A stretch of 64,000 bases of DNA from Pyropia haitanensis (taxonomy: Eukaryota > Rhodophyta > Bangiophyceae > Bangiales > Bangiaceae), in contig SDUX01000010.1 of the NCBI GenBank assembly GCA_008729055.1, forward strand, positions 2,433,090-2,497,089, in the 5' to 3' direction. Shown one piece after another: positions 1 to 64,000 of the stretch; position 1 is the stretch's first letter, and every line of letters begins with the position of its first letter. The notes beneath the pieces were generated by a model. It was not told the origin of the DNA. It ran no database searches and worked only from the letters and a program-made list of their open reading frames with translations. The translations under genes were made by a program, and so were the position numbers.

Positions 1-1519
1 GGCGTGACAGACACCAAGTCGATGTGCCGGCCGGGCCACGGAGGGGGGGCGGGTGGACCCACCAGCGGGTCTCATCACGTGGTGTCGGAACCGGCCGGCG
101 GCGGCGGTGGCCATTGGCTGGCGGCTTTCTTCTCGGCCGCCAGCCCGAGGTGGCCAGCCCCGACCACCACCACCCCCCCCACCACCGCCCCCTGTGCACA
201 TAGCCGGGCCGCGCGCGCGGTGCGCCTGTCGGCCACGGGTGCCCCGCATCGATCCTCGCCGACCAGCCGTCGCAAGAGCAAAAAAAAAAAACAGAGCAAC
301 AACACGCGGGGGGGGTGCGCGCTGGGGGAAAAACGGGGGCGCCCGCGGTGACCGCGCTCGATCCAAACGCGGTGGAGGTTGGTGGGTGGGCGGCACGCGG
401 CCGCCGCCTCGGCGGCCGGCCGGCCTCCACCCACGTGCCGCCACGTCAGCCGGGGGCGCGCGGCTTCCCCTCCTCCATCGCCTGCCGCACCAGTGTGCGG
501 CACTTGCCGCGGCGGGCCCGCCGCACGCGGCGGGCCGACGGGCCGCGTGTGGGGGGGCGCGGCCGCCAGGCCGGGCCACCCGGTGCATCCCCGCCCGCGT
601 CGCCGACGCTGCCGCACGCCGCGGCGGCCTGCCCACCCCAGCCACGCCCGCGGCGGTGCGGGCCGCCCCGCCGTGCCGCCGTGGCCGCCGCGTGCCGCCG
701 TGGCCGCGCCGCCGCGTGGCTGGCACGCCGCCGCGGCGCGCCGCCGCCGCGCCCGCGGCGGCGGTCCCCGCCGTCGTCGCGGCCGCACCGCCGGCCGCGG
801 TCGTATCCACACCGCCGTGGTCACCACCACCAGCGCCACCGTGGCCGACGCCGCCGCCGCCGCAGCCGCCAGTGCCGTCGGTTGTCGGCCCCCGCGGCTG
901 GCCCGTCGGGCGGGGTTCGGTCGGCGGGTTTTCATGGTCGGCTCGCTCCTCCCCAGCGGGCATGGAACAGTGGGAGGTGGCCGCTGCCGCTTTGCCCTCC
1001 CACCACCTACCCACACCCCGCTCCCGGCTTGTGTCCCACTTGCCCGTGACAATTCCCTCTCTCCCCTCACCAACCTTGTGTCCCACTTTTTTTCCCGCCC
1101 GCGGCTTCGCCGCTAGGCTGGCGCCCAACAGGGACGCCGCCGCTCGGTGTACCGCCGAGGCGGAGGAGCGTGGCCGCCTCGCCATGCAACCCCCACCGCC
1201 CTCCCGCCCGCACGCCCACCCGCCCGCTCAGCCGCCAGCCCGCCTTGATGCCCGCGCCAGCTGGCATGCCCGCACGCGCCCACCCATCCGGCCGGGAGCA
1301 GGAACCACAGCGACAGGGGGTGCTGCATGCAGCGCGGCGGTGGCGGCCACGGCGGCAGCCACGGCGGGATGACATGGGACACCCCCGCCGCCCCTCCCCC
1401 ACTCCCGTCCCAGCCCAGCTCCACCCCCCTCCCATGCCCGCCTTGCCCCTTCCCCCCCTCCCTTCAATGCCCCCCACGCCCGCCCACCTCCCACCCCCAC
1501 GGGCGGCCGACGGCGGGTG
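1..1519. other. GC-rich stretch without a supportable gene
   Basis: The stretch is dominated by C- and G-rich low complexity (alternating CGCC/CCAC blocks, an A-run near 280-290). Open frames exist on both strands, but their translations are Arg/Pro/Ala/Gly strings with no conserved motif and look like a by-product of few stop codons in GC-rich DNA. It lies downstream of the minus-strand gene ending at 1520 and may hold its 3' untranslated region. Confidence 0.5.
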
Positions 1520-2565
1520 TCACCCTTCTTCTGCCGCGGTGGCGCGTGCTGCCACCGCCGGCACCGCCGCGGCCGGCCGCGGCACCGCCGACGGTGGCGC
1601 CGCGCCCGACGCGACGAGCAGCGCCGCGGCCGCGGCGGTCTCGTCGATGACGGCGCGCTCGTGCGCAAACGCTTCGGGCGGGAGGGCCAGGTCGTCGGGC
1701 CGCACCAGGCCGTCGGTCCACAGTTCCTGGGGGGGGAAAGCGGAAAGAGAAAGCGACAGGGGGAGGAGTGGGGGGGGGTTGGGGAGAGGGGGGAGGTGGA
1801 TGGCACCGGGGATGCAGCTAGAGGGCACTAGCCGCCACGGTCAGTCGCTGGTCCGCTGCATCGACGCTGCTACTGTTGGCAGCGCCGTGCCCCCCCCCCC
1901 GCCATCCCCACCGCTGGTGTTCCCCCGCCCACCCAGGCAGGGCCGCCCGCAGCAGCAGCTTGGCGCCCCCCTGCCCCCTCCCCCCTCTTGCAACCCCCCC
2001 CCCTCTGCGTACGTCCATGCGGTCGGCAACGACCATACGGCGCCACACCCCCCCCCAAACCACGGCCACACCCCCCACAGCACCGCCCGCAGCCCCACCC
2101 CCGGGTGCAGCACGCCCACCTCCGCCACCCCCCCCCGCACCGCCGGCGGCACCGACGACAGCGCGTTCCACAGCAGCCGCAGTGGCGGCAGCACCCGCCC
2201 GCCGTCGGGGCGGGACGCAATCAGGAGGATGCCCACCCCCCCCCCCCCTCCCCACCGTCCTCCCCGCCCGCCCCCGCCACGGGCGCCGACACGGTCGGGG
2301 CGGCGGCGACGAGAGCGGCGAGCGTGGCGGTGACGGACGCAATGGCGGCGGCCCAGACGGCGGCGGTGGGGGCGGCCGGCAGCGCCGCGGCGGTGACGAC
2401 GAGCAGGGGGCGGCGGGCGGCGGTGGCGGCGAGGCGGAGGAAGCCCGCGGCGTGGAGTGCCGCCGCGGCGGTGCCGGGGGGGGCGGCGGTCGCGGCGGCA
2501 AAGGCGGCGGCGGGGGTTGGGGGGGGGGCGGGCGTGGGGGGGTGGGGGGCGGGGGGGGGGTCCAT
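1520..2565 (-). CDS. Unidentified multi-pass membrane protein, two exons, frameshifted at C-runs
   Basis: I do not recognise the family. Exon 2 (1726-1520) is clean: a pyrimidine-rich tract ends in CAG at 1729-1727, and the exon opens ELWTDGLVRPDD and runs 68 residues to a stop. A donor GTACGC at 2012 follows ...VVADRMD in phase 0, giving a 286-base intron. Exon 1 reads through hydrophobic stretches (AARRPLLVVTAAALPAAP, then LRAVLWGVWPWFGGG), but the coherent protein changes frame at the C-runs 2236-2248 and 2048-2056. One extra base in the second run joins WPWFGGG to VWRRMVVADRMD. The ATG at 2565 (MDPPPAPHP) is the first sensible start. An ATG at 2646 in the same frame is possible. At least two membrane segments are inferred by eye. 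The splice pair and coding texture are the main support. Confidence 0.5.
1727..2012 (-). other. Predicted intron of the membrane-protein gene
   Basis: Donor GTACGC at 2012-2007 and acceptor CCCCCCAG ending at 1727, phase 0. The same GTACG-type donor recurs in the two helicase genes of this window, which supports it as a real local splice signal. Confidence 0.5.
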
Positions 2566-3348
2566 CCCGCCGTGGAGTTGCGGCGGAGGCAGCGGGGAGA
2601 GGCGGGCTGAAGGTTCTTGGGGTGAGGGGGGGGGGGAAACGCCCACAGAGGGAAGAAGAATAGGCCGCTGGACCGTGGAGGGGAAGGGAGGCGTCGCAGA
2701 GGGAAGAGAAGGATAGGTGGCAGAGTAGTGGGGATCGGGGGGGGAGGGGGGGGAGAGAGGAGCGCAGGAGAGAGCGGAAGCAGGCGCTGGGAGCGGCGAC
2801 CGTCAGTTGCGCGTTCAAGCCCAAACGCGGGCCATGGACGTGCTCGCGGTCAAAATTTTGGCGGCGGGCGGTCTCGCCAGCGACGCGGCGGGGGTGTTGC
2901 CGCCGCCTGTCGCCGCTGTCCGCGGCGCGGCGCGGCGCAACGCGGACGACTGCCGTCGCTGCAAGGGGGAGTGGCGGCACAGCGCAGGCGAGTAGCAACG
3001 ACGAGAGCGAGAAAGAGAGAACGGGACGCCCCCACGGAGCCGATATACACAGGGCTCAACAAAAATACAGGTCGGGGCGGGCGTACAGAAGGGGGGAAGG
3101 GTGCGCTTCACAGCCGGGGTGGTGGGACGTCCAGAGCACCTCCCGTACTGACACCCTCGTGCTGCCCTCCTCTCCCCCCTCACTCCTGCACAGCTGCTCA
3201 GGGTCCCCCCCCCGCTTCCCCCCCCCCCCACAGCCTCTCCCCCCTCCCCGCCTACTTCCCCCCTCCCCTTCTGCCTTCCCCTTCACCCCCCCCCCGCCTA
3301 TTCGTGCTGTCCAGTCCGCTCCTCCCCGCCGCCCTCGGGGATGGCACC
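2566..3348. other. Spacer between the membrane-protein gene and SAC1
   Basis: Purine-rich on the plus strand to about 2800, C-rich from about 3160. It should contain the promoter of the minus-strand gene starting at 2565 and the 3' end of SAC1. No conserved coding sequence or clear TATA element seen. Confidence 0.4.
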
Positions 3349-5500
3349 TCACGTCGTGCCCAACAGCTTGGGGTGGCTCACAAACTTGCGCCCATTCTTG
3401 AGCACTAAATAGCCCGCCCCACCCGCGGCGCCCAGAAACGCGACCGCGAGCCCGACGCGCACGTACCAGCGCCCCCCATAGACCGCGCCGGTCGCGGCGA
3501 GCGCGACGCACACCGCCACCGCCGGCAACAGCGCCTTGTCCTTGGCCGCCAGCTTGCGCGCCCGCTCCTCGGCGGTCTCGTCCGTCGGCGACCGCGCGTC
3601 GGCCTTGCGCGCCGACACGACGCCCGCCCACACGTCGAGCGCGTCCTGCAGGCCCCCGTCGCTAAAGTTGTTGGCCACGTACCGCCGCGCGCTGCTCAGG
3701 CCGTCCTTGGCCGCGCCCACCTTGGACCGCTTGCCCGTCCGCGTGTAGTCGGTCTTGAGGGCGGGGGAGCCCGCGTACACGCGCGACATTTCGTCCGCGT
3801 TGTCCGCCCACAGCGTCTGGAAGACAGTCGCAAACGACGGCGCGCCGCGGGGGCCCACCGCCGCCCGGTCTGTCGCGGTGCCGCCCGCCGGCAGCACCCC
3901 AAATGCGCGGAGCACGTCGTCCGCGACGGTGGCGGCCAGCGCACACTGCACCACGTTGGTGCGGTCCAGCGAGTCGACGCAGTTGGTCCGCACGACGCCC
4001 GTCTGGGACTTGATCAGCCGCCCCGCCCGCAGGCGGCACACCCCAGCCGCCTCCACATCTCGCCGGATGGACGCCAGCAGCGCGCCCACCCGGTCGTACT
4101 TCATCCCCGCGCATTCTGTGTGAAAGTCCCACGCCAGGTACCGCACACTGGGGGGTACCCCTGACGTGACGCCCGCAGACAGGATCGACGCCAGCTCCCG
4201 GCCGAGCACCGCCTCGGGGCCCGTCGCGTCAATGAGGGACACGGCCGTCACCGACCCGTACGTGTCGGTCAGCTTTTTAAAGTGCCGCGCCGCAGCGGTC
4301 GTCGAGTGCGACGGCGCAGTCGTGCCGGTCATCGGGACGGTGCCGTCCGCGGCCGCGGCGGCCGCGCCGCCCACCGGCTCGTGCTTGAGCACCGGCTTGG
4401 GCTTGAGCGACAGCGCCGCCGGCTGCGCCCACAAGAGGGGCATGCTCCCGCGGACCTGCACAAACGACGCGGCCGCGTCGGCGTGGCTCAGCAGCAGCTC
4501 CGTCTCAACAAAGTTCGCCACCTCCCCCTGCATGTCCGCCCCGCGGACGGTGAGGCGGCGGCCCGGGCGGTCCGCGGCGCGGCGGGAGAGGACGGCCAGC
4601 CGTACGCTCTTGCCCGCCACAATCGCCGAGCCGACGCCAACATAGCCGAGGACCAGCGGGAGCACCCAGTCGACCAGCCCCATCCGCACCACGTCCGTCG
4701 ACACGTGCCGGTTCCACACAAACCGCATGTCCGCCCGCGTCAGCGACGGCAGTGCGGGCGCCACGGTGCCGCCACTGGTGGTGCTTCGCGCCTGCAGGTG
4801 GCGGGTCATGTCAAAGTCAAAGGAGAAGTAGCAGGTGCCCAGCGTGAGCACCGTGTCCAGCGCCTTTTTGGCAGCCGCCTCGGCTTTCTTGTCTGCCTTG
4901 GAGTAGCGCGTCTTGTTGGGAGGGACCGCCAGCGTCGGCGCCAGCACGGAGATGGCCTCCAGCTGAGCTGCCCGGTAGACCGTCTGCTCCATGATATGGC
5001 CGGCCACTTCCCGCTTCCGAACCACAATTAGGTAGCTGGGGGGGGAGGCGCGTCCAGAAAACAGCGGCTCAGCGAGAGGCACGAGGAAAGCGGACGAACA
5101 GCGGAGCTCGGGGCAGACAACATAGCGCAAAGCAAAGTAAAAGGGCGCGCGTGAGCCAAGTGCCCATCAGGGCCCAGCGGCGTGGTGTAGTGAACTGCGA
5201 GAGGAATCCAACAGAAAAGGAGGCGCGCGAGCGCAGTGGGGCAGGAGATACGGCCGCAACGCGCGCCAGGCAGCAGCCAGCATACCGGTCAATGTACGAG
5301 TTGGCAATGCCAACCAGCCCGTACACAATCTCATCCGACGTGGCTTTGCTCAGCGCCGCCACCTCCAGTCGCTCCCGCAGTGACACCTCGCACGACGTGC
5401 GGTCAATGAAGAGCACCTGCCGCACTTGCAGCGTCGAGTCGGCGGGCTCCAGCGTCATCCACCGTGGGGACATCCGCAGGCGGTACCGCTCAAACGACAT
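3349..5500 (-). CDS. SAC1: SAC1-type phosphoinositide phosphatase, two exons
   Basis: Predicted membrane-bound lipid phosphatase that dephosphorylates phosphatidylinositol monophosphates, chiefly PI4P, at the ER/Golgi. Exon 1 (5500-5286) starts MSFERYRLRMSP; exon 2 runs 5035-3349; the spliced protein is 633 residues, close to the roughly 590 of animal and yeast SAC1. The catalytic Cx5R(T) signature is present as CVDSLDRTN, preceded by VRTN. YFSFDFDMTRHLQ and the FVWNRH block are also typical of the Sac domain. Near the C-terminus two hydrophobic helices (LLPAVAVCVALAATGAV and VGLAVAFLGAAGGAGYLVL) match the double membrane anchor of ER SAC1. The exon junction reads SYIDRYLIVVRKREVAG, matching the conserved N-terminal strand of the family. 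No inactivating change seen. This is one of the best-supported genes here. Confidence 0.9.
5036..5285 (-). other. Intron of SAC1
   Basis: Donor GTATGC at 5285 and acceptor CCCCCCCAG ending at 5036; 250 bases, phase 2. Joining the flanks restores CGC (Arg) and a continuous SAC1 N-terminus. Confidence 0.85.
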
Positions 5501-6805
5501 GATGCCGGGCACCCGCGGGGGGGAACCCCGCCACAGTGTGGCGTTGGTCGAGCAGAAACGGCGCGGGGGGGGGAGGGTGGGGGGGGGGACAGGGGCAAGG
5601 CGGGCGCGGGGAGACGGCCACCCACACGCCACTGCGTCCGCGGCGGCCGACTGCAACGGTGCCCCGCGGGGCATACCACAGCCCGCGTGACAGCTGCGCA
5701 GTGCCTGCTAAACCGTCTCAAAAAAAAACTGCTTTTTCGGTTGCGGGGCCCCTTGCGGGCTTGCGTCGGATCTTGCTTTCACGCAAGCCAGTCTGCGGGA
5801 CAAGCAAGATTTTTGTGCGGATTCTGCTTGCGTCCGCAAGTCTGTCATTCTTGCGCGGCCCTTTGTGAAAATCTCCCACGCCGTGACTGTCAAGAACGGT
5901 CGGAGTGTACCCAATCAGAGGCCGGGACGGAACAGGTGTTCATAGCCTTTGGCCGTCTTGGCTACCTGGACCAGCGCAGAGTTCTCGCTCTTCCGCTGCT
6001 ACTGCAGCTGCTCGTTTACCTGCGCCAGCACCTCAGTGCAGCCGCACACCTCAAGGCGGAATATCACCACCACCATGCCGCAGGCCGCCAGGGTCCGGCT
6101 TCTACGCCTCAGTGGATACTATTTCCATGGCGAGACCTACCGTCGAGAGCGAGGGGGAAGCAGAGGCGAGCTGAGGGAAAGGGACGGCGAAAGAGGGAGC
6201 TAGTATCGGCTGAAGCGAAGTTGACGGCGGGCACCGTCCCCGCGCCGCGCTACTGTTTCCAGTTGCAACAGGCCGCAGTGTCTGTCGCTCAGCGGCTCCC
6301 AGGAAAAGCCGTCTTCACTACGACGCCACGGACGAGAACCGTCGATGGACCAACACCCACTGATGTAAATCAAAAACCAAAAAATCGGGAAAAAGCAGGG
6401 CTCAGTACTGCGTCACACGAACGGTGCGTGTCTGCGAAAGCCCCTAAAAAAGCTTTCTCGATCAGGACGTCTTGAGGCTGATGGGGGGCTTGAATATTGA
6501 TCATGTGACGCGGCCTCTACGCTTGTCTCACGTCGGGATTGGGATTGGGAACGTGTCGTGCGACAGTCCGGTGTGTCCACGCTGGCTCAACTCCCGAACG
6601 AGGTCCTGCGGAGGCCTGGTCGCTTTTTCCCACTTCTCGGTGTGCCTCTGTGCGCTGGCCAACACCCGCCGCGGGCCCCCCACGATGGATAGTGGCGGTC
6701 AGTAGAAGCTGGCCTCCCAACCCGCGATCCATCACGTCCCCGCCTCCTTGCTGTCTTGTGCACTTGTCGAAACCCTCTCCCGCTCCGTCCCCTCCTGTCG
6801 TGCTG
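5501..6805. other. Spacer between divergent genes SAC1 and the DUF3598-like gene
   Basis: Less GC-rich than its surroundings, with several A-rich patches (near 5719-5727 and 6366-6392) and a perfect palindrome CTTGCGTCCGCAAG around 5828-5841. It must hold the promoters of both flanking genes, which diverge from it. Short open frames are present on both strands, none recognisable. No TATA box convinced me. Confidence 0.4.
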
Positions 6806-8155
6806 ATGGGCGCCCCCACACCGAGCTTGTCCGTGCCGGGCGTGGCTGGCCGCCACCCGCTCCCCGCTTTTGCCGTAGCCGCCCCCTCGGCGCGGCCGAC
6901 GGCGGCCCCCCCCCGCACGCGCCCCCGCGTCGGCGTGCCGGCCGACCGTCTCCGCCGCCGGCCGGCGCGGGCGGTCGGCCGCCGCGCCGCCGCACCGGCG
7001 GCGCTGGCCATGAGCGACGGCGGCGGCGGTGGCGGCGGCGGCGGCGGCGACGGCGGCGGCGGCGGTGGCAGCGTCAAGGGTGCGTCGGCCGCGGCACCGC
7101 GGGTGCTCCCGCCACACCTGACCGCGCCCGCACCGCCGACGGCGGTGGCGGTCACCCAAGGCGCCCTGCACGACTGGAGGCACCCGACGCTCCGCCGCGA
7201 CGGCCGCTTCTACGGCTTTGTCGGCGAGTGGGGCTCGTTTGGGCCGCCAGGCGAGCCGCGGCGGGAGCTGTCCGCCGCCGCCGGCACGCGCACGCGGCTG
7301 ACCCTCCGCCGCGGCGCGCGGGTGTGGGCGCACCCGCCGGCGGGGCGCGCCACCGAGCTGCTCCACATCAACCTCTCGTCGACCGAGCCGGCGGTGGGCG
7401 TGGCGGCCACCCTCCGCGACGTGGACGGGCTGTACGAAAAGCGGTGGGTGGAGTCCACCCCCGCCGAGCCCGCCGCGGCCGTGCTGCCGTCGGCGCCGGG
7501 CGCGGTCGAGTCGCTCTTTTCCGCCACTGGCGGCGCGGTGTGGGGCCTCCTCGGCGGGCCGACCGACGCCGGCGGGGTGTCCTACTATGAGGTGTTTCTC
7601 CGTGGCGACGCGGCGGCGGGCTGGTCGGTGGTCCTCGCGTGGAACGAGGGCGCGCCGCACCCGGCGCTCGTGTCGTACATCCGCGAGGCGCCCGTCGGCG
7701 GCTTGGAGGGCGTCGACGGGGAGGCGGTTGAGCTGCCGGCGGTGCCGCCCGCGACGCCGCCGCTGCCGGTGGCGTCGTGGGTGGGCGGCTACCCGGGGCC
7801 GACCGAGGCGGATGCCGGCGCCGGCACCGCGACGGTGATGGCGGTGGTGGGCGGTGACGGCGGCGACGCCGGCCGGGTGATGTCGTGGACGGTGGAGGGG
7901 GTGCGCTGGACGCCCGTCGGCGGCAGCCGCGCCGGCGACGCCGCCGCGGACCGGCTGGTGGCGCTCGAGGATGGCCTGTACCTGTCGGTGATGGCCGACG
8001 CGCGCGCGGGGGGGGTGATCGAGTTTGGGTCGGCGTCGCCGCCGCGGCCGGGGCAGGCCCGCCAGCGGATGCTGGTGGTGGTGGAGCCGGGCGCGGTGGT
8101 CAGCCGGGTTGTCCACGAGATGTACCCACCTCCGGGGGGGGGGGCGGCGGCGTGA
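6806..8155 (+). CDS. DUF3598-like (lipocalin-like) protein, probably plastid-targeted, copy A
   Basis: 449 residues. The N-terminus from the ATG at 6806 is rich in Ala/Pro/Arg with HPLPAFAVAAPSARP, like a red-algal plastid transit peptide. A poly-Gly linker (about residues 70-90) precedes the conserved part. The conserved core resembles the cyanobacterial/plastid DUF3598 family of two lipocalin-like barrels: DGRFYGFVGEWGSFGPPGE early, YYEVFLRGD followed by LVSYIREAP in the middle, and LEDGLYLSVMADARAGGVIE near the end. That assignment is by eye and moderate. The start is chosen because the convergent copy at 8683-10294 has a matching APFPAF segment near its own start. An upstream in-frame start exists, but its protein looks non-coding. 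Function unknown; a tetrapyrrole- or lipid-binding role is only a guess from the fold. Confidence 0.7.
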   Translation: MGAPTPSLSVPGVAGRHPLPAFAVAAPSARPTAAPPRTRPRVGVPADRLRRRPARAVGRRAAAPAALAMSDGGGGGGGGGGDGGGGGGSVKGASAAAPRVLPPHLTAPAPPTAVAVTQGALHDWRHPTLRRDGRFYGFVGEWGSFGPPGEPRRELSAAAGTRTRLTLRRGARVWAHPPAGRATELLHINLSSTEPAVGVAATLRDVDGLYEKRWVESTPAEPAAAVLPSAPGAVESLFSATGGAVWGLLGGPTDAGGVSYYEVFLRGDAAAGWSVVLAWNEGAPHPALVSYIREAPVGGLEGVDGEAVELPAVPPATPPLPVASWVGGYPGPTEADAGAGTATVMAVVGGDGGDAGRVMSWTVEGVRWTPVGGSRAGDAAADRLVALEDGLYLSVMADARAGGVIEFGSASPPRPGQARQRMLVVVEPGAVVSRVVHEMYPPPGGGAAA

Positions 8156-8682
8156 CCACGTCAACAGGTGCGGGGGGGTGGGGGGGGGGGGGGGGGGGGG
8201 GGGGACGTTGGCAATGGGCCGGCGCGATGTGAGAGGCTTCCCTGTCGCCCTTTGTGCCCTGGGTGCGGGTGCCCACGGACTGCGGGCGTGACCTCCCCTT
8301 GACGGGGTAGTGTATCAGAGGGGCAGCGAGCGAACGGCGGGGCGCTGGTGCAGAGACGCGCGCCGGTGCTGGGGCGCACGGACGCGGCCGCGCTTTGGTG
8401 GGGTCTAGGAGGAAACAAACAGAAGGCGTCGTGAGTGTACGCAGGCGCGTCCAACGGGCAACGGCAAAAGTGCTAACGTTTAGGGGGACGGCGGCAGCCT
8501 CCCGGCCGCGTCGCGCACGCTGCGCCAGACCGTATCCAAGCTGGCACCAGGAGAGGAGCGGGCCGCCGCGTGCACGGGCCGAGCACAGGGGGCGTGACGG
8601 CGGCGTGAGCCGTCCCGCCGTGTGCCCGCCCGCGGCGGGAGGGCACCCCCACACCGGCGGCGCGGGCGGCCGCGACGGCGCG
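8156..8682. other. Spacer between convergent paralogues, with long G-tract
   Basis: Shared 3' region of the two convergent genes. It contains interrupted G-tracts at about 8169-8204, which could form G-quadruplexes on the plus strand. No open frame of interest. Confidence 0.5.
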
Positions 8683-9029
8683 TCACCCCCCCCCCCCCCC
8701 CCCCCCCCCGGCGGCGGGTACACCTCGTGCACGACCCGGTCCACCGCCCCCCCCCGCGACAGCACGACGAGCAGCCGCTGGCGCCCCCCCCCCCCCCACG
8801 GCGGCGGCGTGGCGCGGCCAAACTCGATGACCCCCCCCGCCCGCGCGTCCGCCACCGCCACCAGGTACAGGCCGTCCTCGAGCGCCACCGCCCGCGTCGC
8901 GCCGGCGGCGACGCCGCCGCCGGCGGGCGTCCACCGCACGCCGTCGACCGTCCACGAGACCAGCTGGCGGCCACCACCCCCGCCGCCGCTGCTGCTACCG
9001 CTGCTGCCGCCGCCGCCGCCGCCGCCGCT

Positions 9030-9060
<31 letters not shown>

Positions 9061-9974
9061 GCGCCGTCGCCATCACCGCCGCTGGCAACACCCTCCCCAC
9101 GCCACCCCCCTTCCACCCACGCCGACACCGTCGCGGTGCCGACGCCCGCGTCTGCCTCGGCCGGCCCCGGGTACCCCCCCCCCCCCCCCACGCCTCGACC
9201 GGCACCGGCGGCGCGGCCGGCGGCAGCGGCGGCAGCTCCACCGACCGCCCCTCGTCCGTCACGCCCGCCCACCCGTCCACCCGCGCCTCACGGATGAGGG
9301 AGCGGAGCGCCGGCGCCGGCGCGCCCGCCGGCCACGCCACCGACGCGGACGCGCACGCCGCGGCGTCGGCGCGGAGGAAGAGCTCCAGGAACGTCCACCC
9401 CGGCGGGACCACCCCGCGCCGTGGGCCGGCGGGCGGCGCCACCGCCGCAGACGCGTCGGCGGCGGTCGGCCCGTCTGGGACGGCCCACACCCCCCCCCCC
9501 GGCCCCGCGAAAAACGCCGCGTCCGCCCCCACCCCCGGCGACACGACCGGCGCGGCGCTGCCGACGCCAAACGCCGACGGCCAGCTCTTTTGGGCGAGCC
9601 CGTCGGCGCCCCGCCGCACCGCCGCGTCGCCCGTCACCGACACCCCCGCGGGGGTGTACAGGTTGACCTGCACGCCGGTCGTCGCGGGCGGTGGCGCGCA
9701 CGACCAGAGGCGCGCGCCGCCGCCGACGCGGCCGCGCACCGCCGTCGCCGCCGCGGCGGCGAGGGGGGTGCCGGGCGCGCCGCCGGGGGGGCCGTAGTAG
9801 CCCCACTCGCCGGCGAGGCCGTACCAGCGGCCGTCGGGGCGGAGCGTCGGGTGGAGCCACGTGTGGTGCGTGCCGCGCGTGACGGGCGTGGCGGCCGGGG
9901 GAGGGGGGGCCGTCAGGTGGGGGGGGAGCGCCCGCCGCGCCGCCGCGCCGCTGTCGACGCCGGCGTCGCCGGCG

Positions 9975-10012
<38 letters not shown>

Positions 10013-10294
10013 TTGGTCGCCGACATCACCGGGTGGGGCGACGGCGGCCGTGGGAGCGGTGACCCCCGCCACGGCTCGCCGCTGCCCACCCCCCATCAGA
10101 GGCGCCCGGCGGCGACCAAGGGAGGGCGACAGCCGCTCGCCGCGCCGCCGCCACGCCGCCACGGGAGCGATCTGTGGCTGGCGCAAAGGCACGGGGGCGG
10201 CAACAAAGGCGGGGAAGGGGGCAGCCGCCGCCGCCGCCGTCGCCGCCGCCGTCGTCGCCGTCGCCGCCGACGCTCGGCCGCTGGCAGTCACCAT
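8683..10294 (-). CDS. DUF3598-like (lipocalin-like) protein, copy B, frameshifted at a C-run
   Basis: Inverted paralogue of the gene at 6806-8155. Start ATG at 10294 with a transit-like leader (APFPAFVAAPVPLRQPQ), then DGRWYGLAGEWGYYGPPGG, TFLELFLRADAAA and LRSLIREARVDG, all aligning with copy A. At the 16-base C-run 9174-9189 the first frame ends in poly-Gly, and the next conserved block (YPGPAEADAGVGTATVS) resumes in another frame. It then runs through LEDGLYLVAVADARAGG to VVHEVYPPPGG. The end is set at the TGA (8685-8683) next to a second C-run (8686-8709), by analogy with copy A, which stops just after its PPPGGG. An insert rich in GD repeats (about 9030-9075) is not in copy A. It is either a real gene with miscounted homopolymers or a recent pseudogene; the conserved residues on both sides of the break favour the former. 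Confidence 0.6.
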
Positions 10295-12653
10295 CCAGAC
10301 GCGTGGGCCAAGGCCGTAGGCTGGGGTCAGTCACCTCCGGTGGTGGAGACGCCGCTGGCGCAGCGGTGGCCGAGCCGGTGGGCCAGCCCGGACCCGCAGC
10401 ACGTCCAGAACAGCTGGACCCTGCCCCCCACGGTCAGCTGGCAGCAGACAGCACGCGTGTGCTGCAATCAACGACAATGCACGCCTGTGCAATTCACACC
10501 CTGTAGTTTGACTGAATCGAACGTACTTGAGTGAGGGTCTGGTAGCACAGCGAGAATCAATATTTCGTGCTCGCTGTCTTTGTACAATACGTCGTACTGT
10601 ACAGCCTTGCATACACGATCGTACATGCACGAACAAACCACCGCTGCCGTGCGTGAATGGGACTGGAAAGTGACCGTTCGACGTGAGAGGCCAGGGATCT
10701 GACGCTGGCCTGGACGAGCCCTGCCCCGTATCGACTAAATCTCGACAATAGGTGCCCCCCGTCCGCCAATGGTCCGTGACCTCGTCGCCCGACCGACCCC
10801 GCCCGAGGCCTCCCCCCATCCACAGAGACCTTGGTTTGCTGGTCGCCTCTTTGCAGCCACAAACGCGGGACGGGCGCCCCGCCTCGCCTCGCCGCCGCCA
10901 CCACCGCGGGCGGCGCGCACCCACCCATCCAAAAAAAAACCCCAAACCCCTCGGACGACGCGGCGGCGCCGGCCGCCGCGCCACGGCACGCGCGCCCCCC
11001 GTTCGACGCGGGACCTTCCCGCGGCGGTGGGCGGGGTGGCTGCCAGGGCGCCCCGCCCGACGGCACCCCCGCACGAGGTGGGATCGCCTCCCCCCCGACG
11101 CCCGCGCCGCAGCCCCACGTCCAACAGTCGGGAAGCGTCGGTCCGTATGGCGGCACCGCGTCCGCGGCGGTGGGCCTCCCATTTGGCACTCGCCGCCGCG
11201 CTCGCATGGCCTTGCGGCCACCCGCTACGGGCCCGCAGCGGGACGGACGGGCGTGCGCGCGCGCGCACGGTCCGCGGCGGCGAGGCCATACGAATGGGGT
11301 GAGAAGGGGGAAGGCGGCCTGCCCAATGGGCGGCCGTGGCTGGCGGGGCTCCCCCCACCACTGCCCATGTGTGATGCAAACCAATGATGGGGAATGGGTG
11401 GTGGGCGGCGCAGCCGCGGCAGCTGGCGTCGACGGCGACAACGGGCGCCGCTGCCACCCCCCATCGCGGGGTGGCGTAGCGCCGATGCACACCTCCGGCC
11501 CAGCCAGAGTTGGCGAGATGCGGTAGCCGTCCGTGGTGGGGGGTCTACACCAGAGGCACACCTCCCTACCCGGAACGCCACACGCAGTCCCCAGCGCGTG
11601 GCACCCACCCCCGACCACCACCACGACGACGACCACCCACACCCCACCCCCTCCTTCCCGGCGGGACGTTTTCCCAGATCCGCGCCGCACGGGTGCCCCA
11701 CACCCGCCGTTGGCAGACCGCCGGCTCCCCTGTGGCGGCCAGCGGCGGGGCACGCGGGTACACCCCCCGCCGCCCGCACGCGCGCACCCGCCCTTGGCAG
11801 CGGCGCGCGCCGCGGCGGTGCTGCCGGCTTGGCCCACGGACCGTCGGCAGCGCGGCGCCACCCACGCGGAAGACGGCTGGCCGCCACGGGGTGGCAGCGG
11901 CAGCGCCGACGGTAGCGGTGGGAGGAGCGGGTGCCCCGCCGCCGCCGCGGACGGCGCCGCCTTTGGGCGCCCGCCGCGAGCGAATCCCCGCGCGCCCATC
12001 GCCCCGCCGCCGTGTACCGCCGCGCGGTCGCCACACCTCCCGCCGCCACCACCGTCGTGGGGCCGTCTGGCCCCCTGCGGCGCCCCGTCCCGGCCCCTCC
12101 GCCCATTTCCAGGCGCGCGCGCCGACGCGCGGCGGCGCCCCGCGCGGCGCCAGTCCTCGTCCCCGCCCCCGTACGGCGGCAGTCCGGCCGTGGTCGCCGC
12201 GTGCCCACCCCACACGCGTGGCATCCCCCGCTCCGCGCGCGGGTGCCGCTCGCCCCGGGCGGGGAATTGGCCCCTGACGGGGGAGCGCGTACGAGCCCCC
12301 ACAATCCCCCGCCCGAGACCCCCTCTGCCGGGCGTCCGTGCGCAGAGGAGGGGGGCGGGGCTCCTCGTACTCTGTTGGGGGCAGCGGGGGTGGGTCCTGC
12401 TCCCGACGCTGGGGGGGGAGAAGAATATAAAGGTGAGTCCCGGTGGAGACTCGCCGCCCTATCCCACGCGGACACGCCATCTCGCTACAGCACCGGGTCG
12501 GGACGCCGCTGCAAAGTCCCGTCCCTTCCCCCGTCCCCTCCCACTTTTCTCCCCCCCCCCTTACCTCCACCTTTGCCACACCGTCACCTTCCCCCCGCTC
12601 CACGCACCGACTTGTACTCTCAAGGTCTGTCTACTCCTACACTCTTTGTTCCC
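10295..12653. other. Long spacer, no gene recognised
   Basis: Promoter side of two divergent genes. A less GC-rich patch at about 10500-10750 contains small palindromic pieces such as GTACAATACGTCGTACTGTAC. From 10800 to 12400 the sequence is C-rich, with open frames on both strands whose translations are Arg/Pro/Ala/Gly-rich without conserved motifs. Confidence 0.45.
12426..12431 (+). promoter_or_regulatory. Probable TATA box of the carbonic anhydrase-Hint gene
   Basis: TATAAA in GAAGAATATAAAGG, in an otherwise very GC-rich region, 228 bases before the ATG at 12654. The position fits a 5' untranslated leader of roughly 200 bases. No experimental support. Confidence 0.45.
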
Positions 12654-14420
12654 ATGGAGGTCACGGCGGCACCCCCTCCCCGGCGGCGCTACCGCGGACG
12701 GCCAGGTCGCCGGCGGCTGCTGCTGACGGCAACCGCCGCGGCCGCCGCGGCGGTCGCCGCCGTGACGTTAACCACCGCGGCGCCCGCGCGGCTGTCGCCC
12801 GGCGTGCGCGCCGACACCAACTCGCCGTGGAACTACACTGGCACGACGGGCCCCGCGTACTGGCACACGCTGGACAATACGTTTGCCAAGTGCGGCACGG
12901 GCGAGCAGCAGTCGCCCATCAACGTGGTGCCGACGGTACCCGTCGACCCGAGCGTCACCCTCTTCTCGCTCGTCCAGCCCGGCACGGCGTCCTTTACGGC
13001 TCGGACGAGCATCAACAACGTGCCGCTCGAGTGCGCGTCGGACACGTGCGGCAAGCTCCAGTGGCAGTTTGCAACGTACAGCCTCGTCAACGTGCACGCG
13101 CACGCGCCGGCGGAGCACCACGTCAATGGGCGGACCTTCCCGCTGGAGCTCCACTTTGTGCACATCGCCCCCGGGGTGCCGCACGACCGCATCGCGGTCG
13201 TGTCGGTGCTCTTTGAGCTGTCGTCCACGCCCAACCTGCTCCTCACCCGCCTCCTCGACGCGCAGGGCGACGCGCACGGCGGCGCGCCCAACAGTACGGT
13301 CGGCATCACGGGCGTCGAGTGGGGCACCGTCGAGCGGCCCGAGTCGGGCTTTTGCCAGTGGGGCGGCTCCCTGACGACGCCGCCGTGCTCCGAGGAGCTC
13401 GCCTGGTTCATGGAGATGAGCGCCCAGCCGGTAACGCAGGCGCAGGTGGACCGCTTCCGCGAGTACCGGACGTTGGAGACGGGCCTCGACGAGGTTGGCA
13501 ACAACCGGCCGCTGCAGCCGGCCAACGGGCGCAAGATCACCTGCTACGGGCCGGTGGGGAACCTTGCCGGCGCCGCGCCGCCGGCGGGGCCGGCGCCGGC
13601 GCCGCCGCCCCACGGCGGCGGCTCGCCGCCGCCGCCGCCGCCGGCGGCCAGCTCGCCGCCGCCCGCGCCGCCGGCACACGGCGGCGGCGGCGGCGGCGGC
13701 GGCGGCACGCCGCCGCCGGCCGCGCCTCAGCCGCCGGCGGGCGGCGGCGGCTCGGGCGCCGGCGCCGAGCCGTCGGCCGAAGTGGTGGTCAACCCAACGT
13801 GCTTCCCCGGCACGTCCACCGTCTGGCGGCCCGACGGCACCGCGGTGCGGCTCGCCGACGTGGCCACGGGCACGACGGTGGTGACGGGCGCCGCGCCGGC
13901 CGCCGCGTCGCGGCTCTTTATGTGGAGCCACCGGCTGCGGACCGGCGGCCACCCGTTTGTGCGGCTGACGACCGCGTCGGGGGGGGCGCTCACCGCGTCA
14001 GCGGGGCACCTCATCTACGCGTCGGGCGCGCGGGTGCCCGCCGGCACGGTGCGGGTCGGGGATACGCTCGAGCGGGTGCCGCCGCCGCGCGCCGCCAGGG
14101 ACGGTCGCGGCGGCGGCAACGCCACCGCCGCCGCCGCCACGTCCACCATTGCCGACCCCGTCGTGGCGGTCACGCCCGTGACCGCCACCGGCCTGTACGC
14201 GCCGCACGTCCTCGACGGCGTCGACATTGTCGTCGACGGGTTCCGGGTGAGCACGCTGACGACCGCCGTGCCGGCGGCGGCGGCGGAGCGGCTGCTCGCG
14301 CCGCTCGCGTGGGCCTACCGCCGCGGCTGGGGGAGCGTCCGCGTGTTTCACGGCGACGGCGGGCGCGCCGCCGAGGCGGTGCGCGCCGCCGTCGCGGCAG
14401 TGTCGGCGGTGTGGGCGTGA
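12654..14420 (+). CDS. Secreted alpha-carbonic anhydrase fused to a Hedgehog-type Hint (Hog) domain
   Basis: 588 residues, one exon. Residues about 1-50: basic start then a long hydrophobic segment (RRRLLLTATAAAAAAVAAV), a signal peptide or anchor. Residues about 55-300: alpha-carbonic anhydrase, hydrating CO2. It has QSPIN (86-90), the zinc ligands His148 and His150 (VHAHAPAEHH) and His167 (ELHFVH), Glu154, and LTTPPCSE with Thr241/Thr242. Residues about 308-379: Pro/Gly/Ala linker. Residues 383-550: Hint domain of Hedgehog type, starting at the catalytic Cys383 in NPTCFPGTSTV, with LTASAGHLIYAS (His452, the TxxH position) and GLYAPHVLDGVDIVVDGF, close to the GxYAP motif of Hedgehog C-domains. 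By family knowledge Cys383 should perform an N-S acyl shift and release or esterify the enzyme domain. Whether it does so here is inference. Confidence 0.9.
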   Translation: MEVTAAPPPRRRYRGRPGRRRLLLTATAAAAAAVAAVTLTTAAPARLSPGVRADTNSPWNYTGTTGPAYWHTLDNTFAKCGTGEQQSPINVVPTVPVDPSVTLFSLVQPGTASFTARTSINNVPLECASDTCGKLQWQFATYSLVNVHAHAPAEHHVNGRTFPLELHFVHIAPGVPHDRIAVVSVLFELSSTPNLLLTRLLDAQGDAHGGAPNSTVGITGVEWGTVERPESGFCQWGGSLTTPPCSEELAWFMEMSAQPVTQAQVDRFREYRTLETGLDEVGNNRPLQPANGRKITCYGPVGNLAGAAPPAGPAPAPPPHGGGSPPPPPPAASSPPPAPPAHGGGGGGGGGTPPPAAPQPPAGGGGSGAGAEPSAEVVVNPTCFPGTSTVWRPDGTAVRLADVATGTTVVTGAAPAAASRLFMWSHRLRTGGHPFVRLTTASGGALTASAGHLIYASGARVPAGTVRVGDTLERVPPPRAARDGRGGGNATAAAATSTIADPVVAVTPVTATGLYAPHVLDGVDIVVDGFRVSTLTTAVPAAAAERLLAPLAWAYRRGWGSVRVFHGDGGRAAEAVRAAVAAVSAVWA

Positions 14421-15627
14421 GGGGGGGGGGGGCGGGGGGTCGTGTTGACGGCGGCGGTGTGGTGGCGAGGTAGATGCGGGGGGAGGGGAGCAGGTGTGCC
14501 GGGGGGGTGGGAGGGGGGCGATGGGGTTGGGGGGGGGAAGGGGAACGAGTGGGGACACGAGCGAGGCGGTGCGCTACGAGAAAGTTGATGGGGGGGGGAG
14601 GAGGGGAGGGGACGTGTGGTGGGGGGGGAGGGGGGGGACCAGGTGAGTATGATAACAGCGGTCGGCGCCCACAGCCGGCGGGTCGGCCCAATGATTGATG
14701 ATAACTGTCGCGCCGGGGAAAGACGTAGCACTGCACCCCATGCAAAACACTTGATGGGAAGGGGTACAGCGGCGGAGGAAAGGGAACAGGGACAGCCGAC
14801 GGCGGCCGGCGGCGGCAGGGCGGCGACCGCTCGGCGGCGGCGGCCGGGGCGACAGGACACCCCCAGGCGCCCGCAACAGGGGGCGCCGTCACCAGGCCGC
14901 CCACCACGACAAACGGCGAGCGGAGAAGTCGCGCTCGGGAGGCGGGCGGGTACGGCAGCCGCGCAGCGCAGGGAACAAAAGGCGGCGACCCGAGGCTGGC
15001 AGGCCAGCCACGGGTAGCGACGCGACGGGCACCGCGTCGGCTGCGATGGGGAGCCGCGGCGCCGGCAGCGCAACGCCCGCCGTGTTTGCACCGTGCGGCC
15101 GAGCGCAGACTCCCCCAGCCCACCACCAATGCCTCCGCGAGCGAGGAAGCGCACAGCCCGTTCGAGTGCATATCTGGGTGGTGCTACCGGATACACCGCG
15201 GGGACCACGGACGCCTGGCCGTATCGGAAAGGACGCCATCCCAACAATATCTGTCGCGGTCCTGGCGGACCGACCCCAGCTCCCGCCACCCAGACGGCTC
15301 ACACGCCACCGTGGGTGACCCACCAGCGCAGCGCCTGACACCCCTGCGTGCTGTCGTCCGCTCTCGCGGCCGCTCTTGCGTGTAGGGCACACGCCCCGGC
15401 CGCGGGCGTCGCGTCCCTGTTGGGCGGCGCTTTGCGCAGCTGGGCGGACGGCAACAATCTCTGTGTAAGGGCGCACGCCACCGCGGCCGACCAAAGGGGG
15501 TGGCGGCCGCCGATCCCCGTCGCGGCAGCAGCCGCGCTGCTTGCAGCATCCGGCGTCCGCCTACCCGCCGCTGGCGCACCCCCGACGGGCCCGCCGCCGC
15601 CGCCATGGCGCCAGCCGCCGCGGTCAT
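14421..15627. other. Spacer, no gene recognised
   Basis: G-rich for the first 200 bases (probable 3' region of the carbonic anhydrase gene), then mixed GC-rich sequence. Long open frames on both strands lack conserved motifs. Confidence 0.45.
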
Positions 15628-15629
15628 TA

Positions 15630-15675
15630 GAGAGTTTTTACAACCCGTCCGTGAGATCGTTTGTGACAACGTGGC
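15630..15675 (+). repeat. Left terminal inverted repeat of the MITE-like element
   Basis: Pairs with 16362-16407 in inverted orientation; the conserved core includes GAGAGTTTTTAC and CGTCCGTGAGATCGTTTGTG. Confidence 0.75.
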
Positions 15676-16361
15676 ACCAAATTCTTTACAGAAAGGGGGC
15701 TACTACCTCCAAAACGATCTCACAGAGATCTCACGTGAGATGAGTCCGTGACAAGAACGGCGTGAGTTGTCACGGACCGAGAGTATTTGTGAGATCTCTT
15801 AGACTGCCCTAAGTTGCACACGTGTCGCCTGAGAGGGCATTTGTTGTACACTTACTCTGTGGGCTGCGCCGCCCCGGGCCAGCCTCTTGTGGCGCTGTCC
15901 CGCGCTCTTCTGCGCCGGTCCATGCCAGCACCCTGCTGTGCTCCACGCAGCGCTTACCCTCCGCGCCTAGGCTTCGAGTCCCTCTGCCCTGCCGTCGCGC
16001 TGTCACGGGCCCGCGCACGTTTTTCCCCTGCGATATGGCGACCATCGATGACGAATCTGCCGGTACGCTGACCAGCTAGAAGCGCCACCCTCAGGCGGCG
16101 CCGTCGAGCGCGCCAGAAGCGCAGGGTGTGAGTGCGGATGGCGACCATCGTTGTCGCCGCCGGCGCTGTGCACACAGGCGGCGGGAATACTGGCGCGGAG
16201 CGTGTGGTCATGAGGGGTGGGGCCGGCGGGGGCCCAGCGTGCGGAGAAATTGAAGGCAATCCTCATTCCAAGGAGTTCTCACAAAGAGATCTCACGGTCG
16301 CGTTGTAAAAACCAGTGTGACGCTTGGTTCGCCTCGCCGTGGCTGACAACCCATTACAGCT

Positions 16362-16407
16362 GAATCGTTCTCACAAACGATCTCACGGACGCGCAGTAAA
16401 AACTCTC
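16362..16407 (-). repeat. Right terminal inverted repeat of the MITE-like element
   Basis: Contains CACAAACGATCTCACGGACG and GTAAAAACTCTC, the reverse complement of the left end. Confidence 0.75.
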
Positions 16408-16409
16408 TA

Positions 16410-17070
16410 TTGCCGCCCCCCCGTGGCGCCTGCCGGCCGCCGCCGTGGGCGCCCCCCCACCCCCGCCACACCCCCACAGACGGTCCTCCCACCCGCGGCC
16501 GCCGCTCGAGGACCACCTCCGCCCGCCGCCCGCGCCGCCGCGCCGCCGCGCACCCCGCCGCCCGCCGCCCGCCGCCCGCCGCCCGCCGCCCGCCGCGGCC
16601 GCGGCGGCCGCCGCCGCGCGTGTGTCGAGCACCGGGTGACCCGTGCCGCCGGCGGCCGCGGCGGACCCGCCGCCGTCGCGCCCCCGGCAGGGGCGGCCGC
16701 CGAGGCCGCCCACCCGCGCGCCGCGCAAGATCCCGCCCGCCTACCGAGCCGGCGGCCCGTCCTCGCGTCGCGCCCGGATCTGCTGGCGTGCCGCGCCATT
16801 TGCAGCGCCGACCGCAGCAGCGGCAGCAGCTCGCGGCCGCCGCGGCGCGCGGCAGCGTCTACAAAAGAGCGCCCCGGACTGTGGGGCGGTACGGAAAGGC
16901 TCCGTTATGCCGTGCACCGACACCCGAGCTGCATTGGACACCCTTCCGCCACTTCCGCTCCCCATCGCTTCCCTTCCCCAACTCCCGCTGTCTGCCTGTC
17001 CTCCCTGTTGACGCCTTCCCCCGCTCTTCCCCCTCCGCCGGCATCCCCCCCCCACGGGCAGTCAGACACC
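16410..17070. other. Promoter-side spacer of the VDVTP-repeat gene
   Basis: C-rich with CCGCC tandem blocks at about 16540-16620, then a calmer pyrimidine-rich 200 bases leading to the ATG at 17071. No clear TATA box. No conserved coding sequence. Confidence 0.4.
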
Positions 17071-17801
17071 ATGGCACCCCCCGCCTACGGTCGTAGCCGC
17101 CCCCTCCACCGCCACCGACGGGCCCCAGCTGCGGTGGCGGTGGCGGCGGTGCTCGCCGTCACGGCGGCCGTGCTGGCCGCGTCACCCCCCGGGGCGTCTG
17201 CAGCGGCGGCGCCTCACCGCCCGCTCACACGGTCGTCGTCGTCGTCCTTGATGGGCGCCGCCGTGGCAACCGCGGTGGTGACCGACGGCGCGGCCGACCC
17301 GCTCGAGGTGGTCGCGACGGTGGACGTGGCACCCGGCGGGGCGGGCTCGGGTTTGGGCGCGCTCGCCTACGGCGACGCCCCGGCGCCACGCCCACCGGCG
17401 TCGGCGGCGGCGGCTGGGGCGACCGCCGAGGCGGCGCCGCTGGTGGACGTGGACACGGTCGACGTGACGCCCCCGTCTATGTCGCCGTCCACGGCGGCGA
17501 AGGCGGCGGCGGCAGCGCCGCCGCCGCTCGTGGACGCGTCCGCGGTGGACGTGACGCCGCGGTCGACGCCGCAGGCCACGGCGGCGGCGGCGGCGGCGGC
17601 CGCGCTGCCGTCGCTGGTGGACGTGGACACGGTGGACGTGACGCCAGGCGGGGCTGGCACCGGGGGGGGGGGTCGGCTCCGCTGGTGGACGTGGCGACCG
17701 TCGACGTGACGCCGGCCGGTGGGGCGGGGCGGCCAGCGGCGCCTGCGGTGCCTGCGCTGGGCTATGTGGCGGCCGGGAGCGGTGGCGCAGGCTGTGCGTG
17801 A
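17071..17801 (+). CDS. Secreted protein with VDVTP repeats, frameshifted at a G-run
   Basis: No family recognised. The start MAPPAYGRSRPLHRHRRAP is followed by a strong signal peptide (VAVAAVLAVTAAVLAASPPGASA). The body is Ala-rich and carries imperfect repeats of the form PLVDVDTVDVTP at 17437, 17524, 17611 and 17679, plus a diverged first unit (PLEVVATVDVAP) at 17299. The spacing between the middle units is exactly 87 bases (29 residues). As written, the frame stops at 17709, in the middle of the fourth unit. Adding one base to the 11-base G-run 17662-17672 restores PLVDVATVDVTP and extends the protein to the stop at 17801 (end ...GGAGCA). Probably exported; an extracellular matrix role would be a guess. 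Confidence 0.6.
17299..17714 (+). repeat. VDVTP protein-coding repeat array
   Basis: Five imperfect units encoding (P/S)L-V-D-V/A-x-x-V-D-V-T/A-P at 17299, 17437, 17524, 17611 and 17679. Two consecutive intervals are 87 bases, indicating tandem duplication of a 29-residue block. Confidence 0.7.
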
Positions 17802-18329
17802 GCATCGTCATCTGGTAAGGACGCCCTTGTCTGACGCCATGGGGGCGCAGGGTGGAGGGGGCGGCGCGCCCAGCCAAGGTGCAGGTGTCGTAGGCGAGTT
17901 TGAAACGGGGTGGCATTGGCGGGGAGGAGGACTCTCCGCGACTGGTCAGGAAGACAAACTATTTATGTTTCTTGCTACCTCGCCCTTGCCAGCAGCTGCG
18001 GACAGTCAACCAACAAGCTCTATGTTTGCTCTCGTCCAAGCGGCTGCAGGGGCAAATCACCAACCAGCCAATGGCTGCACAGGCATGAAACACGTGGCGT
18101 GCTTCTGTCTGTAATGCAGGCTCATCTCGATCAGCTTGCTGCAAGCACAGTGTACCAGCTGGCCTGCAGGTGGCACCCGGCCCTCTTCACGCCGCGCAGT
18201 GTCCCTCTTCGGTGGCCACAGCGTCTACCCCCCGCGGCTGTCGCCCTTCTTGGTCAACCCGACGCCGCCAGCGCTGCGACACTGATCCCACCCCCCCCCC
18301 CCCCCGCTGTTTCTCGGCGGGCGCCCAGC
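17802..18329. other. Spacer before the aspartic protease gene
   Basis: Moderate GC with a C-run at 18291-18305 just upstream of the protease ATG. The two genes are on the same strand, so this should hold the protease promoter. No TATA box stands out. Confidence 0.4.
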
Positions 18330-20341
18330 ATGGGCCGCTCCCCCCCCCTCCCCTCCCGCCGTCGACGCGCGCGCGGCGGCCGCCCGTGGCGACGCGTCGC
18401 GACGGCAGCGGCGGCGGGCGTGGCCGCGGCCGCCGCCGTCGCGGCGTCGTGCGTGAGCACCGGGGCGGCAGCCGCCGCCGCCGCCGCCGGCGCGGCGTCA
18501 CCGCCGCCACCGCCACCCCGCGGGGTACCCCTCGGGGCGGTGCCCCTGTCTGCCGCCCGCGCGTTTGCCCTCTCCCGGCGCCCGTGGGCGCGGGGGCTGG
18601 TGCCCCCGCCGCCACCGCAACGGCTCGTCGTGCTCCGCGTTGGCAGCGACGACGGCGGCGGCAGTGACGGCGGCGGCGGGGCGCCAGTGGACGTGTCGCC
18701 GCGGGGGGGCGCCCCGCCACCCTTGCGCGTGACGGTCGTCGACGCGTACGCCGGCGGCGGCGGTGGCCGCCGCGCTGCCAACCGCCACGCGGCTGACGCG
18801 GACGCCGGAGCGTCATTGCCGTCGGCACCCCTGCGCGGGGATGTGGTGCTGATGGGTGAGTACTTCCTGGCCCTCACCGTCGGCACCCCGCCGCGGGACG
18901 TGCACGTGCAGGTCGACACGGGGAGCTCGACGCTGGCGCTGCCCCTCGAGGCGTGCCGCACGTGCCGCGCCGACGCGCGGCGGCTGGGCGTGGCGCCGCT
19001 GCCGCCGCCACCCGCGGTGGCGCCCCCCGCGGGCATTGTCGGCGGCGGCGGCGGCGGCTACACGGCGGCGGCCGAGGCGGCGGCGTCGGCAACAACGGCC
19101 GGGTCCGCCTCGTCACTGGTGCCGTGTGGCTCTCCCGCGTGTGGCGCTGACACCTGCGACGCGTACCGCGTGTGCCGCACGTGCTCGGTGAGCCGCCGCG
19201 CCTGCTGCGCGCCCGACGCGCCCGGCGCGTGCGCCTTCTTCCTCCGCTACGCGGACGAGTCGGGCGCGCGCGGCGCGCTCGTCACCGCCCGTGTAGCGGT
19301 CGCCAACGTGTCGACGACGCTGACGTTTGGGGGCATCCTGGCCGACACGCCCGACTTTGAGCGCCCCCTCGTCGACGGCATCCTCGGCCTCGCGTACGCG
19401 CCGCTCGCGTGCAACCCAACGTGTGTGCGGCCGCTCGTCGACGCGCTCGTCGCGGACGGCCGCCTCGCGGCCGACGCGTTTGGCATCTGCACGGGGCGGG
19501 CGGGCGGGACGCTGACGCTCGGCGGCGCCGACGAGCGCCAGTACGAGGGGGACCTGCAGTACGTGCCGCTCGCGCCGCGCCGCCGCCACGCGCCGCGCCT
19601 CTTTTACGACGTTGCCGTGACGGGCGTGACCGTCGGCGGCGCCTCGGTGGCGGTGCCGGACCTGGCCACCGCGATTGTGGACTCGGGCACGACGGTGGTG
19701 GTGCTGGCGCCGGCAGCGTTTGGGGCGCTCAAGGCGCACTTCCAGACCCACTACTGCCACGTGCCCGGCCTGTGTCCGCCGGGTGGCCGCCCGCGGGGTG
19801 GCCACCCCGAGGCCACCTGGTTCCAGCCGGGCTACTGCGCGACGCTCACCGACGCGGACGTGGCGGCGCTGCCGGCGCTGACGTTCCACCTGGGCGGCGT
19901 GCCGCTTTCGCTCGAGCCGTCCGAGTACATGCTGCGCTTTGAGGCGGGCCGTCTCGTGTATCGCTGCCTCGGCATCACGTACCTGGACGGATTGCAGGAG
20001 CAGGAGGCACAGGCCATCCTCGGCAACGTGCTGCTCATCAAGTACTACACGCTGTACGACCGGGCGGGCGACCGCGTCGGGTTTGCGCCCAGCACCGGAT
20101 GCGTGCGCGACGGCCAGTCGCTGGCAAAGCTCCTCGCCGACGGCGCGGGCGCGGACGACGGCGATAGTGGCGGCGGGGCAGCGGGGGGGGGGGGGGGGAC
20201 CCGCGGGGGGGGCACATCTCGTACGGGTGGGTGCTGGTCCTGGTTGGAGGGGGGGCGCTCGCCGCCAAGCTCCTCGCGGATTGCATGGAGCGGCGGCGGC
20301 AGCGGAGTGAGTACGAGCCGATTGGGGAGCCGGCCACGTGA
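18330..20341 (+). CDS. Membrane-anchored pepsin-family (A1) aspartic protease, frameshifted near the C-terminus
   Basis: Basic N-terminus plus hydrophobic segment (VATAAAAGVAAAAAVAASC), a signal sequence, then a Gly-rich pro-region. The protease begins near GEYFLALTVGTPPRDVHVQV. The first catalytic Asp is Asp196 in VDTGSSTLALP; the second is Asp451 in AIVDSGTTVVVLAP. Between them is a Cys-rich stretch (VPCGSPACGADTCDAYRVC and CCAPDAPGAC), like the nepenthesin-type insert of plant proteases and apicomplexan plasmepsin V/ASP5. ILGNVLLIKYYTLYDRAGDRVGFA is the usual A1 C-terminal strand. After the G-runs 20183-20198 and 20205-20212 the sensible frame changes: HISYGWVLVLVGGGALAAK gives a membrane helix followed by a basic tail ending GEPAT at 20341. 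That makes it a type I membrane protease of the secretory pathway. The alternative frame lacks any such feature. Confidence 0.85.
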
Positions 20342-20831
20342 CCGGGGGCACGAGGGCAACAGGCTGGGGCGGGGGTGGGAGAGGGCACGGGGGTGGGCAG
20401 CATGGGTTTGGGCGACGGCCAGACTGGAGGCGGAGAGAGCGGGGCCCCACAAGACAGCGGTGCGGACTCCGTGCTGGGGGCGCGGGAGGAGGAGCAAGCA
20501 AGACCAAGCATGTGTCCGAGGGACACGGCGCACCAACGCTACTTGACAGCGACCGAACGCCTTTCCACCCTGGACGCGGTCCGCACGGCAGGGGACAACG
20601 ACGCGGGGACATATGCAGAGTTGTCGAGCAGTTTAAAAAAAAAAAAAAGAACAGGAGCTCAACAGCTCAACGGGAACACACGCACGTGTGCCATCACAAC
20701 GACCGCCCCCTGCAGTCGACATTCACCCACCCCCCCAGCGCCAGCCCCTTTCCTCACCCCGCAGCCACCACGCACGACTGCGTGAGCAGCCCGCCCCCCC
20801 AATCCAGCCCCAGTCCAGCCGCTACGCGCGG
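20342..20831. other. Shared 3' spacer between the protease and VIPP1 genes
   Basis: Convergent ends. Contains a 14-base A-run at about 20636-20649, and little else. Confidence 0.5.
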
Positions 20832-21761
20832 TCACTGGAAGTCTCTGCGGAGCTTGTCGAGCTCGGCCTCCACCGCCTTGTCCTTGGGCCTCGACGGGAG
20901 GATAAACGGGGTCTGCTCCGCGCCCAGCTGGCCCTTCATGGCCGCCAGCTCCTTGTCCACGTCGTTCCCCTCGAGGGCCTTGAACTTGGACTCGAGGGAC
21001 ACGTCCGCAGAGCCCCCAATGGCCATCTCGGCGGCCACGTCCGCAGACGTCTCCAGCTCCTCCACCTTGACCTTCATCCGCTCAAACGCTTCGAGCGCAG
21101 AGCTGTCGCCCACGCCCGAGATCATCTCGTTGACCTGCTGGGACGTCTTGGCCGTCTTGGCCCGCGCGATAAACTGGTCCTTCTTGGTCCGCGCCTCATT
21201 AATCTTGCTATCCAGGGCGTTCATCGAGGCGTACAGCTTGTTCACATTCTCCTTCATGCCCGCCAGCTGCGAGTCGAGGCTCTTGACCATGTCCTGCTGG
21301 GCCTTGCGGCGGGTGAGGGCCTCCCGCGCTAGGCCTTCCTCCCCCTTTTGCAGCGCCAGCTGCGCGCGCTTGTACCATTCGTCCGCCGTGGTGGCCGCCA
21401 AGTCCCGCTGCCGCTCCAGCCGCTTAGTCGACGCAGACACCTCCGCGTACGCCTGGCGCACCTTGACCAGGTCGCCTTGCATGTCCGTAACCGCCTGCGT
21501 GATAATCTTCTCGGGGTCCTCCACGCTCGACACTGCCGAGTTCACACTGGCGCGAAAAATCCGCAGGAGGCGGTCAAAGATGTTCATGGACACACGTCCA
21601 CGGCGGGGGGTGGCCGCAGTGGCGGCGGGGGGCGGGGGGAGAGGGCGCGCCACCGTCAACGCGGCGCCGGCCAGGGAGGAGCGGCCGCCACAGACGGCAC
21701 CGCGCCACGCAGTGGCACCCGATCCGACGGCCCCCACAAAGGCCGCAGCAGCAGGCGCCAT
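20832..21761 (-). CDS. VIPP1: VIPP1/IM30, plastid PspA-family membrane-remodelling protein
   Basis: 309 residues. ESCRT-III-like coiled-coil protein needed for thylakoid membrane biogenesis and repair. The start at 21761 gives a plastid transit peptide (MAPAAAAFVGAVGSG, with the Phe near the start typical of red-algal transit peptides). The mature part begins MNIFDRLLRIFRASVNSAV, the membrane-binding amphipathic helix of the family, then EDPEKIITQAVTDMQGDLVKVRQAYAEV. Long charged helices follow (KSLDSQLAGMKENVNKLY), then SLESKFKALEGNDVDKELAAM and a C-terminal extension with VEAELDKLRRDF, the part that separates VIPP1 from bacterial PspA. The in-frame codon at 21815 is GTG, so the ATG at 21761 is preferred. 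No intron. Next gene upstream on the same strand is the thylakoid TL29-like gene. Confidence 0.95.
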   Translation of the reverse strand: MAPAAAAFVGAVGSGATAWRGAVCGGRSSLAGAALTVARPLPPPPAATAATPRRGRVSMNIFDRLLRIFRASVNSAVSSVEDPEKIITQAVTDMQGDLVKVRQAYAEVSASTKRLERQRDLAATTADEWYKRAQLALQKGEEGLAREALTRRKAQQDMVKSLDSQLAGMKENVNKLYASMNALDSKINEARTKKDQFIARAKTAKTSQQVNEMISGVGDSSALEAFERMKVKVEELETSADVAAEMAIGGSADVSLESKFKALEGNDVDKELAAMKGQLGAEQTPFILPSRPKDKAVEAELDKLRRDFQ

Positions 21762-23031
21762 GGCGACCAGCAGGAGAACCACAAACGGCGAAACAGGGGG
21801 AACGAGGGAGAGCACGGGTGGGTGCGGGGAAGAGCTCGGGGACAGCGACTACCACAGACAAGAGCAGGGACTGGACCGAGTCAAGTCGGCGGCAATGGCG
21901 CAGACCGCGGCAGGGACGAGCGATGGCGAGGGGAGGGGCGGGGGTTCCGACGCGCAGGCAGAGGTGTGGGCCAGGGATAGGGGCAGCAGAAGATGTGGGA
22001 CACTCCGTGCTGCAAACACGCCCACAACCACAACCGCGCAATCTGGCCGCGTCTGTACGCTCGAGCCAGCGTGCAATCGTGGGTCAAGCAAACTTGAACA
22101 CAGCCGGCGTAGGCCACCTCGGACCTGCCGTGAGTGAGGACCTTCCACGTGCGCCCAGAGGGACCCCGCCCCACACTGCCAGCAACGCGCATCGTCACCC
22201 TGGATTGGTTGAATCGGACTTGCGGCTGCGCTCTGTCCACGTGGCAATGGTGCCCCCCTCCTGCTCAGCTCGGAGCGCGCTGGAGGGAGCTGCTGCTCGC
22301 CACGGGGCCTGATCCAGCTCGAGACGACCGTGATCGCTACAGGATCCCACTGCTGTAAGCACCGTTCGGATGGCGGCTCGTGGAGCACCTGTCTGGGAGC
22401 AGGCGATGTCGGGATGATGTTCCACCGGAGCGTTCCACCCGCAGCACCCGCCGGCAGTCGCGGCCGAGTGCGGGCGGGGCCGTCACGCCGCGACCAGGAG
22501 CGGGCGGCGCCTTCACGCCGCGGCCCTGCGTGTCTACAAAGCTGATAGTGGGGGTCCCGAGCTGGGGTAGCGTAGGGTGGGGAGCGCGTGGGCGATAGGC
22601 GCATGATGCGATACTGACTGAAGCGACCGTAGGAACGACAGCAGTCTGTGGGAGGCATGGGCACGTCGGTGTGGTTCAATAGCGGGACGGTGGGGGGGGC
22701 GGACGGGCCACCCGTCGACTCGCAGAGGCCACGCCCCCGCAGATGACAATCGGAGGCAGCGTATGCGTGGCAACGCAGTTTGCGTCCAGGCGTTCCGCGA
22801 GCTGCCACACGCGGTGTTGGTAGGTACATCCCAATTCGCGCCGCACTGGTCGACCACGGCGCGACCGCCCGCCCGTCCGCCCCCAACCGTCGAGGGTGTC
22901 CCTCGGCCCGTTCGGACACCCGCATCCGCCCCAGCCAATCGACCCTCCCGCGCATTCAACCGTCCCCCCACTACATCCTTTCATTCTTCCGCCTCCCCCC
23001 CCGTGCCATCCATCCAGCCGATGAGCTCCGC
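21762..23031. other. Spacer upstream of VIPP1
   Basis: Mixed-composition sequence, less GC-extreme than most of the window, that should hold the VIPP1 promoter and the 3' region of the TL29-like gene. Two similar 'GGGCGG..C(G/T)TCACGCCGCG' pieces lie at about 22473-22525. No conserved coding sequence. Confidence 0.45.
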
Positions 23032-24297
23032 TCAGCTGCCCAGCAGCTTGACGCTCTCAAAGCGGGTGCCCAGCAGCGTCATCCGCTCAAACGCGTTGGC
23101 AAAGTCATTCGAAAACGCCTTGTTGTTGCCCGCGTACTTTTCGAGCGCCGCCCGGCACGCCGGGTCCTCGAGCACCACCCGGTCCCGCGTGGAGAGGGTG
23201 CCCTTCTTGCCCGCCTTCTCCGCCGCGAGCAGCGCCTTGAGGTACCCATTCCCAAACTTGGTCTTGCCGCCCAGCGTCAGCGTCGACACGTTGCTGTTGA
23301 CGAGGACGGCGCCCTTGCGCTTCTTCACGCCCACCGCGCCCACGTCCTCATTGCCGGTGGGCCCGCCGCCGTACGTCATCGCGTCGACCTCCTCCTCCTC
23401 CGCATCCCCCGCGAGCGCCGCGTTGGCCTCCTCCCGCGACGCGCCAATGTCGCCGAGCACGCCCACCGCCCCGTGCCACAGCACCAGCTCCTTGGCGCCG
23501 CCAATGCCCGACGCGTTCAGCGCGGCCACCAGCTCCTCGGCGGGCGCGTCGTCCGCCCACAGGGCCGACGACGACGGCGGGTCGGGCTCGGTCGCGTCCT
23601 CCCGGCCCAGCTGGATGACAATCCGCGGGCCCGCCGCCACCTCCACCGCCACCGCGCCGGCAAACGCGAAAAAGTCCGCCACCGACACGCCGTCCTTGCC
23701 CGCCGCGGCGAGCGCGCCAATCGCCGACACGGCGTCCGCGACGCCCGCGTTTTGGGGGCGCCCCAGCTCGAGCCGCAGCGACCCGTTGAGGCCGCCCGCC
23801 CCCGTCGCCGTATCGTACGTGAGCGTATCGTGGAGGCCGACGAGGACGGCGGAGCTGAGGAGCGACGGCCGCGTCGCGAGCAGGTTGCGCAGGTTCGCCT
23901 TGGTCCGGTTGATGGCCGACACCTTCATCTCCTTGTCGCCGTACCGGTCCGTGTCCACGTCCACCGTCGCCGCCGCGGGGGGGGGCGCGGGGAGCAACCC
24001 CACCGCCGCCGCCGCCGTCACGCCCGCCGCGGCGGCCAAGACGGAGCGGCGGCTGACGGCGGCGGCGGGGGCGGCAGCCCCCCCACCCGCGGCGGCAGGG
24101 GCGGCGGGCGACGGCGCCGCCGCCCCCGACGGCGCCGCCGCCGCACACGTCACCGCCGCGACCGATCGGGTGTGGGCGGCGGCGGCGCCGCCACGGACAG
24201 CGGCGGCACGCCGCCACGCCACAAAGCGCCCACCGCCACACAGGGGGGGCGGGGAGGGCGTAAAGGCGGCGCCGGCAGCGGCGGCGGCGGCGGCCAT
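23032..24297 (-). CDS. TL29-like thylakoid-lumen ascorbate-peroxidase homologue with degenerate active site
   Basis: 421 residues. From the ATG at 24297 the protein begins with an Ala-rich plastid transit peptide (AGAAFTPSPPPLCGGG). A second, Tat-type signal follows: twin arginine in SRRSVLAAAAGVTAAAAVGL ending in APPPAAATVD, predicting transfer to the thylakoid lumen. The rest follows the class I haem-peroxidase fold: SSAVLVGLHDTLTYD lines up with the distal helix of ascorbate peroxidase, GGLNGSLRLELGRPQN and VSVADFFAFAGAVAVEVAAGP are close to that family. By eye, the distal Arg and Trp are replaced (only His kept). The region of the proximal His reads KELVLWHGAVGVLG, with no clear equivalent. 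The same loss is known for plant TL29/APX4, which does not bind haem. Structural or PSII-associated role inferred from that homologue. Confidence 0.8.
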   Translation of the reverse strand: MAAAAAAAGAAFTPSPPPLCGGGRFVAWRRAAAVRGGAAAAHTRSVAAVTCAAAAPSGAAAPSPAAPAAAGGGAAAPAAAVSRRSVLAAAAGVTAAAAVGLLPAPPPAAATVDVDTDRYGDKEMKVSAINRTKANLRNLLATRPSLLSSAVLVGLHDTLTYDTATGAGGLNGSLRLELGRPQNAGVADAVSAIGALAAAGKDGVSVADFFAFAGAVAVEVAAGPRIVIQLGREDATEPDPPSSSALWADDAPAEELVAALNASGIGGAKELVLWHGAVGVLGDIGASREEANAALAGDAEEEEVDAMTYGGGPTGNEDVGAVGVKKRKGAVLVNSNVSTLTLGGKTKFGNGYLKALLAAEKAGKKGTLSTRDRVVLEDPACRAALEKYAGNNKAFSNDFANAFERMTLLGTRFESVKLLGS

Positions 24298-24755
24298 GGC
24301 GGCGGCGGCGGCGGCGGCGCGCGACCGCCGACGCAGGCACGACAGGGGTGGCAAACACGAGCGAGGAGGTGCGGGTGGCAAGCACGGAGCAAGGGACTCG
24401 GAGCAGGGGGGGGATGAGGGGGAGAGCGGGCGGCGTCCCAATGGCGGCGACAGGATGGGGGGCGGACGCCGTGGTGGGGGGGGGGGGCGGGCGGGGCGGG
24501 GCGCGGACCCCAGCGATGACGATGGCGCACAGGCGCCGCCGCCTCCGCTGCCAGTCGCCAGGCGGGCGGCAGCCGCCCGGATCTCCGCGGCCCCATCCAA
24601 TCTCACGCGCGCATCTCATTCCCGGTGGAGGCAGACGATGGACCTAAATACTTCTCTTTTTTTTTTTGGTGCTCTCGATCGGCACCAAGCGCAACGGCGG
24701 TGGCGCGCGCGCACCCACACGCGTGCGCCGCGCGGTTGCTCCTCCCCCCCCGCCG
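24298..24755. other. Spacer between the TL29-like gene and the KA1-like gene
   Basis: GC-rich with a T-run at about 24657-24667. It should contain the promoter of the TL29-like gene and the 3' end of the next minus-strand gene. Confidence 0.4.
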
Positions 24756-24999
24756 CTAGTAGGACAGCCCCGAGCCGGGGACCCCCCCCCCCCCCATCCC
24801 CCCCCCGGGGTCCCCCCCACCCCCCCGCGCCCATCCCCCCCGCCCCCGCCGCGCGCAAAAACCCCATGTGCAGGCCGTTGAAGAAGCGCACAAACGCGGC
24901 GCTCGGCGTGGCCCCCCGGTCCTCCTTGCCCCGCGCGACCGCCACCGCCGTGCCGCCGCCCGGCGCCGCGTCGAGCGTGACGCTGCAGTAGAGGACGCG

Positions 25000-25035
<36 letters not shown>

Positions 25036-25168
25036 GGCGGGGCGGCGGCGGCCGCCGCTGCCGCTGCCGCCGCCGGCGCTGCTGCTGCCGCCGCCGGCGC
25101 TGCCGCTGCCGCCGCCGCCGCCATCCCCGCCGCCGCCGCCGCCGCTCGTCCACGCCGCGTGCGCGGCG

Positions 25169-25211
<43 letters not shown>

Positions 25212-25835
25212 CGAGCGGCGCCTCGGCCTTGATCTTGGCCCGCCGCTCCGCGTCGCCGCCGCGGACCGCCACGACCACCGCCCCGCGGTCGGCGAGGACG
25301 CGCGCGACGAGCCGCGCGGCGGCGCCGACCGGCAGCGGCGTCGCCCAGTGGGTGGACCGCTCGTCCGTCATGGCCTTCTTCTTGGTCAGCAGCGACGCCA
25401 GCCGGGAGCGCCCGCCGCCACCCCCACCGCCGCCGCCGCCACGGCCACCGCCAGTGCCGCCCGCACCACCCGCACCACCACCGCCGGGGGTGACACCCCG
25501 CGGCGCCGCGGCCGCCCCGGCCGCGGCCGCCGCCCCCGCGGGCGTCCCCCCCCCCCCCCCCACTCCCAGCCACCCCCAGCGACGGGGGTGCCCGGCGAGC
25601 GCCCCCCCCCCCCCCCCCCCCCTCCACCACCGCCGCCCGGGTAGGCATAGTCGCCGCCGCCGCCGCCAGCCACCCCCCCCCCCCCCCCACGCCCTGCACG
25701 CCCGCCGGCGGCGGCACGCCACTCGCCGCGGCGGCCGCGGCGGCCGCCCGCGCCGCCGCGGCGGCGGCGGCGGCGGCGCCCGCCGCGACGAGCGCGTCCG
25801 CGTCCGCGGCGGCCGCGGCGAGCGCATCGTCCAGC

Positions 25836-25872
<37 letters not shown>

Positions 25873-25984
25873 GCGGCGTCCCCCGCCGGCCCCGCCGCGG
25901 CCACGCGGCGCCCGCCGCCCAGCCGCCGCTGCCGCCGCTGCTGTCGCCGGCGCCGCCCGCCACGGCCGGCGCCGACACGGCGCT

Positions 25985-26043
<59 letters not shown>

Positions 26044-26253
26044 TGCCGGGCATGCCGCCGTGGCGGCTGCCACCGCCCGTCGCGGTGAGCGTCCGCCGCA
26101 GGCGCCCGCCGGGCGCGCCGCCGCCGCCGCCAGTCGCGCCGGGCGAGCCACCCCCGCCCGGCGGCACGCCCGCCCCCGCGCCGGTGCCCACCCACAGGCC
26201 CGTCGCGCTCCGCGGGGGCACCCCGTGCGCGTGGCCATGCCCATGCCCATGGC

Positions 26254-26293
<40 letters not shown>

Positions 26294-26295
26294 AC

Positions 26296-26337
<42 letters not shown>

Positions 26338-26486
26338 CACTCGCGACGGCCCACCCCGCCCGCGGCGGCAGCGCGTGCCCCTCGGTGGCGGCGGCGGCGG
26401 CGGCCCAGCCCGCGCTGCCCATACTCGCCACCCCCCCGCTGCCGCTGCCGCCACTCGGCGCGCGCGGCCGCAGGCCCGGCCGCCGC

Positions 26487-26518
<32 letters not shown>

Positions 26519-26608
26519 TGCGGACATGTCGCGGTCGCCGCCGCCGGGTGCGGCGGCCGCCGTGGCCGCCGCCGCGAGGGTGCTGCTGCCGCTGCTGCCG
26601 GCGGCGCT

Positions 26609-26649
<41 letters not shown>

Positions 26650-27314
26650 TGCTACCGCCCCGGGTGCTGTGCGCGCCAGGCCGGCGGCGCACGGGGCGGG
26701 GGCCCCCGACCGACGGGCGGGGGGGCTCCCCGGCCGGCCTCCGCGTCGCCGCCGCCGCCGGCCTGGCGCCTGGCGGCGACGCTGCCGCGGTCGCGCCCGT
26801 CGCCGCCGCCGCCGCCGTGTTGGCCGCCGCCGCCGCCCCCGCCGCCGCCGTCGACGCGGCCGCGGCGGCGGCGGACACCATGAGCACCGACGCCGACGCG
26901 GGCGGCGTGTCATCGTCGGCCGCGTCGGACCAGTCGGCGGCGGCCGCGTCGAGGAGCGCCCCCCGCCCACCGCCGGCACCCGCTCCCCCCCCACCACCGC
27001 CGCCGCCGCCGCCACCGTCGCCGCCGCCACCGCCGCCGCCACGGCCAGTGGCGCCACCCCTCGCGGGCGGATGAAAGGCGGTCGGCACGCTGGGCGCCGC
27101 CGCCGGGGCTGCCAAGGCCGCCGCGCCAGCGGCCTGCGGCCGCGCCGGCGGGCCCCGCCGCGCCAACGGCCGCCCGCCGTCGCTCCCGTCGGCGGGCGGC
27201 GCCGCGGCCGCCACCGCCGGCGGCCGCCGCGACGCCGCGTCGGCCGCGTCGACGGGGTGGCCGGCCGCCGCGGCTGGCGCGCCAGCCGCGGCGGCGGCGG
27301 CGGCGGCGGTGGCC

Positions 27315-27364
<50 letters not shown>

Positions 27365-28181
27365 AGGCCGCCCCGCCGCGTCCCGCTCCCGCCGCTCCCG
27401 CCGCCGCCGCCGCTCCTTCCGCCGCGCCGGCGCGGCGGCGGCGGCGGCGGCGGCAGCGTCGGCGCCGCCGCCGCCGCGTGCCGCGCCGCCCCGCCCACGG
27501 GGCGACGACGCCGCCGCGGCGGGCACCGCGTCGGCGGCGGCGGCCGCCCCCCCGCCGCCGGCGGTCCCCGCCGACGAGCGGGTGAGGGTGGACAGCGTCG
27601 ATGACGACGCGGAGCTGTGGGCGCCGACCGACCGGCCGGTGGGGGGCGGGGGGGCGCCGTCGGCGCCCGCGCCGGCGGCGCCGGGGGGGGGGGAAGGGCT
27701 CGCCCCGGCCCCCGCCGGCGGCGGAGGGGGGGTCCCCGCCCCGGCCGGCGGGGGGGCCGCCCGCGGCGCGGGGGGGGGGGTGGCCGCCGCGGCCGGCCGC
27801 CCCGCCGGGTGGCCGGGGGGGGAGGGCGCCGCCCCGCCGGGCGCCGCCGCCGCCCGCCCGGCGGCGGGCGCCGCCGCCGCCGGCGCGGCCGCTGCCGCCG
27901 CCGCGGCACCCGTCAGCGCCGGCGTCGACGCCGACGGCGGGACGGGCCGGGCGGGCCGCCCCCCCCCCCCCCCGCCCCCCCGCCCCGCGCCGCCGCCGCC
28001 GCCGCCACCACCGCGGGCGGCACGGCGAGGGTGCCCGACGATGGCGGCTCGGCGTCGTCGGCCCAGCCGGGCGGCGGCGGCGTCGTCCCGCCGGCCGCGT
28101 CCGCCGCGGCCGCGGCGGGCGGGGGGGGGGTGGCGGGCGGGGGGGGGGCGGGAGCGGCGGCGGCGGGGGGGGCGGCCATCC

Positions 28182-28243
<62 letters not shown>

Positions 28244-28507
28244 CGTGGCGTCGTCCGCGGCGCGGCCGCCGCCGGCTGTGTGGCGGGCGCGGCCGCCACC
28301 GTCGGCGCCGCCGCCGGCGTGCGGGCGACTGCCGGCACCCCGCCAGCGGTGGCGGCCACGGGCGGCGTCGCGGCCACGGCGGGGGCGGCCGCCGGTGGGG
28401 TGACGGCGGCCGCCGCCGCCGGCTGCCGGCCGCCCCCCCGGCCCGCCGGCGCCGGCCGCCGCCGCCGCGGCGCGGGGCGCACCACCGCCGCCGCCGCCGC
28501 CGCGGGT

Positions 28508-28555
<48 letters not shown>

Positions 28556-29147
28556 ACACCGCCGCCGGCGCCGGCGCCGCCGGCGCCGCCGCCACCGCCG
28601 CCCGCCGCCAATGCCGCCGCCGCGGCGGCGGCGGCGGTGGCGGCCGCCGCGGCGGCCACCACCGACACCCCCGACGCCGCCGCGGCGGGCGGGATGGGGC
28701 GGAACGCGGCGGCGGGGGCGGCCGCCGCCGCCGCCGCCGCCGGCCGCAGCGCACCCCCGCCCCGCGCCGGTGGTGCTGCTGCTGGTGCTCCTGCTGCCTG
28801 GGCGAGAGGGGCGGCGGGGGTGACACCGCCAAGGGGGGACGACGCGGGGGGCGCGGAACCCCGGCCGCCCGCCGCCCCCGCCGCCGCCGCGGTGGCGGTG
28901 GTGGTGGCGGCGGCGGCGGCGGGCGCCCGGGGGGGGGCGTCACGGCCGGCGGCGACGGCCACCGCGGCGCCGCGGCGGGCACCGCCGCGGCAGGGCGGGC
29001 CGCGGCGGCGGCGGCGGCGCGGTCGGGCGCCGCCGCCGCGGCGCGCGATGCGGCCGCCGCCGGCGGCGCGGCCGCCGCCGCGGCGGCCGCGGCACGCGCG
29101 GCCGCCGCGGCCGCCGCCGGCGGCGGCGCCCCCCCCCCACCGCCGGT

Positions 29148-29178
<31 letters not shown>

Positions 29179-29401
29179 TCGACGGCGGCGGCGTCGACGG
29201 CGGCGGCGGCGGCCGCGGCGGCGGCGGCGCCGACGCGGACCGCGCCGGCGGCGCGCAGACAACGACAATGGCGGTGACGGGCGGCGGCCGCGGCGCGGGC
29301 GGGCGGGAGGGGAAGAGGGAGGGCGGCTCGGGGAGGGGCGGCAGGTCCACCTCCACCACCGACCCGTCGTCATCGTCGCTGCTGCTGGCGCTGGCGGTGG
29401 T

Positions 29402-29436
<35 letters not shown>

Positions 29437-29566
29437 GGCTGTCGACGCTGCCGCCGCTGCCGCTGCCGTCGCTGTCGCTGCCGCCGCCGCCGTCGCCGTC
29501 GCCGCTGCTGTCGTCCGTGTCCGTGTCGCCGCCGCGGCCGTCACGCCGGGGTGGGGCGGTGGCGTA

Positions 29567-29605
<39 letters not shown>

Positions 29606-29803
29606 GCCACCGCCACCGCCACCGCCGCCGCCACCGCCGCCGCCGCCGCCGCGGCGGGCGTGCCGCGGCGGGCTCCCCGCCCGCCGGGTGGCCAGCGGCA
29701 ACGCGGGCGGCGCGCCCGCCACCCACCGCGTCAGGTCCGCCTCGCCGCCCACGGTCGTGGACGACGCCGCGGCGACCGCCGCCGCCGCCGACGGCGGCGC
29801 CAT
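24756..29803 (-). CDS. Very low-complexity protein with a C-terminal KA1-like domain, several frame breaks
   Basis: Minus-strand coding is favoured because sensible segments appear in sequence, separated by poly-Gly/Ala tracts. N-terminus MAPPSAAAAVAAASSTTVGG (ATG at 29803), then GEADLTRWVAGAPPALPLA, SSDDDDGSVVEVDLPPLPEP, GWADDAEPPSSGTLAVPP, HSSASSSTLSTLTRSSAG, and LLDAAAADWSDAADDDTPP. The last 150 residues before the poly-C block resemble a KA1 domain of SNF1/CIPK/CHK1-type kinases: RSTHWATPLPVGAAARLVAR, then after a long poly-Gly insert VLYCSVTLDAAPGG and AAFVRFFNGLHMGF. Frames change at C/G runs (for example 25548-25689 and 27640-27790). I found no kinase catalytic domain in the window. 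The C-terminus is uncertain because of C-runs at 24780-24840. Boundaries and the single-gene model are tentative. Confidence 0.4.
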
Positions 29804-29820
29804 CACGCCGCCGCGGTCAC

Positions 29821-29880
<60 letters not shown>

Positions 29881-29900
29881 TGCTGTTACCGCCGCCGCCG
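25000..29900. repeat. Dense trinucleotide (CCG/CGG) and homopolymer repeats
   Basis: Nearly continuous CCG/GGC-type microsatellites, e.g. about 26263-26336, 28190-28245, 29577-29665 and 29830-29880. A (GGGCGC)n tract lies at about 28505-28555 (Pro-Ala dipeptides on the minus strand). Many translate to poly-Gly or poly-Ala of the minus-strand gene. Their lengths are the least reliable part of the sequence. Confidence 0.8.
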
Positions 29901-30403
29901 CCACCACCGCCGCCGGCCGCCGCCGCCGTCGTTGACACCACCGCCGCCACCGCCGGCGGCCACGCAGCGGCGGCGAGCCGGCCGCGGCGCTACCCACGCC
30001 ACGCCACCCACCGGCGGCCACCACACACACACGCGCTCCCCCTCCCCCACCCCCCCCTCCCCCCCCCCCCCACCGCCCCCCCCCCCCCACCGACGCTCCC
30101 CGGTGGACGTGCACCGCCGTGCACCACCCCCCCCGCCCGTCGGGGCGGCGGCGCCACACCCCCCCCCCCCCGCCGCCGCGGCCCAAACCCGCCGACCCGC
30201 CCGTCCCGCCGCCGACCCGCCCGCCGCGTCGGCGTGGTCGGCAGCCGCAGCCGACCGCGCGGCGGCGGCGCACCCGTGGCGGGCCGCCACCGCCGTGCAC
30301 ACCCGGCGTGAGGGGGGGGGGGTGGTGGGGGAAGGATGGGCGGCGGCGGCCGCCGCACCGCGCGGCGGTGGCGGCGGCGGCGGAGGGGGGGGGGGGGGGG
30401 GGG

Positions 30404-30431
30404 GTGTGTGTGTGTGTGTGTGTGTGTGTGT
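30404..30431 (+). repeat. (GT)n microsatellite
   Basis: Fourteen GT units directly after a G-run, in non-coding sequence. Confidence 0.95.
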
Positions 30432-33400
30432 TGCCGGCCAGTCGCGACGGCGGGGCCGCCGCGGTGGCACGCCGGCGGTGGGGGTGGGTGGTGGCGGCGG
30501 CGGTGGCGGTGGCGGTGGCGGTGGCGGTGGGGGTGCGCGTCGCCGCGCGCGCGCGCGCGTGGGGGGGTGTGTGGGGGGGGCGGCGGCAAGGTGCGTGCGG
30601 GGGGAGGAGGAGGAGGGGAGGGGAGGGGGGGGGGGGGGGGTGTGCCGCCGGGGACAGCGGCTGCCGGCAGACGGCGGCGGCGCGGGCGGCCAGCGAGCGG
30701 GCACCGCCGCGGGGTGGGGGGAGGGGGAGGGGGGGGGGGGGGCGCACGCTGCCAGTCCCGGCCGCGGCGGCGGTGACGACGCGCGGCGCGCGACGTGGCC
30801 AAGGGGGGGGGGGGGGGGGGTGCGCAGGGTGGGGCGGGGGGGGGGGAGCGAGGTCCGGGGGGATGGGCGGCGGGGGGGGGGGGGAGCGACGCCCCCGCCC
30901 GCCAGCCGTGCGCGACAGGCGACGGGCGCGGACGGTGCGTGGGCGGGGGGGGGCGTCGTCGGTTTGGGGGTGCACACCCCCCCCCCCCCCCGGCGGACGC
31001 CCCCCCCCGCACGGGTTGTTGCGGCGGCAAGCAAGAGCGGGCGCGGCGGGCATCCCCCCCCCCCCCCCTCCCCCCCAACCTCCGCCGCAACCGACGGCGC
31101 CGGTGGGTGTGGTGGCCTACGTAGGGCGGCCGCCCAGCCGCGGGCGGCACCCGCACGCGTCTGCCCACGGCGGGTGCGCACCGGCGGCGGGCCACGACGC
31201 GGTGGCGGGGGGGGGGGGGGGGGACGACGTGGGGGGCGGCCGCGGACGGCGGCGGTGGGTCCGCCGCGCGGCGCCCCCCCCCCCCCCCCCGCCCCTGGCG
31301 GCACCCAACCCCCGTTTTGGGGGGTGGGGGGTGGCGGTGCCACCGCCGGCCGGCGGCGGTTGCCGCCCCCGCCGGTCTGGGTTGGCGGCGCTGCCGCCCG
31401 TGGCGGCGGCGGTACCAGCGAGCCGCGGTGGCGCACGCGCCCGCGCCGCGGGCAGCGTCGCCGGCCGTGACGGGCCGCGCGCGGGGGGGGGGGGGGGGGA
31501 GGGAGGGTGGGCGGTTAGTCAAGCGGCGTGCCGCCGCGACTGGTGGCGGGGAGGGGTGGAAAACGCAACGGCGCGGCGCACCGTCGAGGGCGGCTTGGTG
31601 ATGGACCGTTGTTGTCGCGAGGCTGTCGTGCCCCACCGCACCGCCGCTGGCATGGCACGGGGGATTGGTACCAAACGGGGGTTGGACGCCTCGACTGTTT
31701 CCAGCAGCCAGGTGCTATTTGCTGCTGTTGGGGAACACACACGGACTTGCGATCGGATCAAATACAATGGTGGACTTTATCCTGTCGTCCGAACGACGAA
31801 CCCGCCACGATGTGGGTGGGCAACGTGGGCGTTTGGCAGAAACGAGTTTTCGGTATGCGATCACAGATGGCTGGCATCCAACACTCCCGGGCGGGCCGCC
31901 CATTTTGTAAGACTGGTGCCGCCGGGGGGGTCCGCGACGACGCGGAGCGGCACCCGCCCCGACAGCAGAGCGGCGGCCGCGACTGGTGGCGGCGCTGTCG
32001 AGCATAGATGGGCGGCGTCACCCGGGGCGGGGTCCGCTGCCGACGATGGGGAAGCGGCAGCAGCGGGGACAGGGGCGCCCAGCGCCAACACCACGGGTCC
32101 GACTCGCATCCGCCAATGGCTCCGTACACCAGCGCGCCCACGAGGCCGTTCCGCCGCGCTGCACGCGCGGCTGGCCGCCCGCGCGTGCGCGCGCGGCGCT
32201 CCCTCTAGGGGCGCGCGGTGCCGCCGGGCGGTGCCGTTGCCCACGACGCGCGCTGCCGTTGGCGCGTTCGCCCCGTGCGGCCCACCCGCCATGGCCGCCC
32301 GCCGTCTGGCCCGTTCCCCACCGGGCGGCCATCCGTTGGTCGCCACCGCCGGTGGGCTTGCCTGGCGGCCGGGCCGGCCGCGGTGGCGCCCGCCGCGGGC
32401 GCCACCGATCCACGCGGGCGGGGCGGGTGGGGGGGCGGCGTCGGCTCGGCGCGGCCTGCCGCGGTGGGGCTCGCGCGTCCGTCTTGATCCAGTGATGACC
32501 CACAACGCAGTCGGATATTTTCGTTTGAGCTTGGCGCCGTGTCGGTCGCTGCCCCGAATTTTCCGTCTGCCATGGCACCCCCCGCCGCGGCGGCTGCACG
32601 CGCCGCGGTTGCCGCCCGTCGCGCCCCCCCCGCGCCGCCGCCGGCGGCCGCTCCCCCGCCGCTGCCGTGGCAGCCATGGCCGCGTTCTACGGGCGGCGCT
32701 GGTGGGGTGGCGGCCGCCCGCTGGGGGGGGGGGGGGGGGGGGGGTGGCAGGCGGTGTCCCCGTCCCTCTGTCCGTGGCGGTCGTCGCGTCCACGGCGGCG
32801 CGTCGGCGCCGGTGTCGAGACACGGCGGCGGGCGCCGGCGGGGAGGGGTAGGGGAGGTGGCGCTACGCCGTGGGCGTCGGCGGCTGTTTCTTTTCTTTTT
32901 TTTTTTTTTTTTTCGCTGCGGCGCTCGCGGTGTGGTCCTTGTTGGTGGGTTGGCGGCGGCGGCGGCCGCCGCCACTTGTGTGGTGCGGCTGCGACCGCGG
33001 CCGGCTGCGGGCGGCGGACGGCGGCGGCCATTGGTGCGGCTGACGCCTGCTATTGGCGACCGCGGCGGGTGGTGGCCCTTTTGGGGAGGAGGCGGCGGCC
33101 GCCCTGGGTTGCCACGGCGGGCCGCGGCGGGCGGCGGCGGCGTCGGGCTGCTCGCCCGCCGCCCGCTGCCGCCGTCTCGTGCTGCTGGTGTTGGTGCCGT
33201 CCCCTCCCTCTCCGCCGGCAGCTGCCGACGACGACAAGGTGTCGGCGGTGGCGCCGTGGCGCCGCGGGGGTTCGTGTCGGTGGGCGCGTCGTGCGGCCGC
33301 TCGCCGGCGCGGTTCGTACCCCTGCTGCCGCTGCGGTCACCCGCCGCGCGCGCGGCCGCTGCTGCCGCCGCCGCGGCGGGTCGTTGGGGTCACGGACGCG

Positions 33401-35629
33401 GGAGCGGCCGTCTCGTTCTGGGGTTCCGCCTCGGCCGTGCCGCCATCCGCTGTGGCGTGCGCACCGCGGCGCGGGGCGGGATGACGGCGGAGCGCTTGGG
33501 CATTGGCGGGAGCGGGTCATGCCCGCTCGCGGCCGCTGCCTGCTGCTACCGCCGCCGCCTCTATTTGTTTGCCGCTGCGGCCGGCTGCCGCCGCCGCTAA
33601 GCCGCTGTTGCTGTGGCCGCCTCGTCTCTTGCCGCTGTCACTGCTGCTGCCGCCGCTGCCGCTGCCGTCGCCGTCCCGTCCGCCGTGTCTGCCTCCTTTG
33701 CCATTCGCGCTGCGGCCACGGCAGTCGATGTCGCCGCCGCCGTCGCGGCCGCTGCCGCTACCGCTGGTTGCGTCGCTGCACGTCGCCGCGGTCACTTCTT
33801 CCGGCTGCGAGGAGGGTGGTGGACTGTGGTCCGTTGAGGGGCCCGGTGACGGGACGGTGTCGCTGTGGCACGCTGGCACGCCGCCGCGGGCGCGACCACC
33901 CGCACCGCTGCCGTTGCAACTGTCGTCGGCCGCTGCCTACGCTCATTGCCATATCTGTTGGCGTCGCTGTCGCCGCTGCCGCTGCCGCCTCGGCTGCCGC
34001 TGCTCCTGCCGACGCCGCTGCGCGCCCTGCTGCCGCCAGTCCACTGCGTGTGTGGCGCACGCCACCCACAGCGTGTGATGGCGGCGGTCTCGTCACAAAC
34101 CGAGACGGAGGCAGTGGCAGTTATGGTGGCAGTGACTGAGGCGGCTCAGTGGGTGGCCGCGGCAGCTATGGGCGTGGCGGGGGTGGTGACGGTGGCGGTT
34201 GTGGCGGCAGCGACGGCCTCGGCGGTGGCGGTGGCGGTGGCGGTGGCGATTGGCAGTCGGCGGCGGCGGCGACAGCAACGACCGCGGCCGCCGCCAACTT
34301 GCCGCGCGTGCGGCAGTGGCGACGACGCCAGAGCGCTGTCGAGGGCCTGGCGGTGGCGATCGCGGTCGCCGCTGCCGCGTTTCCTCAGCGGCTGATGCCA
34401 GCAGTCGCGGCGGTGGCGGCGCCGTCGATAGCGGCGGCGGCGTCAGCGGCGGTGGCAGAGGCAGTGGCGGCTACTGGCGGCACGCTGGAAGAAGCGGTTG
34501 ATTGGCGGCGGCGAGCAGCGACGTCAAAGTGGCGGCTCCATGTGGCAATCGCGGTGGCGGACCACACGTTCGCCGTCGCTGCCGTTTCGGCTGCGCTTGC
34601 TCCACCAACCCCCCCGCCCCCTCCCCTCCCCCTCACGCTTGCTGTTGCGAGCGTGCGCCCCTCTGCTAGATGTCCACCCCGTTTCGGCGGCTTGTGCTAG
34701 CGGGGGTGGGGGCGGATCATCACGTCGGCGCTCGCTCCGACTTTGGGGGCGCCGGAGCGGACAGTCACGGGGGGAGGAAGGGGGTGCTGCCGCTGGCCGA
34801 GGTAGTGGCATTGGGAAGGGAGGGACGAGCCAGCGAGCGGCGCGGCGACGCCGTCCATGGGATCCGTGGACATGGCGGCCAACGACGCGGCGGGCGCGCT
34901 TCCTAATAAGGCGACTATCCTTGTCGCGGACGCCGTTGCCGTCAGGGTCACTTGAGACCCCTCCACTGCTGGTCGGGTGTGGGCCCCGCCCGCCGTGGCG
35001 GCTGCGAGCCCCCGCGCCCACGGCATCGGCGGTGGCGGGCGGCGACCGCGCCGGCGGTCCGCGTCTGTACCAGCGGCTCGTCGCGGGCCCCCCGCCCCCC
35101 CCATGGCAGGCGGCGTCCGTGCCGGCCGCGTCGTCGTCTCTCTCTGCGCCCCGTCGCGTGCGCCCCCCTCCCTCCCGCTCCCCTCTCTTCCCTGACAGCG
35201 GCTGCGACGTGGCACCCGCCGCGTGCTCCCCCCCCTCCACCCCCCCTCCGTCACGGCCGCCGCGTTGTCGCGGCGGCGCGCGTCCGGGACGCCGGCGCCG
35301 GGTTGCGCCAGCCGCGGGGTGCTCCCTCCCCCGGCGGCAGCGGCTACGGCAGCCGGGCGGGGCGCGCCCCCTCACCGGCGCGGCCCGCCGCGCGCGTCGG
35401 CGGGCGGGCACGACGCGCGCCCACCCCCGTTTGTTGCGGGCCCGGCCGGGTCGGTGTTTCTGTCTGGGCAGCCGGCGCGGGGGTGCGCCGCGCCGACGGG
35501 GGGGGTGGGGGGGGGGGGGGAGGTACGGTCGCCTCCCACCCGGTGGGTGGGCGTGGCGCGGGGATTGCCTTCCTGGAGCGAGGGGGCACCTTGCTGTGTC
35601 ATGGGGCGGCACGTGGTGGGGTGGGGGGG

Positions 35630-35955
35630 GGGGGTGACCCCTCCGCCACCCTCCGGTTATGGCGGCCCGGGGGGGGGTGGGTCATGGGCGGCGGGCGCGG
35701 CACTGGGCGAGGGGTGACCCCTCCGTCACCCCTGACACCGGCGACGTGGCGGGGGCGGCCGTCTTGGCGGCCGCGGCGGTCGGCGTCGACGGGGGCGCCT
35801 CCGTCACCCCTGGGTCTTGGGGCTCTGGGGGGGGGTGGGTCATCGACGACGGGCGGGGCGGCGGGCGAGGGGTGACCTCTCCGTCGCACGTGACACCGCC
35901 GGCGCGGCGGGCGTCCGTCTTCGCGGCCAGTGCGGTCGGCGTCGACGGGGGCCCG
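35630..35955 (+). repeat. Imperfect tandem repeat of about 158 bases
   Basis: Successive copies start with GGGGTGACC(C/T)CTCCGTC at about 35711 and 35870, with a partial copy from about 35630. Each contains GGTGGGTCAT and GCGGTCGGCGTCGACGGGGG at matching positions. No stable coding frame is evident. Confidence 0.7.
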
Positions 35956-36458
35956 CCGATTCCTATATCTACCCTCGCGCTCATCGCCTTGACTTGTATG
36001 TTGCCGGGTCTGTACCCAGCAGTGTCGCGTGCTGTTGTCGGCAGTACCCGCTCTGCTGCTCTCGTGGCGCGGACCTTGCTGCTTTACTCGAGTCACCGCG
36101 GTGCTGCCCTCGCTAGTACCGTCGTGCTCTGGTTCCTTCTATTGGTCGGAGGGGCATCTCGTCGAGCTGCGTGTGTGTCGGCCGGTGGTGGTAGAGGCGG
36201 CAGCGGTGGCGGTATCGGCGGCGTTGGCGCGGCGGCGGCGCCAGCGGACTCGGCCGTGTGTGTGGTCTTGACTTTGTGAGCGTGTGAACGGGGGGACTGC
36301 TGGGTGGTCTGTGACGTCCCGTCGGAGGGGGGTCGGCGTGCGTCTCGACGGCGGTCTGTCAGCGTTCCGGCGGTTGCCCGCGCACGTACGTGCCGTAGGC
36401 GAACCAGTCCTCAGCCGACGGTCGGTCGTTCCCCCCCTGCCCGTGCCTTACGACCTTG

Positions 36459-39400
36459 ATGGAGCGCAGCGGAGAGCGGGGTGGCGCGAACGAGCGTGGG
36501 CGTGACATCATGGACCTGTCGCCTGCCGCGGGGCCTGCTGCTGCCGACGCTGCGGGGCCTGCTGCCACCGCCGCCGCGGGGCCTAGTGCCACCGCCGCTG
36601 CGGCAGTCACCGGTGGGGCGGACGATATGGCGGTTGACGCGGGCGATACGGTGGCCGTGGCGGGCGGTGGCGGCCGCCCTGGCGGGCTCCGCCACGACAA
36701 TGACAAGGACGACGTGGCGGACATTTTGGTGGTGCCGACGGCGGACGAGCTGCTGTGCGGGATGCCGCCGTACCTGCCCCTCCCGCCGACGTCTGAGGCG
36801 GGGGGCGGTGCTGCGACCGCCACGGAGGGGGCGTCGGCGGCAGCTGCGGCGGCGACGGACACCGCCGGCCGCCTCGTTGACAGCCTCTTCCGGCTGGCGC
36901 GGGAGGACCTGGTCCGGCCCCTGCGGGAGGCCATCCTCGCGTACCGCGCGTCGGCGGTAGCCGCCGAGGCGCGCGCGGCCGGCGCGGCCGCCCCCGCGGC
37001 TGGCAGCCGCGCCGCGGCGGCGGTGGCGCCCGCCGACCTGGACGTCTACCGCCGCGCCCGCGTCGACGGCGTGGCGATGCACCCCGCCCACGTGGTGCGG
37101 GTGCGCGTCGCGTTTGACGCCCCCGCGGGCGCCCGCGGCGATGGGGGTCCCGCGGCGACCCGGTTCTGGGCCGCCGCCCCGCAGCTGCTGCGGGTGGGCA
37201 CCCTCGCGATCCTCTGCCGCGGCCTCCTCACCCCGACGCCGCTGCTGCTGTTTGGCGTTATCGTCGAGCGAGACGTGGACCCGGCCCTGCGGCAGGAGGA
37301 CCCCCACGCTCCCGCCGCCGGGCGTTTCTCCGGCCCCGCTGTGGAGATGATGCCCTGCCGTCACTGGTTGGGTGATTGGCTCTCCGCGGCGGCAGCAGGC
37401 AGCCCCGCCGACGCGGGCGGGTCGACCGCCCCCACCGAGCTGCTGTTGCTGCACGCCCCGCGGATGGGCTACGAAGTGGTCGCCCCCGTGCTGCGGGCGC
37501 TGGCGTCGATGGCGCCGCGCCTGCCCTTTGCGGACATCCTCGCCGCGCCGCCCGGCGCGTGCGCGCCGCCGCGGCCGCCGGCCTATCTGCTGGACGCGCC
37601 CGCGGCGGCGCGGGCGCTCGACCTCAACGACCTCGTGGACGACCCCGCCCGCCGCTCGCCCGCCCTGTCCGCGGTGGACGTGCTCGCGCCTGGCGGCGAC
37701 GATGCGTGGCCGGCGGCGGAGCTGGCCCGCCGCACGTCGCTGGACGCGGCGCAGGTGCGCGCGCTGCGCGCCGCGCTGTCCACGTCGGTGGTGCTGCTGC
37801 GGGGCGCGCCGGGGACGGGCAAGAGCTTCCTCTGTGTGCGGCTGGTGCAGCTGCTGGTGCAGCGGCACCGCCGCCTGCGCGCGGCGCGGGTGGGTGGGTC
37901 CCGCCGCAGCGCCGCGGCGGCGACTGGCGGCGGGGGCATCTTGGTCGTCTCGGCCACGGGCCACGGACTGGACCAGTTTTTGATCGGCCTGCTGGACCGG
38001 GGCGTGGACGGCGTCGTCCACGTGGGCGGCCCGTCATACCACCCGCGGCTGGCCGCGTGTAGCCTGCACGCGCAGGTGTACTGCGTCCTGTCACCGGGCG
38101 CCGCGCACGGCGAGTCCGCGGTCGCCCCGGGTGACCTCGCTTGGCAAGGCCAGCGGCTCGCCGCCGCGACGCAGCGGCTCCGCGACGCGGGCGTTGGGGA
38201 CCTGGCAGCGTACAACAAGGCGCTCATCTATTTTGCGCCCCTGCTCCAAGACCTGCACGACGAGCTGCACCGCCTGGGCGCGGGCGAGGACGCGACGTGG
38301 GACCTGTTTGACTCCTTTTTTTTCGAGACGTACCCGGCCCTGTTCCGCAGCATCGTCGAGGGCCCCTCGCCGGCGGGTGCGGCCGCCCTGCCCGTGGACA
38401 CAGCCGCCGGTGGGGTGGGGTCTGACGGCCGTGGGGGTGGCCACCGCAACGTCGGCGCGTCGGCCCAAGGAGGGACGGTGGCGCCCGGGGCGGCGCCGTC
38501 GGACGAGGACTGGTTCCGCACTTGGCAGCGGGGCGGCGGCGGCGGGCTGCCTGCCGCCGCGGGCGCGGCGCCCCAGCCGGCGACGGCGGCGGCATCGCCG
38601 GCCGCCGGCGGCACCGCCGGCGACCGCGTCGACGAGGACACGGACGAGGACTTTGAGCGGCTGTCGTACACGGCCGACGCGTGGTCTGTGCCGCCGCCGA
38701 TGCGGCGGCGGCTGCTGGCGCACTGGCTGCGCGGCGTGCTGCCCATCGTGGTGGAGTGCCTGTCGGCCAGTCACGCGGAGGTGCAGGAGATCTTGGCACG
38801 GGACCGCAACGAGGAGGCCAATGCGGCACTCGTCGTCCTGCGTGCAGCGTCGGTGGTGGGCGTGACGGCCCGCTCGGTCGCCGACATCCAGGCGCTCATC
38901 GCCGTCTGGGCGCCACAGGTGGTGGTGCTAGACGGCGAGGTGTCCGAAGCGCACTCGGTTGCCGTCCTCCACGGCGGCGTGCAGCAGCTAATCCTGACGG
39001 GCGACCCGGAGCGGCTGCGGCCCGCGTGCGCCGTGTACGACCTGAGCGTCGATAGCGGGCGGGGCTTCAACGTGGACGCGTCCCTCTTTGAGCGCCTCGC
39101 CGGTGTGAGCGGCTACGCCAACGCCCACGACTTGCGCACGCAGCGGCGGGCGCCGGTGGTCATTGCCGACCTGGTGCGCGCGACGCTGCATCCGGCGCTT
39201 GCGGACGCACCGTCCCTGCGCGACAACCCCGCCGCGGTGCCGGGGATGGGCATGAGCGTCTTCTTTTGGGAGCACAACGTGGCCGAGGTAGCGTGCCACG
39301 ACGGCGGGGACCTCAGCGGCTCTTCCGCGCGGGCCGTCTGCAGCCCCCACGAGGTGGGCATGGTCCTTGCGCTGACGCGGTACCTCCTCCTGCAAGGCGT

Positions 39401-42400
39401 CCGCGTGCGCGACCTGGTCGTCCTGACGAGCACGCCGGGGCAGCTGGCGCTGCTGCGCGACGCACTGTCGGTGCTGACGGGCGTGGTGGTGGAAACGCGT
39501 GACCAGGAAGCACTCCACGACCTGTGTGCCGACGCCGGCAGTGGTGCGGGCGCGAGGGAGGGGGGCCGGACCGCTACGTCTGCCCGCGACGAGGACGACC
39601 TCCTCCGGCTGGCGACGGTGGACAACTTCGTACGTGTTGCGCACGCCACTTGTTGAGAGGGTGTTGGGTGCGCCCTGTTGTGGGTGGGGATCTGTTGCAC
39701 TGTTGTCGTGTCCATTTTCAGTGAACTGACATGGCCGTACCCGCTTCCTTGTGCCTGTCTGTCGCCGCTTGTGTGACCACGCCGTGTGCTCTTTTTCCGA
39801 CTTTTGGGTTCCCCTTTCGCACGGAGTAGCAAGGGGCAGAGGCCGACGTGGTGATTGCGTCCATGGTGCGCTGCAACGCGGGCGGCGACGGCGGCGCCTT
39901 TTCCGTGCCCGCCCGCATCGCGCAGTTGTTGTCGCGCGCCAAGCGCGGCCTCTATCTCGTTGGCAGCCTCCACACGCTCATGCAGCGTGGCCACACGCCC
40001 GGCGGCGTCGCGTGGGCCCGCGTCTTTGACAGCCTCCGCGCGGGCGGCCGCGTCGGCGTCGCGCTCCCCCTCTGCTGCCCGCTGCACGGCACCACGGCAA
40101 CGGTGCGGGACGCGGCGGCGTTGGCGGCCGTTGCCGCCGACGGCGGCTGCGCGGCGCCGTGCGGCGCGGCGCTCGGGTGTGGGCACCCCTGCCCGCGGCG
40201 GTGCCACCCCAGCGACGGCCGCCCGCCGCGTGGCGCCGCCTCCGGCGGCGCCACTGCCCGGCGGCGGCGGCGGCCGGCGGCCGACCCCGCGCCGGCGGCC
40301 GACCACGCCGGCCGCCGCCCGAGCCGCCGCCCGCGCCGCGAGCCGTGCGGCCCGTGCAGCGTGCTGCTGCCGCGGGTGACCCTGCCGTGCGGCCACGTGC
40401 GGCGGCACGTGCCGTGTGCCGACGCGGCGCGCGGCGGCCTCGCCTGCGCCGTGCGCGTGACAATGGCCATGCCGGGCTGCGGGCACCCCGTGGAGGTGGC
40501 GTGCGCGGGCGTCGCGGGCGCGGCGGGGCGCCCGGCCTGGGACGCCCCAGACTACTGCCCGGCCCCGTGCGGGCTGCTGCTGCCGTGTGGCCACCGTTGC
40601 GCCGCGGCGTGCGGCGACTGCCCGGCGGAGGTGGACGCCGCCGCGCCGGCGGCGGCGGCGGCGTCGTCGGCGGCGGCGTCGTCGTCGTCGGCCGCGGGCA
40701 CCAACCAGCGGCGCGTCTCGCACTGGCCGTGCCTCATCACGTGCGGCCGCGTCAACGCGTGTGGCCACCCGTGTAGCGCAATGTGCCACCACGGGACGGA
40801 GTGCCCGCCGTGCGACGGGCCGTGCACGTGGGAGTGCCCGCACCAGCCGGCGGGGGCGGCGGCCGGTGCCCCCGCCGCAGGGGGGGGGGGGGGGGGGCTG
40901 CGCCGGCGGCGGGCGCGGTGGCGGTGGCGGGCCCGTCCGCCCCCACCGCGCCGCGCCGGTGCGCCATGCCCTGCGGCGCGCCGTGCGACCTGCCGCCGTG
41001 CGACCGGCGGTGCGACCGGCCGCTGGCGTGTGGCCACCGGTGCCCGTCGCCGTGCGGCGAGCCATGCCCGCCGGCCGCCTACTGTGCGGTCTGCGGGGAG
41101 CGCTTCCAGGCGCTGGCCGACGAGATTGTCGACCTTGTGGCGATGACGCCGCTCGCGGCCGTTGACCTCGACGCGGACCCGGTGATCGTGCTCGGGTGTG
41201 GGCACCTCTTCCTGCGCTCCACGCTCGACGGCTGGTTTGAGCTCGCCACCGCCTACGCGCGCGACGAGCAGACGGGCGCATACACCGAGGCGCTGCCGCT
41301 GCCCACCGGGCGCACGCCGAACAAGGGGTGCCCGACCTGCCGCCGGCCGGTGTGGGTGCGGCGGTGCGGCCGGCTGGCGGCCAAGGCACGCCTCGACGTG
41401 GCCATCGCGCAGCACCTGCGCACCGGCCAGTACGCCATCGCGCAGCTACGCGCCGCCCTGGATGTGGTGCGCGACCACGCGGTCGCCGCCGAGGCCGCGC
41501 CCGTCAGGCCCTCCGCCGCGGCGGCGGCGGCGGCGGCCGCCGCCCGGGCCGCGGCGGCGGCCGCCGCCGCCGCCGCACCCGCGGCCCCTGCCCGCGCCAC
41601 GCGCGCGGCGGTCGCCGCCGACGTGGCCCGGCGGTACCGCCTCACGGGCACCGCGCCCGCGGCGCCCCCCCCCCCCCCCCGCGGCTTTCACTCGTGCTGC
41701 CGTGACCGCGCCCTCCACGCCGCCACGAGCGCCCTGGTGAACCACGCAAAGGACGCGATGGTGCTCGCCGACGAGGCCATCAAAGTCCACCCCATCACCC
41801 GCCTGACCGTCGCCGTCCACCACCCGACGCAGTCGGACGCGGTCGCGGAGCCGGTCGTCGCATCCGCCGCCGCCCGTCGGCGGGCTGCCCACACGCTGCC
41901 GCGGCCCAACCTGGCCATTGCCATTCAAGCGCGCCTCTCCGCCGTCGATGCGTTCCTCGCCGCCGCGCGCGCCCAGCAGCGCGCTGCCGGCCCGTCCGCC
42001 GCGGCCGGCGGCGGCGGCGGCTGCTGTGGCGGCGGCGGCGGCGCCCGCACGTGGGCGGCAGAGGTGGACCGCCGCGCCGCGACGGCGGCCGCCCTCGACA
42101 GCGCCGCCGTGGTGCTCGACGTGATCGACGTGACCGCCGCGCGGAGCCGCCCGGCCGGCGCCGCCGCCGACCACTTTCTGCCCCGCGCGCAGCGGCGGGT
42201 GCTCCTCGCCGAGGCGCGCGTCGCGGCCGACGCGCGGCTGCGCGCCATGGCGGCCGCCGCCGCCGGCGCCGCCGCGGCCGCCGACCCGCCTGTCGGCCGC
42301 ACCCCCGCCGGCGCCGTCGCCGTCACAGGCGCGGCGGCCGCCGCCGCTGCCGCCGCCGCCGGCACGCCCGCCGAGGTGCGCGCGGTGTGGGAGCGGCAGG

Positions 42401-42609
42401 AGGCGGCGCTCGCCGATGGCGCCGCCGCGCTCGCCACACTCCGCGACGCGACGGCCGACTACCACCGGAACGCGCCCATCCACGCGTGGCTCGCCGCCGC
42501 CCGCCAGCGGTGGGCCGCCGCGCGCGTGCTCGTGCGGACGCCGTCGCTGCTGACGGCGGCGGAGGAGGAGCGATTGTACGGCGCGGCACGTAGGGTGGCG
42601 GGGCCGTAA
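36459..42609 (+). CDS. ZNFX1/NFX1-type SF1 helicase, diverged copy with damaged Walker B and no RZ finger
   Basis: Two exons (36459-39629 and 39830-42609). The N-terminal half matches the second copy at 46432-53488 but starts later, without its CCCH finger. Walker A is intact: GAPGTGKSFL (Lys455). Walker B, EEAA in the other copy, reads VVVLDGEVSEAH here (Asp825), and the next motifs are also changed (TGDPERLRP for VGDHKQLRP; TQRRAPVVI for TQRRMRPVI). Exon 2 opens QGAEADVVIASMVRCN and LLSRAKRGLYLVG, then NFX1-type zinc fingers (GCGHPCPRRCHP, PCGHRCAAACGDC, NACGHPCSAMCH, LACGHRCPSPCGEPC) and a RING-like CPTCRRPV. The frame breaks at the 18-base G-run 40880-40897 and resumes at APTAPRRCAMPCGAPC. 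The C-terminus ends ERLYGAARRVAGP, short of the RZ finger. ATP binding may survive; helicase activity is doubtful. Confidence 0.85.
39630..39829 (+). other. Intron of the plus-strand helicase gene
   Basis: Donor GTACGT at 39630, acceptor TAG ending at 39829, 200 bases, phase 0. Splicing joins TVDNF to QGAEADVV, rebuilding SF1 motif V. The same position is used in the minus-strand paralogue. Confidence 0.85.
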
Positions 42610-43042
42610 GGAGGCGGGGGGTGTCCCATCATGCATCTTTTCACCGTGCGAGCAGAGGTAGACGCGCCGTGTTGACCCATTCGCATCGCCGCGACGGCGT
42701 GACCATAGGCCAGGTGGCCGACCACCCGCACCCCACATGCGGCGGCCAGCACCCCGCCTGCATCGACGCCGCGCCCGACGCCCACCTGTCGGGCGCCGCC
42801 GCCGCGAGACGGTCAACCGAAAGGTGGAGACCCCATGCTTCCCGACCACGCTGACGCCGCCGTTTCGGTCGCAGTGATCCGTTGGCCGTGGCTTCGCGCG
42901 AAACCCAGCGAGGAAGTCGAGCCACGCACTGGCAAAAGGGAATTGATAAGTGGAATTCGGATATCGAGATCTCTATTTGATATCTGTATTTCGGTATATC
43001 GAGCGGTAAAAGGTACACAAAATCAAAACCGTCGGTATATGC
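42610..43042. other. Spacer after the plus-strand helicase gene
   Basis: GC-rich at first, turning AT-rich from about 42940 (GGATATCGAGATC and nearby). No gene recognised; probably the edge of the transposon-derived block that follows. Confidence 0.45.
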
Positions 43043-43121
43043 CAACCTTAGCGTCAGGGGGGTAGGGGCTTGATAACTGGATAACACCCCCCCTGTTATC
43101 AAACCCCTCTCACTAAGGTTG
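43043..43121 (+). repeat. Left hairpin of the transposon block
   Basis: Outer arms CAACCTTAG and CTAAGGTTG are exact reverse complements. An inner pair, GGGGCTTGATAAC with GTTATCAAACCCC, is nearly so. The loop TGGATAACACCCCCCCT is shared with the right hairpin. Confidence 0.8.
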
Positions 43122-43125
43122 TCAG

Positions 43126-43226
43126 TCGTTAAGAAAAGTCGTTAAACGAAAGTCGTTAAACGATCGTTAGAACGATCGTTAAATCGTTAAGGTCCAGGGA
43201 CGAAAACTCGTTAAAGTCGTTAATTC
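43126..43226 (+). repeat. Left array of GTTAAACGA-type words
   Basis: At least six overlapping copies of (A/T)CGTTAA(A/G), several as the palindrome-like ACGATCGTTA, in a region otherwise free of GC tracts. Confidence 0.75.
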
Positions 43227-43427
43227 CCGGCGCCTGTGTATTTACATATCGGGCAGTACAATTCTGGAGGGAGGTGCCACATGCGCGCTCAGTCCAAGAC
43301 TTGAGGGTCCGGATTGCTGACTTCGCGCGGCTGCCCTCCGCGCGCTCCTGCGACCAACGAGGCCACCGGCGCAGGCTGCACCACTACTCTTCCTTGTCGT
43401 CGCTTCCGAGCGCCTCTGAGCAGCTAC

Positions 43428-43730
43428 ATGGACCTGTGGGCTGCCTTTCGCAAAACTAGCGACCACGTGCTGGACGGCGATGGAAAGGCGACCAACTATT
43501 GAGTTGCCTTCTGCCGCGCCTGCGAGGCAGCCCACCAACAGTACCTGCGTGACGCGGAGGCGTGCGATGGGGACGAGGCCGCCCTTTCCAAGCTGCCGGT
43601 TGTACCGCCCGCCGCGCCGGTGCACGGCCGCAGAGACAAGATGGTCCCCCACCCGCGGAAGTGTCCGTTCTATCAGCAGACTGGCGGGAGCTGCGCACCC
43701 AGTAGAGTTGGGGTGAGGGACTGCAAGTGA
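43428..43730 (+). pseudogene. hAT-like transposase remnant, BED zinc finger with internal stop
   Basis: Reading in one frame from the ATG at 43428 gives MDLWAAFRKTSDHVLD, an in-frame TGA at 43500-43502, then VAFCRACEAAHQQYL and GRRDKMVPHPRKCPFY, ending at a stop at 43728-43730. The C-x2-C ... H-x3-C spacing with an aromatic start (WAAF) is that of BED-type zinc fingers at the N-terminus of hAT transposases. The catalytic domain is absent. Fragment, premature stop and flanking repeats all point to a dead element. The minus-strand open frame across the same bases is a shadow. Confidence 0.55.
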
Positions 43731-43756
43731 CAAACTCGTTTTCGGAGTACAATGTA

Positions 43757-43866
43757 AGTAGTTAACAAATACGTCGGTAAGGTGGGTCGTTAAAGTCGTT
43801 AAACGACATCGTTAAAGTCGTTAAACGATCGTTAACTCGGTAAGGTTTTTCTTAACGATCGTTAAG
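43757..43866 (+). repeat. Right array of GTTAAACGA-type words
   Basis: Copies of GTCGTTAAACGA and CGATCGTTAA matching those at 43126-43226 in sequence and density. Confidence 0.75.
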
Positions 43867-43881
43867 TGCCATCCTTACTCT

Positions 43882-44046
43882 CACGACCTCTGGGAGGGGG
43901 TCGGATAACATGTTATTCAACCCCCCCCAGAGCTGCTGTGGGGGGTTTGATAACTGGATAACACCCCCCCTGTTATCAAACCCCCCTCACGACCTCTGGG
44001 AGGGAGTCGGATAACATGTTATCCAACCCCCCCCCAGAGCTGCTGT
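43882..44046 (+). repeat. Right hairpin cluster with two direct copies
   Basis: Two near-identical units (about 43882-43936 and 43988-44046). Each starts with CGACCTCTGGGAGGG, has GGATAACATGTTAT in the middle and ends with CCCAGAGCTGCTG, each able to fold on itself. They flank the perfect 15-base hairpin 43940-43986. Confidence 0.8.
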
Positions 44047-44783
44047 TGGGGGGCAGATGGGAACGTCAACAAGATCGAGTCACGGCCACGTCTTGCACAA
44101 CCCGGAATGCACCGTAGATCTTTCAAAAACACGGCAGCGAGCCCACCCGGCAATCCCAATGAGAAGTGTGGCTTACAGCGTGCACAGTTTCCTGCTGGAG
44201 AGACTTGGAGCGGAACCACAGGCCAGGGTGTACTGTACTTTAGCGTCGCGTCCAAGCGTGTGGTTCCACCGGAAAAGGCCGTCCACCTCCACCGTGTGGC
44301 CACCATCCCGCGTTGCCGCATCGCCTACGGCGGCCCCCCCCAGGCGCTTGCCACCGCGTCCGGCTCGTCGTCGGCTCGTCGTCGCGGATGGCGCACCGCG
44401 GTTTGCTGTGGGCCAGGTGTCCGTGTCGGGGGGAGGCAGCCTGCAACGGCGGGGGGGGGGAACAGCAACAATGTGTGCGGCGCGCCCGTGCGACGAGGCC
44501 GAGCCGTCGCGCCCGCGCCGCGGCACACCCGCGCCGGCGGGGCGCCTCTGCCGCGCACGTGTAACACTCCCTGCCGTGGGGCTTGTGGTGCGGCGGATGG
44601 TCATGGGGGCGGGTGCCGCTGCCTACATAAGGGGGTCAGCCAAGGCGGCCCTGCTTGCGCGCGACCACCGCTCCGTGTGACGCGGTCGCCTGTGGCGTGC
44701 GAGCCTCTGCTTTGAGCTCAGACACGCCTACGTCCCAGCGGTTGCCGCTCTTCCTTCCTGCCCCTGGACGCAGACAGCGGGAC
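44047..44783. other. Promoter-side spacer of the lipocalin gene
   Basis: Normal-complexity GC-rich sequence. Open frames on both strands have no conserved motif. Ends with a TATA-like element and a short leader. Confidence 0.4.
44624..44630 (+). promoter_or_regulatory. TATA-like element of the lipocalin gene
   Basis: TACATAA in a GC-rich context, 154 bases before the ATG at 44784. Confidence 0.35.
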
Positions 44784-45713
44784 ATGGCGGCAGGGCGTAC
44801 CCCCGCCGCGGCCCTTCCCCCGACGGTCGATCGCCGCCGCCGCCGGCCGCGTGCGCGCGGCCGGTCGGCCAGATCGGCCGCCGCCGCCGCCGCCGCCGCC
44901 GCCGTTGCCGTCCGTTTGTGGGTGGTGGGCGTGGCGGTGACGGCGGCAGCCACCGCCGCGGCGGCCGCCGCAGCCGGCCGCGACGCGCCTGCCACCGGCG
45001 GCGGGTGCCCGTCCCCCCCCACGGTCGCGGGCTTTTCCATGGCCGCCCTCGGCGGCACCTGGTACCAGGCGGCCATATCCGCCCGCTTTGCCGCGACCGT
45101 CGAGGCCGGCGCGCCGTGCATCACCGCCCACTACACGCCGGGCGTCGCGGCCGACGGCGCGCCCGTCGCGGCCGTCCGGTCGTGCATGCCACTGCGGCGG
45201 CCGGCACCGTCGGCTGCGGCGGGGGAGGACACCACAGCGACCGCCACGCCCGCCGTGACGGGCGAGCGGCGGGTGGTCGCGTGCTCCCGGGGGCTGCTGA
45301 CCACCCCGGACATGGCGGCGGCGCCGGGGCGGCTGGCACTCTCCTTCCCGCCGCTTTCAGCGGGGCGCTACTGGGTGCTGGCGGTGGACGGCGGGCCGGC
45401 CAGCGACGGCGACGGCGGCGGTGGGGGGCGCGCCGACACGGGCGGCGGCGACGACGACCCGGCCGTCCCGCCCTACACCACCGCGGTGGTGTGGTCGTGT
45501 GCCGAGGCCGACGCGCCCGGCGCGGCGGCCACGCAGGACCTGCTCGTCCTGTCGCGCACGCGGGGGCTCCCCCGCGCGGCCGTCACCGCCGCCGCCGACG
45601 CCGCGGCGGCGGCGGGCGTGGACCTCGGGCCGGACAATGGGATGGTCATGACGGACCAGGGGGCGGGGTGCGTGTACTGGGATGACGACGGCGTGACGGT
45701 GGTGGAGGGCTGA
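44784..45713 (+). CDS. Lipocalin (apolipoprotein D/Blc-type), secreted or membrane-anchored
   Basis: 309 residues, single exon. A long basic start (VDRRRRRPRARGR) precedes a hydrophobic helix (VAVRLWVVGVAVTAAATAA), so it is a signal anchor or signal peptide. The lipocalin barrel follows. GGTWYQAAISARFA carries the GxW motif of the first strand. CITAHYTPG and VAAVRSCMP correspond to strands B-C, RYWVLAVDGG and YTTAVVWSCAEAD to the later strands, and LLVLSRTRGLPRAAVTAAAD to the Arg-containing strand and C-terminal helix. Four or more Cys could form the disulfides seen in apolipoprotein D. It binds small hydrophobic ligands by family rule; the ligand is unknown. The barrel carries Gly/Asp-rich and Ala-rich loop insertions. 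The ATG at 44784 is chosen because a TATA-like element sits 154 bases upstream. Confidence 0.8.
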   Translation: MAAGRTPAAALPPTVDRRRRRPRARGRSARSAAAAAAAAAVAVRLWVVGVAVTAAATAAAAAAAGRDAPATGGGCPSPPTVAGFSMAALGGTWYQAAISARFAATVEAGAPCITAHYTPGVAADGAPVAAVRSCMPLRRPAPSAAAGEDTTATATPAVTGERRVVACSRGLLTTPDMAAAPGRLALSFPPLSAGRYWVLAVDGGPASDGDGGGGGRADTGGGDDDPAVPPYTTAVVWSCAEADAPGAAATQDLLVLSRTRGLPRAAVTAAADAAAAAGVDLGPDNGMVMTDQGAGCVYWDDDGVTVVEG

Positions 45714-46431
45714 GGGGGGGGGGGTCGCGGTGCGGGCGGGAGCACGGGAGTGCGTGCCGGCGCGTAGACGGGCGGACGCGCCGGGCCCCTTTTTTTTTGG
45801 CGTGTTGGACGGCGCCTCGGGCGGCTTCGTCCCGGTCTTTGTTTCGGCTGCTGCACGCCCCGCGCGCCGGCCGCCGCGGCCGCGGCCGGCCGGCCGCGTG
45901 TCCGCGCCAGCGCCGCGGCAGCCGGCTCTGCCCACCACCCCCCCACGCCGCTACGGTCGTCGATCAACGGGGACCTCGCGCCAATTTCCGCCCCCGCGCT
46001 GCCGTGCGCCCACGCCTACGGTGCTTCCTGGATGTTGACGGTGCGTGACGGTGCATAAAATTGCTGCCTGGACCAATGAATCCACACCTGTACGTCCGAG
46101 CAACATCCACTTTTAACGGAAGCACAGTAGCGGCCGCGCCCATCGCCGCCCAGCGCAGCCGCGACGCGCCCCCCCCGCGCCACCCCCCCCCCGCGCCCGT
46201 CGACTGCCACGCAACCACACCTACCGCGGGCGGCCGCGGCAGCATCGTGGACGCGGGCGCCGCGGCCGGCGCCACGACGAGCCCCCCCCCTCCCCCCCCC
46301 GGCACCCACCCCCCGCCCCCCCGCGAGCGGCGGGCCACCCCCCCCCGCCCCCCCACCCAGCCGCGCGCGGCGGCGGCCAGACCCGCCGGCACGGCGGGAG
46401 CGGCGGCGCCACCGCCCGCCGACGGCGGCGC
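45714..46431. other. Shared 3' spacer between the lipocalin and the minus-strand helicase gene
   Basis: Convergent gene ends. A less GC-rich patch lies at about 46040-46130. C-runs from 46165 on. No gene recognised. Confidence 0.5.
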
Positions 46432-47321
46432 CTAGTCCCCCCCCTCCCACACCGACGGGCCGTCCAGGTAGGCCGTGTCGCGGGCGTTGCCCGCCGCGGG
46501 CGTGTTGTACGCGGCGGCGCCAATGCGGGCGCCACACTCGGGGCAGACGCCCGCCCCCACCACCATCCCGCAGTCGCCGACAAAGTAGGCGTGCCCCGCG
46601 GGGCACCGGTACATGTGCGCGCCAACCTCGGCGGGCGCCAGCCGCAGCGCGCGGAAGATCTGCCGCTTCTCCGCCACGGACAGCGTGCCGCGGCTGCGCG
46701 CGCGCGACCGGAGCGCGGCGACGCGGTCCGCGGCGGCGGCGGCCCACGCCACCGCCGGCGCGTCGGGGTGGTGCGCCGCCGTCAGGTCGCGGAGGGTGGC
46801 GACCGCGGCGTCGGCGGCATCCAGTGACGCGTCGTGCCGCCGCCGCGCCCGCCCGCCCGCCTCGTCGACGGCGGCGTCCCCGTCGGGCGCGGCGACGCCG
46901 TCGTCGGCGGCGGCGGCGGCCAGGCAGTCCGCCTCGGCCTGCCGCTCGGCAAGGTCCACCCGCCGCTGCGCCAGCGCGACCGCGCGGCCGCCGCTGAGGC
47001 GCCCCCGCGCGGCGGTCGCGGCGGCGGCCGCGACCGCCGCGGCGGCGCGCGTCAGGGTGGCGGTCGCCGCGTCCCGCCGGTCGGCCGGCGTCGCCCGCGG
47101 GTGGCCGCTGCCGCCGCCGCGGCGGCCGCCGCAGCCGCCGCCACTTCCCGCCGCGCCCGCGGCGGGCGCGCGGGTGGCGGCCAGCCGCGCGCGGGCGGCG
47201 CCCGCCAGCGCGTCCGCGGCGGTGATGTGCGCGTCGGTGGGGACGGCCAGGTCGGGCGGCGGCAGCGCAATGGCCGCGCGCCGCCGGTCCGCCGCCGCGG
47301 CGGCGGCCTCCGTCGCCGCCG

Positions 47322-47370
<49 letters not shown>

Positions 47371-47413
47371 GTCTGGCGGCGCCACCGCGTCCGCGCCAGC
47401 AGACGCCGTCGCA

Positions 47414-47445
<32 letters not shown>

Positions 47446-50400
47446 TGCTTCCCGCTCCACCGTGACGCGGGCGGCGGCGTAGATGCGCGCGGCGGGGTTG
47501 GCCGCCTCGGCCTCTTTTGCCAGCCGGCCCGCCTCTTTAGCGAGGCGGCACAGGTTGGCGGCGGCGCGGTGGAGAGTGCAGTCGCGACAGCCGGGGTCAT
47601 TGCTGCCCGCCGGCGGCCCGGCCGCGGGCGCCGCGCCCGCAGGGTGACGCGGGCCAAGAGCAGCAATCGGGCGCGCCACAGGCGTGGCCTCGGCGACGGC
47701 TACGGCGTCCAAGAGGGGGTCCAAACGGGCCAGCAGCGCGTTGTGGCGGCGTCGCGAGTCGCGGATGTGGCTCTCAACGGCCGCGTCGAGGCGTGCCTTG
47801 GCAGCCGGCCGCCCGTACCGATGCACCCGCACCGACTGGCGGCAAGTCGGGCACCCTTTGACGGTGGCCGCCGCGGCGGGCAGGGGCAGCGGCTCCGTGT
47901 ACCGGCCGGTCTGCTCATCGTGCACGTAGGCGGTGGCGAGTTCAAACCAGCCGTCCAGGGTGGACCGCAAAAACAGGTGCCCACACCCGAGCACAATCAC
48001 CGGGTCGGCGTCCACGTCCACGTCGGCCAAGGGGGTCAGCGCGACCAGGTCGACGACCTCGTCGGCCAGCGCCTGGAAGCGCTCCCCGCAGACCGCACAG
48101 TAGGTGGCCGGCGGGCATGGCTCGCCGCACGGCGACGGGCACCGGTGGCCACACGCCAGCGGCCGGTCGCACCGCTGGTCGCACGGCGGCAGGTCGCACG
48201 GCGCGCCGCAGGGCATGACGCACCGGCGCGGCGCGGTGGGAGCGGACGGGCCCGCCGCCTCCCCCTCCGGGTTGGGGCGGCCATGCCGTACCGGCGCGTG
48301 TAGACACTCCCAGAGGCACGGCTGCAGGCACGGCACGCACGGCTCGTTGCAGCCGCGCGCACACGCCGCGTGCTCACACCGCGCCGCGCACGGGCGGCTG
48401 CACGGCGGGCATGGCGTGCCGGCGTGGCAGCGCGCGTCACACGGGTGGCCACACGCGCCGACGCGCCCGCAGGCCGTGCGGCACGTCCCGTGGGACGCTC
48501 CGCGAGTCTCGCCAGGTGTGGCTTCCCCAAGGCGGCACTCTTTGCACGGCGCGGCACACGGGTGACCACACGGGAGCGGCTGCCCGCACGCCTCGGTGCA
48601 GTAGGCTGGGGAGGTGACAAACGCGCGCTTCGCCGCCACGTCACACGCCACCTCGCACGTGTGGCCACAGAGGGGCATCGCCACCGCCACGCGGGTGGTG
48701 CAGTCCAGGCGCCCACGGTTGGCGTCGCCACACGTCACGTTTTTGAGGGCGTGGCCGCACGGCAGGTCCACCCGCGGCAGCAGCACGGGACACGGTCCAC
48801 ACGGCTCGCCGCACGGGCGGGGGCAGGGGTGCCGCCCCGGGCACTCGTCGACCGGCCGCAGGCGCATGCAGTCCGCGCGGCACGAGGCGGTCTCCCGGTC
48901 GTGGCGGCGGTCGTCTGGGTGACACCGCCGCGGGCAGGTGTGGCCACACGAGAGTTGGAAGCCGCACGCGGCCGCGCAGCCGCCGTCGCCGGCCAGGACT
49001 GCAAATGCCGACGCGTCCCGCACGGCCGTGGCGGTGCCGTGTGGTTCGCAGCGGAGGGGTAGGGTGCGGCCAACGTGCCCGCCCGCGCGGAGCAGCTCCA
49101 ACACGCGGGACCACATGATGCCCCCGGGGGTGTCGCCGCGCCGCGTGAGGGTCTGGGCGCTGCCAACGAGGAAGAGGCCGTGCTTGGCCCGCGACAGCAG
49201 CACGTTGATGCGGTTGGGCGTGGCGAGAAAGCCGACAGAGCCCTCTGCGTTGCAACGCACCAGGGACGCAATGACCACGTCACTCTCTTCCCCTTGCTGC
49301 TCCGTGCAAGGAGGGGGCACGCAAATAGGACACGAGCAGGCATCACAAGGCGTTGCCACACAACCACCGACAGAGCGGCACAGAGAAATGGGCAGGGTCA
49401 GGTCAGTTCACTGGAGATGGACACATCATGAGAGAGACAGGTCCCCACACGCAACCGTGCCCACCCAACACCCTCTCAGCGTGGTGCGTGCCAACGTACA
49501 AAGTTGTCTACCGTCGCCAGCCGGACGAGGTCGCCCGTTCCACGGCTAGGCGCGGCGCCCCCCCCCCCCCCTCGCCCGAACGACTGGCGCCGCGGGCATC
49601 CAGGTCGTCGAGCACCTCTTGGTCACGCTCGTCAACCGCCACGCCCACCAGCTTTGATAGCGCCGCGCGCAGCAGTACCAGCTGCCCCGCGTAGCCCGTC
49701 AAGACTACCAAGTCGCGGGCGCGGTAGCCCTGCTGGATGAGGTACCGCGTCAGCGCGACGACCAGGCCCACCTCGTGGCTGTTGCGGCGGGACCGCCCGC
49801 CCGCGCCATCGTCCTGGCCGGGACACCTGTCCTCCACCACGTCGTGCTCCCAAAAGTAGACGCACGCGCCCATGCCGCGCACCCCGGCGGGGTAGTCCCG
49901 CACGCACGCAGCGTCGGCGAGCGACGGGTACACAGTGTCCCGCACAAGTTCGGCAATCACAGGCCGCATCCGCCGCTGGGTGAGCAGCTGGTGCACGTTG
50001 GCGTAGCGGCTGACGTCGGCGAGCCGCTCAAAGAGGGACACGTCCAGGTTGTAGCCCCGCCGGCTATCGACGCTCAAGTCGTACACGTTGTACCGCGGAC
50101 GCAACTGTTTGTGGTCGCCAACGAGGATCAGCTGTTGGACGTCCCCGTGGAGGGCGCCCACCGCGTGCGCTTCGGGCACTTCCGCTGCCTCCTCGATCAC
50201 TACCACCTGCGGCGCCCAGGTGGCGATGAGGGACTGGATGTCGGCGGCCTTGGTCGTCGTCGCGCCCACCACCGATGCGCGGCGGAGCACGGTGAGCGTC
50301 GACTCCTCCCCGACGCGGCGCTGTTCCGCCGTTTTTTCCTCTATGGCCGCTGCGCAAGCCGACACTTCGGCCGCCGCGGCCGCCTTCATCCGACGCACCC

Positions 50401-52547
50401 AATGCGCCACCAGCAGTCGCCGTGTGCGCCGCGGCAAAGACCACGCATCGGCAGCTTGCGACAGCCGCTCGAGGTCATCGTCAGCACTGTCGTCGGCACG
50501 CAGCCCATCGCCACCATGCTGCCAGGAGCCAAACTGCTTGGCCCGGGACGGCCGCGTCTGGGACACCATCGTCCATCCTTTGTCCAGCCCGCCGTCATCT
50601 CGGCCGGGTGCGTCACTCCCATCAGCTTCCACCTCACCACGGTCTTCTCCCACCGGAGGGGCGGGCTCATCATCCGGCGTGCTCCCCGCGACAAGGCTGT
50701 TGAACAGGGCGGGGTACTCCGCATCAAGGAATGGGGCAAGCGCGTGCCACGATGCAGTCCTGCCAGCGTCCAGGCGCTGCTGCTCCTCGTGCGCAGCCTG
50801 GAGCCGGCGCACCGCCTCGTTGAGCGCCTTGTTCAGGCTATCCAGCGCGTCCCGGTTGACCGCATAAGCATAACGCATGTACCCTGGCAGGGCGACGGCG
50901 GCCACCTGCTCCTGCAGGCTGCACGCGGCCAGCCGCGGATGCTCCGACCGGCGACCAAGGCGAACGAGGCCGTCGACGCCACGCTCCAGCAGGCCGAGCA
51001 GAAACTGGTCCAGCGCGTGGTTGGTGTACGACACCACCAAGATGCCGCTGCCCCGGGCCGCCGCCGCGGCGCAGCCGCCACGCCGACCCGCCCGAGCCGC
51101 GCGCAGGCGGCGGTGCCGCTGCACCAGCAGCTGCACCAGCCGGACCGAGAGGAAGCTCTTGCCCGTCCCGGGCGGCCCCTGCAGCAGCACCACCGACGTG
51201 GACAGCGCGGCGCGCAGCGCGCGCACCTGCGCCGCGTCCAGCGACGTGCGGCGGGCCAGCTCCGCCGCCGGCCACGCATCGTCACCGCCAGGCGCGAGCA
51301 CGTCCACCGCGGACAGGGCGGGCGAGCGGCGGGCGGGGTCGTCCACGAGGTCGTTGAGGTCGAGCGCCCGCGCCGCCGCGGGCGCGTCCAGCAGATAGGC
51401 CGGCGGCCGCGGTGGCGCACACGCGCCGGGCGGCGCGGCGAGGATGTCTGGAAAGGGGAGGTGCGGCTCGAGCCGCGCCAGCACCCGCAGCACGGGGGCG
51501 GCGGCAAAGTAGGCCACCCGGGGGGCGTGCAGCAGCAGCAGTTCGGCGGTGGGGGCGGCCGGCCCGGCCGGGCCCGCGGCGCCCGCCGCGGCGGCCGACA
51601 GCCACTCACCCAGCTCGAGGCCGCAGGGGGATACGTGCACGGCGGGGCCCGTAAAGGGCTGGCCGGTGCTGCCGGCGGCAGCCCCCCGCCGCAAGGACGG
51701 GTCCACGTCGCGCTCGACAATGACGCCAAACAGCAGCAGCGGCGTCGGGGTGTGGAGGTCGCGGCCGAGGCACGCGAGGGTGCCCACCGCCAGCCGCCGC
51801 GTCGCGGTCGCCCAAAACCGCGCCGCCGCGGGCGCCCGCCCGCCGCGGGCGGCGGCGGGCGGGTCAAACGCGACGCGCACCCGCGCGCCGTCGGTGCGGC
51901 CGAGCGTCAGCCCGTCCACGCGGGCGCGGCGGTAGACGTGCAGGTCGCTGGCGGCCCCCGCCGCGGCGGCGGCAGCGCGGCCGCCGGTGCGGCGGGCCGC
52001 GCCGGGCACGGCCGCGCCCGCGGCGACCGCCGCCGCGCGGTACGCCTGGAGGGCGTCCCGCAGGGGCGCCAGCAGGTCCTCCCGCGTCAGCCGGAAGAGC
52101 CTATCCACGAGGCGGCCCGGCGTATCCGCCGCCGCCGCGGCGCCCGCCGCGGCGGGTGGCCCACCCCCGCCCGCCGCGGGGGCCGGCGGGAAGGGCAGGT
52201 GCGGCGGCACCTCGCACAGCATCTCGGCCGCCGTCGGCGGCACCGCAATATCCGCCACCTCTGCCTCGTCATTGTCGTGGCGGGGCCCGTCGCGGGGGCC
52301 ACCCGCGCCCGCCCCCGCCGCCGTGGCGGCCACCCCACCAGCCGCAGCTGCCGCGGAGGCCGCACCGCGCGCCGCCGGCGCCGGCGGGTACATCCGCCGG
52401 CGGCGGTCGTCGGCGGCCGCCCGCGCCGCCGCGGCGGCCGCGCGCGCCGCCCGCCGGGCGGCGGCGTCGAGGAGCGCCGCCAGCGGCGCCGCCGCCGCGG
52501 CCAGCGCCCGCGCCTGCGCCGCCGTCGGCGGCGGCGCGGCGGCGGCA

Positions 52548-52579
<32 letters not shown>

Positions 52580-52787
52580 CGCCGACGGCGCGGCCGCGCC
52601 ATTGGGCGGCGGCAGTGCAGACGCGGCGGCGACGACGCGCGCCGCGACGCGGCGGAGCGCGTCGCGGTCCCGGCCCGGCACGGGCGTGCCCGGGAAGCGC
52701 TCCCAGCAGAGCGTACAAAACCGCGCGACCGTCGCCAGCACCCCCGTCCAGTGGTCCAGCGACGGCAGCCCGCCGCCGTAACCGGGC

Positions 52788-52849
<62 letters not shown>

Positions 52850-53488
52850 CGCCGCCGCCGGCCCCGCCGCCGCCGCCGACGGGTCGCCGCCGGGGCCGTC
52901 GAGCACCGCGGCGAGGCGGACCCAAAAGCCCGGCGCCGCCGCCACCGTCGCCGCCACCGTGTTGACCGCGTGCGTCAGTGCCGACGCGCGGTCCGCGGCG
53001 AGGAGCCAGTCGAGGAGCGGCACGAGGACCCCCCCCAGGCCACGGGCGCCGGCGGCGGCGGCGGCGGCCACCCCACCACCGCCGCCGCCGTCGTCGGGCG
53101 GGCCGCCCATGCTGCGCGTCGCGAGCTCCTGCACCCGCACCAGCCCGTGCGCGGCGGGCGCGACCAGCCGCAGCAGCGCCTCTGCCGGCGCCGGGTGCGC
53201 GCGCAGCGCACCCACAAAGCGGTGCATCTCGGGCGCACCGACAAACGGCCGCGGCGAGTGTAGCGCCGGCAAGGCGAGGCGCGGCGTGGCGGCGGCGGTG
53301 GTGGGGGCGGCGGGGGTGGCCCCCGCCGCCGCCGCGCCCGCCGCTGCCGGCCGCGCCGCCGACGGCGGCGCGTGGGAATAGGGGCAGCGCGCCCCCCGCG
53401 GGCACGACCCCGTGTCCCGAAACGCCCAGCAGACGCGCCCGCCGGGCGCGCTCCCCGCCGCCCCACCCCACCCTCGGCGGGGCTCCAT
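46432..53488 (-). CDS. ZNFX1/NFX1-type SF1 helicase with CCCH, NFX1 and RZ zinc fingers (complete copy)
   Basis: RNA helicase of the ZNFX1/Hrr1 class, in other eukaryotes tied to small-RNA pathways and antiviral or heterochromatin silencing. Exon 1 (53488-49500): MEPRRGWGG then a CCCH finger CWAFRDTGSCPRGARCPYSH (C-x8-C-x5-C-x3-H), a long variable region, Walker A QGPPGTGKSFL, Walker B VVVIEEAAEVPEAH (about 50205-50165), VGDHKQLRP and LLTQRRMRPVIAELVR. A frameshift at the C-run 49558-49571 precedes DLVRLATVDNF. Exon 2 (49296-46432): QGEESDVVIASLVRCN, NRINVLLSRAKHGLFLVG, an array of NFX1 fingers (CGHTCPRRCHPDD, CGHPCAAPCKEC, CGHPCDARCH, CGHRCPSPCGEPC), a RING-like CPTCRQSV, and a terminal RZ finger CPAGHAYFVGDCG/CPECGARIGA. 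All key helicase residues are present. The frame is open upstream to 54208, but the sequence there looks non-coding. Confidence 0.88.
49297..49499 (-). other. Intron of the minus-strand helicase gene
   Basis: Donor GTACGT at 49499 and acceptor GAGCAG ending at 49297; 203 bases, phase 0, between VDNF and QGEESDVV, exactly as in the plus-strand paralogue. Confidence 0.85.
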
Positions 53489-53554
53489 CAGGGCGTGACA
53501 CGGGCGCCGCGAGCCGCCGCCGCCCCCGCCGCCGCACCGCGGTGAGTCGCCCGA

Positions 53555-53603
<49 letters not shown>

Positions 53604-55644
53604 ATGCCAGCCAGCACCCGCTCCCCGCGGCGTGGCGACCCCCCCCCCCGCACGCGACGCGGTCCCCCCCCCCCCAGTCCCAGAGCGGCAGCCACAGCGG
53701 CGGCCAGCGTAGCGACACGCGCACCCCCGCCGCGCCCGCCGCGCACCGCCGACGCCGCGGCGGGTGCGGCGGGTATGTGTGTGTGGGGGGGGGGCACCAG
53801 CCGGCGCGCGCGGCGGCCGCCGCCGCCGGCCGCCCCGGCGGCGACGCGCCGCCCTATTAAGCGCGTGCGACGGCGGCACGGCGGCGGTGGTGGCAGCCGC
53901 CGCCGCCGCCGCCGCCGCCACCGCTCTCGCCGCATCGCCCCCACCCGCCCGCACGCCGTGGCCAGCACCGCCCGTGGGGGCTGTGGGCGGCGGCTGTACG
54001 CGGCCGTTCCCCCCCCCCCCCCCCCCTGGCCGCACCACGGCGCGGGCCCCTCCCCCTGCGGCGGCCGAAAAAAAAAAACGAGTCCGACTAGTTTCCGCAC
54101 ACCCGCGCGGGGGAGGCACAGGGGGGGCGGGGGGGGGGGGGAAGGCGGGCCGCCGCCCGCGGCCGCGCCGGCGGGCCGGGCGGCGCCCCCCCCCCCCCAC
54201 GGGCGCACCGCCCAGCGCGAGCAGCCCGTCTTTGCGCCGCCGCCCGAGCAGGGGGGGAAAGGGACGGAGCGGCGCCCGCGACGCCCACCCGCCGACGCGG
54301 GCCGTGGCCGCGGCGGCGTGGGAGGGGAGGAGGGGGCGGCGTCCGCCCCCGCCTCGCGGGCGTACCCTCCACCTGACGGCGAAAACGTGTGGGTAGCGAG
54401 TCGTGGGAACAGAGTGTCGCAACGTGGCGCGACACGTGTTCAAGCCACGTGTTTCTCCGAAGCGTCAAGTTTTCCCTCCCTTGCAGATGTACGCAATGAC
54501 TAAAGTGTCCGTAACTTTTGTGTAGCCCGGGCCAAGATATGCGAAGAATATATGGGTACGTTGGCGTAGCGTGTATTGCATAGAGCGATAGCGGTCGCAG
54601 TGGCTCCCGCTGCGAGTAGCCCAGCACGCGGCGGCACGAGCGCAGGGATGATCCACGCTGCCAGGGTGGCGACGCGCCAGAGACTCGCCGCGCGGCCGTC
54701 GCCGTGCGCCGCCGCCAGGCCCGCTCGCGAGGCCGCGTCCGCCTCCCCCCCGCCCACCCCCGCGGCCGCCGGCAGCCGCCGCCGCCGCCGCCCGCCGCCG
54801 CCCGACCCGGCCACCACCGCCGCGGCGGCCGTGCGGCCGGCCGCGCCGCCCGGCCGGCGGCCCGCCGGCCCGCCGCCGCCGCCCGCCGTGCGCGCGCGGG
54901 CCGGCACGCGCGGCGGGCGCCGACGCGGCGGGCGCCCCCCCCCCCCCCCCCCCTCCTCCTTTGGCCGCCCCCCCCCCCCCCCCCCCCCCGCCCGCGTCCC
55001 CCGCCGCGCGGCCCCCCCCCCTCCCCCCCCCCCCCCCTTCCACCACCCCCCCCCCCCCACCGGCCGGCCGGTCGGTCCGCCGGCGGCGGCCGACGCACCG
55101 CACGCCCGCCCCCGCTGGGCGTGTCTGGCGCGGCGGCCGCCACGCTGGCGCGGCGCCCCCCCCCCCGCGGCGCGGCGGCGGGCGGCCGCGGCGCGCGCCG
55201 GCCGCGGCGCGCGCCGGCCGCGGCGCGCGCCGGCCGCGGCACGCGCCGGCCGCGGCGCGGCGGCGGCTCCCCCCCATGGAGCGCGGCGGTGGGCACCCGC
55301 GGCCGCCGCCGCGGCGCTGTGCCCCGCCCGACGCGCCGGGTGTGCGGCCGCCGCGGGCACACGCGCCGCGCGGCGGCGGCGGCGGCGTCCGCGGGCGTCC
55401 ACGTGTGCGTATTGCCTCTCAAGTGGTGCGCGCCGTGCGCGGTGGGACGCCAGCGCCGCCGCGGGGTGCCCGCGCGGCTGGGCCGACGGCGGCGCTTCTC
55501 CCCCCCCCCCCCCCCTCTCCCACCACCCGGGCTCCCCGCGACACATTGACGGTTCCCCCTTGTGTTGGACGTCCCCGCCGTCCTCCCCCCCCCCTTCTGG
55601 CTCCCTCCCCCTCCCCCGCCGCCCCGCTCTCTGCGGCGCTCCGC
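53489..55644. other. Spacer between divergent genes, very rich in C/G runs
   Basis: 5' side of both the helicase gene and the cysteine-rich gene. It contains C-runs up to about 20 bases (54936-55058), an AT-richer patch at about 54390-54600, and a 16-base tandem repeat. No recognisable coding sequence. Confidence 0.45.
55184..55259 (+). repeat. 16-base tandem repeat GGCCGCGGCGCGCGCC
   Basis: Almost five head-to-tail copies with one substitution (GCACGCG) in the fourth. The unit is itself nearly palindromic. Confidence 0.9.
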
Positions 55645-56075
55645 ATGGGCGCCGTGCGCCACCGCGGGGTGGCGGCCGCCGCCGCGGCCGCCGCCGCCGC
55701 GGCCGCCGCGGCCCTCGCCGCCGGCAGCTTGCCCACGCCGGCGGCGGCGGCGGCCGCCTGCGGGCACCTCCTGCCGCCCATCCTCGCCGCGTGCACCGCC
55801 GCCGCCAGCGTCATCCGCCCCGCGGCGTGCTGCGGGGCGCTCGCCCCATGGAACGCCGGCCGCTGCTGGTGTGACCCGGTCGCGTTTGCCGCGCTGGCAG
55901 ACGTGGCCAAGGACGGCGCCGCGTATGGCTGGCGCGCCGCCGACTGTGCGGGCGTGGCCGCGCCGGCGCTGCCGCCCCGCGTCGGCGCGCCCTTCCGCTT
56001 TGCCGCCCGCGACACGTGTGGCGACGCCGCCACGCCGGCGGCGGTGGCGGCGAGCGTGCGGGGGTGTGGGGCGGC

Positions 56076-56122
<47 letters not shown>

Positions 56123-56979
56123 GCGCCGCGCTGCGCGCCGCGCGGCTGGCGGCGGTGGGCACCCTCCTGGCGCCGGCGGTGGCGACCCGCCGCGGCGTGC
56201 GGCCGTGGCTGGCCCGCCTGGACGCCGCGCTCACCGCCGACGCGACCTTCACGCCCGTCGGCCTCGGCTACTATACGGGCCGGCCGGATGTGAAGCGGGC
56301 GCTGCTGGCCGCGCAGCCGGTCGGCGGCGGCGTGTCGTACGCGCCGCCGGGCGGGGGGGTGGCCGCCGCGTCTGCGTTTTGGGCCACCCCCGACGCCGTG
56401 TCGGTGCGCGTCGCGGCTGCCGCCGGCGCGCCCGGCCGCACGTCCGCCGCGTTTGTCACGTTTGCCGCGTGCGGCGCGGCGGTGCGGTCGCTGGCGCTCC
56501 TCACGCCGGCCGTCACCCGCCTGTACGACCAGTTTGTCTACTTTGACCCGCCGGCGGACGTCGTGTCGCAGCTCGACCGGTCCCCCGCGTCGTGGTGCGC
56601 GGCGATCGCGGCGGCGTGCCCGGCCGCCGCCGCCCCGTACGCCTCCCCCGCCGCGTGCCGGTCCGCCTACGCCGCGCTCATCGCGTCGGGGCGGGTGCTG
56701 TGCGCGCGGACGGGGGGGCCGTTTGTGCCCCAAAACGGGTCGGCCGGCGACACCGTCGCGTGCCGCGCGGGGTACCTGGCGCTCGCGACGGCGGGGGTGG
56801 ACGTGCGCGGCAGCTGCGCCGCGCTCGGCGCCGCGTCGGCGGCGCCGCGCTGTGCGCCGGCCGCGTGCCCGGGGCGGCTGACCGTCGACCCGTTCACGGC
56901 GGCCAACCCGCGGTACGCGGGCAGCGGGGGGTTCCGCTGCTCGGCCGCGCGGCGGACGTGCACGGAGGAGTGGATGTGA
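55645..56979 (+). CDS. Secreted cysteine-rich protein with an eight-cysteine-like N-terminal domain
   Basis: 444 residues. Signal peptide: basic start then a long Ala stretch ending LPTPAAAAA. The following domain has the order C, C, CC, CxC, C, C (ACGHLLPPILAACTAAAS, AACCGALAPWNAGRCWC, WRAADC, ARDTC). This is the pattern of the plant eight-cysteine motif of lipid-transfer and protease-inhibitor proteins; the match is in spacing only. A Gly tract (about residues 144-157) leads to a second half with further Cys (CAAIAAACPAAA, SPAACRSAY, CRAGYLALA, CAPAACPGRL) and YDQFVYFDPP. No family recognised there. It stops at EEWM*. Downstream, in another frame, lies a plausible membrane helix (GVLLVGAATAAAAVALL) with a basic stop-transfer. 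An intron 56976-57121 would join it in phase. Whether that exon is real is unresolved. Confidence 0.65.
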
Positions 56980-57260
56980 CTACCTGGGGCCCCTCTGGGG
57001 GGGGGGGGGGGGGGGGGTGGCGGCGACCGCCCCTGCGCCGCCTGGGGGGGCCAAACGGGGGGGGAGGGGGGGGGGGGGCGCCCCGTCGGCTCGGCCGCAC
57101 GGCCGCCCCGCCGGTGGGGAGGGGCGTGCCGGGGGGGGGCGTGCTGCTGGTGGGCGCCGCGACGGCCGCCGCGGCCGTCGCGCTCCTGGGGGGGCTCGTC
57201 GCCGCCACGGCGCGGCGGCGGCGGCCACCGGCTGGCGGCAGCGGCGGTGGCGGTGGCGGT

Positions 57261-57291
<31 letters not shown>

Positions 57292-58702
57292 GTGGCGGTG
57301 GTGGGGGTGCGGGGGGGGGGGGGGGGGGGGGGTGACGGCTCGCGCGCAGACGGCAGCGGCGGCCACGGCTGGCTGGGCCGTTGGCGGTGGGGGGGCGAGG
57401 CCGGGGGGGCCATAGGACGCCGGGGTGGCGCGACGGCCTGGGTTCCCCGCGCGGCCGCGGGTGCACCGCGCGCCTTGTAGTCTACTCATTCTAGTTTGTT
57501 TTTTCTTGTCTCCCCCGTCTGTGTGGCCATGGATACCCGTGGGGCGGGCAAGCCCGTCAATGGTGGACGGCAGCGATGGCAGCGCGCCGCTGCCGCCGCC
57601 GCCGCCGTCGCTGCCGTCGGCCACCAGCTGGCAGCCCGCGGCTCGGGTCGGCCCGTCACCCCCCGCCCACTCTCTCTGCCAGCAGGTGCGCCGCATCGCC
57701 AGGCTGACGACCGCCCGCGCCACGCGCGGCGGCGTCGGCACCCCCCCCCCCCCAGTCGGTGCACTCCTTCCCCCCTCCCTGCGCGACACTTGCATTGCGG
57801 CCACGGCCGTGGTAGCGTCTACTGTTGGTCGTGAGCGCTTCCGCCAACCGGCCGCTGTGGATGCCGCTTCCGACACTACCGGCGCCGCTGCCTCCGCCAC
57901 TATCGCTGCCGCCGCCATTGTTGCTGTCGTCGCCGCTGTTGCTGCCGTCGCCTGCGTCGCTGCCGTCTCCACTGTCACCGCCGTTGCCGCTGTCGCAGTC
58001 TCTTTCGTCGACCGCTGCGAACGGGACACGGGCGCCGCGCTGGGACACCTCACACGAGTCCCTGCATCAAGTGGAATTGATCTTTCGAGCGTCTTCCCAA
58101 TTGTTCGATGAACTCTGGAGTGTAGGTCTTGTCTGAAATTCAGGCTTGTTCAGGACACCTTACAGTGAAATCATAGCTGATCTTGACTCGATCTCAGCTC
58201 TGCAACCAATCAGTGTCCGGTGTAGAACAGCTGGAACGTAGCCCATGGCGAGCCCGGCCTCCATCGGCGCGCCACTCGAGCGGCATCCCCGCGCCGCTGC
58301 GGCTGCGGAGGACGAGACGAAAAAGTTTGGCGTGCCGTCAGCATACGTCAAGCGCTGGGGGGCTACTTGGCGGCACCTGCCCCGCGGGACCCACGCGAGC
58401 GAGTGGCTGCCGCCCCCCCCACACGCGGTCGCGCCGCCTTTGCGGCGCGCCGCGGCGACGCCCGCACGCCTCGGTCGCCGCGGGCCGCCGGCTGCGGCGC
58501 GCCGCCGGCGGAACGGCCGCCCTCCCCCGCGGGCACCCGCGTGCGTGGCGGCCGACGCGGCGACGCGGCGGCGGCGTGGGCGGGTGGGGTCGGCGCGATC
58601 CGCCGTCGCGCGGCGGCGACAGCGGCGGCATCGCGGCGGCAGCAGCGGCGACGACGGCGGCGGGCGGCGGCACCTACGACACTGCGGCGACGGCGAACGC
58701 GG

Positions 58703-58769
<67 letters not shown>

Positions 58770-59994
58770 GGCGACAGCGGGGCGACCGCGGAGCAACGGC
58801 GGGAGCGACAGCGGCGGCAACGGCAGTGGTGACCGCGGGTGACCGGGCGGGTGCGGCGGCGGCAGCGGGGGGTAGGCGGTGGGAGGTGGGGGGCGGTGGC
58901 GGACGGAGTTGCCACCGGTTGGCGGTGGACGGCGGCGGCGGCGGCGGGACCGGGCGGCGGGTGCCGCGGCAGCCCGTTCTGGTGTTGTTTGTTTTTTGCG
59001 GCGCCCGCGGTGGGCCGTTGCGGCGGCACCGGCAGCCCTTGTGGCGGCACCGGTGGCCTTTGCGGCGGCACCGGCGGCCCGTGTGGCACGGTCGGGCTTG
59101 GAAGCGACAGCGGCAGCGGCACCTTTGGTGGTGGGTGGTGGTGGGGGCGGAGGCGGTGGCGGTGGCGGCGTCGGCGGTCGCGGTTGCGTCGGCGGTGGGG
59201 GGCGGAGTTGGGGTGGGGTGCTGGCTGGCTGACTGCCAGCCGTTAGTGAGCGTGGCAGCGGGCGTCCAGTGGTGGCCCGTTGCGGTCGGTGGGCGGGCGT
59301 AGGTGCATACGTCCCTTCTCCCCATTGGGGGACGGACGTCGGGCGGCGCAGAGGCGGGGGACTGGCTGGCACGGCAGGGCGGTGGGGGGGGGCGCCAGGT
59401 GTGGCCGTGACCGTGGGTGTGCGTGCACGCGTGCCCCGGCGGTGGTGGCGGTGGTGGCGGTGCGGGGGTGGGGCGTGGCGGTGCCCGCCTCACGGGCGCG
59501 CATCCTTTGGCTGGCCATTGTTTTGGCCTCGCGGCGGGGGGCGGCAAGGGCGCAGGGTCAGCCGCGGCGGCGCCAGCCGTGGGGCGCGGCGCGTGCTGTT
59601 GTTGGGCGTCGCGTCACGGCGGGCGGGGCGGGCGTCGGGCGGCCGGGTTGTTCGGCGGCGGTGGCGTAGGTTGGGCAGGGGGGAGTCACGGGGTGCGGGC
59701 TGGCGCAGCTGGTGCGCAGCTGTCGGCGAGTATCGTGCGGCGCCGTGCGGTCGCGGTTGGCCCAGGCCCCCGCGTCGGCAGACGGCACGGGCGGCCAAGG
59801 CGCACTTGCCGCCACGGTACAGTGGCGGCAGGTGGCGGAGGGTACCCGGCGGCCTGTGGCTCGTGACGGGGGATCCCGCCCGCGTTTGACGCGCGAGACG
59901 GCGGCCGCGGCGGTGGTGGCGACGGCGGCAGCGGTGGCGGCGGCGACGCGCCCCCCCCCCCGCCCCGCACCCCCCCGGGCGGGTGCGGAATCTG
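56980..59994. other. Spacer with simple repeats, no gene recognised
   Basis: 57000-57340 is G-run rich and holds the possible membrane-helix exon at 57122-57235. 57500-58080 alternates GCCGTC/GTTGCTGTC simple sequence. 58080-58250 is AT-richer. 58250-59980 is GC-rich mosaic with a (GGCAAC)n array. No conserved protein in any frame. Confidence 0.45.
58704..58763 (+). repeat. (GGCAAC)10 hexanucleotide repeat
   Basis: Ten uninterrupted units in a region without a supported gene, followed by degenerate GGCAGC units. Confidence 0.95.
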
Positions 59995-60790
59995 ATGACG
60001 GAGCGGGGCGGCGGCGGCGGCGGCGGCGGCGGCGGCAGCCGGGCAGTCTACCCCGTCGCTACCCTTTTGTCGCTGCGTGCCGCTGCGGGGAGCCCTGCGG
60101 GGGCTGCTGGCGCCGTCGCCGCAGCGGCGGCGAGCGACATCTACGCCCCCGCCGCGGCGGGGCGGTGGTCTGCGTTTTTTTCGGACCCGGTCGGCGGTCT
60201 CAGCGCGCCGTCGGGCGGGCGGTCGGGCGTGGGCGGCTTGCCGGATGGGCATGGGGGGGGTTGGGGCTAGGCGGTGGTCGAGACGCGGGGGGGACGCCCA
60301 TCGCTTCCGCCGCCGCCGTCACCGCCGCCGCGGCCAGCGGCTTTGACCGCGATCGGGCGGTGGGGGCTGCGGCGGCCGGTGCCGGCGGTGGGGGCCGGCC
60401 GCTGGTGCCCGTGGACGATGCGTGGCTGCGGCCACATCCGCTTGGGGGGGGCGGGGGACTCGACGATGCTATTGAGGCGCCCTCGTGGGCGTACACGGGC
60501 GTGGGGGGGGGGGTGGGCTCGGTGGCCTTGGCGGCGGCCGCCTGCCCGCGTTTGGGGCGGGCTCGCTCGGCACGGGCGGCCTCGTGACCACCGCCGGCGC
60601 CGCGCCGTCGGTTTTGCTTCAGGCCGTGGGCGGGCGTGGCGGCGGCGGCGGCGGCGGCGGCGGCTCGTCGGCCGAGGAGGGGGGATGGGGGGCGGGCGGC
60701 GCCAGCGGTGACCGGGGTGTCCCGTCGCCGCCTGGACGGCTGGGCGTGTCGCCGCCGTCGGCGCCGGGCTTCCCGCCGCTGGCCGCGGCG

Positions 60791-60847
<57 letters not shown>

Positions 60848-62383
60848 GGCGGCGGCGGTGGGCGCCAGCCGGCGGGTGGCGCCCCGCCGGGGATCGCCCC
60901 CCCACCGGGCTTTGCCCGCCCCCGCCCGACCGCAGCCGCGGCCGCGTCGGCGTCCGCGTTGGCGGTGGCGGTGGGGAGCGCAGGGGGGGCGGTGGGGGGT
61001 GTAGGGACGGGGGGAGGAGGGGTGCCGCCGCCGCCGCCGTCGTCGTCATCGACGCCGCTGGCGTCGCCGCGCAAGGGGATGACCACCCCCCCGCGCGGGG
61101 GTGGGGGGGGCGGGGGCGGCGCCTGGCCGTGGGCGTCGGCGGGCGCGTCGGCTGGCAGCTCCACCGCCGCCGCGGGGAATGGGGGCAACGGTGGCGCGGC
61201 GGCGGCGGCTGCCGCGGCGGGCGGCAGCGGCCGCAACACGCCGTCCAAGTACGTGCGCTTTGCGCGGGGCCCGTCCGCGACGGGCGGCTTTACGGCGCCG
61301 ACGGGCGGGCGCCGCGCGGCGCGCGCGGCGGCCGCCGCGGCGACCGCCGCAGCGCAGGCGGCGGTCGCGGGCGCGGCGGCCGTGACGGCCGCCGCGGGGG
61401 GGTGGCCGCGCTTGCCCTGGGCGGCGGCGGCAGCGGCGGCAGCGGCGGCGGCGGCCTGTCGGCACCGTCGGCGCTGCCGCCTCTGGCAGGGCCGGCGTGG
61501 GGCGCGCTCCCGCCGCCGGGCGGGGCGGCCGCGTCGCTGCCGCCCCTTACTGGTGCGGCGGCCGCCCGCCGCGGGCCCGTGCCGCTGGGCGCGGGCCTCC
61601 CGCCGGGCATCCCGGCGGTGGTCCTGCCGCTGGGCTCGGGCGCGCCGCTGCGGGGCTTGCCAGGCCGCGCGGCCGCGCCGCCGCCGCCGCCGCCGCCGGT
61701 TGCGGACGCGGACGAGCCAGAGGACGCGGTGCTGTTTTGCCCTGGCGATGACGCGGTGCGACCAGTGTCGGGTGGAGGGGGCTCGACGATGGGGGCTGGG
61801 GGGGCAGGCGGGGCGGTTGGCCGCTCCTCCGCCGGTCGGTCGGCGACAGGGGGGGGACAGGGTACGGTCTTCCTCCCGTGGGGGGGGGTGGCGGCGGCGG
61901 CGCCCGCCGGCTCGGCGGGGTTCCCCAAGACGTGCGCCTGGCGGGCCCGTCGCGGTCGGCCGGCGGCCGGGGCGACCCGTGGGTGGGCGCGGGCGGCGGC
62001 AGCGCCGGCGGCCCGCCGCCGCGGCCGCCGTCGGCCGGCGCGGCGGCGCGGCCGCCGACGCCGCCCGTGGCGATGGGCGGGGCGGTGCCCAACGGGCGGC
62101 CGGGCAGCGACGGCGCGTCGCCCGCCAGCCGGCGCACCCCGCCGGGCGGCGCGTCGCCGCGGCGCGCCGCCGCCGGCCCCGCGTCAGCGGCCGTGTCGGC
62201 GGCGCTGGCGCGCGACGCGCGCGCGGCGGCGGCTGCGGCGGCCGCCGCGACGCCGCCGCCTCAGCCGCCGACACCCCCGGCCGAGACGCTCGCGCCGGCG
62301 GTGCTGTCCTTCTTTAACGCCGTCCGCGCGTCCGCGTCGGCGGGCCGGGCAGCGAGCCCTGCGGCCGGCGCCGCGGCGGACGC

Positions 62384-62421
<38 letters not shown>

Positions 62422-64000
62422 GCAGTGGGTCGGCGGGGCGGCTGCCCGCCTCGCACTCGACCTCCTCCCTCTCCTCGTGCATCCAGGCGGTGAGCGCCGG
62501 GCGGGCGGCTTCGCCGGCGCCGGCGCCGCCAGCGCCAGCGCCGGGCGCGACGGTCGCGGGCGGCGGCGGGGGGGGGGGGAGTCCCGCCGTCACGCTCGAG
62601 CCGGGGGTGGTCAACGCGGGGGGGGTTGGCCGTGCGGTTGCGGTTGGCAATGGGGGCGCCGGCGGCGGCGGCGGCTGCAGCCGGCCGGCCCTGCCCCCGC
62701 GAGCTGTGGTGGACGGGAATGGCGTCGGCAGCAGCGGCGGTGGTGGTGGTGGCGGTGGCGGCGGCGGCGGCTACCCGGACGCGGACAACGGGACGGCGTA
62801 TCCCGCGCCGCCCTCCACGGCGTCACCGTCGCAGACGGCCTTCTTCGCTGACCCGACGGACGACGCCGCGTCGGCGCGTCGGCATGCAGCGCGGCAGGCA
62901 GAGGTGCTGCGTGCGCAGGCGGCGGCACGGCAGGCGTCGGCGGCGGCCGCGTCGACCGCTGGCGCCGGCGGCGTCGCGGGGGGTGGTGGGGGTGGTGGCC
63001 GCGGTGGCGGCGGCGGCGGCGGGGGCGTTGTCAGCAGCGGCGGCTGGGGCGGCGGGCCGGGCGGCGCCGCGGGCGACGCCGACGCCGCCCGCCTCGACGC
63101 GCTGCGGCAGCTTCAGGCCGCGCACGCACGGTCGCGGGCGGCCGCGCCCGCGGCGGCGGCGACAGGTGCGTCGCCCGCTGGGGGGCACCCGGGTGTTAGT
63201 GTGGCGGCCGCGCCGCCGGCAGGCCGCGCGCCGCCGTCACCGGCACGAGCGGCGTACGGGGGGGGGGGGGGCGGGCGGTACCCGCCCGATGCGTACGGGC
63301 GCTTTCCGGGGGCCGACGGCGGCCCACCGGGGGGGGGTGGGTACGTGGGTGCTGGCGGCCCGCCGGGCTTGGCGGGCGACCCGGGCCGGCCGTCGGCATC
63401 CGACCACGGGCCGCCGCCACCGTATGGGCGGCTGCCGTCGGAGCAGCAGCAGCAGCAGCAACTTCTGCTGCAGCAGCAGCAGCAGCACCCGCTGGCGCAC
63501 CACCAGCACCAGCACCCGCAGCCTGGCGGGTATGGGCGGCCGCCGCCGCCGCCCGACATGGCGGCGTACGGCCGGCCGACGGGCGCCGACATGGGCATGT
63601 ACGGCCGCCACCCGGCGGGCGAGCACGGCGGCGGCAGCGGCTTTGGCCGCCACCTGCAGCAACACCCGCCGCCGCCGCCCGACGGCTCTGTGTACAGCCG
63701 CCACCCCGGCGCGGGCCACCCCGGCGCCGACGGCGGCGGCGGTGGCGGCGGCGGTGGTGGCGGTGGTGGTGGCGGCGGGTATAACCGCGGGCTGCTGGGC
63801 GATCTGGTTGCGGCGTACGGACGGTCGCCGCCGGGGATGGACGCGTACCTGGGCCGCCCCGGCGGGCCGCCCCCCCACCCCAGCCTTGACCCGTACGGCC
63901 GGTCGCCGCCCGGCATGGACGCGTACGGCCGCCTGACGGGCCTCGACGCGTACGGCCGCGCGCCACCGGGCGGAGGCGGCGGCAGCGGCGGCGGCGGCGG
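59995..64000 (+). CDS. Intrinsically disordered Gly/Ala/Gln/Tyr-rich protein, partial, runs off the window
   Basis: No family recognised. Sensible segments occur in order in changing frames: ASDIYAPAAAGRWSAFFSDP, then SGFDRDRAVGAAA and GLDDAIEAPSWAYTG, then NTPSKYVRFARGPSATGG, then ADEPEDAVLFCPGDDAV, then AETLAPAVLSFFNAVRASA and ARRHAARQAEVLRAQAAARQ (a short helix). Each change falls at a G-run: 60253-60260, 60503-60513, 61396-61402 and 61880-61888. The last 2.1 kb is one open frame. It has Gln tracts at 63441-63488 (EQQQQQQLLLQQQQQ), His/Gln pairs, and repeated YGR motifs (AAYGRPTGADMGMYGRHP, PYGRSPPGMDAYGR, LDAYGRAPP), like prion-type low-complexity domains of RNA-binding proteins. No RNA-binding domain lies in the window. 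The start ATG at 59995 is the first plausible one; the stop lies beyond 64000. Confidence 0.5.

Follow-up and report, generated by a model that had tools for sequence, protein, structure and literature searches.

An alpha-carbonic anhydrase fused to a Hedgehog-type Hint domain in Pyropia haitanensis: a candidate for self-cleavage and sterol anchoring

A single gene of the red alga Pyropia haitanensis, located within the 64-kb window examined here (the whole stretch of 64,000 nucleotides), joins an alpha-carbonic anhydrase to a C-terminal Hint domain and a short tail, and this fusion is conserved in other species and at other loci of the same genome. By analogy with Hedgehog, we favor, with moderate confidence, the view that the gene encodes a Hog-type precursor of a probably secreted alpha-carbonic anhydrase, which would cut itself before Cys383, be passed to a sterol and be tied to the outer plasma membrane. 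Features of the gene, its neighbors and related loci are collected in Table 1.

Table 1. Features of the fusion gene, neighboring genes and related loci (window positions unless a contig is named)
Feature	Position	Strand	Basis or remark
Whole coding frame	12654..14420	+	uninterrupted; 588 residues and stop; GC3 0.94 over frame
N-terminal segment, Arg-rich then Ala/Val/Leu-rich, residues 1-44	12654..12785	+	putative signal peptide
Alpha-carbonic anhydrase domain, residues 66-297	12849..13544	+	PF00194, 94.4 bits; PDB 4c3t, E 1.1e-26
Presumed zinc ligands H148 (13095-13097), H150 (13101-13103), H167 (13152-13154)	within 13095..13154	+	alignments
Pro/Gly-rich linker, residues 301-382	13554..13799	+	least conserved part
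Cys383, predicted nucleophile; predicted cut Thr382/Cys383	13800..13802	+	Cys conserved across Hint rows
Hint fold, residues 383-540	13800..14273	+	
His426, position of Hedgehog general base Asp303	13929..13931	+	alignments
SxxH (S449, H452), position of Hedgehog TxxH (T326, H329)	13998..14009	+	alignments
Ser533-Thr534, motif J region, position of Hedgehog Cys400	14250..14255	+	alignment
Adduct-recognition-like tail, residues 541-588	14274..14417	+	model helices 541-559 and 571-587 with loop; identity in relatives
SacI-type phosphatase gene	3352-5166	-	Pfam
Aspartyl protease gene	17904-20543	+	Pfam
PspA/IM30 gene	20835-21848	-	Pfam
Peroxidase (PF00141) gene	23035-24615	-	Pfam; assigned to PF00141 level
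L014, anhydrase-Hint	C7:1029773		own genome
L057, anhydrase-Hint	C7:3325808-3327145		own genome
L032, imelysin (Peptidase_M75) repeat and Hint	C11:645250-647331		one 810-residue frame
Cluster of three copper type II monooxygenase-Hint frames	C4:2736686-2749865		includes L039
L039, copper type II monooxygenase and Hint			
L046, Kelch and Hint			
L047, Kelch and Hint			Hint below cut-off
L044, Kelch and Hint			Kelch below cut-off

Gene structure and neighborhood

The first-pass annotation of this DNA had described anhydrase, linker and Hint in that order in one uninterrupted frame, and this description holds: all 588 codons are open up to the stop, and both domains pass their Pfam cut-offs. GC3 is 0.927 for the signal segment together with the anhydrase and reaches 0.952 in the Hint part, and it drops in the same frame to 0.722 upstream and 0.715 downstream, so that the coding pattern fits the proposed ATG and stop; GC2 is 0.550 for the signal segment and anhydrase and 0.662 for the Hint part.

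The N-terminal segment has a mean Kyte-Doolittle value of 1.46 over residues 24-44, and a comparable stretch is present in those relatives that possess this end. We infer that residues 1-44 form a signal peptide and that the precursor is probably secreted, while plastid targeting by the Ala/Arg-rich N terminus is an alternative that may apply instead. The case for an extracellular placement consists of this signal-like segment and of six Cys common to all 12 fusion rows of the anhydrase alignment, as would be expected of a protein outside the cytosol.

The linker has a GC content of 93% over positions 13569-13788. Two protein records, P0003 and P0028, carry the sequence of the gene minus 175 or 280 linker bases, with a frameshift before the Hint, which could point to two separate transcripts or to an isoform dropping the Hint, the joint frame being genomic only or bypassed. 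We give this reading hardly any weight: GT-AG ends are absent from all of the 3 and 5 placements possible for the gaps, on which ground alternative splicing is rejected as their source, both records run on into the Hint DNA in another frame, and the joint frame stays open in relatives. The gaps look as expected of skipping between short repeats in 93% GC DNA and are read as likely template skipping in GC-rich repeats, although a Hint-less isoform may still be made.

Elsewhere in the window, two similar-looking helicase-like stretches lie at 36399-42606 (+) and 46435-54439 (-), the latter with Pfam matches to AAA_11, AAA_12, CCCH and an RZ zinc finger and the former to AAA_11 only. Convergent frames at 6509-8152 (+), which has no Pfam match, and 8480-10294 (-) look alike by eye. 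Class III peroxidases are reported to be absent from other red algae (PMC13353863).

The carbonic anhydrase half

Residues 66-297 match the Carb_anhydrase family (PF00194) with an E value of 1.1e-26 and 94.4 bits against a cut-off of 27, and the closest solved structures in a PDB sequence search are bacterial alpha-anhydrases, 4c3t being the first row. All three zinc-binding His reported by the first-pass annotation are in place in the alignments, as are E154 and T241. We take H148, H150 and H167 to be the zinc ligands, and T241 and E154 are presumably the Thr199/Glu106-type pair of human numbering. By sequence, the protein is an alpha-carbonic anhydrase with an intact zinc site, for which CO2 hydration is predicted. 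The position of the His64-type proton shuttle aligns with Pro124, and this Pro counts against a sterol-anchored working enzyme. Five single-domain anhydrases of the same genome (L009, L010, L011, L015 and L016) stop a few residues past the enzyme domain, which marks the Hint as an added part.

The Hint domain and its tail

The Hint profile search and the structure prediction that the first-pass annotation had proposed as checks both gave positive results. The Pfam Hint match covers residues 378-551 (E 5.8e-11; 42.8 bits versus a cut-off of 29.7). A model of the Hint plus tail alone is good, and its Hint matches the Hedgehog Hint in a Foldseek search, with the D303H mutant structure 6tyy as the first row. 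The full-length prediction is poor (pLDDT 56), with anhydrase-type chains only among its best 50 rows against the PDB, and a one-sequence search of the PDB with the Hint piece alone gave fly Hedgehog at nonsignificant values (6tyy, E 0.045; 1at0, E 0.75). The Hog part, placed earlier at residues 383-560, actually ends at residue 588.

C383, H426, S449 and H452 align with C258, D303, T326 and H329 of fly Hedgehog. Of the Hedgehog motif set read into the sequence at first, the order and the catalytic residues stand, but Ser-Thr replaces Cys400 in the TTAV motif and the residue preceding Cys383 is Thr382 rather than Gly. Ser, Thr or Asp at the motif J Cys position has been reported in moss and red algae (Burglin 2008, PMC2362128). 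The Cys nucleophile of the Hedgehog chemistry is likewise kept, but the base would be His426 and not Asp, a difference that had been missed; the same His is the mutant residue of 6tyy. In the fly Hint, the D303H swap is reported to preserve structure and activity and to widen the substrate range (PMC9163320); these data describe the fly domain and not the algal one, a point against the sterol reading.

The predicted nucleophile is retained in all 37 Hint rows of the genome and in all 13 anhydrase-Hint rows. His occupies the 426 position in all 36, and the 452 position in all 35, of the own-genome rows having a residue there, the 449 position is Ser in 15, Thr in 19 and Ala in 1 of 35 rows with a residue, and the C383, H426, S449 and H452 positions are all retained in the 13 anhydrase-Hint rows. 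Gly precedes the Cys in 1 of 37 own-genome rows, and the anhydrase-Hint rows have Thr, Val, Ala or Leu there. Self-cleavage is well supported by this conservation as a predicted activity.

Intein splicing relies on a C-terminal His-Asn motif and a C-extein nucleophile. An intein is ruled out here, as Ser-Thr stands at the His-Asn position and is followed by a 48-residue tail and the stop.

In the model, the tail forms two helices with a loop (pLDDT 89-92 in the first helix and 65-76 beyond; hydrophobic moments 0.43 and 0.39). The structure-search rows listed all cover the Hint, and none of them matches the tail. The sterol region of hSHH is described as a helix-loop-helix of 97 residues with an H-P-R motif in its first helix (PMC7906309), twice the 48 residues of the algal tail. 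By eye, Pro550 fits the Pro of this motif and no HWY motif is seen in the tail; Of 33 own-genome rows, 24 have this Pro and 25 have Arg at position 552, where the copy studied here has Ala. From model and sequence, we regard the tail as adduct-recognition-like and a putative sterol binder, and the Hint with its helix-loop-helix tail as a probable Hog-type domain with intact predicted catalytic residues.

Conservation and origin of the fusion

A protein search gave 20 matches, 8 of them with both PF00194 and PF01079, and a search with the Hint part gave 13 matches, 9 with both domains. The first-pass annotation had pointed to other Bangiophyceae as the place to look for the fusion, and it was found in two Pyropia vietnamensis proteins (P0002, 78% identical over 90% and marked partial by its source, and P0008) and in one of Porphyra umbilicalis (P0024, 380 residues, lacking its N-terminal part). 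P0024 is already named in UniRef for its anhydrase domain, and precomputed Pfam annotation lists its Hint, so the architecture is already public. A search with profile A3 (22 matches; 7,982 candidates scored) gave no further full anhydrase-Hint protein; none outside Bangiales was seen among its source-named matches, many matches being without a named source.

Within the genome itself, a family search gave at least 17 anhydrase matches, read as 14 genes, 3 of which continue into a Hint within one open frame: the gene studied here, L014 and L057. The other 11 (L009-L012, L015, L016, L053-L056 and one at C3:6904313) have no Hint match within 6 kb. An assembly chimera is ruled out by the same fusion in other species and at other loci, and a chance match in GC-rich DNA by the two curated cut-offs passed, the fold match and the conservation. 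The fusion is real and conserved, and chance or misassembly is very unlikely.

Identity to P. vietnamensis P0002 is 90% in the anhydrase, 52% in the linker, 80% in the Hint and 81% in the tail. Linker identity is 49% to P0004 and 43% to P0006; for P0005, P0007, P0008 and P0009, it is 16 to 21%, with 67 to 68% in the Hint and 61 to 67% in the tail. The Hint, remaining similar despite the drift of the linker, is under clear constraint. The tail, at 61 to 81% in the seven closest relatives, appears constrained among close relatives only: five farther rows (P0010, P0022, P0024, L014 and L057) have 51 to 64% in the Hint, 39 to 50% in the anhydrase and 27 to 45% in the tail, a drop that counts against sterol transfer.

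The zinc His are intact in 11 of 13 anhydrase-Hint rows. L057 has Ala-His-Gln at these positions, two zinc His being lost, with the Hint residues intact, and is likely a pseudo-anhydrase; P0024 shares the Gln at the third position and has no residues at the first two. From the alignments, the L057/P0024 branch seems to have lost the zinc site and kept the Hint residues.

The Hint could conceivably be inactive or never cut, persisting as a vestigial or binding domain while the anhydrase functions with both domains attached, and its modest score of 42.8 bits and the substitution of T326, D303 and C400 alike would suit this. We consider it very improbable, given that Cys, His, Ser/Thr and His are retained across paralogues, that the linker drifts while the Hint is constrained and that the copy with the broken zinc site retains all four Hint residues.

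The Hint tree has 46 rows; L040, L043, L047 and L048 were too partial for it, L051 yielded no row, and P0026 was excluded from both the tree and the Hint profile. In this tree, all 13 anhydrase-Hint rows cluster together, with support of 98/95 and in 98% of bootstrap trees. The anhydrase tree has 29 rows and omits P0024 as well as L053-L056, whose anhydrases are multi-domain or split; its 12 fusion rows likewise cluster together (88/89; 90%), and the program flagged long branches in it. A single fusion event with later duplication accounts for both trees. A single origin fits the sequences, although the weaker anhydrase tree leaves room for repeated fusion.

Hint domains across the genome

A family search gave at least 80 Hint matches in the genome, 2 of the 80 below the cut-off, which merge to about 76 places, some of which may be exons of one gene. 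Among 38 Hint places, 32 were scanned for partners with Pfam: 5 have a recognized partner, and 27 have the Hint alone, several with a common N-terminal part (by eye) of no Pfam match. Judged by position only, of 8 copper-monooxygenase places, 3 are in frame with a Hint on C4, 3 lie ≤1 kb upstream of a Hint in a different frame and 2 have none near; a second imelysin repeat, on C9, also has no Hint near. In the Hint loci L017-L051, the domain is often C-terminal and behind low-complexity linkers, and the catalytic Cys and His are kept in the rows examined.

The first-pass annotation had suggested a placement of the enzyme for carbon acquisition. Conservation of the fusion and of its catalytic residues bears out part of this idea, but the Hint occurs at about 76 places and beside several types of partner, and a sister copy combines a broken zinc site with an intact Hint, so that the Hint looks like a general C-terminal module and not like a device specific to carbon acquisition. 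Cyanidiales (Kelch-Hint; PMC9812998) and the diatom Pleurosigma (PMC12803021) are reported to have large Hint families too, and hence the expansion as such is not new. We offer tentatively, as a possibility still short of an even chance, that Hog serves Bangiales as a general sterol anchor at the C terminus, comparable to the GPI anchor, on dozens of secreted proteins, among them carbonic anhydrases, copper monooxygenases and an imelysin. On this view, eukaryotes would have had a machinery for protein sterylation earlier, the cholesterol tag of Hedgehog would be one use that animals make of it, and His would be the natural general base here.

Proposed mechanism and alternatives

In the reading that we favor, Cys383 would attack the carbonyl of Thr382 in the secretory pathway in an N-S acyl shift assisted by S449 and H452, and the tail would hold a sterol of the membrane, in all likelihood cholesterol, for attack on the thioester with His426 as general base. 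The Hint and tail would be released, leaving the anhydrase on a Pro/Gly stalk ending in a sterol ester and so held on the outside of the plasma membrane. In this position, it could supply the blade by converting bicarbonate and CO2 into each other for uptake or, alternatively, help to dissolve carbonate in the shell-boring phase.

The predominant sterol of red algae is reported to be cholesterol, with the annotated cholesterol pathway incomplete (PMC10817344). The genome has four matches to the ERG4/ERG24 sterol-reductase family (PF01222) and two to the Patched family (PF02460), which three archaeal controls match too. Sterol supply is plausible, and sterol or lipid anchoring is supported, by analogy, by the helix-loop-helix tail and the cholesterol-rich red algae. 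Thr before the Cys, Ser for T326, the lack of Cys400, the short tail without an evident HWY and Ala552 together weaken the case for an exact copy of animal cholesterolysis.

If the Hint cut before Cys383 and water resolved the thioester, a soluble anhydrase would be released into the wall or medium. The Hint residues would be equally intact, the replacement of Gly before the Cys and the short tail could weaken sterol transfer, and the P. yezoensis alpha-anhydrases CA5, CA9 and CA14 are reported to be extracellular in tobacco (PMC7423979). This outcome is nevertheless unlikely in our judgment, as the tail conserved in the seven closest relatives would be needless for hydrolysis alone.

Transfer of the anhydrase to a hydroxyl of a wall sugar, another lipid or an amine, giving a sortase-like wall anchor, we hold to be decidedly unlikely: we know of no precedent for a sugar acceptor among Hint proteins, and the helix-loop-helix tail resembles the membrane and sterol binder of hSHH. 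Such an acceptor would nonetheless agree with the many Hint places, several on different cargo, with a tail lacking a clear HWY motif and with the widened substrate range reported for a His base (PMC9163320). The nematode Hog tail, too, is reported to have been named the adduct recognition region because cholesterol addition is not clear there (PMC2362128). Attachment to a sterol is the reading we retain.

Comparison with known systems

The first-pass annotation knew of no described anhydrase-Hog fusion. No paper describing one was found among those listed from the open-licence PMC literature for anhydrase with Hint or hedgehog, or for hedgehog in Porphyra umbilicalis or Pyropia, but the architecture itself was, as noted above, already annotated. 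Carbonic anhydrase does not occur in the available text of PMC2362128 or of PMC9812998. The alpha-anhydrases of P. yezoensis are reported as an expanded family of 15 copies, some of which are located outside the cell and linked to the shell-boring phase (PMC7423979); they belong to the same enzyme family as the fusion but mostly have one CA domain, and in the available text of that source "hedgehog" does not occur and "hint" occurs once, in another sense.

Hog fusions are already known. Burglin (2008; PMC2362128) reported that Porphyra yezoensis and P. haitanensis have two Hog ORFs each, in which the motif J Cys is replaced. These and other non-Hedgehog Hog proteins of protists and algae resemble the present one in joining an N-terminal part to Hog, but the upstream region of the Porphyra pair is described as without a match elsewhere, whereas an anhydrase stands here. 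Distinct N-terminal domains are reported there only for GmGIN1 and Hoglet. The choanoflagellate Hoglet is likewise a Hog fused to an unrelated domain, one resembling cellulose-binding domains, so that its cargo is carbohydrate-binder-like and not an enzyme (PMC2362128). The Kelch-Hint proteins of Cyanidiales are also red algal and multi-copy, with a low-complexity linker to another domain, but their partner is Kelch and they are subtelomeric (PMC9812998, PMC13353863); their function is stated as unknown.

Hedgehog itself (fly Hh and human SHH) shares the C-terminal Hint and helix-loop-helix tail, the Cys nucleophile, the TxxH His, a filled base position and a secretion segment. Unlike Hedgehog, the algal protein carries a carbonic anhydrase as cargo and no Hedge signaling domain (no Hedge family match in Pfam at E up to 10), and it has His for Asp303, Ser for Thr326, Ser-Thr for Cys400, a shorter tail and Thr382 for the Gly before the catalytic Cys. 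Carbonic anhydrase is a new partner for a known module. The enzyme cargo can be assayed simply and quantitatively, and cholesterol is the main sterol of this algal group, which makes sterol tagging before Hedgehog directly testable. If the proposed mechanism is true, it is also an additional way for a lineage of crop seaweeds to place carbonic anhydrase externally.
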